This document shows positions 1 through 64,000 of a stretch of 64,000 nt of DNA, piece after piece. Within the stretch, counting starts at the first letter, position 1, and each line of letters begins with the position of its first letter. Under the pieces are notes generated by a model, which ran no database searches, had not been told where the DNA came from, and worked only from the letters and a program-made list of their open reading frames with translations. A program made the position numbers and the translations under genes. The stretch is from Camellia lanceoleosa (Eukaryota > Streptophyta > Magnoliopsida > Ericales > Theaceae): NCBI GenBank assembly GCA_025200525.1, contig CM045763.1:59661530-59725529 (forward strand). Direction: 5' to 3'.

Positions 1-1800
1 AATAAAGACCCCAACAGATAAACTCTTGACTGGGAATCGTGATTGTGGAAAATTGACATGACTGTTGGAGTTGATCTGCAAGCCTATGCTTTAGTGACTA
101 TATGACTGATTTGGAACCCTTGTATGACAACTCACCATTATGTGCCACCAAGAACTTTGTGTGATGTATTACTGTATACCATATGCTTATATGAAGGATT
201 TATTTGGAAATTGCTATATTGACTGTGATGCTTACCTCTCGATATGACTAACTGCGTGTCTGTGCATTTGTCTGTAAACTTATTGGGAGGAACGCACTGT
301 ATGTGACCTGTACTGCTGTGATATGAATTGTAATGGTACCGGACTCTGATGTAAGTTTGATAATTGATGAACTAAGACTGATTGTGAAACTACTATGTAC
401 CAAAATGACCGGAGTATGAACTAATGTTAACTGATCTGGAAATGATAAGAATGGAACGTTGATCTGAATTAATCTGATAGAACTGTGGGTTAATGAAACC
501 CTTTTGTGTAACTGATAGAACTTTTGTTTGATGCTTGCGCTTCGAACTTTTATTCGATATGTTTGGACAAAACTTGCATCTGAAATGACCTAGTCGAACT
601 TTCATCGATTTGATCTGAGAGAACTCTTATTAAGAGCTATTACCGGATTTGTTTACAATGTAGGAAAAAACTGGGTGTCTGGCATGTGATTAATTACCCG
701 GTATTACCGTTATAACCATGAACTTGTTTGACTAGGGAATGATTGTTTTGGTGATTACTGTACTTCAGAATTGGGGGGATCTGTTGACCACAGACTGGTT
801 TTGATCATAAACTCTGACTGTCTGGAAGTATATGTAATCTGTATGACTGCTTTCGTATTGACATGTGCTATGACCGAATCGGTAAGGACTGGCACTGATG
901 AATAGTAAATGAATGCTTAAGAACTCTGCCTACTGCTATGGGAGTAATGTACAAATTCGCCTTATGTTCCCGATAACTCCCGAATGAACTGGACTGACTG
1001 TGATGGCTTATCGAATCGAGAATCAAATTGAACTAAGACTGGGTGAACAACTCGGGAGAGAATGAATCGAAACTCTGTAACTTAACGGGGGAAATTACTT
1101 ATGAAACTGAGACCAGTGCAAATCTATAACCCCGATAAGTACTTGATATAAGTAGTGTGAATACTACTATACCGCTACTGTATTGTCACCGTCACATCGC
1201 ATTCTTGTCGCATCCTTTATCTTGCCATCGCATACACTTGTGTACTACTGTGCCACTTTAATCATATTTCGTGTCATGAAATAAGTTTTGTCTCGAAAAT
1301 GCTATATGCTGTTTACTGAATGATTGTTCGACCCCTGTTATATTCGTGACTTTTAGTATTATGTAATATATGTTAGCTGCCCGGTATCGGAGGTTCCTTT
1401 ATGGAACTTATATCTGTCTGCACTCTGTGACCCGATACATCTTATGGCCTCAGATCAGTATCTGCTTTTGTATCAGATCTACATTCTACATTGTATCTGT
1501 CTCTGCATCAGATCTGTCTCTGTATCAGATTCTATCAGTATTCGCTCTAATAGTGCGAATGAATGCACCGTGTATGCCTAAGTAAGAATTGTGGCATCTA
1601 TGTATGCTCTGGACTAGAATATAGAAATAAGTATATATCCGAAACTGTCCTTGACTGACAACTGAATGTGCATAAGATTCTGTTTTAATATGATTATACT
1701 CCTGTTATAGAGTGGAAGTTACCTTTATGCTAGGTCTTGTCTCTGTTATTATATGTTACCTCGAGTTTAGAGGACCAAACTCTTTATAAGGAGGGGAGAC
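1..1800. other. Probable internal 3' part of a degraded LTR element
   Basis: No convincing protein is visible here; short open frames lack any recognisable motif. The last bases before 1801 form a purine-rich run (AGGAGGGGAGAC, about 1789-1800), as expected of a polypurine tract directly before a 3' LTR. I infer that this stretch is the decayed 3' internal region of a gypsy element whose body lies left of the window. Confidence 0.4.
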
Positions 1801-4202
1801 TGTAACAACCCTCGTACTGATTACCGATTAATTACTGATTATTACTAAATTAACCGATCGAGACCGATAATAATCGATATAATCGGATGAATAAAATACT
1901 AAACCGATCGATCAAGTATCGAATCGATTGATTGACTGCAACTGTTTAAATGCATAATCTATCTGTTTGACTGCCAAATTATCTGTTCTCGTCTTACGCA
2001 TTAAACTGCAAATTGAAGGCCTTATCGGCGGCCGAACCGGAAATGGATCAATGTTTTATGATCATTGAAATTTATGTAAATTAATGGTATATTTAATTGA
2101 AAACTGATTGGGTATGATCAAATTAGATAAAATAAGCTAAATCAAAGAATTGACCTTATTTACGGAATTGCCACTTAGTGGCCCACTTCATACCATATTT
2201 GAGCCTTGGTTTATGCACTTGATCAAACATTTTCATCAGCTATTTTCCTTGTCTTTGCCGACCTAGAGAGAGAGATTGGGAGAGAGTTTGGTTTCATCTT
2301 GAAATTGACTTGTGTACTTGAAGAAATTGAAGGATAATTACTAAAATGAGCTTCTAGTCTTGTGATTGAGGATCTAAGGTAGAGTAATTACCTTCTTGTT
2401 TATGAATTGAACCACTCCTTGCATGGTTTAGAGGATTATTAAAGATTAGAGCCAAGATATGGCTTATAAGGTTGAATTGAAGCTCATCTCTTGCATGCAT
2501 GCTTGTATTGAGGAATTTTAAGTTGTTTTCATGGCAAAAGGTTGCATGCATGTTCACATTTATGTATAAGTCCATGTTTTCATCTTGTTTGGAAAGGATT
2601 GAGCTCATTAGAGAAAGAATTGAAGCTTTGAAATGGTTTTGACCCATGCATGTCATGTTTGAAGATTGTTCTTGAAAATGGGTTTGAAAAATGGTTTCAA
2701 TTGACTCACTCTTGGGCTTTGAATTCACAAATTGAGCTTTGAAACTTATTGTACATTGAATTTAGATGTGTTTTCCAGAATTTGGGCCCAAGAGGTCGAG
2801 TTTTGAGTGAAAGAATGCTTGGTTTGAGCTTAGGAGACAAATCTGGAAATTCCAGATTTGGCTTCTTCGCTCGAGCGAAGGATTCTTCGCTCGAGCGACC
2901 AACCTTTGTTCGAAGCTACGCTCGAGCGTAGGATTGGTGGCTCGAGCGTAAAATTCGAGCATCCAGGACTTTTACTGTTTCATCTGACCGCCGGCGAAGG
3001 ATTTCTCGCTCGAGCGAAGCCTTTGATTTTGGAAGCCCGCCCGAGCGAAGGAAGGCCCGCCGGGCGAAGGGTCCTATTTTCAGCAAACTTTGCAAAATGT
3101 CTTCTAAGTGCATCTTTGCATCCTCATTCCATTCTAGGCATTCTTAGGCCTAGTTTAAGACATCTTAATGAGGATATAGATGTAGAACACACCGAGGCAA
3201 ATTATGGAGTAAGTTATTGATTTTTCCCAACTGTATAGCTTAGTGTGTGTTCATCCTGTATACTGTGTAGGGTTGGCATTCCGAGGAGACGCTCTAGCTA
3301 CTGATAAGCCCAAACTCTGTGAGTAACAATTGTGTAAAGATATGTTCAAAAATGATTATCTTCTGAATTGTTTACTGAACTGAACTGAACTGTTTTCTAA
3401 ACCAATACTGTTAATTGAATGAATGTATGTCCTATATTCTGAATTGTACTGTGGCATCCTTAGCATTCTTGCATCGATCGCTCATCTCTTACAGAGATCT
3501 CTGTCGGTTCCTTGTTGGAACCACTATCGACATCGTTGATTGGCCATCAACGCATCGCTCGCCTTTTTTAGACCCTCATCGCATCTTGTTATGCTTATGG
3601 ATGTACCACATATGACTGTTTACTGTACTGAACAACTAATAATTGATTTAAATGATTGTTTTCGATATACTGAAAGGACATCCATTCTAACCCCTTTACG
3701 CATTATGTTATTCACTGGGTTTTAGCTCACTGCTTATATATATATGTAGGTGTCCAGGCACCAGACTGCAGCTAGGAGCGTCAGGCAAGCTTTAGTTTTG
3801 TCAAGCCAACCACTGTGCCTCACTGCGAGGTTCCGAGTATAATCAAGCTTAGACTGCTTTCGGGGTGTCTTAGCTTCACCCAACTGCCATTGTATCAGAT
3901 AGATTCTTTGCATCAGTATGGATCGATAACACTTTATCGCATCAAGCATCGTAATGTTAATAGGATTAGGTCCCCTGATGAATGTTTGTAAATGTTATGC
4001 ATACGGTCCTGTACTGAAAGTACAAATGTGTGAAAAAATCTTTTGCATCTGTTATTCTGACTCATTGGACATTGTTTATTTATTGGCTTCCGCCATGCCC
4101 CTCAGATCAGACATCGTTTCATCATTAGTGCCTTCGTAATCTTGACATCGGATTGACATGGCGATGATGCTAAACCCATAGGGGCGGGTTTGGGTCGTGA
4201 CA
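1801..4202 (+). mobile_element. Ty3/gypsy-type LTR, about 2.4 kb
   Basis: Begins TGTAACAACCCTCG and ends GGGCGGGTTTGGGTCGTGACA, the TG...CA ends of an LTR. The same 3' end occurs at about 22013-22033 and 53597-53617, and much of the body resembles the LTR at 19546-22033. A polypurine tract lies just upstream, so this is probably a 3' LTR. No 5-bp target duplication is visible around it because the upstream partner is outside the window. It contains a cluster of CGCTCGAGCG palindromes (2867-3072). The short frames inside it reflect that repeat and are not genes. Confidence 0.75.
2867..3072. repeat. CGCTCGAGCG palindrome cluster in LTR
   Basis: About seven intact or decayed copies of the 10-bp palindrome CGCTCGAGCG, often extended by complementary flanks (TTCGCTCGAGCGAA), spaced roughly 15-60 bp apart inside the LTR. 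Matching clusters occur in three other LTRs in the window. Confidence 0.8.
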
Positions 4203-4680
4203 TCAAGGGTCACAGGGGGACCATAGACCTAACAAGAAAATTAGGAGCATGTTTTCATCGCAATCCCAACCGTAGCAGTCTAGATCCACTATCCCTTTGC
4301 CTAGTGCGGGCCCGGGAAAGAGTGCACCGAGTGATTTTTCTTGTTTTAAGTGTAGCCAACCAGGTCACAAGGCCTTTTCATGCCCATAGAAGGGAGGAGA
4401 CAATAGATGTTGCCACTACCACCATTTAACCGATCCTAGAGCTAGTCTCAGAATAGAGGGCAAGGACTTACTTGCTATCAGTGTGGTCAGCCGGGGCACA
4501 TGAAGAGGGTTTGCCCACAGTTGGAAGGCGCATCTAGCACATCAAGGTCGAGGCAGACTCAGAGCCACCAGCAAGCTCACTCAGTCCAGACTTCGCGAGC
4601 TAATCAGGGAGCCGATTCAGCTCAGTCAGTACAGCAGGCCTATGCTCCGAGAGATGAGCAGGTTCTACAAATTTTATGAG
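4203..4680 (+). pseudogene. gypsy gag fragment with two CCHC zinc knuckles
   Basis: One reading frame, broken by TAG codons, contains two retroviral-type zinc knuckles of the form CX2CX4HX4C: CFKCSQPGHKAFSC at about 4350-4391 and CYQCGQPGHMKRVC at about 4463-4504. A Gln/Ser-rich tail follows (SRSRQTQSHQQAHSVQTSRA region). This is the 3' part of a gypsy Gag nucleocapsid, which binds RNA during particle assembly. It starts directly after the LTR end and lacks a primer-binding site and the front of gag, so it joins the LTR by rearrangement or belongs to another copy. The match to plant gypsy Gag is clear from the knuckles; which element it belongs to is inference. Confidence 0.75.
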
Positions 4681-5358
4681 AAAAAAATTAAATTAATTTA
4701 AAATTTGAAATTCTCCAACTTTAAATAAATTAAATTTTTAATAAAATAATATTATCTTAACAAAATAAAATTACATTTGACGAGTTGTCATTTTTTATAA
4801 GCGTTGCATTTTTAAGTTAGAGAGATTTTGAATTCCTTAAGCCTTTGTTTGGGATATGTGTTTGCTTTTTGATTTTTTGATTATTTTAGCCTAGGGTTAA
4901 AAAGTCTCGTTTATGATGAATTTTTTAACTTTTGTGAAAGAAAAAGTTAAATGATTATGGTTTAGATATGACATTTTGTTTTATTAACTTTTTAACTTAT
5001 TTTATCTTTTTGTGACTAAAATAGCAAAAAAAGCTTATGTCAAACGTAGCCTTAAGTTGACTTCTATTTGTAGCGGGTGGATCTTTAATCTAGTGGGTGA
5101 GTTGTTATTTTTAATTTATTGAGGCCAATATATGTTAGGGATGTGAGCCCACCCAATGAGTATGTTTAAAATATAAATTTTAATTTTAAATTAAAAATAT
5201 ATTGGGATATTTATTAATAAATCTCATCTCACAAACACGTATTGTAATTAGTCCAATTTTTTTTCTATTGATCTATTAAGTCTTATTAGTGGAGAGTTTC
5301 TTTCCGTGTGGTCCTATTTTTTATTTTGATAGTATTTTGGTGGACAGCTATACCCTTT
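4681..5358. other. AT-rich intergenic, no gene seen
   Basis: AT-rich DNA with no coding frame of note and no clear element boundary. Confidence 0.6.
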
Positions 5359-6255
5359 GGGTGTGTTTGATTGGACGGACTGGATAAGGGGGGATTAGAA
5401 TCCATCGGACTTGAGTCCTGGGACTGTGAATCCCCCGGATTATTTGGTTGGATTAGATATGTATCCTGTGTTTGTTTTTTCATGGGATTAGATGTCTAGA
5501 AAAGACTATTTTTAGTGAATCTAACGTTTGGTTGGACGGACTGGATAGGATAAATGAACAAAAGACTATTTTACCCTTTTTCAATTGTTTATAATAGCAA
5601 TATTAAACATATCTTTAATATTTTAATTATTTTTAAATAGATTAAATAAAAATTTATTTTATTTTATTTTTTACACAATTAAATAAATTTATTTTTTTAA
5701 AAATAAATAAATAAATAAATAAAATATCAATAAAAATATATATTATTGTTTTTAATTAAAATTTTAAATAAATTTGTTTTTAAAAATAATAATAATCAAG
5801 CAATGAAATTAAATAAAACATCTATTAAATTTAAATAATGAAATTAAATAAAATATAAACAAAATTTTAAAATAAAACATCAATAAAATATCTATAAAAA
5901 ATTATTTTAAAAAATTAAATAAATAAAACATCAATAAAAAGTTAAATAAAATTATTTTATTTTTAAATTGAGACATTTAAATTTTATTGAATTTTATTAA
6001 ATATAATACATAATTAAATAGTAGAGGGTCAAAATGGTCATTTTGACCACCTAATCCCAACAGTGGATACTCCCCCAAAAACTATCACATACCCCCCCGA
6101 GGACACAATAGTCCCCCATATAGGAGATAAGGAGTCTGGCCAGACATGGAGTCCGGCGGACTAAAAAAAATCAAACGGCGGATAAGGAGCGCTATTTGGA
6201 TTACAATCCAAATAGTGGATAGTCCCCCCCTTAATCCGGCGAATCAAACACGCCC
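5359..6255. mobile_element. Non-autonomous DNA transposon with terminal inverted repeats
   Basis: The left end GGGTGTGTTTGATTGGACGG and the inverted right end (GGGCGTGTTTGATTCGCCGG read on the opposite strand) match imperfectly over about 40 bp, including a G-run block. TTT lies on both sides. The interior is AT-rich and noncoding. The GTGTTTG-type terminus is common in plant MITE-like elements. The superfamily is not settled. Confidence 0.65.
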
Positions 6256-7020
6256 TTTTATTAATGTGACAGGTATTGATGTGACACTGCAACGATGTGA
6301 CACTTCATAAAAATAAAAAATTCCTTAGTGTACTTTTTTTAAATGTGACAACGTGGCAAGTATAACGTGACACTCAAAACTTTTACTCCAAAAAAAAATA
6401 AAGGCTCTTTAGTGTATTTTTCTTAAATGAGACAACGTGACGAGTATGATGTGACACTGCAAAAAAAATAAAAACTCTTTAATATACTTTTCTCAAATGT
6501 GACAACGTGACAAGTATAATGTAACACTTCAAAAAAATAAAAACCCCTTAGGCCATGTTTGTTTGGGTGGACATGAGCTTGGGATTGGACTAATAGTCCA
6601 ATAAAATTATTAATCCGATGTTTGGTTGAACAATTGAAGTACGGACTAATTATTTTAAACTTGACTATTAGTTAAGATAGGATACATAATCCAACGGATT
6701 TGTAGTCCTAGGACTATTAGTCATGGGAATGCTAATCCAGTCCGCCCAAACAAACATGGCCTTAGTGTACTTTTCTTAAACGTGACAATGTGGCGTATAT
6801 GATGTAACACCTAAAAAAATTAAAAACTATTTAGTATACTTTTTCCAAACGTGACATATGATACTTCAACACGGTAGGTATGATGTAACACTCTAGAAAA
6901 ATTAAAAACTCTTTGGTGTACTTTTCTCAAATGTGACACACTAACGTGACGGGTATGATGTGATACTAAAAAATTCTTTAGTGTACTTTTTCCAAATGTG
7001 ACATTCTAATGTCGCGAGTA
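6256..7020. repeat. Degenerate tandem repeat, unit about 80-90 bp
   Basis: Repeated imperfect units contain the phrases TTAGTGTACTTTT, AAATGTGACAACGTG and TATGATGTGACACT followed by A-runs. Roughly seven or eight units are visible, interrupted by a MITE at 6551-6761. Noncoding. Confidence 0.7.
6551..6761. mobile_element. Tourist-like MITE, 211 bp, TSD TTA
   Basis: Perfect terminal inverted repeats begin GGCCATGTTTGTTTGGG and end CCCAAACAAACATGGCC, flanked by direct TTA duplications (6548-6550 and 6762-6764). TTA target sites and this kind of end are typical of PIF/Harbinger-derived MITEs. It sits inside the tandem repeat at 6256-7020 and so inserted after that repeat formed. Confidence 0.88.
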
Positions 7021-7747
7021 AATGAGTCATTACACATCTAAAATAACTAAATGGATCACACAAAAAAAAAAAAAAAGGACTATGTGGATTACATGTCTAA
7101 AATATGAGACTTATTAGTCAATTTCCGAAATATATCTTCTATATTGTTCAAGTGGTAAAAGTGTTCTTTATTAAGCCAATGGTCATATGCTCAGGTCATG
7201 TTCCCTTCTTGTAACTACTATTTTTTTCCTTTTGGATTTGGATAAAGAAATTGATACTTAGTGCAAGATGAGAAGCCCACTTGGTATAGAAGATTTGGAT
7301 TCTCTTCCTTCAATCCTCTTTCAAATTTGGTCCTTAACTCAGATTTGATATTTGCCTCACCAACTTGGCCATCACCATCTTATCTAACTTTAGATCTTCT
7401 CATAGTTCGAAATCATCGCCTTAACTTCTTCACCATCACGTCCAAAACTTTAAGATCTAGTTTCAATTCTTCACACAATCCTAAATCACCACATTACCTT
7501 CTCCGTCTTTAAGATCTAGTTTCAGATCTTCGCACAATCCTAAATCACCACATTACCTTCTCCGTGCTCGAGCCAAAAACTTTAAGATGTGATTTTAGAT
7601 TTTCTCACACTCCAAAGGCCAATACTGCTTGTAACACGCTAGGTGATCACTTCAATTTAATGTTCTATCTTGACTAACGAAGGTAAGGTCTTCAGATTTT
7701 AAGTTTAAGGTTGCAAAGTGAATGAGTTTGGTGGCGACTTGGACCTT

Positions 7748-7779
<32 letters not shown>

Positions 7780-8523
7780 TTTTTATTTATTTAAAGTTTG
7801 TTAATATAATAATCTTTCTTGTAGAGGTTTGTTTCCCTCCCTTATAGGGGGCCTTTCTCCATCTCTCTGGAGGTTTAGAGCCTTCATTCAATGGAGGTTA
7901 TTTATTTCTTTGTAAGTTTTTTGTGATAATACTATATTGGATTGATTTGATCTTTTATCAATTTTACATTGAAGATTTTCGTTTAGATCTTTAAAATATA
8001 TATATACATATATATAAAATAAAAGAGAGCAATTGCGCTTAGTGGGCCCATTTTGGTGCTAAAATCGAAACCATTTACCTTTTAGGACTTGTTGAATTAA
8101 ATATTCACACAAAAAATTAAGATGATCAGGCATAAGTAATTAAATGTTTAAATCACATTTGTCTTAAAAATATAAATAATAAATATAATTTCAAAAATAA
8201 TTATCATTTTTTTATAATATAAATGTAATTTAAATATATAACTATTGATATTCAATTATTTTAATATTTTTGTAAGAATATTCTTTTAAAAAAAATCTTA
8301 AAAAGTACATTATTGGAATTATCCCAATCAAACCCTCAATAAACCCACCAAGCAATTCTCTCAAGTTGTCATTGATTTGAACTTAATGCAAGAAGTTAAG
8401 GTGAAGTTTGGCAACTCTTAAAAAAGATAAAAAGTTAAAAAATTACTCAAAAAATTAAAAAGTTATCACTATTCAACAAAAAAAATATAAAAATATTAAT
8501 ATATATAATGTTAAATACAAATC
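7021..8523. other. Intergenic, no gene seen
   Basis: AT-rich, with a CTT/T-rich microsatellite near 7751-7790 and a short direct duplication near 7448-7562 (TAAATCACCACATTACCTTC occurs twice). No domain is recognisable in any frame. Confidence 0.55.
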
Positions 8524-9010
8524 AGCTGACGCATGGCAGCCCATGTACAGACATCAAAGCATAGGAGTGAAAGGAAAAAAAAATATATTACATGTGTATA
8601 TATTCATAAATTGGATGGTAAAGTTGGATCCGTGGGGGCCTACCACGGATTCCGTTTTTCTAATCGGAACCGTTCAATATGTAGAACTCGTCGAGTACTA
8701 TATGCCTGTAAAAAATCACTTTTATCGGATATCGCTAACTACATGATCAAATCAGTTTTGTATAAAAAAAAATGGATGGTATTATAGTTAACATTGACAA
8801 GAAAAACTAACATGATCAGATAGCTATCGATATCCAATGAACGTGATTTTTTATAAGGATATAGTACTCGACTAGTTCTACAGATTGAACGGTTTCGATT
8901 AGAAAAACTGAACCCGTGGTGGGCCCCACAGGCCCAACTTTACCATTCAATTTAAGAATATATACATGTAATATATTTTCCCATATCATTTTCAGCCGAC
9001 GCACTGCCCA
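8524..9010. mobile_element. Foldback element, two arms of about 200-240 bp
   Basis: The left arm (8524 to about 8760) and right arm (about 8812-9010) are imperfect reverse complements. Paired phrases include GAACCGTTCAATATGTAGAAC with GATTGAACGGTTTCGATTAG, and GTCGAGTACTATA with TATAGTACTCGAC. The arms flank a short AT-rich spacer. The translated frames here are by-products of the repeat. It is probably a non-autonomous DNA transposon. Confidence 0.7.
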
Positions 9011-9935
9011 ACCATACGGATTAATTAATTATCTTCTCCTACACACTTAATTATATAATATTTTAATACACATTTTTTTATAAAAATTCAAAAAGTTAAC
9101 CCAAATATTCATATTTTTTTTCCACTTTTTAATCTAAAAAGATAAAAAATATACTTATTTATGACACCCCAAACAACTCCTAATTAAAAACTTAATGCAA
9201 GAAGTTAAAAGCTTGTCCTTTTCAGAGAGGCGGCTGAAAGCAATGGAGACATATACCTTCTTCTTTTTTTTATTAATATAATTGCATTTAACTTCCCTAT
9301 TAAAAATAAAAAAAACAATGGAGATTAATATAAATTTTTCTTTTTCATAGGGGTGGCCACATGTATACTCAAGACGTTCAATTGAATATTCCAAGACCGT
9401 TTGATTAGAAAGAAAATTTAGTAAAAAATAAAAATAAAAGAAAATGAAGTAAAAGAAAAGAAATAGAAAATATATATATATATATATGTATATATATTTT
9501 CTTACAGGTATTTGATCAAGATGAAAATTTTGTAAGAAAAAATAGAAAAATTTAAAAGTTTAGATATAGATAACTCACATATTCAATTTTGCTTATGCTT
9601 TCTTGTTTTTTTTGCGAGAAATAAAAAATTAGTTACAATGCTAATACGGGTTATACAAGAAAATTAGTTTTTGTATGCTTTCTACCATTTTCAAACTAAA
9701 CAAACTCATAGAAGTTATTTTTTTTTTTCTCTTTCTTTCATTTTCAATCTATTTCATTCTAAACAAACCAAGCCTAAAGTTTCTTTTTAGATGGGTCTTT
9801 TTAGGATTGGTTTGGGGTGTCCTAAAAAAGTGTACTTTTTGTCTTTTTACGAAAAGATATGCAGAAAAGTAAAGAGGTGATGTGATGGAAAAAAGATAAA
9901 AAGATGGATTATATAGGTTATGCCAAACCTAGCAT
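9011..9935. other. AT-rich intergenic, no gene seen
   Basis: Poly-A/T tracts and a TATATA microsatellite near 9470-9500. No supported gene. Confidence 0.55.
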
Positions 9936-9944
9936 CTACTCATA

Positions 9945-10298
9945 AGAGCAATGATAGAGAGTTCTAATATTTGAGCTCTAAAGAGAACTCTACACATGTG
10001 GCAAGGAAAAAAAAAAAAAACAGAAATGATACATTTTTTTAATTTGAGACCTCTAAAAGAACACTAATGATGTGGAAAATTAAATAAATAAAAAAAAACT
10101 AAAACATCACATCACATGAGACCCATACACCAATTAGAGCTATTAAAGCTCTTAATTTAGAGCTCCCAATCTTCTTTCAAAAAAAAAAAAAAATAAACAA
10201 ACAAACAAACACACAGACATATACATTACATCACAAATAAACCCCACCCATTTAGAGCTCCTCTAAAACTCTTTTTTTAGCGCTCTTAATCATTGTTC
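9945..10298. mobile_element. MITE, 354 bp, with 9-bp target duplication
   Basis: The ends form an inverted pair (AGAGCAATGAT... at the left, ...AATCATTGTTC at the right) with further matching GAGCTCTAAA blocks. The flanking 9-bp direct repeat CTACTCATA lies at 9936-9944 and 10299-10307. A 9-bp duplication suggests a Mutator-type MITE. Confidence 0.75.
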
Positions 10299-10307
10299 CT
10301 ACTCATA

Positions 10308-11089
10308 ATATGGACACCAGCCCTGTCAATCTTTGCACACACAGTTCATATTTTACCCACATTATTTCTTCTTCTTTTTTTAATGTAATGTCTTATGTCA
10401 AGACTGAAAAGTAATTCTTAAAAAAATAAAAAATAATTCAAAAAGTTAGAAATCAAACAAAGAATTGAATATAAAAAAAAAAAAAAAAGAATTGAATATA
10501 AAGAATTGAGTAAATTATCCATGAAAAAAAATAATAAGTTGATCAAATATTTATAACCACAACATCAAGTTATAATTGTTTTAAAAAAAATTGGTAGTCT
10601 ATTGTTATTCTTGTTTATTTTTCTAAAAACAAATACGATTTTGTTATGTGACTATAGATGTCCAATTAACTTAATTTTTTCAATAATAGTCTATTTAACA
10701 AATTTTATATTATGAATTATTCAGATTATCAAATTAAACACGGGACAAGTCCCGAGTCCTCAGGTCAGGTCCTCCCTAGATTGAAAAAAGAAATTTATAT
10801 AAACCGTATTTGCATAGGAAAACTCAACAGTATAATATATAATTGGGGAAGAGTATACATGCCCACCCTCATTAATCCAGAAATTACCTAAAATTTTTAT
10901 CTTATGATTTACTTTTATTTTACACATGAATTCTGTACTATACAAATTAATTTTCATTGCATAATCACTCATTCAGAATTTTTTTGATGAATTAATCCGG
11001 TCCCTAGCATATTTGATTTTTTATTTCAGGACGGCTATACTCGCGCATGAGCTTAACATAAGAAGGCAAAAAGCTATACATATATCAAG
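10308..11089. other. AT-rich intergenic, no gene seen
   Basis: No coding feature or clear element boundary recognised. Confidence 0.5.
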
Positions 11090-11970
11090 GTTGTTAAAAT
11101 CGGGATCCTATGTTGGATCGTTGGAGGTGTTTATAGGATTAGATCGTAGAATCGGATCGATGATCGTAAGATCCTACCGAATAAGACAAATTACATAATA
11201 ATTTAATTTAAATAAATATTTCTTATAAAGTATACACAAAATGAACTTATATTTTATTAAAAAGAAGTGAAGATATTGTGAAAAATATAATACTCCATGT
11301 AAAATATACATATAATATTGTATAATAGAAAACTCGATGGTAAAAGTTTTGTATTTCATTAAAAAGAAGGTGAAGAAGAATTCTATAACAAAATACTTCA
11401 CAATCTACAATAATGCATAAAAAGTAAAGAAAAAATATTTAACAAAGTTGGATATGAAAATAGAGTAAGAACTCAAAAGAGCAGCTTAACCGAATGATAA
11501 GATTTGTCGTTAGCATCCCTGGTGGAGCGGATTCAAGTCACAAAAATAATCTCTCCAAAAATTAGAATAAAGTTGCAATCATCTTACCCTCCTTAGACTC
11601 CGCTAAAGCTAAGTTTGTTTTTCCGACTATTTAATTTTCTTAAATTACCGCAATATTTGAATGTTTGTTTCCTAGTTTGTTTTTCTTAGTCTATTTGATT
11701 TAATACGACTTAATTTTTATTATTTATTTTGACCACATAAATTGGTATTTAGACAACAAACATAAAATTACAATAAAATATGTCATACAATACAAAACAA
11801 GGCTTGTAAATTGGATCGGATAGGATCGGATTCAGATCGGGATTTCACGATCCTATAAGATCCCACTACCAGGATCGAAAGATCCTACCTATAGGGAATT
11901 TTTTACACGATCCAGATCGATTGTATTTAAATGGATCGTAAGATCCGGATCGAGATTCTGATAACCATAA
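11090..11970. mobile_element. Probable non-autonomous element with GATC-rich ends
   Basis: Both ends are rich in GGATCG/CGATCC words. The left begins GGTTGTTAAAATCGGGATC and the right ends GATCGAGATTCTGATAACC, which is its imperfect inverse. The interior is AT-rich and noncoding. Boundaries are approximate and no target duplication was confirmed. Confidence 0.5.
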
Positions 11971-12024
11971 CATATATATATATATATATGTGGTCTGAGC
12001 TTAACCAGAAGACAAAGAAGCACA

Positions 12025-12064
<40 letters not shown>
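11971..12064 (+). promoter_or_regulatory. Likely ALDH promoter/5' UTR with (GA)n tract
   Basis: A TATATATA run (about 11971-11988) lies about 80 bp upstream of the start codon, followed by an uninterrupted (GA)n tract at about 12030-12063 that abuts the ATG context AGAAATGGC. Plant 5' UTRs often carry such GA/CT repeats. The transcription start is not shown directly. Confidence 0.5.
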
Positions 12065-12066
<2 letters not shown>

Positions 12067-12149
12067 GGCTTCAGGGAGTTTTGTTAAGATTCCAGACATA
12101 AAGTTAACGAAGCTCTTCATCAATGGAAATTTCGTGGATTCCATTTCAG
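12065..12149 (+). pseudogene. ALDH2C-type aldehyde dehydrogenase, exon 1
   Basis: Encodes the N-terminus of a plant cytosolic aldehyde dehydrogenase (MASGSFVKIPDIKLTKLFIN... then GNFVDSISG), ending at a GT donor (ATTTCAG|GTGTTT) in phase 1. ALDH2C enzymes oxidise aldehydes such as sinapaldehyde and coniferaldehyde to the acids using NAD. The reading frame continues exactly into the exon at 26631 (S-G-K-T-F), which supports the splice site. The exon itself is undamaged. Later exons are broken, so I call the locus a pseudogene. Intron 1 has grown to about 14.5 kb by insertion of a retroelement. Confidence 0.85.
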
Positions 12150-13907
12150 GTGTTTTCTTTTACATGCTTGCTTTCATCTCATGTTTTTTTCTAGATCTTC
12201 CTTTTTTAATGTGTGTGTGTATGGTTATACATATGATTTATATGTGTATTATTAGAATAAAAAAAAATATGAATTTCATATCATAATTTTAAATGAGTTT
12301 GTACACACATTGTGTGTGCCTAACTGCTAATATACATATATATATATATATATGCAGGCGCGAATCCAACTTATAGTTGATGGGTCCCCTCCCTCCATCA
12401 ACTTTTCAAACACTCTTAAAAAAAATTCATTTATATTATTAATGTTTTATCTAACATAATTTAACCTCATTAAAATATTAAAGCAGCTCATCGTATAGTT
12501 TGACATTATTAATAATGAAATTATTATGCAATAATTCTACAAAAATAAAATCTCATCAAATGCAATAGTAAACGTTTATATTATTTTTTGTTCAAATAAT
12601 AGTATAATTTTTTTACAAATTATTCTATTTAAAATTTGAGAAGTTTATGATATCATTTGAGGTTTGACTTTTTAAATAAATTTTTAGTTTTTTTTGGTTG
12701 TATTTGACAATAACTTTTTTTAGTGGTACGAGAAAACGTACTGGTATGTATGACTCTTTTTTTAATAGCTTTTAGTTTTTGTTTTTGAATTTTTTTTTCA
12801 GAAGTGATTCGCCCCCGAATCAGGGGGGCCCGAATCCCCCGAATGACCCTTTTAGGTAAAAAAAAAAAAAAAAAAGAAAAAAAAAAAGTTTCCATAAAAG
12901 GAAATTAGGGGGATTAAGGGGAACTTTTTTTGAGGTCCAAAATATTTTTATTTTTTTTTATTACTCTTTGGGATTTTTTTTTATTTTTTGTAATAAACTT
13001 TTTTACTTTTTCTAGTCTAAAAGTCAAGTTTTCAAATGAGGGCCAAGTATTGTTTAGTTTAATTTTTTATTTTATTATATTATTGTTTTAAAGAATTTGT
13101 GGAACTTGTGCATGGGGACCTTATCTCTAAAAAAAAATTTAGAATCACCACCGTATTTATAACTAAAAATTTTGTTTTTTTTACCTTTCGAGTGCTTTTG
13201 ATCACTACTATGCTTTGATTTTTTTAATTGTAAAAAAGCTTTAGTATGTAAATCATAGGGTTGTACATGGTTTGGATTGATTCGTAAAGAAAGACCAATC
13301 TACTATTTACGATTTCATCAAATTTGATTAAATATGATCTTATCGTGTGATTAAATCTTACAAAATAAATGATTTTAACATAAAAGTGAGTCCAAAATTA
13401 ACAATGTTAGGAGTGCACTATATATACACCCATTTACATATGTAGAGGAGACGTTATTGGCTTATCTACGATCAAGTTTAGCTAGCGATCTAACATCCTT
13501 ATTATTGGTGGATGGTCTAAGGAATTGACAATAATAACCTCTCACAATGCCATCAACAAGGGGCTAGCCAATTGAAATATTGTAGGTGCATTAGATGGCG
13601 CTACATCTTGACCAAACACTAATTTGCAAAGAGAAAGAGGGAACAAGTCCCACTCACATGGGTGTAAATTTCACACAACCTCCCTATAGAGAGGTTATTT
13701 GATAATTTTAGATTAATATTTCATATCCCTCAATGTATGACACTTGTTCTGTTATCTCTCAATCCAACATTAATTTTATGAGTCTCATTGTTTCAACTAA
13801 TAAAATATAAGTTGAAACCCTACATGGATTTGCTTCACAACCATTGTATAATTTTTTCTCTCAATCACTATATGGATATAAAAACAAGTGTATTGCTATC
13901 TTAGTTG
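12150..13907. other. ALDH intron 1, left part
   Basis: AT-rich noncoding sequence between exon 1 and the retroelement. It contains TATATA microsatellites and homopolymer runs. Nothing coding is supported. Confidence 0.6.
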
Positions 13908-13912
13908 GTCCC

Positions 13913-14098
13913 TGTTAGATTTAATGTATAGAGAAATAGAGAAAGAAATAAATTGTATGTATTGATTTATTGAGTCTGTATTTAATGTTGTGGTTGAGCT
14001 CCTCCTTTATAGAGGAGAGGAGCCAAAAGTGGCACTACAATAAAGTAACATTATTTAAAGCTAACACTAACATTACAGCTAATACACATCCACTAACA
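13913..14098 (-). repeat. 3' LTR of virus-carrying element, 186 bp
   Basis: Starts TGTTAGATTTAATG and ends CATCCACTAACA. On the minus strand it holds a TATA-like CTCTATAAAG box. The adjacent 14099-14109 (ACCCCCCTCAA) read in reverse is the polypurine tract. Confidence 0.9.
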
Positions 14099-14154
14099 AC
14101 CCCCCTCAAATATTAACCAACTTGAGTTTAGAGAGAGTAACAAAACGGAAAAAT

Positions 14155-14375
14155 AAAAGAAAATAAAATAGGATAGGAGACATTGTATGGTCGTGTCAGA
14201 CTGGTGTGGAAGACATTGTATGGTTGTAGCAGACCGGTGTAAAAGACACTATATGGCTCGTGTCAAACCGGTGTAGAAGACGCTGTGAGGTCATGTCGAA
14301 CCGCTGTAGAAGACACTATATGGTCGTGTCAAACCGTTGTAAAAGCTAACCGGAATTAATGTCGAGACAGTTTAT
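14155..14375 (-). repeat. Tandem repeat block of the retroelement family
   Basis: Five or so imperfect units of roughly 35-45 bp containing GACACTATATGGTCGTGTC and ACCGGTGTAGAA phrases, ending in GTCGAGACAGTTTAT where viral sequence begins. The reverse complement of the same repeats lies at about 63000-63360 in the second family member, so the block belongs to the retroelement and not to the virus. Confidence 0.85.
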
Positions 14376-14399
14376 AGGCCACAATGTCCATTTAAGTCG

Positions 14400-15122
14400 A
14401 TGATTATTGACAAATGCAAGTTAAGCTACAGGCCACAATGTCCATTTAATTCTACTGGTCGCGTCGAAGTGGAAATACGAGACACACGGTTACGAGCGAA
14501 TGATCAATTGCAGGCCCGCTTTACGTTTCCAGTTACATGCCTAGTAGACATCACATATTTTGGAAACGCCTATACTGCCGCAGATAAGAAAGAATGCCCA
14601 TGGACAGCGTCGTACAAATTGCTACAAACAAACATCAACGATGATGTGAAATATTGCAAAATGAAAGTCACATTGGCTTTCCAAACATCATCGTTCCCAG
14701 ATGAAATTACTTATCGGCCGCCATTAATAACTGTGTTGTCGAAGGTATTCAACAAAGACCACGTGCATATTTGGCACGTGGAGCGCAAAGTGACGAAAGC
14801 AAGACTAACACGCTCCAATTCCGAATCACATTTTCGATCCACAAAGACATTGTCAGCACCGATGGGCCAATATGGTTCTTCGGCCCAAAGAATAATGGCG
14901 GCACGAATGTCAGCAAGTTCAATTCGGGATGGGCCTGAATCATTCAGTCGGCGCGACATAATTTTGCTGACCCACGGCCCATCAATAATAAACACTGGCC
15001 CAAATAATCAGCCTAGCGGCCCAGTTGAAATAGGCCCATCAGTAAGCAAGGCCGGATCCAATAACTCAGAATCATCAAGACTCACTACAGACGAGGTGTC
15101 TAAATTAATCGAGAAGCTGTAA
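14400..15122 (+). pseudogene. Geminivirus movement protein (BC1-type), 5'-truncated
   Basis: An open frame of 240 codons resembling the begomovirus DNA-B movement protein, which helps viral DNA move between cells at the plasma membrane and plasmodesmata. Family features seen are VEVEIRDTRL near residue 22, an aromatic/hydrophobic FPVTCLVDITYF block, PPLITVLSKVF near residue 105, and a variable Ser/Pro/Gly-rich C-terminus. It converges on the shuttle protein gene about 100 bp away, which is the DNA-B layout. The family is usually nearer 290 residues, and the front is missing where the viral circle was opened. At the junction a 19-bp segment (RPQCPF in both copies) is repeated in frame at about 14377 and 14429. 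The rest of the frame has no stop codon. Confidence 0.82.
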
Positions 15123-15227
15123 AAGCCGCAGTGGAAGGATCCACATCAGCCCAAAAAGCAAATGTACAACGGAGACAATTGTAAAATAATTTGTAACCAA
15201 CAATTGTATTAATAAGAAATTATTTTA

Positions 15228-16070
15228 TTAGTAACAATATTTCAATCTACAATTCAAATGCGCGCTTACAATCGATTTTGTGCGACATTCCCACACAAAA
15301 TAACATATAATTGCGTTTTTTACAATATTATTGTACGCGCCGCTCAGTTGACGTAAATTATCTCGGAATTCGGTTACAACATTCTTTCCGATGTTGATAA
15401 ATGTTTTAACGCCTTGACGACTAACAGTTGGATATTCATTCGATTGCGGCAACATTACTACAGGAACACGCCGCAATACAACAAAACGGTCTATTTCTGT
15501 GCCCCTGACCATACAGTCAGTTCTAGGGTCATCTCTGGACCACAAGAAGACATCTTCAAATTTAGGCGTATACGCAGGATTAGGAAACCGGTCCAACAAA
15601 ATGACAAATTTACACTGGCCATTGTCAAGTATACCAGATGGATCAACGTTCACAAATTGTTCTACAATCTGCATAGGGGCATCAGGCATGTCGTTTTCGA
15701 GGCCAGGCGTATCAGCAGTAACTTCGGAGAGACCACCAGTTTGACGTACAATAACACCCTGGATGTAAAGCCCTAACAGCTTCAATTTTCGGGATAGCCT
15801 TTTATCCCTCTCAGTACCAACCTCCGGCATATCGAAATGAAAAAAATGAGGCTCATCATACGGGAGAAAATCGTCAATCCTCCAGATGGAATCACACAAC
15901 GATTTTGACGTGAATCGTTTTTTTTTTTTGTAATAACTTTGTTTTCGTAGTTTAAAATAACTTCGATCGGAAACACCAGATCTGCTAGACGTTGTCCAAC
16001 GGCGACTAAAATTTAATTTAGTTCTAGCAGTATATGGACGCTGTTGGAAAAAACGGAAAGTAGTCGCCAT
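15228..16070 (-). pseudogene. Geminivirus nuclear shuttle protein (BV1-type)
   Basis: An uninterrupted frame of 280 codons on the minus strand, starting at an ATG about 400 bp downstream (in viral sense) of the DNA-B origin. The first 60 residues are strongly basic (FSRRWTTSSRSG, then YYKKKKR), as expected of the nuclear-localising, DNA-binding N-terminus. The middle carries KFVILLDRFPNPAYTPKFED, and the C-terminus has the FRDNLRQLSGAYNNI region. The shuttle protein exports viral DNA from the nucleus and hands it to the movement protein. The coat protein is a distant relative, but convergent pairing with the movement protein argues for BV1. It is labelled pseudogene because it is an endogenous viral copy, although the frame is intact. 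Confidence 0.75.
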
Positions 16071-16299
16071 AATCGATGATGGAACCCATTAAATGCATAA
16101 CATCGATTTTATTATATAGGCATAATGTGTTGACCGTGACATGGGTTAACACGAACAGTGGGGATTTTGAAAACGATGTTCCTATATAACGTATGGCCAA
16201 AAATAATAACAGATAATAAAAAACGCAGAAACACCAAATCGTGGGCCATACGTATGTTAACTGTTTCGCCTTTCCGCGTGCGCTTCCCTTTAAATTTAA

Positions 16300-16593
16300 A
16301 TTTCCCGCTTGCGCTTGCCTTTTTAGATTTTTAATCCTAGCCGCAGATCTGGGCACGGAGCGAAGACACTAGCAGACAACATGCCACAAAATGCGGAAGG
16401 GAGCACCAATCGGGGGACAACACGTGGCGCGGGGGGAGCATCCCAGGTAATATTAGTGGGACGCTCCTGGGCACCTATATAACTCACTCCCTAACTCTCT
16501 TCCACCAGTATAGTTTTGGGGAGAGTGACTTGCGTTATCCAAGAGAGTTAGTGACGTCATAGAGAGTGAGTTATGGCATCAGTGCGACGTCAT
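16300..16593 (-). promoter_or_regulatory. DNA-B intergenic/common region with origin stem-loop
   Basis: Reverse complement of the DNA-A common region at about 16800-17085, with few differences. A hairpin lies at 16435-16467: an 11-bp stem with one mismatch (GGAGCATCCCA / TGGGACGCTCC) and the nonanucleotide TAATATTAC on the minus strand (16447-16455). A TATA-like box and a GGTGCCC-type element beside the hairpin are also shared. In geminiviruses Rep nicks the nonanucleotide to start rolling-circle replication. A near-identical common region is what cognate A and B components share. Confidence 0.85.
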
Positions 16594-16625
16594 TTTAGGG
16601 ACGTCGTTTTAAATTAATTATTCTC

Positions 16626-16817
16626 CTAACTCTGTGAAACGGGATATATAAGAACATGAATTAGCCATTGATGTGCAACTCTTACATAATTTGGTGGTCT
16701 GGATGTGAACAACTCCCTAATTTTCTCTAATAATCTCTCTTTAGGTATGGAACATTGGGCATATGTGAGGAAGATGTTCTTATTTTGGACTCTAAAACGA
16801 CGTCGCACTGATACCAT
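16626..16817 (-). pseudogene. Geminivirus Rep, N-terminal fragment
   Basis: From the ATG at 16817 the first ~48 codons encode the start of a geminivirus replication initiator, including the rolling-circle motif I string IFLTYAQC followed by a basic/acidic helix. Homology stops around 16670. The remaining 15 or so codons to the stop are not Rep-like and mark the junction with DNA-B. The rest of Rep lies about 2.4 kb away at 19200-18255, so the circular DNA-A was opened inside this gene. The fragment is too short to be functional. Confidence 0.85.
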
Positions 16818-17100
16818 AACTCACTCTCTATGACGTCACTAACTCTCTCGGATGATGCAAGTCACTCTCCCAAAAACTATACTGGTGGAAGAGAGTTAGG
16901 GAGTGAGTTATATAGGTGCCCAGGAGCGTCCCACTAATATTACCTGGGACGCTCCCCCCCGCGCCACGTGTCGTCCCCCGATTGGTGCTCCCTTCCGCAT
17001 TTTGTAGCGTGTTATCTGCTAGTGTCTCCGCTCCGCGCCCAGATCTGCGGTTAGGATTAAAAATCTAAAAAGGCAAGCGCAAGCGGAAAATTTAAATTAA
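16818..17100 (+). promoter_or_regulatory. DNA-A intergenic/common region with perfect origin stem-loop
   Basis: A perfect 11-bp stem (GGAGCGTCCCA at 16923-16933, TGGGACGCTCC at 16945-16955) encloses the loop CTAATATTACC with the conserved nonanucleotide TAATATTAC at 16935-16943. A TATATA box and a GGTGCCC-type repeat lie on the Rep side. This is the canonical geminivirus origin and divergent promoter region. A matching inverted copy lies at 16300-16593. Confidence 0.9.
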
Positions 17101-17166
17101 ACGGTGGCAAACGCAAGCGGTAAATTATATAAGCCAAAATAATTGGGGGTTTTTAATTATTTTGCA

Positions 17167-17526
17167 ATGGAGCCGTCCGATCTAGGTCAATTTTGGCAGT
17201 TGATTTTAAAATACGAGCCGGATCTTTTACTGCTGCACTGGTCCTTGTTGGTTGTTGGCGAAAAAAACGTTGAAAATTTAATCCTGCTCATCAACGCCTT
17301 ACAGCGGCGAGAAGATGCTCTAATCGCCGGTCTGAAAGCGGTTTCTGAATTAAAAACCCAGGCGACGGCTCCATCCATGCAGACTATGGATCAAAGTGCA
17401 GACACACATCCTGCCGCAGATGTCCCTGTGCGTTCTGACTGTGGATGTTTGGATCATAAAAAAAATTGTAAACTAATTGTTTTATATAGCTTTGGTCTTG
17501 CAATAAAATTTGGGCCTTCTCTCTAG
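17167..17526 (+). CDS. Virion-sense ORF of unknown function in DNA-A
   Basis: A 119-residue frame from the first ATG, about 230 bp downstream of the DNA-A nonanucleotide, where geminiviruses place V2 and then the coat protein. The product starts MEPSDLGQFWQLIL. It has a hydrophobic segment (LLLLHWSLLVVG), an amphipathic stretch (ALQRREDALIAGLKAV) and a short Cys/His tail (CGCLDHKKNC). I do not recognise it as V2 or coat protein, and no coat-protein-sized frame exists between here and C3. It could be a diverged V2, a composite left by deletion of the coat protein, or a lineage-specific gene. It has no stop codons. Confidence 0.5.
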   Translation: MEPSDLGQFWQLILKYEPDLLLLHWSLLVVGEKNVENLILLINALQRREDALIAGLKAVSELKTQATAPSMQTMDQSADTHPAADVPVRSDCGCLDHKKNCKLIVLYSFGLAIKFGPSL

Positions 17527-17781
17527 TGTCCACTTCTTTCATAGTTTGGATGGGCCTATGTTTAATGGGCCGCGTCGCTTATTTATGGGCCTATATCTAA
17601 TGATCTGTTATGCCATACGTCTGGGCCTATTTTAATTGTTCCCGTTAAACATTAAATGGGCCTCATTATTGTAATTGGTCCTTTGGTCTGTTAACCAATT
17701 ACAGCCCATTTATCCAGCTTATACCTGCTCAGAAATCTAATTTATTAAAACAACATAAATTCAATAAAATTGCATTTGTAT
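17527..17781. other. DNA-A convergence region, noncoding
   Basis: Lies between the virion-sense ORF and C3. It contains repeated GGGCC(T) words and AATAAA-like sequences on both strands (for example near 17500 and 17763), consistent with converging 3' ends. The length from the virion-sense ORF to C3 leaves no room for a coat protein gene. Confidence 0.6.
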
Positions 17782-18255
17782 TTAATCATAAAAATTTACA
17801 TAAATATTTTCCCATCGCCAATCTTTTACATAATACAACAGCTCGTCGAGTACAATAGTCAGTGCGAGACAATAATTTACAGGGCTAATAATCCCAAAGC
17901 TGGATAATGTCTTCGTCATCCTGCGTGCAATAAGCCGGGAAAATACATTCTCCGATATGCTTTTGAGACCACTGTATGTCAGCCATGTATACATTGTCGC
18001 AGTGAACGTCCGGATTTGCAGTGCTTTCCGGAGGTTGTAGTTGAACGGGCATTCTATCTTGTATACCCCCTAATTCCCCGGCCTGGACATGTCTACGGTT
18101 CTGAACCATATCAGATTGGTCAAAGTGTCGTAGAATACCCCTAACTGCATTCTCTCTCTCCAGTGGATGTGGTTCGATACATCCGTTCGTATGGAATAAC
18201 GAACAGCCGCATTAGAAGTGGAATATCTTCCTGCATTGGGCCTTCTTCTTGGCAT
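17782..18255 (-). pseudogene. Geminivirus C3 (REn) with one in-frame stop
   Basis: A minus-strand frame starting in the TAATG overlap with the Rep stop codon and running to 17782, about 158 codons, interrupted by a single TAG at 18070-18072. After the stop it carries the typical C3 string FNYNLRKAL, followed by a hydrophobic C-terminal half (MYTWLTYSGL and LDELLYYVKDWRWE). REn is a replication enhancer that binds Rep and PCNA. It overlaps C2 in another frame, as in begomoviruses. The stop makes it non-functional as read. Confidence 0.78.
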
Positions 18256-18355
18256 TACGATGCCTCTTCTTGATTGGTTCTGGCAAACAAGGGCTTATCG
18301 ACTGTATTGAATTCTGCGTTTTTGATCGTCCACGCTTTGAGCCCGACGTGTTCAT
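17885..18355 (-). pseudogene. Geminivirus C2 (TrAP) with one in-frame stop
   Basis: A minus-strand frame of about 157 codons from an ATG inside the 3' end of Rep, interrupted by one TAA at 18212-18214. Before the stop is a basic stretch ([14 protein letters not shown]). Directly after it comes a Cys/His cluster (CGCSLFHTNGCIEPH), and the frame ends in an acidic/hydrophobic tail (DDEDIIQLWDY). Basic region, zinc-finger-like cluster and acidic activation tail in that order are the layout of begomovirus TrAP, which activates late viral genes and suppresses silencing. It overlaps C3 and the end of Rep, as expected. Confidence 0.75.
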
Positions 18356-19200
18356 GTTTTTCCAAAAACTCTCTGTAACTAGAACCCTCCCCGGGATTGC
18401 ATAATATAATACTTGGAATCCTGCCCTTTATTTTCTTTGGGCGGGCATATTTACAATTTGAAAAAAAATCCCGTTGGGCGCCAATAAACTCCCGCCAATG
18501 TTTCAAAAATTGTGGAGCCACATCATCGATTATGTTGTAGAAAGCGTCATCCTTGTGGTCCCTCAGATCGATGTGGCCAGAATAATAATTATGGGGCCCC
18601 AAAGACCGGGCCCAACATATTTTCCCAATTCTAGATGGGCTTTCAATTATAATGCTTCTGGGCCTATGCAGTCTTTGGGCTTCGTCCCTTATATTTTCTA
18701 CAACCCATTCTTGTCAGATACGGGGCCGACGATCCATATCGTGGTCTCAGAAATGGATGAACATACGACAATGGCAGATTAAATGAAATCCGATCATAAT
18801 TGGATGACAACTTGTCATAATTAAACCAGAAACATTTGGGATCGCCATTTCTTACCAGTGCCAGTGCTTCATCCTTGGTAGTGGCAGCAAGTGCGTCGCG
18901 ATATATATTTTCTTTGTTATTCTAGTTAGCGCAGCGGCCCCCCTCACGGAATTCGCCCCATTCCGTGTAGTCTCCGTGTTTGGAGATATATTCCAACACA
19001 TTCTGATGGTTGAAAGCCCCTTAAACATTGGGATGGAAATGGCGATTAGTTCGATCGTGAGTTACGTCGAAGAACCGTTCATTCTGGGTCCGAAAACAGT
19101 ATGGAAATTGGACAAGAGCATGGAAATGTGGTTGCCCGTCCTCGTGTAATTCATGTGCGATGTGTCGACCTCGGCTTGCGCTCCCGATTTGTTGCATGGT
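18255..19200 (-). pseudogene. Geminivirus Rep, remainder, with stops and frameshifts
   Basis: Minus-strand remains of Rep downstream of the N-terminal fragment at 16817. Visible in order are the metal-binding HUH-type motif II (HFHALVQF), motif III (VLEYISKHGDY), a degraded P-loop region near 18625-18650, a Walker B-like [13 protein letters not shown], and the sensor string [11 protein letters not shown] close to the C-terminus. Several stop codons and at least one frameshift lie between 19030 and 18640, whereas the last 116 codons (18602-18255) are open. Rep nicks the origin and acts as a helicase in replication. The gene is both permuted and decayed here. Confidence 0.85.
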
Positions 19201-19329
19201 CTATTTAAACGGAGGCCTAGGCTGAGGCTGTGCAAAACAAAACAGACTGAAAACCTCTTCCTGCTCTGAGAGCTGCAAACCCTAAAACACTTTGTAACCC
19301 CCTAACCCCCTGCTTGTGCGGCCTCTGAT
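19200..19329 (+). promoter_or_regulatory. Promoter/leader of the antisense coiled-coil ORF
   Basis: CTATTTAAAC TATA-like box at about 19201-19210, then a G/A-rich leader (GAGGCTGAGGCTG) up to the ATG at 19330. The same arrangement is found in reverse in the second element (about 62690-62800). A promoter conserved in both copies indicates that the ORF is a regular part of the retroelement family. Confidence 0.55.
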
Positions 19330-19545
19330 ATGGCCTCTTCTTCTCGTGGTCCTCTTACCCTCTTTCTAGACCTTAACGAGGTTACAAGAGAGATAACCAG
19401 GGCGATTGTCCTTGAAACTCAACCAAACGTCCTTCTGCCGTCCCCTGTGCTCAACTATCCAGAATGACAGTGGACCAAATAATGGCAACACAATCGGACA
19501 TTGAGGCGAACTCATATACGCTGAAGTCATGTATAGAGACTATGA
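19330..19545 (+). pseudogene. Antisense retroelement ORF, 5' half
   Basis: Starts MASSSRGPLTLFLDLNEVT, matching MASSS...[14 protein letters not shown] of the equivalent ORF at 62681-62346. A frameshift near 19455 is needed to stay aligned; beyond it the residues VDQIMATQSDIEAN and YTLKSCIETM match again. The ORF is cut at 19545 by a 2.5-kb gypsy LTR and continues at 22034. It runs opposite to the retroelement's own sense. I do not recognise a known family. Antisense extra ORFs are known in some plant LTR elements, but I cannot link this one to them. Confidence 0.7.
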
Positions 19546-22033
19546 TCAGAATAACCCTCATCATCAAGCATCGATAAACTATCGACATCGCTAAACTGAG
19601 ACTAATTATGATAAGTAATCGAACTGATTAAAATACTCAATTGATCGATCAAATCAAATCGATTGATTGATATCAGATTCGTTAAATGCATTCTCTATCT
19701 GTTGATTGTTAATTGATCTGTTCATGTCATTGTGTCTAAACTGCTAATTGAAGGCCTTATCGGCGGCCGAATCAGAAATTGACTAATGTTTTACGATCAT
19801 TGGAATTTATGTGATTTTATGGTGTATTTAATTAAAAATGTGTTTTTGGTATGACTAAATTGGATCAACATTGATGAATTATATAAGTTGGCTTTAATTA
19901 TAACTTTGCTATTTGAGTGGGTCACTACACCAAACTTTGTCTAAGACTTAGTCTTCCATTACAAAACATTTCATCAGCCTTGTTAAGTGTCCTAGCCGAC
20001 TAGAGAGAGAGAGAAGAGGGAGAGTTGATTTCATCTCACTTTTGCTTGTTATTGCTTGGAAATTTAGAAGATTAAAGGAGTTCTTGCTTGATTGAGCCTC
20101 TAGACTTGTAATTGAGGAACCTAGGTATGAGTTTCACCCTCTTAATAGTGTATTTAAGTTCCTTCTAGCATGGATCATGGTAGTTTAAAGAGCTAAGTCA
20201 AGAATTGGTTCAATGGTGTTGAATCAGAGCTTGAATCATGCATGCATGTGCATATCCCTCATTTTTTGAGGTTGTTCTTCATAAATTTCCACATGCATGT
20301 TCATGTTAATATTAAGGACCATGATTTCATCGTGAATTTGAAAGAATGAGCTCATTTGAGCAAGCATTGAAGCTTTAAATTAGTTTAAATTCATGCATGT
20401 TATGTTTGAAATTATGTTCATGAAATGTTGTTTGAAATTGAGTTTAATTGAACCACCCTTGGGCTTTGATTTCTTAAATTGATCTTTGAAACATGTAATA
20501 TTATGAGTTTTGAAGTGTTTTCCAAAAAATTAGCCCAAGAGGATCGAAATTTATGCATTAAAACTTGGTTTTGAGCTTGAGGTTTAAATCTGGAATTTCT
20601 AAATTTTGGACCCACGATCGACCGAGAAAATCCACGCTCGAGCGTACACTCTGTGATCACGCCTTCCGCTCGAGCGAGTAAAGTGACGCTCGAGCGTGAA
20701 ATGCGTGCATCTAGTACTTTGCATGAGCTTACAGTCCGCTCGAGTGAGAGAATCCACGCTCGAGCGAGGACTTGTATCTCACGCTCAAGCGAGGGTCGAG
20801 CGCCCATCGAGCGTGAATTTTGAGCATCCAGTATTTTCACTGTAGCTTACAATCCGCTCGAGCGACGGAAGTCACGCTCGAGCGGAGCTCCTTTGTCTGC
20901 ATGTCCGCTCGAGCATAGAAAGCCACGCTCGAGCGAGACCCCTGTTTTTTGAAAATTTTGTAAAGTGTCTAAAAGTGCATCTTTGCATCCTCTTTCCATC
21001 CTAGGCATTCCTAGGGCATCTTTAAGACATCTTAATGAGGATATAGATGTAGAACACACCGAGGAAATTAGGGATTAAGTTATTATCTTTTCCAACTGTG
21101 TAGCTTAGTGTGTGTTCGTTCTGTAAACTGTGTAGGGTTGGCGACTGGAGACACGCTCTAGCCTAACTGGAGCCCAGAACTCTGTGAGTAACAATTGTGT
21201 AAAGATATGTTCAACTGAGAATATTTTCTGAGTGTTTAATCGAATCGCTTCAATCGACATCATTAATCGAATGAACGTATGTCCTATATTCGAATCAGAC
21301 AGTGGTATCCTTAGCAACCATCACATCGCTATCTTACATAGAGATCTCGGCTACCTATTTGGAACTTTCAGGATCGCTTGGTCTTTCAAGACCTCATCAG
21401 CTTCGTCTTTTTAGACCCATCACTTTTACTATACTGTTATACTAATGGATGTACCACATATGATTGTTTACTGTACTGAACAACTGATATATTGATTGAA
21501 ACGACTGTTTTCAATACTAAAGGACATTCATTCTAAACCCCTTTACGCATTATGTTATTCACTGGGTTTTAGCTCACTACTCATATATATATGTAGGTGT
21601 ACAAGCACCAGACCATGGCTAGAAGCATCGGGGTAACTCCAGTTTTGTCAAGCCAACCACTGTGCCTCACAGTGAGGTTCCGAGCCTGTCAAGCTATGGC
21701 TTAGGGGTGTTTTTATTTCCCCTGTCTATCTCTCAGATTCTGCTTTTGTATAATCGTATAGACCGATAGCACTATATCAGCATTATTTAATAGGATTTGG
21801 TCCTGCTTCAATGATTGTAAATATTATGCACTGCTCGTCATCTTGAGTATATATATGTATGAAAAGTCTTTTTGCATACAGACTGTCACAGCTCACTGGA
21901 CATTGTTTATTTACTGTTTTGGCTTCCGCCATGCCCCTCAGATTGCTTTTACAAGATTTGCAGCAGCCTTGATAATCTCTTGACATCGCGATTCTGATGC
22001 TAAAAGCTATAAGGGCGGATTTGGGTCGTGACA
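19546..22033 (+). mobile_element. gypsy solo LTR, about 2.5 kb, inside the antisense ORF
   Basis: Related along its length to the LTR at 1801-4202. It begins near AGAATAACCCTCATC and ends GGGCGGATTTGGGTCGTGACA. The target duplication is ATGA(C): ATGA at 19542-19545 and ATGAC at 22034-22038. The antisense ORF resumes right after it. There is no internal region, so it is a solo LTR left by recombination. Its short frames rich in LER/RSS arise from CTCGAGCG repeats. Confidence 0.85.
20630..20935. repeat. CGCTCGAGCG palindrome cluster in solo LTR
   Basis: About ten full or one-mismatch copies of CGCTCGAGCG, usually in pairs (CCGCTCGAGCG... then ...ACGCTCGAGCG), occupying the same relative place as the cluster at 2867-3072. 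Confidence 0.85.
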
Positions 22034-22333
22034 ATGACTGCAGTCACGAACTTGTCCCGACGACTGCAGAACAGGACGTTTGAAGTGTATCAACTGTCAG
22101 CGCAACTCTCCCTGCTGCAACGGATGTATAAAGATGCTCGAGAAGAGATCAGCTCACTGAAGAAGGAAAATAAAGAGCTGAAACGACAAGTCGCCTCCAA
22201 GGCCCAATTCGGAGTGTCCTCATACTCTACATTTGACGGCCAGCGGGGAATAATTACATTTGGAAGTGCGGCCAAGGCGAAGGCAAAATCATCAAGAGCT
22301 ACGAAGGCGAGGGACGAAGCTGGTGACAAATGA
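22034..22333 (+). pseudogene. Antisense retroelement ORF, 3' half (coiled coil)
   Basis: Continues the ORF broken at 19545: [20 protein letters not shown] matches [14 protein letters not shown] of the second element. A heptad-like coiled coil follows ([20 protein letters not shown], then ENKELKRQV), then a Gly/Ser segment and a basic Ala/Lys-rich tail ([20 protein letters not shown]) ending at a TGA. The coiled coil suggests self-association and the basic tail possible nucleic acid or nuclear binding, both inferred. The corresponding tail in the second element (about 62300-62110) is diverged but again Lys/Ala rich. Confidence 0.7.
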
Positions 22334-23980
22334 AGGTGGGGTGGAAGCGTCGCTGCCGGGCTGGGACCGGAGGAGACAAAAAAAGCTGTGATGGTGTTGT
22401 TGTTGTTGGTTGTGAATTTGTGTTTGGATGTTATGTTTGTTTGTTTGTTTTTTTTTTTTTTTTTGGAATGTGGAACTGAAAAATGTAAGGACTGTAATGG
22501 CAAGGTAAATGGATGTCGCGACAGTTGAGGAGTTTTGTGTTTGTGTGTTATGGAAGGAAATCAAATAAAATATGGTGATGGTGATGAAATGATAAGTATG
22601 GTGATAAATAAAAATAAAATAAAGAAGGTAGTAGAAACAGAATGATTTGTGCAAAAGTTGATTGGGTATGGGTTATAAAGATATATTTGTTTTAGGAAGA
22701 CAAGCTGAAGGGCGTGCTATGAGTGGGGGTGCAACAAACAACACCATAGCAAAGCTTTTTCTCTCATGTGCGAGAAGAATACCCATGTAGCCTACTATCC
22801 AAGGCATGGACAGCATCATTATCTCACATTTATCAACCAAAGACGTGAGGCAAACCCACTTCTTCATTACCAAGTTTAAAATCCCTCAAATTCCCACTTG
22901 AAGACCAACCATGTTCAGATATGCTCCATATAACATATATATAATCTCCACTAAAAAACTTCTGATGGCCCCATCATGACAAATAAACCCACCTACTTGA
23001 TTTTAAAATAGCAACTATCCCAAGTGCTTGCAGCAGTAGCTAAAAGAGCCCATGTGCTTCTTGAAACAATTATAACAGACTGGGAGCAGTATTTTCACCC
23101 ATAACAGCTGAGATGGAGCCAATTGAGATTGGAAATAAAAGTGAAAACCTTTATGATCAAGTATACCCTTTCAGATGAGAGGCAAAGGCTATCCCCATCT
23201 GGAAGGAAGACGTCTCAAAACTGGGTGACATTGAATCCTTATGCTGAAATTCAGCCTCTGAATGGAAGGAGCAATAACAGCAAAGTAAACTAGGGGATGA
23301 CCCAGTTTTTGATTGATTTCCAAGGTTGGAGCTAGCTCACACAAAATATATATCTCTTATCTCAGAAAGAGTTTGCAACAGTGAAGACAAGTGGCGTGGT
23401 CGGCGTTGGCCAGATCACGGCCGAAGACAGTGAGGAAGTTGCAAGTAAAGAACGCAAAGCAAGCCACGCAAGCTAGATGGTCACACGCACAAGGTGGAAC
23501 TCCGGTTGGCTGTCGGGTGGGCTGACGGGGTGCTCGACGACGTGGGTAAGATCTATGCGTGTGAGAGGTGAGAGAGAGAGGTGCCGAGAAGGAGAAACAT
23601 GCATTCGCCTTGTGTGTGTGTCCTCCATGTCTTATCAGTGATAGAGAGAGTTGTTGCCATCAGTGATCTGCGTAGAGCAAAGAGAGAGAGACAACTTTCT
23701 TTCGGAGAGAGAGAGTAAGAGAGTTGAGTTGCAGACATGGTGTTCGACGAAATGTCCCAGAGGTATTTTGGGTTTGCTCCGACGAGGTGGTGAAGAAGAG
23801 TGGAGTGGAGGTGACCAAGATGGAATTTGTTAGAAACTACTACAACAGCAACAACAACAAGATCAAGATCAAGAAGAATAATTTGTGGCAACGGAGTGAA
23901 GATATGTGTAGAGGTCCGGCGGGCAGCCAAAATGAGGCTGCTGCCCGCCCGTGAAGCGAAATTATTAGGTTCTTAACCTC
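22334..23980. other. Retroelement internal region, possible captured sequence, no gene identified
   Basis: The right end (about 23870-23980) matches the 5' leader of the second element, including the GGCGGGCAGC/GCTGCCCGCC inverted pair and the phrase CCGGACCTCTACACAT. Between it and the antisense ORF I see GA-rich and mixed sequence with short frames but no recognisable protein. By comparison with the second element this is where captured host fragments would be expected. Confidence 0.5.
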
Positions 23981-23992
23981 GCTTTGATACCA
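23981..23992 (-). other. Primer-binding site, tRNA-Met type
   Basis: On the minus strand TGGTATCAAAGC follows the end of the 5' LTR directly. It matches the initiator tRNA-Met primer site of plant LTR elements (TGGTATCAGAGC) except at one base. Confidence 0.85.
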
Positions 23993-24499
23993 TGTTAGAT
24001 TTAATGTATAGAGAAATAGAGAAAGAATAAATTGTATGTATTGATTTATTGAATCTGTATTTAATGTTATGGTTGAGCTCCTCCTTTATAGAGGAGAGGA
24101 GCCAAAAGTGGCACTACAATAAAGTAACATTATTGGGTGAATTATACTAATAGTCCCTATAGTTTGGGATTTGTGTCACTTTGGTCCCTGACTTTTCAAT
24201 TGTGACACATTTGACCCTGAATTTTGAATCTTGTTCCAAATAAGGACAATTGAAGATATCATTAGATTTTCCAAGGGTAAAATCGTCAATTTGATAAAAT
24301 ATAAACTAATTTGACAAAAATAAATGTCAATCAAATATTTTTGAATTTGTAAAAATTGGGAGACTTATTTATAAGTCCTTTTTCAGAACCTTATGCTAGG
24401 TTAAGTCCTGTGTAATTTCTTATAGAGTCTCAAGTCCTATTTTCATAAGAATGTATTCCACAAGATCCTAATCTTTTTACCCTTCATTTTCACACCTTT

Positions 24500-24970
24500 C
24501 CTCTCTCACTCTCTCTCTCTCTCTTCTGTTGGTCTTCACTCTCTCTGTTCAGTTCCTCAACTCCGCGGCGTAGATCCGAGAGGAGTTTGGGAAATCGCTC
24601 TCGCAGATTCACTCTCTCTCTCTCTCTCACCTCTTTCTCTCTCTACATCCAAATATCTTCAAGCATCTTTCACTGCTATCAGACATGGCTGGCTTGGGTG
24701 AGGGTTCTCAATTTGATGCTCGTCAATTTGATGCCAAAATGAATGAGTTACCTGTGGGTGATGGAGAAGAATCTTGTTGGGTTGTGCACTGCTATCTGTT
24801 ACATTGCGATTTCAGGTTGGATAAAGAGCTGTGTTTGCGTAGACTCTGGGTGTTTCTATGACTTTCAACTTCCAAAGTACCGGTCCTTTCCCACCCCACG
24901 TTTAGTTGTGCCCAGAGGTTGGGAAGGAAGAAAGCTGAATAATCAGTTGAAGGTGAAGTTTTGGGGATAA
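24500..24970 (+). pseudogene. Captured eIF4A 5' end inside MULE
   Basis: The ATG at 24685 starts MAGLGEGSQFDARQFDAKMN, the distinctive N-terminus of plant initiation factor eIF4A (DEAD-box RNA helicase). It is preceded by a CT-rich leader that looks like the gene's 5' UTR. Similarity ends about residue 22, where eIF4A has an exon boundary, and the frame stops 36 residues later with no helicase motif. An overlapping 75-codon frame at 24743-24970 has no recognisable domain and may come from another captured piece. Not a functional helicase. Confidence 0.8.
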
Positions 24971-25419
24971 ATTTGCTATTGCAGTGTCTACCTCTCTAGG
25001 AATTGCTACAATTTTGTAACTGAGACATCATATACCCAGCGTGATAGATTTTTCGATTTCTCATTTGATGTTGTAGTGAATTTGTCTTTGAGCTATGAAA
25101 CATGATTTGGTTGATCTCACGGTAAATATAAGTCAAAATCTGTAAGATTATGAGAATCAAATTTGTTTCACTCCTTATCTCTTTTTTTTTTTCCATTTTT
25201 TTTTTTAAAACCACAGGTTCAGGCTCAGTGTCAGCCTCTTTAAATGCCTATGTTTTCTTTGATTTTTCTATATAAAAAAAATAAAAAATTCAAAAAATAA
25301 ATAAATTTTTAAATTTTACAATTAATAATCCAAAATAAAAATATATTAAGATTATATATCTATTTCAAAATAAACAGATTAAAAAAATAAAAACTTATTA
25401 AGTTTGCGAAACGTAACGT

Positions 25420-25725
25420 GACACATTACGTTACGTTTATGTAAATGTCACATTACGTTTATATAGGTGTCACATTATGTTACGTTTATGTAGGTGTCAC
25501 GTTACGTTCATATTGGTGTCGCGTTACGTTTATATAGGTGTCACGTTACGTTACGTTTATGTAAATATGTCACATTACGTTTATGTAGGTGTTACGTTAC
25601 GTTGATATTGGTATCACGTTACGTTTATATAGGTGTCACGTTACGTTACGTTTATGTAGATATGTCACGTTACGTTTATATAGGTGTCACGTTACGTTTA
25701 TGTAGGTGTCACGTTTCGTTACGTT
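25420..25725. repeat. Tandem repeat of ACGTTACGTTTAT units in MULE
   Basis: Roughly 12-14 imperfect units of about 20-28 bp built from GTCACGTTACG and TTTATATAGGT. Noncoding; frames through it give only repetitive RLYR/YVTLR strings. Confidence 0.85.
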
Positions 25726-26374
25726 TATATCAATTTCCTATATATATAGTTTTATTATTATTTATGATATTAATAATTAATATTGAGGGTAAATATGTCA
25801 ACAAACTTTCCACAAGACTTATGGGAACATAAGTTTTTTAGTAGGACCATATGTAGCATAAGGTTCCCTAATAGGACTTCTAAATAATTTTCCCTAAAAA
25901 TTATTTCTACCCACTAAAAATAAAATTATGTAAAATTGATAAATCTTTTAGACATTTATGTATTTTTTTTACGAAATTAATTTTTATTATGTGTTTAGAT
26001 AATGATCATGTAAAATTAATTTTTTTTAAAATTAATCATGTAATTTTTATTAATTTTTATCAATTTTACATAATTTTATTTTTAGTGGGTAGAAATAATT
26101 TTTTTAAAATTAAAAAAAAATTGACATTTATTTTTGTCAAATTAGTTTATATTTTATTAAATTGACAATTTGGCCCTTGAAATTAAACAATGATATCTTC
26201 AATTGTCCTTATTTAGAACAAGATTCAAAATTCAAAGTCAAATGTGTCACAATTGAAAAGTTAGGAACCAAAGTGACACGAGCCTCAAACTATAGAGACT
26301 ATTAATGTAATTTGCCCAACATTATTTAAAGCTAACAGTAACATTACAGCTAATACACATCCACAAACAGTCCC

Positions 26375-26630
26375 AAACAACGTCACAAAAAGAACTATAT
26401 TTACTTGACAAAATATCAAATCTATGAAACTTGTTAAAAAAATAATTACAAATCAGTGAAAAATTTTATAAATATTAATAATTAAAATTATAAACATTTT
26501 CAAATAATTATTTTTTTCAAAATTCTTCTTGGGTAAATTTCAAATTATTATTATTATTTTTTCCGAGCAACTTAAATTTTTTATTTTTTTTGAAACTGTG
26601 AATCTCAATATTTTTTTTTTTAAATTAAAG
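26375..26630. other. ALDH intron 1, right part
   Basis: AT-rich sequence ending in a T-rich tract and the acceptor ATTAAAG before exon 2. Confidence 0.6.
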
Positions 26631-26708
26631 GAAAAACATTTGGGACAATAGACCCAAGAACAGGAGAACAGATAGCAAGGATAGCAGAGGGAGACAAGGA
26701 AGTTGTTA
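26631..26708 (+). pseudogene. ALDH2C-type aldehyde dehydrogenase, exon 2, truncated
   Basis: Follows the acceptor AAAG and continues exon 1 in phase: KTFGTIDPRTGEQIARIAEG then DKEVV, the conserved early NAD-binding-domain segment of cytosolic ALDH. The normal exon continues for about 20 more residues (the AVKAAR...GPWPR block), but here it breaks off at TTA, where an 18-kb PIF/Harbinger-like element begins. The missing part is not found on the element's far side, so the insertion was accompanied or followed by a deletion. Confidence 0.85.
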
Positions 26709-27984
26709 GCCTGCGTTTGGTTGTGTTTTGTAAATGTGATTTGAGAGTATGAGTTGTATTTTGAGTTTATGAGTTGTGAAATTACGATTTGAGTGTAGAA
26801 AATTTATTTGGTTATGATTTTTAAATAGAGTTTTGAATTGCGTTTTAAAGATGTATTTTGAATTAAGTTTTGGAAGTTTGATGTGACATGTGAAAAGTGA
26901 AAATTTGTTTGGTGATGTGTTTTGGAAGTAATTTTCAAAACTTAATTCAACCATAATTTATCATCAAACACACAACTCATATATCGATATCCATATCCAT
27001 ATTTTTTTTCAACAATAATAACCAAACTATTTTTAAAATACTGAAATTAGAAATTGATTTTTTTTGTCAATTATTTTTTTTTACTAATTTTTTTGAATAA
27101 TGGGTATTTCAAAATAATTTTTTCATTTTAAAATAAACCGATGTCAATTTTTTTTCTGCCAATTAATTTTTCTATCAATTCATTTATAAAATACGTTTTC
27201 CATTTTTATGTCGATTTTGTTAAAGTCAACAACTTTTAAAAATATATATTAATAAAGAAGGAATAAATATACTAACTTTAATATTTTAAAATACAAATCA
27301 TAATATAAATCTTACAAAACATTATCAATTTATTTTTCATTTATTACATTTTTTGCAATTTAGTACAGATGTGTAACAGAATTGCAACATATTATTGTAC
27401 CCATTGAGCTCATATAATTGTGGGAGCTCATATAATTGTGGCCGTATGTCAATTCCCACAAAATATAATTGTGGGCAACATGACCATTATGCCCCTCTAG
27501 ACTTAAATGAGAAGTGACTATATAAAACAAAATACAAAAGGTAAGATCGTAATTTCACTTACTTAGTACCTACTCCCTATTATAGAATAGCTGTGTTCAA
27601 CAGTGAAATAAAGAAAAAAGAGAGGATGCTCAGTACACGCATGTGACACTACTTTGAAAAAAATAATAATATTATATTTAATAAATAAAAAGTAAAAAAA
27701 AAATAATAATTACAACAACCTTTTGAACCTCACCCTTTTGAACCTCACCCTTCCTTTTAAATCTGAATCTCATTCTGCACCAACTTCACCATCTTGAAAA
27801 CACTTTCTCCAGTTACATCACAGAACAAAAATTACACAAACAGAAGATATCCACCATCTGATTAGCTCCTCTTTCTCCACTTTCATAATTTACAGGTTAG
27901 TTTTGATGCCAGTTCACCTTCTTATTTGCTTCAGACCAGTCTTCAGACATTAGCTTCACTGGATTAGCTTCACTGGAGGGAAAG

Positions 27985-28040
27985 GGGAGGACGACCGGCC
28001 GGTCATCCCGCCGGACATCCGCCCGGTCATCCTGGCCCAT
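27985..28040. repeat. GC-rich CCGGCCGGTCATCC box
   Basis: A GC-rich island (GACGACCGGCCGGTCATCC followed by GCCGGACATCCGCCCGG) in AT-rich DNA. It is mirrored at about 43300-43365, and a related run lies at about 36443-36530. Confidence 0.7.
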
Positions 28041-28385
28041 ATCTGTTCCATTTTCATAAATCTGTTCAGTATACTCATCTGTTATATTTTCTTATATCTG
28101 TTATAATTTTTTCACACTATCATTTATTTTTCTGATTATCAGTTTCTAAGTTCTAATAAACTGTATGAATCAAACCCCAATGAAATGTATCATTCCCTAT
28201 GAATTTTATTTTTTTTTATATAAATCTGTTTCTTTGGCATCTGCTTAATTAAATTTTGTCACCAAATTTTTTTATATTTATTTTTTACATAATAATAAGT
28301 TTGTATGCACAAAAAGATACTAATGTTTGATATATTTGTCGTACATTTTTCTTACCTCTTATATGTTTTAATATACATTTTTCTT

Positions 28386-29515
28386 TCACTTTTACAGTCA
28401 TCATGCCAAGAACAATCATTCAAAGAACAAAATGAACCAGACCCGAACTTGGTGAATCGTCAAACTCTGTACCACCACCACAGCAACAAGATGATGGCTA
28501 TCCAACTAATGATTTTGCAACATATCATCATGAACAAGCCTATGAACATTTCATTTCTCGACCAATTGTTACGGGGAGAAACGTAAAACCACATTCTCAA
28601 TATGATTCACTCTTACTTGGCAAATTAGATACAATGGGATTGTTACCATTAAATAATTTACCAAGTAAGATATATCCCCGTCTTCTACAATTAATTTATG
28701 TTCACTTGACACCGGGTGACCAACAAAATAAATTGTCGAGTCTTACCTCTTATGTTAAGGGAAAAAGAATCACACTCTCTCTCCGTCGTTTTGCACAAAT
28801 TATTGGAGTCGAAACAGGAGATTTACAATGTTATTTTCAAAATGAGTCTGCCTTAGAAAAATTGTTGATGATGTCACTCAGATTTATACCACAATTTGTG
28901 ACAACCGATTTAGCGGCACTAATTTAAAAGTCAGCCATTTAAAACCTCACCATCGTATTCTCCATCGATGGATAGTTGAAAATGTCACCCCCTAAAAAAG
29001 GACATTATAATACTGTTTCATGTTTTCAAGTTTACTTGTTATATTGTTTTGAAATTGGACAAAAATTAGATTTATGCTTTATATTACTAAAAGAAATGAT
29101 GGTTGCAAAATTTGATACTCTGAGTGGCCGGTCCCTACCTTTTGGAGCGTTTTTAACCATAATTTTCAAAGCCCATGATGTGAACCTTGAAGGTAAATGA
29201 TGGATCAGAATCATGTCACCAATTTCTGAGTATACACTGACCCGAGCTGGTGGTTCTGACACGTTGATGGGCTCTCTTAATCTTCAAAATGAACCAATAC
29301 CTGATGAGGAAGAACCCAATGACAATGACATGCCACTAAATGAACAACCCTGTTACTGGACTGATTATTTAGCCTTGGAACAAGAACGGTACAATCAGCG
29401 CCTACAATGGGAACAACAAATGGCTAATCAGCTCAATACACTGGGTACTCGGTTTGATCAATTTGGTACTCAATTCGATGAAATTGCCACTGCTCAGAAC
29501 TCACTAATTCATTAA
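28386..29515 (+). pseudogene. Accessory gene of the element, left-arm copy
   Basis: Several successive frames separated by stops make one degraded gene, probably preceded by an intron (T-rich tract and CAG acceptor at about 28400). Recognisable blocks are GLLPLNNLPSKIYPRLLQLI (28637 on), KGKRITLSLRRFAQIIGVET, KKGHYNTVSCFQVYLLYC, a block ending SGRSLPFGAFLTIIFKAHDV, and a Gln-rich coiled-coil-like tail (QWEQQMANQLNTLGTRFDQF). The LPFG..LT.IF region resembles the putative plant transposon protein domain seen in retro- and DNA-element proteins; this is a recollection of the pattern, not a search. The function is unknown. A mirror copy lies at 41830-43000. Confidence 0.5.
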
Positions 29516-30179
29516 TTTGGTGAGTTCCGTGTAGACTCCGAGAGACGTGCTGAACTAACAATAAACCGCATTGATCTGATTGACCATCGAGTCACTCAGC
29601 TGTACCATCAACATTTCCCTCCACCTCCAACACCACCGGACAATGATGCTTAATTTGTTTAAAAATCATACGGTGGTTATATTTTTTCCTGCTAATTTTT
29701 GTTTTGCTTATTTATTTGGTGAGTTTTATTGTGATTGTTTTACTTTTGTTATTTTGTTATAAACTTTTCTATTCACGTAATGAATAAGAATGAGGGGTTT
29801 TTTTTGGAAGCATTTAATTACACAGTTATAATGTTAATAACTAGTACGTTATAGATGTCTACGAAAACCTTCATTTCAATAAAAACATAAAAATTACACA
29901 ATTATTAAATAATTTGTGTGCATCAATTAATAGAAAAAATATGACATTAATGTTCTGAAATGAAATACAACGACTTACAATTTAATAATAAACATGTGTA
30001 CCCAAAAAAAAAAATGACATTTAATAATAAACATTCTTTTTTTTTTTAATGAAAAGGAAACAAAAAAAATTTATATAACCTTCTGAACAAAAAAGTGAAT
30101 ATCACCTTTTGCTATAAAATCGGGTGATATAAATAAGTAACATATAATAATTATTTTATGTTGTTTTATTTATTATTCA

Positions 30180-30520
30180 AAGAAGTCACAGGATTACTGT
30201 ATTTTCCTTTTCTATATATTGTAATGTCTTCATTCAGAAAGGCTCAAGTTTTTCATTCTTCAGTCTTTAAGAAAAAACAGAGAGCTCTGAGTGTCAATTA
30301 CTTCTTCCCGTTTGTAACCCAATTAAGATCCTTGCAGTTGCTACACTTGTAATTGTAAGTTATTTTCTGTATTTTAAAATTATGAAGTTTTAATATTTAA
30401 ATATGTTAATTATGTGCATTCCAAATCTGTTGTTCAATTTTAGTCATATTTGATTTCATAATCCATGTTCTTCATTCTACTTGCTGCTTCCGCGGTTTGG
30501 TATCAGAGCCCGGTGATGTT
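30180..30520 (+). promoter_or_regulatory. Pararetrovirus intergenic region with tRNA-Met primer site
   Basis: A TATATATT promoter-like element near 30212, a mixed leader, and TGGTATCAGAGCC at 30498-30510, the initiator tRNA-Met site where minus-strand DNA synthesis starts in Caulimoviridae. No LTR pair is present, which argues for a pararetrovirus over an LTR element. An inverted partial copy lies at about 33390-33720. Confidence 0.7.
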
Positions 30521-30898
30521 GTGTCTTGTTTCTAACTGCTGCTTTTGTTTCTTCTAGTTAATCTTTTCCATTGTTTATTTGATTAATCTAGTTTTTAGTA
30601 CACCTTAACCACCCACAAGCTCGATCCGTGTTGTCCACCTTGTTACATTTATTCCACCTGCGTTTAAGTCACCCACTTCTTCCCAGTCCTGAGTAAGTCC
30701 TTAGGTTTAGGCAGTGTCGGACTTAGGGGTCAAAAGATAGGGTATGTATGTATACACAGGTCTGTGAAGTTACAAGGTATGTGATAAACTGGATAAGAAT
30801 AGGGTATGTATTAAGGTATCTGTAAAACTGATTAATTAAAAAGAACAATGAATTGATTATTTAGAAGTAACTCTTCAGTCAGTTCTAGGTCAACCACT

Positions 30899-31310
30899 TT
30901 GCCCTCAATACCTAATCAAGGATTAGTAATTAATGAAGAAGATGTTGAAATACAAAATGATAAAATTGATGTAGACTGGAATATACCAAAATTACCAATT
31001 AAAGAAATTTATAAAACTTCTTTTATACAAAATACTTTCAAAATCTCTTTGCATGTTAAGACAATTGAACAAGTATATGCTTTAGAAAAACCTAGGGAAA
31101 CCTGTCAATTATTTGATGTTAATCTCATAAAAAGATATTTAAAAAGTGATTACAATTTTATTCATATAGGTTTAATTCAAGTTGGTGTCAAACCATTAAC
31201 TCAACAAGGTAAAAATACTTCTGTTTTATTATGTTTAAGAGATGCTCGTTTTCTTAATTACAATGATAGTTTAATGGGTATGATGGAAACTGGTCTTCAT
31301 AAAGGTAACT
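30899..31310 (+). pseudogene. Pararetrovirus movement protein, N-terminal fragment
   Basis: About 136 codons with the 30K-type movement protein core of Caulimoviridae (block ending FIHIGLIQVGVKPLT, then NTSVLLCLRDARFLNYNDSL). It is broken at the head-to-head junction near 31305 and is a near-identical partial copy of the minus-strand frame at 33383-32664. Movement proteins form tubules through plasmodesmata. Too short to be complete. Confidence 0.8.
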
Positions 31311-32099
31311 ATTTGAAACCATAGATAAATGATTTAATTTTTGGAGTATTTGATCTTCACTAAGACCATCAATATTCCATTCGTATAGTTTTTTAGCAGA
31401 AACAGAAAATTGGTTACTAATATTATTTTCTTCATATTGGAGGTCAGGTGGAGTAGGTCGAGAATACCAGTTTTTGGTAGTTTGAGGATTAACTTTGGGA
31501 TAATGAATTTTATTAAGATTAGAAGATTGGAATTGTTGGGCTAATTGATTTATTTCATCATCAGTAGTGTCAGTTTCAGATGTGGTAGAAACAGTGTCAA
31601 TATTTGGTTGTTGATTTAAAACAGTAAGACCTTTATCTTTAGAAGGTGAGGCATTATCAGTGGTAGATAGTTTAGTGAATAATTTTTCAATAGCTTTGAC
31701 AGTAGATTGATCAGTGGTTACCAAACTAGTTCTTTTGGAGCGATGACTAGGTAGATTAAGTAAAGGTTGATCTAAAGGTTGTGGTTTAGTAGATGTAACA
31801 GATTCTAAATTTGTCTCTATTTTGTCTAATTGTTTACCAATGGTGTTTAAACATTGATTAGTATAATTATTTTGTTCAATGACTTTTTTGATTTTAGCAT
31901 CATCGCCAGGTAATTTGAAAGGAGAAGCAGGAATGTCAGAACCTTGTTGTTTGATAATTATTTTTTCAAGAGGAGGGTGACTAGAACTAACAGTTATAGA
32001 TTCAGAAGTTTTCCATTTGTATTTGGTGATTGTATTTAGCTTTTTGTAATATTTTTCAACATATTCCAAGAGAGGTAACTCAAAACTATATTCAATCAT
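31305..32099 (-). pseudogene. Pararetrovirus polyprotein/coat protein N-terminal region
   Basis: About 265 codons on the minus strand, acidic and Ser/Thr/Gln rich with a coiled-coil-like segment (NNYTNQCLNTIGKQLDKIET). It ends with NWYSRPTPPDLQYEENNIS and YEWNIDGLSEDQILQKLNHL, a block that precedes the coat protein in several plant pararetroviruses. The C-terminal 15 residues given by the open frame are antisense movement protein beyond the junction. Between it and the movement protein (32100-32660) the frame is interrupted. Confidence 0.7.
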
Positions 32100-32663
32100 A
32101 AAATTATACCAATGTCTAGTGATTCTGGATTAGTGTTGTTTATCATAGGTATCATAATAAGCATGTCGGAGTTTTTTATTTTTAAACGACTTAAATTCAA
32201 TGAATAATTTATCAAGATCAGGTTTAAAATCCTTTTTAATGGTCATAAGTTGAGGATTGACTGGAGGTATAAATTCTTCAAAATCAGTTTGAGTTGGAGA
32301 ATTATTTGAAGCAGTTTCTTCTTCAGGTAAATGTGTGTGTGTAGAACAAACAGGTTTACTAATTTGAGAAGTAGCAGTATTATCAATACCTTTTAATTTA
32401 GAGGTTTGTCCTAAATGAATTTGACTATTTTTCTGAAACAGTGGAGTATTAAATATTTCATCTTCAGTTTCAATTTCAGAAGGTACACTAGAGGTGCTAT
32501 GTCTGGATGATTGACTACGATTAAATTTAATATGAACTGTACCATCATGAATTTGTTGAATATCCTGAATTTCTTGGATAGATGATTGTTGTTGATTATG
32601 TTTGTAATGTTCATTGACAGTGATCCATTGATCTGGTAAATCTACATTTTTCCATTCAATCAG

Positions 32664-33383
32664 TTAGGAAACATTTATATGGGTATCAGTACTACTACTT
32701 TGGATTAGTAAAGTTTTATCTTTAGGGGACTTGTGCAATGCGTGAACATTTAAATTAGTTTTCATGCACTTATAATGAACACGATAAATTAAAGCAATAT
32801 TATGGGTTTTATTCATCATATTAGTAAATGAACCATGTAATTGTATATTTAATGTTAATGCATGTAAAATATTTGGATCTCGTAAACTAAGAGTAAAATC
32901 AGGAAAACAATTAAAATGTACTGGACCTTTATGAAGACCAGTTTCCATCATACCCATTAAACTATCATTGTAATTAAGAAAACGAGCATATCTTAAACAT
33001 AATAAAACAGAAGTATTTTTACCTTGTTGAGTTACTGGTTTGACACCAACTTGAATTAAACCTATATGAATAAAATTGTAATCACTTTTTAAATATCTTT
33101 TTATGAGATTAACATCAAATAATTGACAGGTTTCCCTAGGTTTTTCTAAAGCATATACTTGTTCAATTGTCTTAACATGCAAAGAGATTTTGAAAGTATT
33201 TTGTATAAAAGAAGTTTTATAAATTTCTTTAATTGGCAATTTTGGTATATTCCAGTCTACATCAATTTTATCATTTTGTATTTCAACATCTTCTTCATTA
33301 ATTACTAATCCTTGATTAGGTATTGAGGGCAAAATGGTTGACCTAGAACTGACTGAAGAGTTACTTCTAAATAATCGATTCAT
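32664..33383 (-). pseudogene. Pararetrovirus movement protein, longer copy
   Basis: A 239-codon minus-strand frame starting MNRLFRSNSSVSSR, with the same core as the + strand fragment and the following segment (GPVHFNCFPDFTLSLRDPNI, then LHALTLNIQLHGSF), typical of the 30K superfamily in Caulimoviridae. It lies downstream of its intergenic region, and polyprotein sequence follows after a stop. It is shorter than a full polyprotein frame. Annotated as an endogenous viral relic. Confidence 0.82.
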
Positions 33384-33719
33384 TGTTCTTTTTAATTAAT
33401 CAGTTTTACAGATACCTTAATACATACCCTATTCTTATCCAGTTTATCACATACCTTGTAACTTCACAGACCTGTGTATACATACATACCCTATCTTTTG
33501 ACCCCTAAGTCCGACACTGCCTAAACCTAAGAACTTACTCAGGATTGGGAAGAAGTGGGTGACTTAAACGCAGGTGGAATAAATGTAACAAGGTGGACAA
33601 CACGGATCGAGCTTGTGGGTGGTTAAGGTGTACTAAAAACTAGATTAATCAAATAAACAATGGAAAAGATTAACTAGAAGAAACAAAAGCAGCAGTTAGA
33701 AACAGGACACAACATCACC

Positions 33720-34160
33720 GGACACAACATCAGAAGAGGAGTCGCTAACAGATTGATTTAATTGGAAGATTTCAAATAACTGATTTTTGGAATTATCATC
33801 AATTTGAAGTTGGTTAACTTTATCCTTTAATTTTTGCTTTTCTTTACATTTATTTGAATAATGTCCTTTTTGACCGCAATTATAGCAAGTAATGTCTTTG
33901 TTGAATTTAGATTTGGGATGTGATTTTTTATAATATTTCTTTTTGGGTTTAGTATAAAATTTATCACGAGATTTGGAAGGTGAATACTCTTTGCGATATT
34001 TATTAGAAGAGTATTTGGATTTATATTTATGTTTGGAGTACTTGTGTGATTTCTTACGGGAAGGTGCAACAGGAGGTAAACCATATTGTTCACAGAAATT
34101 TCCTAATTCATATTTAGCTTTATGTTTATCTTTAGTGGCTTTTTGACTAAGTTTTAAATC
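33720..34160 (-). pseudogene. Pararetrovirus coat protein C-terminal zinc finger
   Basis: Lys/Tyr/Ser-rich basic sequence followed by a CCHC zinc finger (CYNCGQKGHYSNKC) and an acidic Ser-rich end, the order found at the C-terminus of Caulimoviridae coat proteins, which bind nucleic acid. The frame runs into the intergenic region at a GATGTTGTGTCC repeat, suggesting a junction formed at short homology. The first residues of the open frame (before about 34160) come from the microsatellite. Confidence 0.78.
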
Positions 34161-34170
34161 ATTATTATTA

Positions 34171-34890
34171 TTGTTATTATTAATAATAATAATAACACCC
34201 ATCACCATCCACCACCATCCACCACCCATCACCACCCACTACCCACCTACCACCACCACCCATCACCACCCACTACCTATCTGCCACCACCACCCACCAC
34301 CATCCACCACCCATCTGCCACCACCACCCACCACCCACCCACCACCACCACCACCCATCACCACCCACCACCCATCCGCCACCCACCCACCACCCACCCA
34401 CCACCCATCACCACCACCCACCACCATCCACTACCCATCACCACCCACCACCCATCTGCCACCACCACCCACCACCATCCACCACCCATCACCAACCACC
34501 ACCTATCTGCCACCACCACCCACCACCCATCTACCACCACCACACATCACCACCCACTACCCATCTGCCACCACCACCTACCACCCACCACCATCAACCA
34601 CCCATCACCATCTACCACCCATCCACCACCCACCACCCACCTGCCACCACCACATATCACCACCCACTACCCATCTGCCACCACCACCCACCACCCACCT
34701 GCCATCACCACCCACCACCAACCTGCCACCACTACCCACCACTCACCACCATCCACCACCCATTACCACCAACCACCCACCTGCCAGCACCACCGATCAA
34801 CACCCACCACTCATCACCACCCACTACCCACCACCCACCACCATCCACCACCCAGTAGCCACCACCCACCACCCACCACCACATTTAATT
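34171..34890 (+). repeat. CCACCACCCAT-type microsatellite, left arm
   Basis: About 720 bp of almost pure CCA/CCC/CAT repeats. A 240-codon His/Pro/Thr frame runs through it but is not a gene. The mirror lies at about 40640-41135. Confidence 0.95.
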
Positions 34891-35048
34891 TAATGACAAC
34901 ATATTTATTTCTGAAAGTTACTAAGAAACACATTGCATATTAATGACAACATATTTAATTGTCTTTGGTAGACTACACATAAATTTGCATATTACACATT
35001 GCATGAACAACATATATAAGTACACATGTACGAAGAAAACCATTATCT

Positions 35049-35830
35049 TCAGTGCCCATGGTGAACATGATTTTGCCACATAGCAGTAGCAATTGTATCC
35101 CTAACGTTCGATTGGGACTTTAACCCATGTTGTGACATGTCAACGTAGTCAGCTTGAACTCCAACAAGGCCGTCTACTTCTGCTTCTGCGGCCATTTCAT
35201 TATCAGCTTCCATAAAGAATGGATCCATAGCTGCATGCAAATGAATCCAATTGTGTACTACACAACATGCAATCACGAGAGGCCCTTGTCGTGTAAACTT
35301 GTAATTTGGCATGGACCGCAATATTGGGAAGCGCTTCTTCAAAACAACAAATGTTCTTTCTATGACATTGCGTAATGACGAATGTCGATGGTTAAATAAT
35401 TTCTTAGGTCCTGCATAACGATGGCCACGAAACTCTTGAGACCGAAATTGGGCAAGAAATCCAGGCGTGTTCGTGAAACCAGCATCAACTAAATAGTACT
35501 TGCCTACATGTAAATAATGGATACACAGTTCTGTCAATTGATATGTATAAAAACGGACAAGGAAAAAAGTGTATCGTATGTTATTCAGGAACAGTCACCA
35601 TTGGGTGGGTGTGGGAACTGTAGATCAGCTTGTGTAATAGAGTCAACCAGAATAGCGTTGTCATGAGCGCTACCTTCCCATCCAGAATTAATAAATGTGA
35701 ACAACATATCGAAGTCGCAAGCTACGAGTACATTTTGCGCTACCGTTACTTTTCGACCGCAGAATGTATTTTGTCTTGAAGTAGGCACCCATGTATCCAC
35801 CAATGTGCCATCGATAGCACCGACACAATC
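35049..35830 (-). pseudogene. PIF/Harbinger transposase, 3' part, left-arm copy
   Basis: Two minus-strand frames, 35803-35585 and 35537-35049, are the mirror of the transposase 3' exons at 39702-40414. They contain the second acid of the DDE triad (KYYLVDAGF) and the glutamate region (LRNVIERTFVVLKKRFPILR), then ACCVVHNWIHLHAA. The front of the gene is not in this arm, so it cannot encode a full transposase. Confidence 0.85.
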
Positions 35831-35901
35831 CTAATTAACAGATATCAGACTTTGATATTAAAAGCGAAACAAAATTACTCACAAAATATGTAAATAATTT
35901 T

Positions 35902-36041
35902 GAATTTCTCAAATAATTTCCCTATAACAAAATATGTAAATAATTTTGTGAGTAATTTCACCAAACAATGACGACTGCGAGGTGAAATTACTCACAAAAT
36001 TATTTACATATTTTGTTATAGGGAAATTATTTGAGAAATTC
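35902..36041. repeat. Perfect 61-bp inverted repeat (hairpin), 18-nt loop
   Basis: Arms 35902-35962 and 35981-36041 are exact reverse complements with an 18-nt loop. It is noncoding and lies just inside the end of the left arm. A transcript would form a long perfect duplex of the kind Dicer-like enzymes process. It may also be a small foldback transposon. Confidence 0.9.
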
Positions 36042-37690
36042 ATCCTAATTTTTTTTTTCAGGTCAAATTTATCAAATTTATTGTCGAATTCGACGAGCAA
36101 ACAGTGGCACGTTAAATTAGTATACACATTCCATCACCGGCGATAATTATTCAACTCCCACTAATATGGTAAATAAATCCTTCATCCTTCGTCTGTTATC
36201 TGAAAATTTGTTATCTGAAAATACTTTCAGACGAGTCGATTATTCCTCCTGAACTGTAAAAACTTTTTTTTCTTCCAGAATAGTTAGTAAATCATTCATC
36301 TGTTATGTATAAATGATTTCGGAGAAGTTGAAATCTGTTCGTAAATGGTTTATCAGAATTTGGTAGGTCATATTTTCCATTTCAGATCGATTCTTATTTG
36401 AAATTATGAACTGTTTGAACCTTTCTTCGATCAAAGCTGAAGTGGCAATGCCGGCCAGTCGTCCCCCGGGCCATCCTGCCGGTCGACCACCCGGTCTTCC
36501 CACCTCTCTTCCGGTTTGTCTTCCGCTTTCCATTCCTGGATGGTTTGAACCACCAGTCGTCCCTGAACTGTTTGAACCCACCGGCTTTTTTACTATTTTT
36601 TTTCCTTAATTTCAATTAACAACCACATATAACACAATGTTAAACACATAATTTCAAACATTGAATGTTAACTGAATTTTTTTTGTAAAACATTGTTAAC
36701 TGAATGTTAACATTGTGTTTTTTTTAATTCAGAATTTTTTTTTTTTTACATTGTTAACAACCAATACTAATTTTTGTTTTTATGTGATTGTTAATTCAAA
36801 AAAAAATGTAGATTTAGACATGGTTAAAACCAAGGAGAGCTACTGTTATATTATCATTTAGACATATATATGTCTATATTTATTTATTTATATGGTAAAT
36901 AAGATTTATAGAAAATATAGTAAAGTTTTCACTTTTAATAGCATTTTATTTTTTATTAATAATTTATCATTCATATGAATATGAATTAAAAAAAATAATA
37001 ATGTTATCTTTTTTACATTAAAAATATTTTTTATTTTCATCTTATTAAAAGATAAGTCAATATACTTATGTTAAAATTAATTATATTTTTTCATAATTTT
37101 TCAACAGATTAGAATATTTATGTATGTATTTTAATTTTTTATTATTTTCACTAATATTTTAATTTATAGAAATAAATAAATAAAATGTTCATACCATACT
37201 TTTTTTTTTTGATCGAATTCATACCATACTTTACTCTCATTTTCTTTCTATTGGCTGAAATTACATTTTGTAGAATAAAAAAAAAAAGGTTTAGCGAAAT
37301 TTTTTTTACGCAAAGCTTTTTTTGATAAAACAAAAAAATGTTTTTTCCATGACTAGTTGCAAGGGGCCGTTTGGGACACAGGAAAAAAAATTGGTTTTGG
37401 GTTTATAAAACTTAATAATATATATTTTTTTTATTTGTGGTTATATTTCTTCTATCTGAATGTTTTTTTTTTTTTTTTTGTGATTATATTTCTGCTATTT
37501 AAATTCAATTAATTTGCTATGTACTTTTTTCCTTGAAATAAAATCATCTGTTCTTTTTCCTTTATCTGTGTTCTCCTTCAAATCATTTTGCACTGTTATT
37601 GTTGTATATCTATCACAGTGTACTTTAAAATACTATGTTCTGCTTGTATATTCATCCCAAACTAGTTTCAATATAATTTGTATATTTATA
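36042..37690. other. Central loop of Harbinger-like element, noncoding
   Basis: Mostly AT-rich with long poly-T/A tracts. A GC-rich block of CCGG/GTCGTCC/GTCTTCC words lies at about 36443-36530. Frames through that block on both strands are Pro/Gly/Arg-rich by-products. Confidence 0.55.
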
Positions 37691-37691
37691 G

Positions 37692-38696
37692 ATGGATGGA
37701 AATAATTCCGATGACAATGAGAACACCAAAATGTGGACGCCCAGAATTGAAACGAAATTAATAAATATGTTGAGAGATGAGGTTAGAAACAATCAAACAA
37801 CGGGCCGTACTACTTCGTGGACAATTAGGCATTGGAATCATTATGCAAATCAGCTGTACAACATATATGGATTTCGGTATACAGGTGTTAAGGTGCGCCA
37901 AAAATATCAGCGATTGAAAGTCGATTACGGACATTTGCGACTCCAGCAGCATCGTCTCGATGGGATCCTATTATAAAATCGTTGTTGCACCCGATAATTT
38001 TTAGGATAAGGTTTTCCATTAATCTGTACTATTTTCTAATTTTATTTTAAACATTTCATGATATATACAATGCTTAATTCTTGTTTTGTACTTGTTGTAG
38101 GCTAGCAAAAATGTGAAGAAGTTTAGGACAAAAGGGTTTGAATATTTTCAAGAAATGGCAGAAATTGTTGAAAATTGTTGTCCTACAGGGGCCCTGTCTC
38201 GTGCATCCACACAAGGACCCCTTGACTCAGAAGAAGAAGACGACATGTTAAATAAATTTTGGAACTGTCGTGGAGTAACGCTGGTGGGAGTAATGCTGCT
38301 GAGGCCATTCCTGTTGACTTATTCGGGGGTGAGTATATCGATCCAGCAAAGGGCAAAAGTCACAAGAGGGGCCCTGCAACCAGCCAGACTGACAGTGGTC
38401 ATTCCAAAAAGTCACGGTCAAGTGGGTTTGATGATGTGTGCGCAGTTTTCACATCCTATGTACAAGCCAAAACAGGATATTCAGGTGCACGAGAAAATGA
38501 GACTGAGGCTGTAAGTGCAGGAGGTGATGATTATTCCCTTGATGCATGTCAAGATGCATTGCTTGAGCTTGGGGACATACCACCGTTGCAGTACGTTAGG
38601 GCACTAACACTGTTCAAGGATAAGGAATGGCGAAGGTTTTTCATGCGCACTCCTACCCATTTGCGCCTAGCCATGATCCTCGCGTTAAGCTGAATC
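37692..38696 (+). pseudogene. Myb/SANT-like DNA-binding protein of the element
   Basis: Exon-like block 37692-37970 encodes a plant Myb/SANT-like trihelix domain (TKMWTPRIETKLINMLRDEV, then GVKVRQKYQRLKVDYGHLR). A second block from about 38101, after a T-rich tract and TAG acceptor, gives ASKNVKKFRTKGFEYFQEMA and GALSRASTQGPLDSEEE, then continues after a frameshift to a C-terminal region ending at 38693. PIF/Harbinger elements encode such a protein as a partner that brings the transposase to the nucleus and to the ends. A frame change near 38259 breaks the reading frame. Confidence 0.75.
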
Positions 38697-39046
38697 GAGA
38701 CGCTCGCTTTTTGAAGTTAGCAAATCTTCTTCGCTGAACTGTTTGATCATTTCATTAAAACTGATTTGGTTTTTATTTTTATTTTTTCTCATTCCATCAT
38801 ATCATTTTTCCTTTTCTATGTTCGTATGTTTTTTTTTTTTTTTTTGAACTTTTAAGTGTTTTCCATTATATTGAAACTATGGAAGTTATTACAAATGACC
38901 ATGTGTTAAATAAATTTTGTTATCCTCTGAATTTTACTGTTTCACCAATATCGCTAACTATTACTGCATGAATAACATATTTTATAATTATGCTTTTACT
39001 GTGATGTAGACAAAGACATATGTCATCCGACAGATAATACAATACA
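38697..39046. other. Spacer between the element's two genes
   Basis: AT-rich with a poly-T run, no coding signal. It probably holds the 3' end of the SANT gene and the promoter or first intron of the transposase. Confidence 0.5.
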
Positions 39047-40414
39047 ATGGAGCTCTCATCAGAGGAGGATGAGGTTGTTGATGATTTTATGGATTTCTTG
39101 ATGATTGTTGTAATGCATGACCATATCAACGCGTCAACTAGTCGCCGACCGCAGCGAACGTGTCCATTCAGAGTTGATGATTACATATTCGGCCTATTAA
39201 ATGGCCATCCAGAAACAATGATGAACGTTATACGAATGGATGCACAAACATTTATTTTATTGAAAGACACTTTACTCCATAATGGCTTTATCGATACTGA
39301 ACATATTCATATAAGTGTAGAGGAATCAATTGGAATTTTTTTATACACTTTTGCACAAAATGATCGCCATCGAATAATGGCAAATAGATTTCAACACTCC
39401 ACGGAAATAATTCGTCGACACATAAAAATTGTTATGCGGGCATTGTGCAAGCTTTCATCATCGGTTATCAAACCACGTAACCTAGAGGACATACCGGGAA
39501 AATTTTTAAATGACAGGTGATTTTTTCCCTGGTTCAAGGTACGAACAGTGTCACTGTCCTGTAAATTTGTTCATATCAATAAGGGTTAATAAATATTATT
39601 ATTTTTTAATTATGAAAGTAAAATCAATCAGTTTGTTTCGCTTTTAATATCAAAGTCTGATATCTGTCAATTAGGATTGTGTAGGTGCTATCGATGGCAC
39701 ATTGGTGGATGCATGGGTGCCTGCTTCAAGACAAAATACATTCCGCGGTCGGAAAGCAACGGTAGCACAAAATGTACTCGCAGCTTGCGACTTCGATATG
39801 TTGTTCACATTTATTAATTCTGGATGGGAAGGTAGCGCTCACGACAACGCTATTCTGGTTGACTCTATTACACGAGCTGATCTACAGTTCCCACACCCAC
39901 CCAATGGTGACTGTCCCTGAATAACATACGGTACACTTTTTTTCTTGTCCATTTTTATACATATCAATTGACAAAACTGTATATCCATTATTTACATGTA
40001 GGCAAATACTATTTAGTTGATGCTGGTTTCACGAACATGCTTGGATTTCTTGCCCCATTTCGGTCTCAACGGTATCACTTGCAAGAGTTTTGTGTCCATC
40101 GTTATGCAGGACCTAAGGAATTATTTAACCATCGACATTCGTCATTACGCAATGTCATAGAAAGAACATTTGGTGTTTTGAAGAAGTGCTTCCCAATATT
40201 GCGGTCCATGCCAAATTACAAGTCTACACGACAAGGGCCTCTCGTGATTGCATGTTGTGTAGTGCACAATTGGATCCATTTGCATGCAGCTATGGATCCA
40301 TTCTTTATGGAAACTGATAATGAAATGGCCGCAGAAGCAGAAGCAGAAGCAGACGGCCTTGTTGGAGACCAAGCTGACTACGTTGACATGTCACAACATG
40401 GGTTAATGTCCTAA
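39047..40414 (+). pseudogene. PIF/Harbinger (HARBI1-like) DDE transposase
   Basis: Three coding blocks: 39047-39520 (N-terminal helical region, including ESIGIFLYTFAQNDRHR and RHIKIVMRALCKLS), about 39672-39920 and about 39998-40414, separated by short intron-like gaps. DDE residues: D in DCVGAIDGTLVDAWV, D in KYYLVDAGF, E in LRNVIERTFGVLKK. The block SAHDNAILVDS and the end ACCVVHNWIHLHAAMDPFF are also family features. The enzyme cuts and joins element ends at TWA targets. A stop at 39918-39920 (CCTGA) and an altered C-terminus suggest decay, although the first gap could be a real intron. The 3' part is mirrored at 35049-35830. Confidence 0.85.
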
Positions 40415-40639
40415 TCGAACGTTAGGGATGTAATTGCTACTGCTATGTGGCAAAATCATGTTCACCATGGGCACTGAAAATAATGGTTTTCTTAGTACAT
40501 GTGTACTTATATATGTTGTTCATGCAATGTGTAATATGCAAATTTATGTGTAGTCTATCAAAGACAATTAAATATGTTGTCATTAATATGCAATGTGTTT
40601 CTTAGTAACTTTCAGAAATAAATATGTTGTCATTAAATT

Positions 40640-41135
40640 AAATGTGGTGGTGGGTGGTGGGTGGTGGATGGTGGTAGGTGGTGGTGGGTGGTGGTGGTGT
40701 GGTGGGTGGTGGTGGGTGGTGGTGGTGATGGGTGGTGGATGGTGGTGGGTGGTGGTGGCGGAGATGGGTGGTGGGTGGTGATGGGTGGTGGCGGGTGGTG
40801 ATGGTGGGTAATAGTGGTAGATGGGTGGTGGGTGGTGGTGGGTGGTGGGTGGTGGTGGCAGATGGGTAGTGGTGGTGATGGGTGGTGGTAGTAGATGGAT
40901 GGTAGGTGGTGGTGGCAGATGGGTAGTGGGTGGTGATGGGTGGTGGTGGCAGATAGGTAGTGGGTGGTAATGGGTGATGGATGGTGGTGGGTGGTGGGTG
41001 GTGGATGGTTGTGGCAGATGGGTAGTGGGTGGTGATGGGTGGTGGTGGTAGGTGGGTAGTGGGTGGTGATGGTAGGTGGGTAGTGGGTGGTGATGGGTGG
41101 TGGATGGTGGTCGATGGTGATGGGTGTTATTATTA
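40640..41135 (-). repeat. GGTGGTGGGT microsatellite, right arm
   Basis: About 500 bp of GGT/GGG/GAT repeats, the mirror of 34171-34890 but shorter, showing repeat length change since the arms formed. The Pro/His frame on the minus strand is not a gene. Confidence 0.95.
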
Positions 41136-41829
41136 TTATTATTAATAACAATAATAATAATAATAAATAAAAAAACATAAAATAATTATTATATTTTACT
41201 TATTTATATTACCCGATTTTATAGCAAAAGGTGATATTCACTTTTTTGTACAGAAGGTTATATGAATTTTTCTGTTTCCTTTTCATTTAAAAAAAAGAAT
41301 GTTTATTATTAAATGTCATTTTTTTTTTTGGGTACACATGTTTATTATTAAATTGTAAGTTGTTGTATTTCATTTCAGAACATTAATGTCATATTGTTTC
41401 TATTAATTGATGCACACAAATTATTTAATAATTGTGTAATTTTTATTTTTTTATTGAAATGAAGGTTTTCGAAGACATCTATAACGTACTAGTTATTAAC
41501 ATTATAACTGTGTAATTAAATACTTCCAAAAAAAACCCCTCGTTCTTATTCATTACGTGAATAGAAAAGTTTATAACAAAATAATAAAAGTAAAACAATC
41601 ACAACAAAACTCACCAAATAAATAAGCAAAACAAAAATTAGCAGGAAAAAATATAACCACTGTATGATTTTTAAACAAGTTAAGCATCATTGTCAGGTGA
41701 TGTTGGAGATGGAGGGAAATGCTGATGGTACAGCTGAGTGACTCAATGGTTAATCAGATCAATGCGATTCATTGTCAGTTCAGCACGTCTCTCGGAGTCT
41801 ACACGAAACTCACCAAATTAATGAATTAG

Positions 41830-43000
41830 TGAGTTCTGAGCGGTGGCAATTTCATCGAATTGAGTACCAAATTAATCAAACCGAGTACCCAGTGTATTGA
41901 GCTGATTAGCCATTTGTTGTTCCCATTGTAGGCGCTCATTGTACCGTTCTTGTTCCAAGGCTAAATAATAAGTCCAGTAACGGGGTTGTACATTTGGTGG
42001 CATGGCATTATCATTGGGTTCTTCCTCATCAGGTATTGGTTCATTTTGAAGATTAAGAGAGCCCATCAACGTGTCAGAACCACCAGCTCGGGTCAGTGTA
42101 AACTCAGAAATTGGTGACATGATTCTGATCCATCATTCACTTTCAAGGTTCACATCATGGGCTTTGAAAATTATGGTTAATAACACTCCAAAAGGTAGGG
42201 ACCGGCCACTCAGAGTATCAAATTTTGCAACCATCATTTCTTTTAGTAATATAAAGCATAAATCTAATTTTTGTCCAATTGCAAAACAATATAACAAGTA
42301 AACTTGAAAACATGAAATAGTATTATAATGTCCTTTTTTGGGGGGTGACATTTTCAACTATCCATCGATGGAGAATACGAAGGTGAGGTTTTAAATGGCT
42401 GACTTTTAAATTAGTGCCGCTAAATCAGTTGTCATAAATTGTGGTATAAATCTGAATGACATCATCAACAATTTTTTCTAAGGCAGACTTATTTTGCAAA
42501 TAACATTGTAAATCTCCTGTTTCGACTCCAATAATTTGTGCAAAACGACGGAGAGAGAGTGTGATTCTTTTTCCCTTAACATAAGAGGTAAGACTCGACG
42601 GTTCATTTTGTTGGTCACCCAGTGTCAAGTGAACATAAAATAATCGTAGCAGACGGGGATATATCTTACTTGGTAAATTATTTAATGGTAACCATCCCAT
42701 TGTATCTAATTTGCCAAGTAAGAGTGAATCATATTGAGAAGGTAGTTTTACGTTTCTCCCCGTAACAATTGGTCGAGAAATGAAATGTTCATAGGCTTGT
42801 TCATGATGATATGTTGCAAAATCATTAGTTGGATAGCCATCATCTTGTTGCTGTGGTGGTGGTACAGGGTTTGACGATTCACCAAGTTCGGGTCTGGTTC
42901 ATTTTGTTCTTGGCATGATTGTTCTTGGCATGATGACTGTAAAAGTGAAAGAAAAATGTATATTAAAACATATAAGATGTAAGAAAAATGTATGACAAAT
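41830..43000 (-). pseudogene. Accessory gene of the element, right-arm copy
   Basis: Mirror of the gene at 28386-29515, with the same blocks on the minus strand (GWLPLNNLPSKIYPRLLRLF; KGKRITLSLRRFAQIIGVET; SGRSLPFGVLLTIIFKAHDV; Gln-rich tail) and scattered differences. It is equally broken by stops. Having two copies allows arm-to-arm comparison, but neither reads through. Confidence 0.5.
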
Positions 43001-44772
43001 ATATCAAACATTAGTATCTTTTTGTGCATACAAACTTATTTTTATGTAAAAAATAAATATAAAAAAATTTGGTGACAAAATTTAATTAAGAAGATGCCAA
43101 AGAAACAGATTTATATATAAAAAAAAATCATTGGGAAGGATATATGTCATTAGGGTTTGATTCATACAATTTATTAGAACTTAGAAACTGATAATCAGAA
43201 AAATAAATGATAGTGTGAAAAAATTATAACAGATATCAGAAAATATAACAGATGAGTATATGGAACAGATTTATGAAAATGGAACAGATATGGGCCAGGA
43301 TGACTGGGCGGATGTCCCCCGGGATGACCGGCGGGATGACCGGCCGGTCGTCCTCCCATTCCCCTCTAGTGAAGCTAATCCAATGAAGCTAATGTCTGAA
43401 GACTGGTCTGAAGCAAATACAAAGATGAACTGGCATCAAAACTAACCTGTAAATTATGAAAGTGGAGAAAGAGGAGCTAATCAGATGGTGGATATCTTCT
43501 GTTTGTGTAATTTTTGTTCTGTGATGTAATTGGAGAAAGTGTTTTCAAGATGGTGAAGTTGGTGCGGAATGAGATTCAGATTTAATACGAAGGGTGAGGT
43601 TTAGACGGGTGAGGTTCAAAAGGTTGTTGTAATTATTTTTTTTTTTTTACATTTTATTTATTAAATATAATATTATTACTTTTTTCAAAGTAGTGTCACA
43701 TGCGTGTACTGAGCATCCTCTCTTTTTCCTTTATCTCACTGTTGAACACAGCTATTCTATAATAGGGAGTAGGTACTAAGTAAGTGAAATTACGATCTTA
43801 CCCTTTGTATTTTGTTTTATATAGTCACTTCTCATTTAAGTCTAGAGGGGCATAATGGTCATTTTGCCCACAATTATATTTTGTGGGAATTGACATACGG
43901 CCACAATTATATGAGCTCCCACAATTATATGAGCTCAATGGGTACAATAATAGGTTGCAATTCTGTTACACATCTATACTAAATTGCATAAAATGTAATA
44001 AATAAAAAATAAATTGATAATGTTTTGTAAGATTTATATTATGATTTGTATTTTAAAATATTAAAGTTAGTATATTTATTCCTTCTTTATTAATATATAT
44101 TTTAAAAGTTGTTGACTTTAACAAAATCGACATAAAAATGGAAAACGTATTTTATAAATGAATTGATAGAAAAATTAATTGGCAGAAAAAAATTGATATC
44201 GGTTTATTTTAAAATAAAAAAATTATTTCGAAATAACCATTATTCAAAAAAATTACTAAAAAAAAATAATTAACAAAAAAAATCAATTTTTAATTTCAGT
44301 ATTTTAAAAATAGTTTGGTTGTTATTGTTGAAAAAAAAATATGGATATGGATATCGATATATGAGTTGTGTGTTTGATGATAAATTATGGTTGAATTAAG
44401 TTTTGAAAATTACTTCCAAAACACATCACCAAACAAATTTTCACCTTTCACATGTCACATCAAACTTCCAAAACTTAATTCAAAATACATCTTCAAAACA
44501 CAATTCAAAACTCCATTTAAAAATCATAACCAAACAAATTTTTTACACTCAAATCATAATTCCACAACCCATAAACTCAAAATACAACTCATACTCTCAA
44601 ATCACATTTACAAAACACAACCAAACACAGGCTAAATTTTTTAATCCATAACTCTTAATTTTATTTTTAAGGGTAATGCTACAGACCACTAAAAGTGGTA
44701 TTCTAAAGCAACCACTAATGATGTGACATTCATTTAATTTATAATAAAAAAAAAGACACAACAACATTATGA

Positions 44773-46642
44773 CAGTGAATGAGTATAGCGACCCCGGTCT
44801 TTTCCCATTTGATTAGTGTATCCGGACTTATGTTCCGTAGATTCCGTTGTTATCAGATTGTTGTTGTCATCCTTTAATTCTATTTGATTGAGTTTTAGGA
44901 TGTGTTTGGCGTGTTCCGAACAGGTGGGTTGAATCTGAGTCAAGATGTTTGTCGCCCAGTTTTTAGCCTTTCCGCTCGAGCGGACATTTCTGCGCTCGAG
45001 CGGAGTTTACACCCTTCCAGCATTTTTTTGGTTCCTGCAAAACTTCTGCAGGTGAGAATTCTACGCTCGAGCGGGCATATTTGCGCTCGAGCGGACATTG
45101 TTTTTTTTTACGCCGAGCGTGTGTTGTACGCCGAGACTCGGCTCAAAGATTTAAAGGCAGCGGGATTTTTAGGGCAGTTTTTCATTCTTTTTGATCTCAA
45201 ACCCTAAAGTCCGACTTTTCTTCTTCTCTAAACACCTTTTCCCCTAGGTTTGATCTAGTTAGGGTGCGTTTCTATCCTAGTTCCTTTACAAATAAGATAG
45301 AGGAGAGTGAGGGCTTTCATTTAATCGGAGCAATTGTTGATTTGGAGCACTTTGGAGTTTCGGGCATCATCTTCGTTTTCTTCTTTTGGGTTCATTGCTT
45401 CGAGGTAGGGAATTCCTACTCCATTTATACGTTTTAATCCTAAGTGTTGGTATTTTGGTATGTGGGGGTGGTTTGGTAATTTTGGAAGAAACCTTAGGGT
45501 TTTGTTTTAGATTAAATTGTGTAATTAATTTAAAGGAACAAAGTGGAATTTGGTTTAATTCATGGGATTGGGTAGTTCAAATATTTACCTTTGGAAATGT
45601 TGAAATTACATTCATTGATGTATTTATTTCTCGCATAGAAATAACTGTTTTGGGCTATCGGTGGAGGATAGCCATTGATTGTTGTAGAACTTGCATGCGG
45701 CTTAGGTATAACTGGAATTGGGTCAATTGTTTGACCATTGAGTTAATACAGAACATTTGTGTATTAATTATGTGTTGTATATGGCAATTGCGTGTTTCAT
45801 TGCATATGCATGTTGTTTGGAGAAGATAGGGGATGAACTCCACGGTTTAGGGGAAGATAGGGGATGGACCTCTAAACCGGATTTATTGGGAGGAGATAGG
45901 GGATGGACTAAGAGCATCACTCTTATGTGTGCTTATTGATTAATAGGCATATGTCTATTTATTGTTGTTATGATACATCACTAAAATGTGTATCAGTAGG
46001 GAAGTATGGAAGTGAATTGATTATGATTGATACAATACCAACATGTGTATTTGTTATGATTAGGTCTAACTTGAATTGTTATTCCGGTTGAATTGGAAGT
46101 AATGATACTAAAAGATGAAGTCCTGTTGAGTTATTTGGCCAGGTTCTGAGCCATATGTGGGAAGTAAAATGTGCCATAGACAATGTGTCATAGGCAGTGT
46201 AGACATTCGTGTCATGAATATTGTCATTTGATTATAGTGTGTTAACCATGTATCAGATGCTAATACTTTAGTTAATTCTTATGATTGGTTTAGTATTTCT
46301 CTATTGGGCTGTGGCTCACCCTATATGGGAACTTTACTTTTCGTGTTCGTGTGGTTCACTCCAAGGACATAGCTTGTGAGGATTGGACTTGAAGATTTGT
46401 TTATTTACTTTTATTTGTTTTATTTGAATAATGTAATCTTTCAAGCCTAGGGCTTTATCTGTTTCTGAGTTAGAACTCAGTGAATTGTGTCCAAGTGTTG
46501 GCTTGGCAAGATGTAAGCCTTTAGGGCATTTATTATGGTATTTCATTTCATGAGATTCGGATGATTGATGTAATAAAATGCTTTCTTTTAATAATGCATG
46601 TTTTGTTTCATATTTAATGAGTTGGATTTTGAGGGCGTTACA
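44773..46642 (+). mobile_element. LTR-retrotransposon solo LTR, about 1.87 kb
   Basis: Ends ...GGGCGTTACA and is bordered by ATGA on both sides (44769-44772, 46643-46646). A boundary at TGACAG (44770) is also possible, in which case no duplication is visible. It contains a four-copy CGCTCGAGCG cluster (44972-45092) near its front. Frames within (for example 45386-45829) have no recognisable domain. Confidence 0.65.
44970..45115. repeat. CGCTCGAGCG palindrome cluster in solo LTR
   Basis: Four copies (about 44972, 44992, 45063 and 45083), arranged as two pairs with units 20 bp apart, followed by decayed GCCGAGCG copies. Confidence 0.85.
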
Positions 46643-46740
46643 ATGAGACCCATTACCACATCATTAGTAGTGACACTAATTAGTACTTTCACTCATTTTC
46701 CATTTCAAAAATACCACACTCGCTAAATACTACTTGATAG

Positions 46741-48746
46741 TAAGGATTAAATGCTTACATGATCTTTGGAAAAAGAATAATGTTATATACACCAATTAGT
46801 GTATTAATTAATGTATCAATTGATGATATAGCATAATTTAAGAGGTTTTTGGTATTTATAATATGATTAATGAGTGTGATCAATAATAATGTCATAATTA
46901 ATGTTAATACACTCATTAATACATTAATTAATACATGTAATATCACCGTTAAAAAAATATAGACAAATCTTAAAATTTCATTAAATAGAGACACAATCAC
47001 GTAGTGTAATAGACTTATGTGGTATTTCTGCCTATGCATATGTGATTGGTTGAGTAGAATATCTTTTGCCAAACCAAAAATGGTTTGAGTTCAGTTTTTT
47101 ATTTTATTATTTTATTTTATGAATTTAACTTAGGGAAATGATTTCAATGATAATTTGACTGTTGGCTAATTCATGCTAATTATCATTCAATTTCCCCTCC
47201 CATAGCCACAATTGTTATTTATTTTTGTAAATAATATAATATATTTAAAGGCCTAATCAAAATAATTTGGGACAATTACACCAAAAAAAAAAACCAAGAG
47301 TTTGACCCTTTTAACAAATTAAACCTTGAATTTTTAATTTTTTCAATTTAAATTCTAATATTTTAATTTGTTTTCAATTTAAACTATTCGTCTGTTTTTA
47401 TTAAGTAAAATCGACAGGACAAAAAAGTATTTTAAAAGTATACATAAAATGTCTAAAATATCATTTTTCATTAAGTTTAATGATTAAAATATTATTTTTC
47501 AGTTGATTTTATTTAATAAAAATAGACAAATGATTTATATTGAAAATAAATCAAAAGTTTGGGGTTTAAATTGATAAAATTAAAAATTCAGAGTTTAATT
47601 TGTTAAAAAGATCAAACCTTGTGCTGTGTTTGGTTGGAAGATTTGGAAAGGGATTTGAAAAGAAAAATGAAAAAAGTATGTGAAACTAGATGAAATTTAA
47701 GTATATTTTATTCACATTTTATCTACCTTTTCCATTTTTCTTTTCAAATCCCTCCTCAAATCCCCCAACCAAACACAACATTACAGTTTTTTTTTTTTTT
47801 TTTTTTTTTGTAATTTTTCCAAATAATGTCTATAGGATGCTAATTATAACAATTATTTTGAATATCAATGGTGTAGCCACTGTCCAAACAACTTTAAATG
47901 CAGACAACACTTCGTTTTAGAGTTGAACAATGAATTGTCAGGAGGGTGTGGTTGTGTTGATTCCTAGTCAACACTTTGTTTTTTCTGGCAATTGGATCAA
48001 GTTCCTGCCGTCCTTTTTTGCCAGTCTTGCTGGCTATTGTATTGTTTCTTTGTTGGCTTTTTAACTCTTATCAATGAATTCTTTTTTTGTGGATCAAAAA
48101 AATGCAGACAACATTTTCATTCCCTTCTTCCCTATTTTCATCATGTCCTTATCATATCCTCACCTCTTTTCTCCTTTGAAATTCCAATTGCAAATTACTT
48201 AGCACCACCAATTATATTGGCAAATTCTGAATCCTTCTTGGAAAATATAAAGAAAATTGCCTCAGAGAAGGTTATGGCAACAATTTTTTTTTCCAAATAT
48301 TTATGTGGATGTCACATCCTATTTTGTGTACTATAAATCTGTGCGCTAACCATAATAAATAAGAGTTTTAGAAATTAAAATTTTGTCTTCAAAAGTAAAA
48401 ATTTTATTACAAAAAATATTCGGAGTTCAATTTTTGTCATCATGAAAATAGTCACTAAAAAATCATTTTGAAAAGTAAAAAAAATAACTTTTAGCGACAA
48501 TTTTAAAAATGTCGGTAATCAAGGAAAAAAAAAGGTGAAATTACATTTCAATCCATCTTATCAAAAAATAATTACAAAATCATGAAAAAGTTTATTATTT
48601 TAATTATTGATATTTATAAAATTTATTATTTATTTGTAATTACTTTTTCCAAAAATCACTGATTTTATATTTCCCCAAAAACAATTTAGTCCCAAGAAAG
48701 TTTTTGTCTTGAGACACAAATTTTAGTCCCCAAAGAATACTAATTC
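46741..48746. other. Noncoding transposon debris within ALDH intron 2
   Basis: AT-rich DNA with poly-T tracts and one MITE at 47623-47779. The part from about 48420 contains CACTAAAAAATCATTTT-type phrases that resume after 54415, so it is the split target of the LTR element at 48752. No supported gene. Confidence 0.5.
47623..47779. mobile_element. MITE copy 1, about 157 bp
   Basis: Inverted ends GCTGTGTTTGGTTGGAAGAT and the inverse of GTTGTGTTTGGTTGGGGGAT, with a second internal mirror of GATTTGAAAAGAAAAATG. A close relative lies at 58767-58923. Confidence 0.75.
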
Positions 48747-48751
48747 ATCAC

Positions 48752-49459
48752 TGAAAGGGAGTTTTTATGTGCATTTGGGGCCGAGCTAAGCCTAGTCATG
48801 ACAGTACCGATTCGTGGGCCGTAGTAAAAATGACTTCGCAATTTGGATCTAGTTTTGTTAGCTTGATCTAAAAGTGTGGTTACAATTACCTCGGTCAAAG
48901 AGATAGCTGTAAATAGCTCAGTCTATATACTCCGGCCTGAGGTATAGTTGAGCAGTAACCAAGCTAAGGCGTAACTTGTGGACATGCTGAGCTAAATTGT
49001 AAAGAGCAGGGTGGGACCGAGCTAGGTGAAGCACGGTTGAAACTACCGTGCTCCAGTATAGCGGTGTTAGCTCGGTTGTGTAATCATACAACTGTAGTAA
49101 AACCATTTCACTTGGTTAAAGCAGTGAAGAGGATGTTGAAGGATAGGCATTATCTTTCAAGAGTATGACTCCTATGAGGACTCTACATTGAGGAATAAAG
49201 AGTACTACTAGGATTGTGCCACACGGAATCTATAAAAGCTCATGACAGGACCTATGTGCAGGTATCAGAACTTTGATTCTCGAATACACAGAGCTTTTGT
49301 CTATTTGTCTATTTTGCTAACTTAGGCATCGGAGAGGTATCCAGCACACACCCACCGACTAGCTTACGTTTGTGTTTTCAGGAAGTAAAGCAACGACGTT
49401 TGGGGGAGCACAAACTTGATCAACAAGATTATACGAGAAGATTATTTCGTACTCATACA
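48752..49459 (+). repeat. 5' LTR of gag-only element
   Basis: Starts TGAAAGGGAG and ends ACTCATACA, matching the ends TGAGAGAGTA and GCTCGTACA of the right LTR. It contains repeated CCGAGCTA-type words. Confidence 0.8.
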
Positions 49460-49531
49460 ATTGGCGCCGTCTATGGAAATTTCACAAAAAACAATACCTT
49501 TTGATCAAGTTTTCCTCGTTAGTTGAAAACA

Positions 49532-50884
49532 ATGACGCACAATGAAGACTTGCCGCAATTTGCTATTGATGGGAAAACCCCGGAGGGGGGTGCAAGGCGC
49601 GAAGGTCTGCCCTCTGTCCCACCCATAACAGAGTTAAATCCCCAGCGACGGAACTTGCGGAGGGATACCCGTGAAAGACAGGGCTCCAGTCCGCGTCGCT
49701 CCCAAAGCCCTGAAAGACAAAGGCGAAGGTTAGATCCTCAAGTTCTAGAAGATCAGATAAGGGAGTAAGACAAATTGATGCAGAGGATGGCAACAGACAT
49801 GGAAACTATGAAGCGCCAGATAAAAGGCAAAGGGGCAACCGAAGAAGAGGTGGGCAAGAGCAGGGCACACCCTCGCCACTCAGAAGATCGTGACAGACAA
49901 GTCACACCATCACAAGCTAAAAGTAGAAGTCTCAGGTCAGGTGGTACACAATCGAGGACTTCCAGGACTCATTACTCCAGGTCTGAGAGAACGAGGACAG
50001 AAAGGTCTAACAAAAAAAAGAAGCAGCTATCAGACCACACATTCACACCAAATGACACCTAGGCACACAGAGTTGCCTAGGTCGGCGGACCTGCGGACAG
50101 TGCTTGAAGAAAGGGCTCGAAAGAGAGAAGACACTCAGGCTCGCGACCACCGTAGAGTCTCCGCATTACAACGATTGGCTCCTAGAACACATGGGAGTGT
50201 CGAGGTTGGAATGCCAGAGCCGCCTCTTGCCAATGAATTGGCAGATAAAGCGTTAGCAAGGTTGCAGAGCTCATCGTTCGTTCTGGTAATAGAGAATGCA
50301 CCATTACCCTCTGTCTTCCACCACCCTAAATTCAATATTTATGAGGAAAAGTCGGACCCCTACATGCACTTGAGCTACTTCCGCCAGGTTATGGCGGTGT
50401 ATCGGCGAAATGAGGCTCTAATAGGTATCTTATTTCCTTCCAGCCTGGGTGACCTGGGTCTAGCATGGTTTGAAAGGTTGCCAAAAGGTAGCATAGCTTC
50501 ATGGGTGTAACTAGCAGAGGCATTTGTGACCAGATTCAGAACAAACACCAAGACGGCTGTAGAGATTGACCAGCTTCTCTCCATAGATATGGGCGAGAAG
50601 AAAACATTGTGGTCTTACAATAACTGGTATTGGGAGACTTTTAATCAGATTGAAGATTGCTCCACAAACCTAACTATCGCACGGTACAAACAAGGTTTGC
50701 CGACTGGCAATAAGTTGAGGGATTCAATGATAATGACGCCACTCCTTACTATGGAAGCCCTGATGGAGAGAGTGCATCAACACATCCGGGTAGAGGAAGA
50801 TGGGGCGCCCACCAAGGAAGAGTCCGGCATAACAGCGATACCAGACAAAAAGCCTTTGGCAAGAGTTAACACGGTTGACAAGTA
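49532..50884 (+). pseudogene. gypsy gag (Retrotrans_gag) with stops and frameshift
   Basis: Starts MTHNEDLPQFAIDGKTPEGG, then a basic Arg/Ser region (RRSQSPERQRRRLDPQ) and, after a TAA at 49766, LMQRMATDMETMKRQIKG. From about 50060 the frame shifts into the Gag core: NELADKALARLQ, then YMHLSYFRQVMAVYRRNEAL, LGLAWFERLPKGSIASW, a TAA at 50508, LAEAFVTRF, and a helical C-terminus. W-F-LP-SI-SW-L..F..F is the Retrotrans_gag pattern. There is no zinc knuckle and no protease. Gag would form virus-like particles; here it is broken at two stops and one frameshift. Confidence 0.8.
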
Positions 50885-50924
50885 GACCGACCGCGCAAAA
50901 GTCTTTGCCCGACTGGGGGGCAAT

Positions 50925-51190
50925 TAAGAAGGTTGGCAGAAATAACCAACATTTTGTTCTCTTCAGCCGAGATCAGGATCTAGGCTGAAGAGGGTTGGCT
51001 GGAATAACCAACATTTTGTTCTCTTCAGCTGAGATCAGGATCTAGGCTGCAGAGGATTGGCAGTAATAACCAACAATTTCTCTTCCTCTAGCCGAGATAA
51101 GGATTTAGGCTCAGGAAGGTTGACAGGTTTGACCAACAAATTTTTCATTCTTTAGCCGAGATAAGGATCATGGCTCAAGAAGGTCGGCAA
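50925..51190. repeat. Tandem repeat, about 65-70 bp x4, in gag-only element
   Basis: Four imperfect units of GGTTGGCAGAAATAACCAAC...CAGCCGAGATCAGGAT...TAGGCT directly after gag. The pieces TTGGC...CCAAC and AGCC...GGCT within units can pair, so it may be structured RNA. Confidence 0.8.
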
Positions 51191-51677
51191 GATCAAGTAA
51201 GGCCAAGCTAATTAATTCGGCTAGATGTGCAGTCGGAATGATGCAAAACATTGAAAAAGAAACACGGTAACCAAGCAAAGAGATCGAAAACTTTCATTAA
51301 TTGGGCGATGATTACAAAAGGCCGGACAAATAGCCCGGTTACATAGAAAGAACGCCTTCTCGTACGATTACGAACTCGAATTTAAATGTTGAAGACAAAA
51401 CGGTAGGCCCCTTCTCAAAAAATTTTGGGCAAAGTGAAACGGCTGGCACAGTACGATGGGGCAATTGACGCGTCCTGGGAAGGAAGTGATGTTAGAATTT
51501 TTTGGGGCAACAGGTCGTGCGACCAGCGCAATTTCAGGATGCCGAACAAGCTTTAGTTCGGCTGGAATCATAGTTTTATCTTAGCTAGAATCGTTGTTTC
51601 AATGCGGTTGGACTTCGGTAGCTCGGCTGAAAGTTAATAATCCCAAATATGCTTCGCAGATGGAATTAAGGGGCAAT
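51191..51677. other. 3' internal region of gag-only element
   Basis: Noncoding sequence between the tandem repeat and the right LTR. It contains GGTCGG and TTCGGCTGG words like those in the LTR, and a polypurine tract at its end. Confidence 0.5.
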
Positions 51678-51762
51678 TGAGAGAGTAATTTGTATAACCA
51701 AATTGGGCCAAGCTAGGAAGCATTGTTTCTGAATATTGAGTCGCGTTGTGGGCCAAGTTACA

Positions 51763-53617
51763 TGTAATGACCCCGAAATGACTGAAATTGAAGACCGTGA
51801 TGAGTGCAGAAAATGAAATTGAACGCATCTATGTGATACCGGGAATTTTTAGAACCAGTTGGGAAAATAAATTGAGGACTGAATTTCGTCTGATTCGTAA
51901 GTCTTGTTTGGCTCAAGTTTTTAGCATAATGGTTTATAGATATGATATATAGATAAGTCTTGACCTCTTTGTTGACTCAAAAGACAAGAAAAATCTAGAA
52001 AAGAGAGAGAGAAGGGAGAATTCGGGAGAGAGAGGAAGCAAAGAGGAAAGAAGAAAGGGAAAGGAGAGGTTAAGCTCTACATCTCCATTAAAGCAACTAA
52101 GGTAAGAATCCCTCCCTAATTTCTTGAAATAAAGTTGAATCATCCATGGTTTCATGGCAAGTAAATAGAATGGAAGAGAAATTATGTGTAATTTGAGCCT
52201 ATATGACATGAAATTATGATTATTGAGCACATTTGAGGAAAACCTCCATGGAAGTTGAAAATGAAGCTTTTATATACATATTCATGGGTTTGATCTTGTA
52301 AAAGATGCATGTGGGTTTTGAATTGAAGTTTTTTATGTTGATTTAAGATGACTTCAAGTATTTTGGGCTATGGAATTCATGTAATGGAAATTGATTTTGT
52401 AAAGTAGAGAATGGAAGCTTGAAGAAGAACCAGAGTTTCGGATTTTTGCATGGTCCGCTCGAGCGGAGGGAATCCCGCTCGAGCGTAGATATCGACCTCC
52501 CAGCAGTTTTGGACATTTTACAGTCCGCTCGAGCGGACAAAGTGGAGCTCGAGCGGAAAGGCCTATTTTCAGGAAATTTTGGGAAGTTGCTCTACATGAT
52601 TTTAACATGTTAATTGCATCATTTAGCATCTCACAACATGAATTAAAGTAAAGAAAGATTATATTAAACATGAAATGAAGTGAAGAAGAATGTAATGGCA
52701 TGAATTATGTGAATTGATGATGATATATGTTAAGAAATGTATTATACTGTTGATATTTGCAGGACAAGACGTGAAGACCGTGTAATCGGTATCGGAAACC
52801 CGCTGTAAGTAACATTTCCGTAAAGATATGTTATTATGAAAGTATGTTTTAAAGTAATATATGGTATGATGTGCTTTGAAATGTAATAATGTTTTCTGTG
52901 AACGAATATCCTGATTGCGAATCTAGTATGGCATCCATAGATAGTTAGGTCATGGGTGCGACATGAACATGCAGGGCCATGATGTGAAACATGGTAGAGC
53001 ATGAAGATGAAGGCCCATGGCCAGTCACGAGATCTCGTTAGACTGTAGATTGTTATGAAAAGTTATGAAAAGTTCTGTGGAGTATGCCATTATTTATGTT
53101 CTTATATGTTGACTGTTGACTGATTATGATTATGAATGTCATATTTATGGTTTTATAAAGAATGTTGGAGTTCGTTCACTAACCCCCTTTGCGTTAATGT
53201 TACTTGCTGAGCTTTAGCTCATTGTTTGTATTTATGTATTTATAGGTGAGCCTTCGGGGAGTCAAGCCTAGGCGGAGTCTCGAGCCGAGCCGCCGTTTTG
53301 AAGCCTAACCTAGAGTTGAGTGCCTCCGAGCTGGGGCCAGGCCTGAAAGGCCGTTTTGTGAGCTACACCTTGTTGTATCTGAGACATGTTTTGTATATGA
53401 ATTTTGATCACAAGTTATGTAAAGATAGTGGGTAGATTAACATATTTGGCATGTAAATGTATGTTCATATAAATGCACAGCTCTTTGGACTATAGTGTTT
53501 TGTTTTCGCTTCCGCGAGCCCCGATTATTTAAGTTTTGTACAGTAAGGCCTGTGGTAATCTAGGATTACCGGCCGGTTACGATGCCAAACTTTTAGGGGC
53601 GGGTTTGGGTCGTGACA
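51763..53617 (+). mobile_element. gypsy solo LTR, 1855 bp, TSD TTACA
   Basis: Starts TGTAATGACCCCGAAATG and ends GGGCGGGTTTGGGTCGTGACA, with exact 5-bp duplications TTACA at 51758-51762 and 53618-53622. It shares its 3' end with the LTRs at 1801-4202 and 19546-22033 but is shorter. It contains a CTCGAGCG cluster. Confidence 0.9.
52453..52558. repeat. CGCTCGAGCG palindrome cluster in solo LTR
   Basis: Four copies in two pairs (about 52455 and 52476; about 52525 and 52547), most with the extended form CCGCTCGAGCGG. Confidence 0.85.
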
Positions 53618-54414
53618 TTACAAGCTCAGGATAGCTCAGTATAGGAACAATGGTTAATAGGCCGGTTAGTGAGCTCTAGTTGTGGTCTGTGGGTGAGCCG
53701 AAGTGCTATGTCGGCCATGTATAAAGAGCCAAAGTGTTATGTCGGCCATATATAGGAAGTCGAGCTAGAGGTAGCCCGGCGAGAGGATTCAAAGCAATAA
53801 GTGATCATGCAGATTGGTCGGTGGTGATTGCTGGACCTTGAACTACGTAACTTGGAGTCCGTGGTGTTTAATTTCTAAAAGGCCGAGCTGTGTGCAGCTC
53901 GGTAAAACACAGTGCGGTTCAGAGCAAGTTATCTCGGTTGGGCATCAACAGCCGAACAGAGTGTAGCTATCTCACTTAGACAAGTAGTGAGTAGGGAGTT
54001 ATCAGAATATGCATTATCCTTGAAAATGTAATTCTTAGGAAGACTCTGCTAAGGAGAGTAGAGTCCTACTAGGACTGTGCAAACCATCTCACTTGGTTGG
54101 TAGTAAGTAGGATGTGTGATTCCAAGAAGGACTCTTATAAGGAGAGTTGGAATCCTACTAAGATTGGGCCAAGTAGAATCTATAAAAACTCGTAGCAGAA
54201 CCTATGTACAGGTATCCCAATTCTTACTCTGGAATACACAGAGCTTTTGTGTTTATTGTCTATTTGCTGACTTAGGCATCGGAGAGGTTTCCGGCACACT
54301 CCCGCTGGCTAGCTCACGTTTGTGTTTTCAGGTGGTAAAGTGATGACGTTTGGAGGAGTTCAAACTTGATCAACAGGATTATACAAGAAGATTATTTCAT
54401 GCTCGTACAATCGC

Positions 54415-55015
54415 TAAATGTCCAATTTCATCGCTAAAAATACAATAACGACACTTTTTGATAACAAAAATATTTAAACTATCAATAGATCCTAATAGTT
54501 GGACTTAATTCCCATCAAGTCATAGTAAAATCATTGTTAAAAATAATTTTTTGTGAAGATTTTTTATATAAGTCGCTAAAAATTAATAATTAGTGATTTT
54601 TTTTTTTGTTATGGTTTTTAAAAATTGTTCCTAAAACTTACAATTAGTAACATTTTTCTATGACGGATTTTTCAACCCATCATTGACAGTTGAAATTAGT
54701 GATTTTTTTGTAACGATTTTTTTAACCTGTCATTAAAACTTATAATTAGTGACATTTTTTGTTACAATTTTCAAACCGTCGTTGAAAATTAATAATTAGT
54801 GACGTTTAATAGTATTTGATGAAAAATACCATTAATTATCAAATGATCTATTGGACAATAAGTCCACCTACTAAGAACTGCACATAACCCCTTCAAATAT
54901 TTTTTTCTTAAAAAAGTGATTTTATCTCTAAATTTTTATCTCTAAAGCCTTAATTAATTTATTGTAGTGACTAGCTAAATAATTCTTCTTTTTGGCCTGA
55001 TTGGAGGCGTAATCA
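54415..55015. other. ALDH intron 2, right end, with AT-rich short repeats
   Basis: Imperfect repeats of about 60 bp with AATTAGTGAC, TTTTTTGTTAC and AACCCGTCATT phrases (about 54560-54800), continuing the target split by the LTR element. It ends in a pyrimidine-rich tract and a CAG acceptor at 55015. Confidence 0.5.
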
Positions 55016-55401
55016 GGCAAGACGAAGAATAATGATGAAATATACAGACTTAATCAACGAAAATACAGAAGAACTAGCTGCATTGGACACCATTGATGCC
55101 AGTAAATTGTTTAGTAGGGGAAAGGCCATGGATATTCTTGCGGCGGCAGAAACTCTCCGTTACTACGCCGGTGCTGCAAATAAAATTCACGGAGAGACGT
55201 TAAAAATGTCGCAGGAGCTTCAAGCGTACACATTGCGTGAGCCAGTAGGCGTAATCGGGCATATCATCCCTTGGAACTTCCCAAGTATCATGTTTTTTAC
55301 AAAGGTTGCACCAGCATTGGCAGCCGGGTGGACCATGATTGTCAAGCTTGCTGAACAGACACCGCTTTCAGCTCTTCACAATGCCTATTTTGGCTAAGCT
55401 A
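55016..55401 (+). pseudogene. ALDH2C-type aldehyde dehydrogenase, exon 3, frameshifted
   Basis: From the acceptor CAG at 55015 the frame reads ARRRIMMKYTDLINENTEEL, AALDTIDASKLFSRGKAMDI, the ETLRYYAGAA...IHGETLKMS block, LREPVGVIGHIIPWNFP and LAAGWTMIVKLAEQTPLSAL, a clear ALDH NAD-binding domain. The PWNFP asparagine motif and K-x-AE remain, but the usual Cys and Pro of AAGCT..KPAE are replaced by Trp and Leu. An extra T near 55391 shifts the frame, so translation ends at a TAA inside what should be AHLAKLA. The donor is GTATGC at 55402. Confidence 0.88.
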
Positions 55402-55504
55402 GTATGCAATTATTTGGTCATATGGTTCACTTTATGAAAATATATCAAACTTAACTAACAATATTGTATAAAATACTCAAATAGTTCATAAATTGCGTTA
55501 TATA

Positions 55505-56650
55505 TATATATTGGATAAGCAAGGAAAACTTTATTGATGAAATGAAGATACAAATCATACAAACATCAATAAAGCAAGGGGAAGGTTACAAGCATCATAG
55601 CTAAACTAAACGATCCCAACTAGGTTGGCAGCGCAAATCTAGTGCAATCATATGCTAGCAAATCCCAAATTGATAAGAAACCAACCAAAGTAAACAAGAA
55701 AACAGAGGAACAACTCCAACCACTCCTAATGATCTAAAATCCAAACACCAGCAGCACATATATGGAAGTAAGACCAACATCTCCACCACACTCAAGCTTT
55801 GATTTGATCAAGGTTGGTGACTATATCCTGCACTGAATACTGCAATCCTCTTATACTTTGTTTACTCCGTAGTGCTACCCTCACTTTCACCAATACAGAT
55901 AATTCATTCCCATTAACTATCTTTCCTTTAAAAAGGCACTCATTTCTAGCTTTCCAAACTGACCACATAACTGCTAAGGGTACTGCTTTCCACATTTTTA
56001 GAACCACCATTTTGAACTTGAAGCCTGCCCGCCAATACAATAAACCCTCAATTGATCCTGGCAAAGCCCAAACCAAATCCCACCACTTTAACATATCAGT
56101 CCACACTTTCCAAACCAGAGGACAAAATAGTAATATTACATGATTTACTGTCTCCTCCTCTGCTTTACAAAATAAGCACAATGAATCTGCTTCCATATTC
56201 AACAATCATCTTCATAAAAGTTGTAGTTTTAAGTCTACCTCTGCAAGCTCACCTTGGGTGGAGCAATATTATTCCACAGTTCATCAGCTACTCTTACAAT
56301 AGGACCTTTCAAAGACTCCCACCAATTCCATGCTGTTGCTACTGTGAAGGTACCTGATGGATTGGCCAACCATATGCATGAATCCTCAGACTCTATAGTA
56401 AGTGAAGGTGCTTCCCTTAGTACTTCATGCAGCCTAAGAACCTCCTCCTCCTCCCAAGCAAACAGAGCTCTTCTAAAAAGCAAATTCCAATCATGTAAGG
56501 AGCTCCTCCTTTGATATACCTGCATAATGGTGCTTCCTTTCTCCTCAGATAAGCTATATAACCTGGGAAATTCCTCCTTCAAACATAAATTGTTGATCTA
56601 TTTATCCTCCCAAAACTGGATTCTTTCCCCATTAACATATATAGTTTGTA
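55505..56650 (-). mobile_element. 5'-truncated LINE (L1-type) fragment
   Basis: Minus-strand remains of a LINE ORF2 C-terminus. Frame 56582-56235 has the SCIWLANPSGTFTVATAWNW block, and frame 56205-55792 has the zinc-binding zf-RVT block (CLFCKAEEETVNHVILLFCP) followed by LKMWKAVPLAVMWSVWKARN. A frameshift or stop lies between them. The left end, which is the element's 3' end, runs into a TATATATA tract. Reverse transcriptase itself is missing. It lies in ALDH intron 3. Confidence 0.85.
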
Positions 56651-57329
56651 TCTAAATGCTCTAATCATGGTATTTGGGGTTTGCTTATATTGGTTTTTTT
56701 TTGCATTTTTTTTTTGCATTTTTTTTTTTGCATTTTTTCCGTCTTTAATGAATTTTTATTAAATTTTTTCAAAAACTTTAGACTTTGAGTTCTATTCGAA
56801 TAGATGGATCAAAAAGCACAACTTTTGAAAAAAGTCCTGAAAAGCCAAAAAAGTAAAAAACAGTAAGGAAAGAGTCAAAAAGCATAACTTTTTTTGGCAT
56901 CTTTTTTATTTTTTATTTTTATTTATTTTTTTATTTTGTGACTTTTTAGATTCATTTACGTGAGATGGACTAAAAAAGTTTTAAAAAATTGACATAATTT
57001 TAAAAAAAGATCGCTAACTATAACAAAGTTCAGTAAGGAAAAAAAATGACGTTTTTAAGTGTATGCCAAACATACGACTCAAAATTATGCACTTGATGTC
57101 TCCAAAACTTTCAATTTTTAGTAATTCGAGATACTCGTATAAAATACCCAGAAAAACAATATGTGATCCAAATTCATTCAATATGTGATCCTGCTACACA
57201 AAAGTAGAATTGAATCTCAGCCACACTAATTTTTTATTTTTTGGGGTAAAAGATGTATATTCACTCAGCTCTTCTAACAGTTGTTTGTTTTTGCTTTGGT
57301 TTTGCTGTGTACTGTTGGATGGGATAAAG
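56651..57329. other. ALDH intron 3, right part
   Basis: Long poly-T runs and TTTTTTGCA repeats. No coding signal. It ends at the acceptor ATAAAG before exon 4. Confidence 0.55.
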
Positions 57330-57419
57330 GGTGGAATCCCAGATGGAGTGATAAATGTTATAACAAAATTTGGACATACTGCTGGAGCTGCCATTTCCTC
57401 TCATATGGACATTGATAAA
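57330..57419 (+). pseudogene. ALDH2C-type aldehyde dehydrogenase, exon 4
   Basis: [20 protein letters not shown] then [10 protein letters not shown], the conserved segment before the GST-VG motif. It lies between the acceptor AAAG and the donor GTGACT (57420). The exon is intact. It joins exon 3 (AAGCTA) and exon 5 (GTAAGTTTT) in the expected phase. Confidence 0.85.
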
Positions 57420-57752
57420 GTGACTCTTGATATATAACTTACTTTATACATTTCCAGTTTTTTTTTTTTTTTGTTGCTATTATCTGTTAATTCGATCACA
57501 GAATTGGCAAAATCGGATGCAGCCTTGGGATCCATACATTTTATGAGACCTCTCTCATATGACAAGGTTGTGTCTAATTTTGTAATTTGATTAGGTAAGA
57601 AAATGGGAGTGAAATGAAGGGGAAAAAAATTTGCTTATATTTTATTTATAATTTTCTCATTTTTTTTCATTTTATTTTTCAAATCTCTACCCAAATCTAT
57701 GATCTAAAATACAACCTTAGAATTTTTCATTACTTATTAACAGTTCTTCTCT

Positions 57753-58330
57753 AGGGCTGTTCAAAAATCCGTTTAAACCGGTAATCCGGACCGAACCAGA
57801 CTGAATCATACGGTTTGGTTCGGTTCTATTAAAAATTGGTTCGGTTTCGGATTAAGAAACCTGAGAATCATAAAAACAGTTCGGTTAATAGATTTTATGA
57901 AAAAACCGCGGTTCGAACCGAACCGAACCGAATTTTGAAAGATATATATATATATAATATCAAGTTTTGTTTTTATTAATTGGTTTTTTATAATTTTAAT
58001 GATATTAGGATAGTATATATATGTAATATTAAGTAATGCCTTAATATTATTAGTTTTTATCATGAGTTAAATGTAATTAGTTTGAGTAATTATTTTGCTA
58101 ATATTAACAATTTATTCTTGTAAATAGAAATTTTTAAAACCGTAAACCAAATCGAAACCAAACTATTTTTTCGGTTTGGTTCTGGTCCAGTTTTACAAGT
58201 ATAACGGTCTGGTCTGGTTCTCAAAATCACAGAACCGTTAGGATCGGTTCGATTCTTGAATTTTTTCATAACCGAACCAATCCGGACCGTGTACATACGC
58301 TCATAGAACCGGACAAAATTACCCTCTAGT
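57753..58330. mobile_element. Foldback MITE rich in CGGTTCGGTT
   Basis: The left end (CCGGTAATCCGGACCGAACC) and right end (ACCGAACCAATCCGGACCG) are inverted, with many GGTTCGGTT/AACCGAACC words on each side of an AT-rich middle. Noncoding; intron 4. Confidence 0.7.
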
Positions 58331-58441
58331 TTCACTCATATAAAAGAGTTATGTCCGATAAAAAAAAAAAAAATTACAACTTGTTATCCGGCGTTTGGAC
58401 CAACTCACAAAAGTTTGTCTCTTTGTGTTTATGGATTGTAG

Positions 58442-58615
58442 GTAAGTTTTACAGGGTCCACAGAAGTGGGAAGGATTGTAATGGAAGCAGCGGCAAAAAG
58501 CAACTTGAAAGGAGTGTCGCTAGAGCTGGGAGGGATGTCCCCTGTCATAATCTTCAGCGATGCTGACCTTGACAAAGCCTCTGATCTTGCTCTCGACGGA
58601 ATTATGTCTAACAAG
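58442..58615 (+). pseudogene. ALDH2C-type aldehyde dehydrogenase, exon 5
   Basis: [40 protein letters not shown] and [18 protein letters not shown], bounded by TTGTAG and GTCTTA. It contains the FTGSTEVG nucleotide-binding motif and the general-base glutamate in LELGG. The usual lysine of LELGGKSP is Met, an unusual change at a conserved place. No frameshift. Confidence 0.88.
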
Positions 58616-58766
58616 GTCTTAGTCACACTTCTTGTGTTTTTTTTTTTCCTTTGTTTTTTAGTTCATTCAATGAAAAAAATGAAAACCATATGAATGACAA
58701 CGTTTGTTAGAGTGAAAAAGATGGAGTGAAGTAAAAAAAATTATGAGTAATGCTAGAAACTTTAAC

Positions 58767-58923
58767 GCTGTGTTTAGTTGGAGGATTAGAGGAGGGATTT
58801 GGAAAGAGAAATGAAAAAGTTAGGTGAAATGCGAATAAAATATGCTTACATTTCACCTAGTTTCACACACCTTTTCTTTTTTCCTTTTCAAATCCCTCCA
58901 CAAATTCCCCAACCAAACACAGC
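58767..58923. mobile_element. MITE copy 2, about 157 bp
   Basis: Same family as 47623-47779: ends GCTGTGTTTAGTTGGAGGAT and the inverse of ATTCCCCAACCAAACACAGC. Located in intron 5. Confidence 0.75.
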
Positions 58924-59887
58924 ATAAAAGTTTTACTAAAATTTCTACCAAATGTCTCATATGTCATGTTGGTCCCACACCCATGCATGACATTCGGTAG
59001 AAATTTTAGTAGAATGTTTGGAACCTCTAGTATTTTTAAAAAATGATTACATCTTGCTTCATTGAACTTCCAATTTGTTTTAATTTCAATATTCGGTTAA
59101 CAATTGTTAAGAAAGAAGACTAAAAAATTACATGTGAATTTACACGTACTATAGCAATTCAAGAGCTAATTGGCTTACACATATGTGACATAAAATTTAT
59201 GCAAGTGTCAATTTTATGATTAAATTGAAATATATATACATGTTTCTCTCTCTCTCTCGCTCTCTCACATACACACACATATATATATATATAAACCAAC
59301 CCTTGAATGAACACTTTAATCATAAAATTGGTGCTTATAGCTCACATGTCACTTTTTCGTCCTCTTGTTATAACAAAATGTTAATAGAATGTTAAAATTG
59401 AAATAAATTAGAAACTTAGGGCGGTAAGGAATTTTTAGTTGAGAGAGTAAAGTGACAACGGCTCATAATGAGGGGGGAAGTGCACTTTGTCAAAAATTTT
59501 AGTACACATTACACCTTACCGTTTTCAGACTCCACTTTGGTAAAACTCTCTTTCATTGGATTGCCCTTTTTAATATATGTGCTTAGATCAAATGAAATTT
59601 TTGTAAGAAATTTATAATAGTTGATTACTTAATGAGAGAGAGAAGAAAAAAAAAATACCTCATATATTTTTTGCAAAAAATTAGACTTCAAGTTATCATA
59701 CTTATGGATTTTACAGGAAATTTATATTTATTGCACTTTCTACCACTCTTATGCTAAATTAATGCAAGAAAAGTTAACACGTCTTTTTTTTGGGATCTAA
59801 TTGCTCGCATTTTCGTCAACTTTCATCCTAACCAAATGGAAACAACTTTTTTAGCTCAAAAACTCAATAGCAGTCTTTTGTTTGCAG
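58924..59887. other. ALDH intron 5, remainder
   Basis: AT-rich with a TCTCTC/ACATATAT microsatellite near 59245-59295 and an inverted pair around 58926-59025 (AAATTTCTACCAAATGTC and GACATTCGGTAGAAATTT). It ends in the acceptor TTTGCAG. Confidence 0.55.
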
Positions 59888-60003
59888 GGAGAAATTTGTG
59901 TGGCCGGATCACGTGTTTTTGTTCAAGAACGAATTTATGAAGAATTGGTGAAGAAGTTGGAAGAGAAGGCAAAGACATGGGTGGTTGGAGATCCTTTTGA
60001 TCC
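59888..60003 (+). pseudogene. ALDH2C-type aldehyde dehydrogenase, exon 6, first part
   Basis: [20 protein letters not shown] then [28 protein letters not shown] carries the catalytic cysteine nucleophile of ALDH. The exon is cut at GATCC by a 3.8-kb retroelement and resumes after it (63786). Reading through would enter the LTR and stop within a few codons, so the C-terminal part of the enzyme cannot be made from this copy. Confidence 0.88.
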
Positions 60004-60247
60004 TGTTAATAAATACCAGTTGTAATGTTAATATATGCCAAATGTAAAGTTAGTGTAGTATACATCATTATGTTTGTTGTAGCATCATTATGTTTGTAGC
60101 TTTAGCTTTAGCTTTCGGTACTCCATTTGCTTCTCTTCTCTCTATAAAGAGAGCTCATTTCTCTTTGTAATATACACACTGAATATATCAATATAACATT
60201 CATATACATATTCTCCCTCTCTGTACATCTATACATTAAATCTAACA
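60004..60247 (+). repeat. 5' LTR, 244 bp
   Basis: TGTTAATAAATACC...TAAATCTAACA, with a CTCTATAAAGAGAG TATA-type box near 60140. The primer-binding site TGGTATCAGAGCT is at 60248-60260. Confidence 0.92.
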
Positions 60248-60404
60248 TGGTATCAGAGCTATAGGTTAAGCTCTTGGTGTTTTTCGCCTTCCGGCGGGCG
60301 GCAACATTGTCTTGACCGCCCGCCGGACCTCTACACATACCTTCACTCCGCTGCCACAAATTGTTCTTCTTTTTCACCCTTGATTGCACCCACCGTCTGC
60401 ATGC

Positions 60405-60665
60405 AAATCATTTGCCTACTTAAGAGTAGAACTCGGCGACTTCGTAGCCTTCATAGCAGCCGGTAACATCCTCCTCGAATACGTGGTTAGTTGCGCCGCC
60501 GTAGCGCGTTCATGGACCTCATACTTCGCCACCCTCTGCAATCGAAAACCCGAAAACTTCGGCATCCATGCCCACGGCCTCGCCAGCGGCTACAACGAGC
60601 TCAACCCCATCTCCATTGGCGTCCTCATCGCCATCTGCATCTGCCCTGTCGTCTGCACCCAAGGC
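60405..60665 (+). pseudogene. Captured cationic amino acid transporter (CAT) fragment
   Basis: The frame reads SFAYLRVELGDFVAFIAAGN, ILLEYVVSCAAVARSWTSYF, then a KPE-type linker and NELNPISIGVLIAICICPVV. These are the early transmembrane helices of plant CAT/APC transporters, which carry arginine, lysine and other amino acids across membranes. The similarity is exonic and stops at TQGSS. There is no start or full set of about 14 helices, so it is a captured fragment. It is in the element's sense orientation. Confidence 0.85.
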
Positions 60666-60811
60666 TCTTCTCCTACTAACAACAATGGTGATGAACGCAG
60701 CATCATTCTCCACACGTTGCTCCTATCAACCACAATTTCTCTTACTGAACTTCTTCCATTCAAAGAACCACTAAACACGCGTTGCTCAACTCTGCATCAA
60801 CAATTGAATCA

Positions 60812-61015
<204 letters not shown>

Positions 61016-61239
61016 AATCCTCTTCAAAACCATAACCAATTCCAAAAAAAAAGAAAGCACAGGATTCTCACCAGCTCACCAACGGTCATGGGTTTCTTGC
61101 CCTTACCCGAACCCACCGGGTTGCTCTGACCTGGACAGAGCGAAACAGTGAGTTTGGTGGTCCACGGTGGTTCACAGCGGTCGACGACGGTGTAGCAACG
61201 GTGGTGGCTCGGTGCAGAGAGAGCTTCGGCAGAGAGAGT

Positions 61240-61330
61240 CGGAGCAACACCACCTTTGGTCCTCCAATCAACAGACTCCGGCAACTCCTCGTTACCTCGG
61301 ACGACATATCTCCGGCTCAACCCCACATTG
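61240..61330 (-). pseudogene. Captured papain-like cysteine protease fragment
   Basis: On the minus strand, RRYVVRGNEELPESVDWRTK then GGVAP matches the start of the mature domain of plant papain-like proteases (LPESVDWR-KGAV-P). It breaks off just before the catalytic Q...C region. The sequence on either side is unrelated. A short exon fragment, not functional. Confidence 0.8.
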
Positions 61331-62100
61331 GACTTACCTGGACCGGGCTAATGTCATGGCTAAGAGATATCCACCAAATTCCTTCCTATCATGGTGCTCA
61401 TGCCTCAGAAATTTGCTCTCTGCTTTACTTTTGGATGTGCCTTGATTATCGGTTCATTCTTTCATTACCAATAAACAATTCAATTCAATTCAAAAAAAAA
61501 AAACCTGAGTGGGTTGCACACTGTTTACACATTCCACTACCCATTTTTTTTTTTTTTTTTTTTCAAATCTTTAACCAGTGCGTTGCACACTGTTGCTCTT
61601 CCCACTACCTCTATTTTATTGTTATTATATTTTACCAATTCAAAACACATCGGTGGTTAAGTCATCACCTGCTCTAATTCCACCCCGATGCCGAGAAGGT
61701 GCTCTGGAAAGTGAAAATGAACTCCAAATGCTCTCACTTTTTCATACCCTTTTTGCTTTTCTTCTTTTATTTCTTTCTTTTTTCTTTTCATCCATTTTAC
61801 ACCACCAAACCCATGTGATATCCCCATTCCCCTTGTCTGAAACCCACTCTCTCTTCACAAATATTCCATCAAAACAAAAAACAAAAACGAAAAAAAACAA
61901 CAACAACAAAAAAAAAAAAAAAAATCCATAAACATCCACCAAACACACACAAATTTCATACCACACACACAAATTTCTACTGCCCTCCGAGTTACCCAAC
62001 CATCTTATTTTATTCCTATTGGGGATCAAACCCGATCACCATTTTACAACCACAAAAAAAAAAAAAAAAACCATCACACCCCACACCCACCACAACAACC
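61331..62100. other. Element internal region, no gene identified
   Basis: Contains poly-A/T tracts (near 61495, 61545, 61900 and 62060) and mixed sequence. The phrase ALIPPRCREGALESENELQM (61671 on) may be another captured piece but I do not recognise it. Confidence 0.4.
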
Positions 62101-62109
62101 AGCCTTACT

Positions 62110-62681
62110 TTTTCGCCTCTTCAGCTGTTCTCTTATTTTTGCCTTTGTCTTGGGCGTCCCTTGCCGGTGCTGCCTCCGTGTTTCCCACGCCGCTGAGCAC
62201 GTTCACTTCCCGTTGCTCCTCCACTGTCACATATGGCGGACCTCCAAATCTGAGCATCACGGTGGCCTTCCGCTTCCTTGTTTTTCGCCTTCAAAGACAC
62301 ATATCTCGCTTTCGCATCCGTGATACATGCTACTGGAGCAGAGCGCTAGTTAGGCTTTTTACCACAGACCTCCTCATTTGTTCTACTTTGAAGCCGGTGC
62401 GACAGGTTGTTGACCGCCGTCATTGTCTCAACACATGACTTCAGAGTATAATGATTGGCCTCAATATCCGATTGAGCAGCCATTATCTGCTCAAATGACA
62501 ACATTGTAAAGTTCAACGGCGCAAAACCAGGGGCGCTTGGTCCAGGGGCGCTTGGTTGAGGTTCAAGGGCAACTGCCCCGGCTATCTCTCTTGTGGCCTC
62601 GTTGAGGTCGGGAAAGAGAGTGAGCAGACCACGGGACGAAGAGGCTATGTTCTGGGTAGCTGAATGGGAAGAAGAGGCCAT
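62110..62681 (-). pseudogene. Antisense coiled-coil ORF, second family member
   Basis: A minus-strand frame from the ATG at 62681 reads [55 protein letters not shown] and [14 protein letters not shown], closely matching the ORF at 19330/22034. Matching stops at about 62365. The coiled-coil segment is missing, and a diverged Lys/Ala-rich tail can be traced to about 62110. It has its own TATTTAA-type promoter at about 62785, shared with the other copy. It runs against the element's sense strand. Family unknown. Confidence 0.65.
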
Positions 62682-62999
62682 TTTCTGGGCACCAGAGTGT
62701 TACAGAGTATCTCTCTCAAGAAAACGAAGAGTTTTTCAGCAGGTTTTTTGTCACAATCTCAACCTCAGCCTCAGCCTCCGTCTTGGTTAAATAGCCAAGG
62801 CAGACACGCGCATCGCGCTCTTCTCAACGCCAGACGACAAACCGGGCACACAAGCCAAGGAGGGCACGTGCCTCGTTGCGTATCCGGCGCGCCTTTTGAT
62901 GGCTCGCCGCTCGAAGAATTCTGTCGGGCACGCCTTTTGATGGCACACCTTTTTATGGATTGGGCACGACTTTTGAGGCATATACACGAACATACAGTG

Positions 63000-63360
63000 T
63001 ATTCTCCAACGGTTTAACACGACCACACAGTGTCTGCTACATCGGTCCGACATGACCTCATAAACTGTCCCGACATTGATTCCGGTCAGCCTCTACAACA
63101 ACGGTCTGACACGACCACATAGTGTCTTCTACATCGGTCCGACATGACCCCATAAACTGTCCCGACATTGATTCCGGTCAGCCTCTACAACAACGGTCTG
63201 ACACGACCACATAGTGTCGCATAACGGTCCGACATGACCTCAGAATCGCTCGCTATAACGGTCCGACATGACCTCAGAATCGCTTTCTACAACGGTCCGA
63301 CATGACCTCAGAACCCTCTCTACAACGGTCTGACACGACCATACAGTGTCTCCTATCCTA
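63000..63360 (+). repeat. Tandem repeat block of the retroelement family
   Basis: About eight units of 30-75 bp containing CGGTCCGACATGACCTCA or CGGTCTGACACGACCAC, plus a longer ATAAACTGTCCCGACATTG unit. Reverse complement of the block at 14155-14375. It lies just before the polypurine tract. Confidence 0.88.
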
Positions 63361-63451
63361 TTTTATTTATTTGTCATTTTATTTTCACGTTTTGTTACTC
63401 TCTCCAAACTCAAGTTGGTTAATATTTATCCTCCTTGAGTTTGAGGGGAGC

Positions 63452-63780
63452 TGTTAATATATACCAGTTGTAATGTTAATATATGCCAGATGTAAAGTTA
63501 GTGTAGTATACATCATTATGTTTGTTGTAGCATCATTATGTTTGTAGCTTTAGCTCTAGCTTTCGGTACTCCATTTGCTTCTCTTCTCTCTATAAAGAGA
63601 GCTCATTTCTCTTTGTAATATACACATTGAATATATCAATATAACATTCATATACATATTCTCCCTCTATGTACATCTATACATTACTCATTTCTCTTTG
63701 TAATATACACACTGAATATATCAATATAACATTCATATGCATATTCTCCCTCTCTGTACATCTATACATTAAATCTAACA
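63452..63780 (+). repeat. 3' LTR, 329 bp, with internal 85-bp duplication
   Basis: Matches the 5' LTR except that the segment from CTCATTTCTCTTTGTAATA to CATCTATACATTA occurs twice in tandem, accounting for the extra 85 bp. Confidence 0.9.
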
Positions 63781-63807
63781 GATCCTATTGTTCGTTATGG
63801 ACCACAG
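63781..63807 (+). pseudogene. ALDH2C-type aldehyde dehydrogenase, exon 6, last part
   Basis: After the GATCC duplication the exon continues to TATGGACCACAG (DPIVRYGPQ) and ends at the donor GTAACT (63808), exactly where plant ALDH genes have an intron. It shows the retroelement entered an exon. Confidence 0.85.
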
Positions 63808-64000
63808 GTAACTAGAAGAGAAAATTATTATTCAGTGGTATTTTTAAAAAATTATTATAGAGTGATGAGAAAGTTTAGAACTCTAATTATTAATATTTGT
63901 TATTTGTTTTGTGGAACTTGCACTGAATTGATATTGTCCCTTATTAGAACTTCTAAACCAATACTTTTCATTAATTTGTCACATACAACATAGTTTTTAC
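63808..64000. other. ALDH intron 6, window end
   Basis: AT-rich intron sequence. The remaining exons, if present, lie beyond the window. Confidence 0.6.

What the first reader, a model, noticed from the sequence alone, without database searches (positions are those of the whole stretch)
13913..26369. An LTR retrotransposon carrying both components of a bipartite geminivirus
Seen: LTRs with an exact 5-bp target duplication, a tRNA-Met primer site and a polypurine tract enclose about 4.8 kb that encodes movement protein, shuttle protein, Rep, C2 and C3 plus two origins. The sequence on both sides of the virus is typical of the element, because the second family member has it without the virus. 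Known: endogenous geminivirus DNA occurs in some plants, usually as Rep-containing pieces. Inference: the virus either integrated into a resident element or was picked up and moved with it. The latter would make a retroelement a vehicle for viral genes.
Basis: partly seen in the sequence, partly recalled or inferred. Interest (0 to 1): 0.96.

Follow-up and report, generated by a model that had tools for sequence, protein, structure and literature searches.

The report
Two-part plant virus inside a retrotransposon
A plant chromosome, likely of a Camellia (tea relative), carries nearly all of both DNA circles of an ancient two-part geminivirus inside an old LTR retrotransposon; the virus most likely broke into an element already sitting there rather than being carried by it, and this viral lineage appears to lack a coat-protein gene.

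Summary
The structure is real. An LTR element (13914-26369, minus strand, duplication GTCCC) holds 4.77 kb of geminivirus DNA: DNA-B (14389-16673; open shuttle-protein ORF, movement-protein ORF without its start) joined head to head to a whole, permuted DNA-A unit (16667-19158; Rep broken by two stops and a frame change). The host assembly has at least 141 clusters of scored geminivirus hits. Each of the three junctions, searched genome-wide, matched in full only here among 40 scored places; other viral copies end within 4 bp of the viral edges, and seven element relatives have no virus at that place. Co-mobilisation is not supported; repair-type integration into a resident element fits best, though LTR and viral decay ages overlap and do not prove the order. 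Beyond the finding: in 16 other loci the DNA-A unit leaves no room for a coat gene; a conserved unknown ORF (17167-17526) stands there, and 0 of 150 scored coat-type hits lie within 50 kb of 78 scored hits of this lineage. MP and NSP dN/dS fall from 0.5-0.6 to 0.2-0.3 with distance, so copies mostly diverged as replicating virus. Endogenous geminiviruses in tea are known; the linked A+B, coat-less anatomy is the new part.

The parts
13909..13913 (.). target site duplication GTCCC, left copy
13914..14098 (-). 3' LTR of the element
   Evidence: 4 substitutions and 1 gap in 184 aligned positions against the other LTR
14099..14109 (-). polypurine tract
   Evidence: sequence; motif type recalled
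14110..14375 (-). element interior with about 33-bp tandem units, shared with relatives that lack the virus
14376..14395 (+). 20-bp filler at the left junction, a repeat of viral 14430-14449
14389..16673 (-). geminivirus DNA-B, about 214 bp short of the unit seen at other loci
14400..15122 (+). movement protein (BC1) ORF, 240 aa, start of the gene missing
15228..16070 (-). nuclear shuttle protein (BV1) ORF, 280 aa, open
16271..16598 (-). common region of DNA-B, origin loop at 16447-16455
16667..16673 (.). B/A joint, 7-bp overlap of the two components
16667..19158 (+). geminivirus DNA-A, whole unit circularly permuted, opened inside Rep
   Evidence: at other loci 19158 abuts 16667
16668..16796 (-). 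N-terminal piece of Rep
   Evidence: Gemini_AL1 positions 1-43
16792..17123 (+). common region of DNA-A, origin loop at 16935-16943
17167..17526 (+). conserved 119-aa ORF of unknown kind at the coat-protein position
17785..18069 (-). C3 (REn)-like piece
   Evidence: E=2.4e-4, below curated cut-off
17888..18211 (-). C2 (TrAP)-like frame, weak
   Evidence: E=0.64
18258..19158 (-). rest of Rep, broken by two in-frame stops and one change of frame
19162..19545 (-). element interior resumes
19546..22029 (.). further insert in the element, related to window 1868-4202; relatives L062 and L063 run straight from 19545 to 22030
22030..23980 (-). element interior
23981..23992 (-). primer binding site TGGTATCAAAGC (initiator tRNA-Met type, recalled)
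23994..26369 (-). 5' LTR, split by a MULE-like insert 24135-26317 with 9-bp duplication
26370..26374 (.). target site duplication GTCCC, right copy
60004..63780 (-). second member of the element family, without virus at that place, duplication GATCC; its likeness to the first runs on the opposite strand

Best explanation
Most of DNA-B and a whole unit of DNA-A of an ancient two-part geminivirus lie head to head inside an LTR retrotransposon, likely because viral DNA was captured by break repair in an element that already sat in the chromosome, and not because the element carries the virus. Shown: element anatomy, viral anatomy, a 7-bp overlap at the A/B joint, a 20-bp copied filler at the left joint, junctions found in full at this locus only among the places scored, and relatives of the element without virus at that place. 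Inferred: the two circles were joined and inserted by end joining, with loss of roughly 150-500 bp of element sequence; since then Rep has been broken and the copy has decayed without selection. The same viral lineage likely entered the genome many times as A, B and mixed pieces, while it was still a replicating virus; its DNA-A appears to have had no coat-protein gene.
For: Junctions: 1 of 40 scored places each. Element relatives without virus at that place: 7 of 7 examined (6 copies in L061-L064, and the window's second member); about 150-500 bp lie between their two element edges (read by hand). Micro-overlap and filler. 20 of 49 viral loci hold both A and B pieces within about 3 kb. Two other sites show 78-bp (L011) and 170-bp (L036 and its duplicate L044) host repeats on both sides of the virus. 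MP and NSP dN/dS among copies fall from 0.60 to 0.21 and from 0.50 to 0.27 with rising dS. Private changes in this copy: 66 of 4,697 sites; in MP, NSP and the unknown ORF together 21 nonsynonymous to 5 synonymous; 47 of 66 are C>T or G>A, as in a dead methylated copy.
Against: Ages do not order the events: LTR divergence per branch 1.1% (95% about 0.3-2.7%) against viral private change 1.4% (1.1-1.8%), so the virus may be as old as the element's own insertion. MP and NSP frames are open although Rep is broken. Searches score only the best 40 places, so a much-decayed second copy of a joint could be missed. Of some relatives only part of the element was fetched (the C9 one runs beyond L062). 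The assembly was not checked with reads.
Confidence: 0.8

Rival explanations
1. The virus entered a sister copy of the element first, and the virus-bearing element then moved here as a unit; the source copy has since been lost or is not assembled.
For: Complete LTR-to-LTR structure with an exact 5-bp duplication; LTR and viral decay are of the same size.
Against: No second full match of any junction among 40 scored places each in a 3.0-Gb assembly; close family members by LTR are few (C9 88-92%, C1 82-83%); 7 of 7 relatives examined lack virus at that place.
Confidence: 0.13
2. The joint is an assembly artefact: free viral DNA or another viral locus joined to a repeat by the assembler.
For: No read data could be checked; the genome is repeat-rich.
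Against: The virus lies well inside a 210-Mb contig with element sequence on both sides in the order seen in relatives; filler and 7-bp overlap look like repair (recalled), and the copy shows its own decay.
Confidence: 0.04
3. The element captured viral sequence by template switching during reverse transcription, as it may capture host gene pieces.
For: No long ORF stands in the element interior, and the window's second member seems to hold host-gene-like stretches (by eye; no Pfam hit for 60384-60839).
Against: The insert holds genes on both strands, two origins and the common regions of two circles head to head, which points to DNA, not to viral RNA.
Confidence: 0.03

Closest known systems
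Endogenous geminiviral sequences (EGV) of Camellia sinensis (Sharma et al. 2020, PMC7758297; abstract, sections 19, 20, 23, 24 and passages read)
   Same: High-copy Rep-bearing geminivirus DNA in tea, in two Rep clades (2 and 3); potential shuttle proteins noted; transposon domains noted near EGVs in general; the only complete unit assembled there was of Clade 3, with a coat gene
   Different: Here both components are seen joined in one insert, with unit sizes, common regions and no coat gene, inside a defined LTR element. Whether this Rep belongs to Clade 2 was not tested by a tree
Yam EGV1/EGV2 (Filloux et al. 2015, PMC5014472; passages read)
   Same: Begomovirus-like integrated sequences (EGV1 unit 2,642 bp) reported without detectable coat and TrAP gene homologues
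   Different: No movement protein reported there; here DNA-B with MP and NSP is linked to DNA-A
Camellia oleifera geminivirus, MP and NSP records
   Same: Nearest named viral proteins: MP 87% identity over 100% of the query, NSP 76% over 65%
   Different: Only its MP and NSP were compared; its DNA-A was not seen
Macadamia endogenous geminiviral element (PMC8626973; passages read)
   Same: Decayed, partly duplicated endogenous geminivirus, placed in Clade 2 in print
   Different: AV1 (coat) genes with broken frames are reported there; organisation called similar to monopartite begomoviruses
Olea europaea geminivirus (PMC8000510; passages read)
   Same: Two-part geminivirus of a woody plant outside the named genera
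   Different: Free virus; DNA-A has a coat gene; MP is on the virion strand

Membership tests
Bipartite geminivirus (begomovirus-like) | DNA-A with Rep, C2, C3 on the complementary strand | tested here: inconclusive
   Rep met: four pieces over the Pfam cut-off; C3 just below its cut-off, C2 not significant
Bipartite geminivirus (begomovirus-like) | DNA-B with NSP on the virion strand and MP on the complementary strand, convergent | tested here: met
Bipartite geminivirus (begomovirus-like) | Shared common region with TAATATTAC stem-loop | tested here: met
   332 aligned positions, 92.5% identity, two origins
Bipartite geminivirus (begomovirus-like) | Coat protein gene on DNA-A | tested here: not met
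   no Pfam coat hit for the ORF or eight other stop-to-stop pieces within 16831-17904; no room for it in 16 other loci
Genus Begomovirus | Rep within the genus by phylogeny | not tested
   no tree built; Rep is broken here
Endogenous viral element | Flanked by host DNA with its own post-integration decay | tested here: met
LTR retrotransposon | Two LTRs, 5-bp duplication, primer site, polypurine tract | tested here: met
Non-autonomous LTR retrotransposon | No gag-pol frames | tested here: inconclusive
   no ORF above 140 aa in the non-viral interior, but only one interior ORF was given to Pfam
Retroelement acting as vehicle for viral genes | Same virus/element junction at several loci with different duplications | tested here: not met
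   (40 scored places each)

The most novel reading that the evidence does not exclude
Camellia was colonised by a coat-protein-less two-part geminivirus that kept replication and cell-to-cell movement genes under selection but gave up the insect-borne particle, persisting through the germ line by repeated integration: a plant counterpart of envelope-less endogenous retroviruses, perhaps arisen in yams too.
Probability: 0.35. Interest if true: 0.82.

Novelty: new variant of a known kind. Interest (0 to 1): 0.55.

Why it matters
It also shows an endogenous geminivirus lineage with both components of a two-part genome joined in one insert, and DNA-A units without the coat gene that print calls conserved in all geminiviruses then described (PMC5014472, passage). 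If that lineage replicated and moved without a coat protein, integration into the germ line may have been its way to spread, a question that can be tested in existing Camellia and yam genomes.

Tried and rejected
Co-mobilisation by the element: rejected on the junction searches and the relatives without virus. Dating the order of events: LTR against viral private change gave overlapping ages, so it decides nothing. Identity of the 119-aa ORF: no homologue among 4 candidates, no Pfam family, a low-confidence helical model (mean pLDDT 54.7) that I did not search further. A tblastn of an open coat-type ORF from L065 against the other loci held found 1 of the 9 other coat-type loci, so it was too weak to serve as a control. 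The phage collection holds no match to the NSP. Paper searches on endogenous, LTR-borne or coat-less geminiviruses (listings only, except the papers named in Closest known systems) showed no title or abstract start that describes this anatomy; supplements could not be opened.
Full report
What was checked. The window is G000:C6:59661530-59725529 of a 3.0-Gb plant assembly in 790 contigs. The nearest proteins to its viral ORFs are those of Camellia oleifera geminivirus (MP 87% identity over 100% of the query, NSP 76% over 65%) and predicted proteins of Camellia sinensis (NSP part, 76-77%); the hits lie mostly on contigs C1-C15, those whose length was shown being 133-226 Mb, so a Camellia is inferred, not shown.

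The element. LTRs lie at 13914-14098 and 23994-26369; the latter is split by a MULE-like insert (24135-26317) with a 9-bp duplication. GTCCC stands directly outside both ends. The primer site and polypurine tract are on the minus strand. The LTRs differ by 4 substitutions and 1 gap in 184 positions, about 1.1% per branch, 95% limits near 0.3-2.7%. A second member with its own GATCC duplication lies at 60004-63780. A further 2.5-kb insert lies at 19546-22029. Close relatives by LTR are few: C9 at 88-92% and C1 at 82-83%; apart from this element's own pieces, the other matches among the 40 scored (263 candidates) are weaker or partial.

The virus. DNA-B covers 14389-16673 and DNA-A 16667-19158, head to head, sharing 7 bp at the joint. 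At other loci 19158 abuts 16667 with a 10-bp overlap, so the A part is a complete unit of about 2.48 kb cut inside Rep; at other loci about 214 bp lie between 16673 and 14389, so the B part lacks that stretch, next to the start of the MP frame. MP and NSP frames are open. Rep is in pieces: two in-frame stops and one change of frame. C3 is just under its Pfam cut-off and C2 is not significant. The two common regions are 92.5% alike over 332 aligned positions and each has a TAATATTAC stem-loop. The nonanucleotide alone is not rare in the window (6 matches, 1.43 expected); it is the pair inside inverted common regions that counts.

The decisive test. Left (14260-14520): 991 candidates, 40 scored places, 1 full match, this one; the 39 others match only from 14389-14393 on. 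Centre (16540-16850): 341 candidates, 40 scored places, 1 full match; the 39 others start at 16667. Right (19080-19340): 276 candidates, 40 scored places; 1 full match, 33 viral copies that stop at 19157-19161, and 6 element copies that begin at 19155-19170. The 6 element copies were fetched in four stretches and have no match to 14400-19150; their two element edges, like those of the window's second member, lie about 150-500 bp apart (distances read by hand). Of the C9 relative nearest by LTR only the part within L062 was seen, which includes the site. The virus thus sits where relatives have a few hundred bases, with a 20-bp copy of nearby viral sequence at its left edge.

Is viral DNA moved by any element elsewhere? 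Among 51 loci (L001-L060 less this locus three times and six element copies), stretches of 60 bp or more without match to the window's virus were compared. The two largest groups (23 and 12 loci) lie between viral stretches and are taken as viral sequence missing or diverged here. Other stretches were shared with high identity only by pairs on the same chromosome (L001/L002, L030/L033, L036/L044) and by overlapping or neighbouring loci; L019 shares a 75% stretch with L036/L044, and L011 shares short stretches (77-86%) with L038/L046. No dispersed virus/element junction was found in this sample, whose flanks are at most about 1.5 kb. L036/L044 carry a 170-bp and L011 a 78-bp host repeat on both sides of viral DNA, and L034 a 516-bp repeat in tandem-repeat-like flanks; the first two again look like break repair.

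Age. At sites covered by at least 6 other loci (matches of 85% identity or more), this copy has 66 private changes in 4,697 (1.41%, limits 1.09-1.78%), 47 of them C>T or G>A; in MP, NSP and the 119-aa ORF together 21 are nonsynonymous and 5 synonymous. This is an upper bound on decay since integration and overlaps the LTR figure, so timing neither supports nor excludes a joint arrival. At assumed rates of 6.5e-9 to 1.3e-8 per site and year (recalled) both give about 0.8-2.2 million years.

How the copies arose. Among copies, summed dN over summed dS falls with distance: MP 0.60 to 0.21 (21 copies, 185 pairs), NSP 0.50 to 0.27 (16 copies, 113 pairs), the 119-aa ORF 0.60 to 0.49 (20 copies, 189 pairs) (L035, L046, L056 and L059 were dropped as overlapping others, as were short or weak matches and codons with stops or gaps). 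Pairs are not independent, and the fall is slight for the 119-aa ORF. Distant copies thus diverged mainly while the proteins mattered, that is as virus, with neutral decay on top. Of 49 loci, 18 hold A only, 11 B only and 20 both (a few of these overlap).

No coat gene. In 12 other distinct loci one match runs unbroken across the place where the coat gene should be (13 matches; L048 and L056 overlap), with lengths within 46 bp of the window's; in 4 more (L003, L004, L008, L042, the last overlapping L059) the gap between flanking matches is 352-404 bp against 331-372 in the window. Coat genes of geminiviruses are about 750 bp (recalled). In that place stands an ORF of 119 aa, recognisable in 25 held loci, some overlapping, with and without stops, conserved in ten aligned copies chosen for lack of stops, without known relatives or Pfam family. 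The family search for Gemini_coat scored 150 of 500 candidates; 0 of these 150 lie within 50 kb of the 78 scored DNA-A or MP places of this lineage, while 10 of 150 scored Rep hits have one within 10 kb, none of them among the 55 Rep hits near this lineage. Against: the NSP of this lineage did not come among the 150 scored, so weakly scoring coat genes could be missed too; a tblastn control was too weak; a coat could have been supplied by a third DNA or another virus.

What is known. Sharma et al. 2020 (PMC7758297, abstract, sections 19, 20, 23, 24 and passages read) report 997 and 1,037 predicted Rep proteins in two tea varieties, potential shuttle proteins, two Rep clades, and a complete unit for Clade 3 only. 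Yam EGV1 is a 2.6-kb unit without detectable coat gene (PMC5014472, passages read). LTR elements make up about a third of tea genomes (PMC11369818, passages read: 33-36%), so landing in one is expected by chance. Novelty here lies in the linked A and B, the coat-less DNA-A over many loci, and the selection pattern, not in the retroelement.

Noticed in passing
30510-34235: Endogenous caulimovirid-like pieces: viral movement protein (PF01107, E=8.7e-14) at 32664-33383 (-), zinc-knuckle frame at 33696-34235 (-), DUF7746 frame at 31254-32099 (-), with an inverted copy of 32925-33721 at 30510-31306 (99% identity). That they are caulimovirid is recalled, not tested.
   Followed up: partly
26706-30177 and 41159-44635: A 3.5-kb inverted duplication at 96% identity, with further inverted stretches 34158-35873 / 39632-41164 (82-88%) and a transposase-like ORF (DDE_Tnp_4 at 39968-40414), so the caulimovirid-like region lies inside a large palindrome-like structure.
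   Followed up: no
60004-63780: The second element member seems to hold stretches resembling host genes (by eye: amino-acid transporter and ubiquitin-conjugating enzyme like); Pfam gave no hit for 60384-60839.
   Followed up: partly
P0001, P0004, P0007: Two Camellia sinensis predicted proteins join a zf-GRF/zf-CCHC protein to shuttle-protein-like sequence, and P0007 of Rhododendron griersonianum is an annotated movement-protein-like gene (54% identity), hints of further endogenous copies in Ericales.
   Followed up: no
L011 1169-1246 / 2366-2443; L036 589-758 / 1934-2103: Host repeats of 78 bp and 170 bp flank viral DNA directly on both sides, larger than transposon target duplications.
   Followed up: partly
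L065 (G000:C10:163055539-163056195): A coat-type hit scores far above the other coat hits (E=3.1e-42 against 1.7e-26 for the next) and its DNA has no match to this lineage.
   Followed up: no
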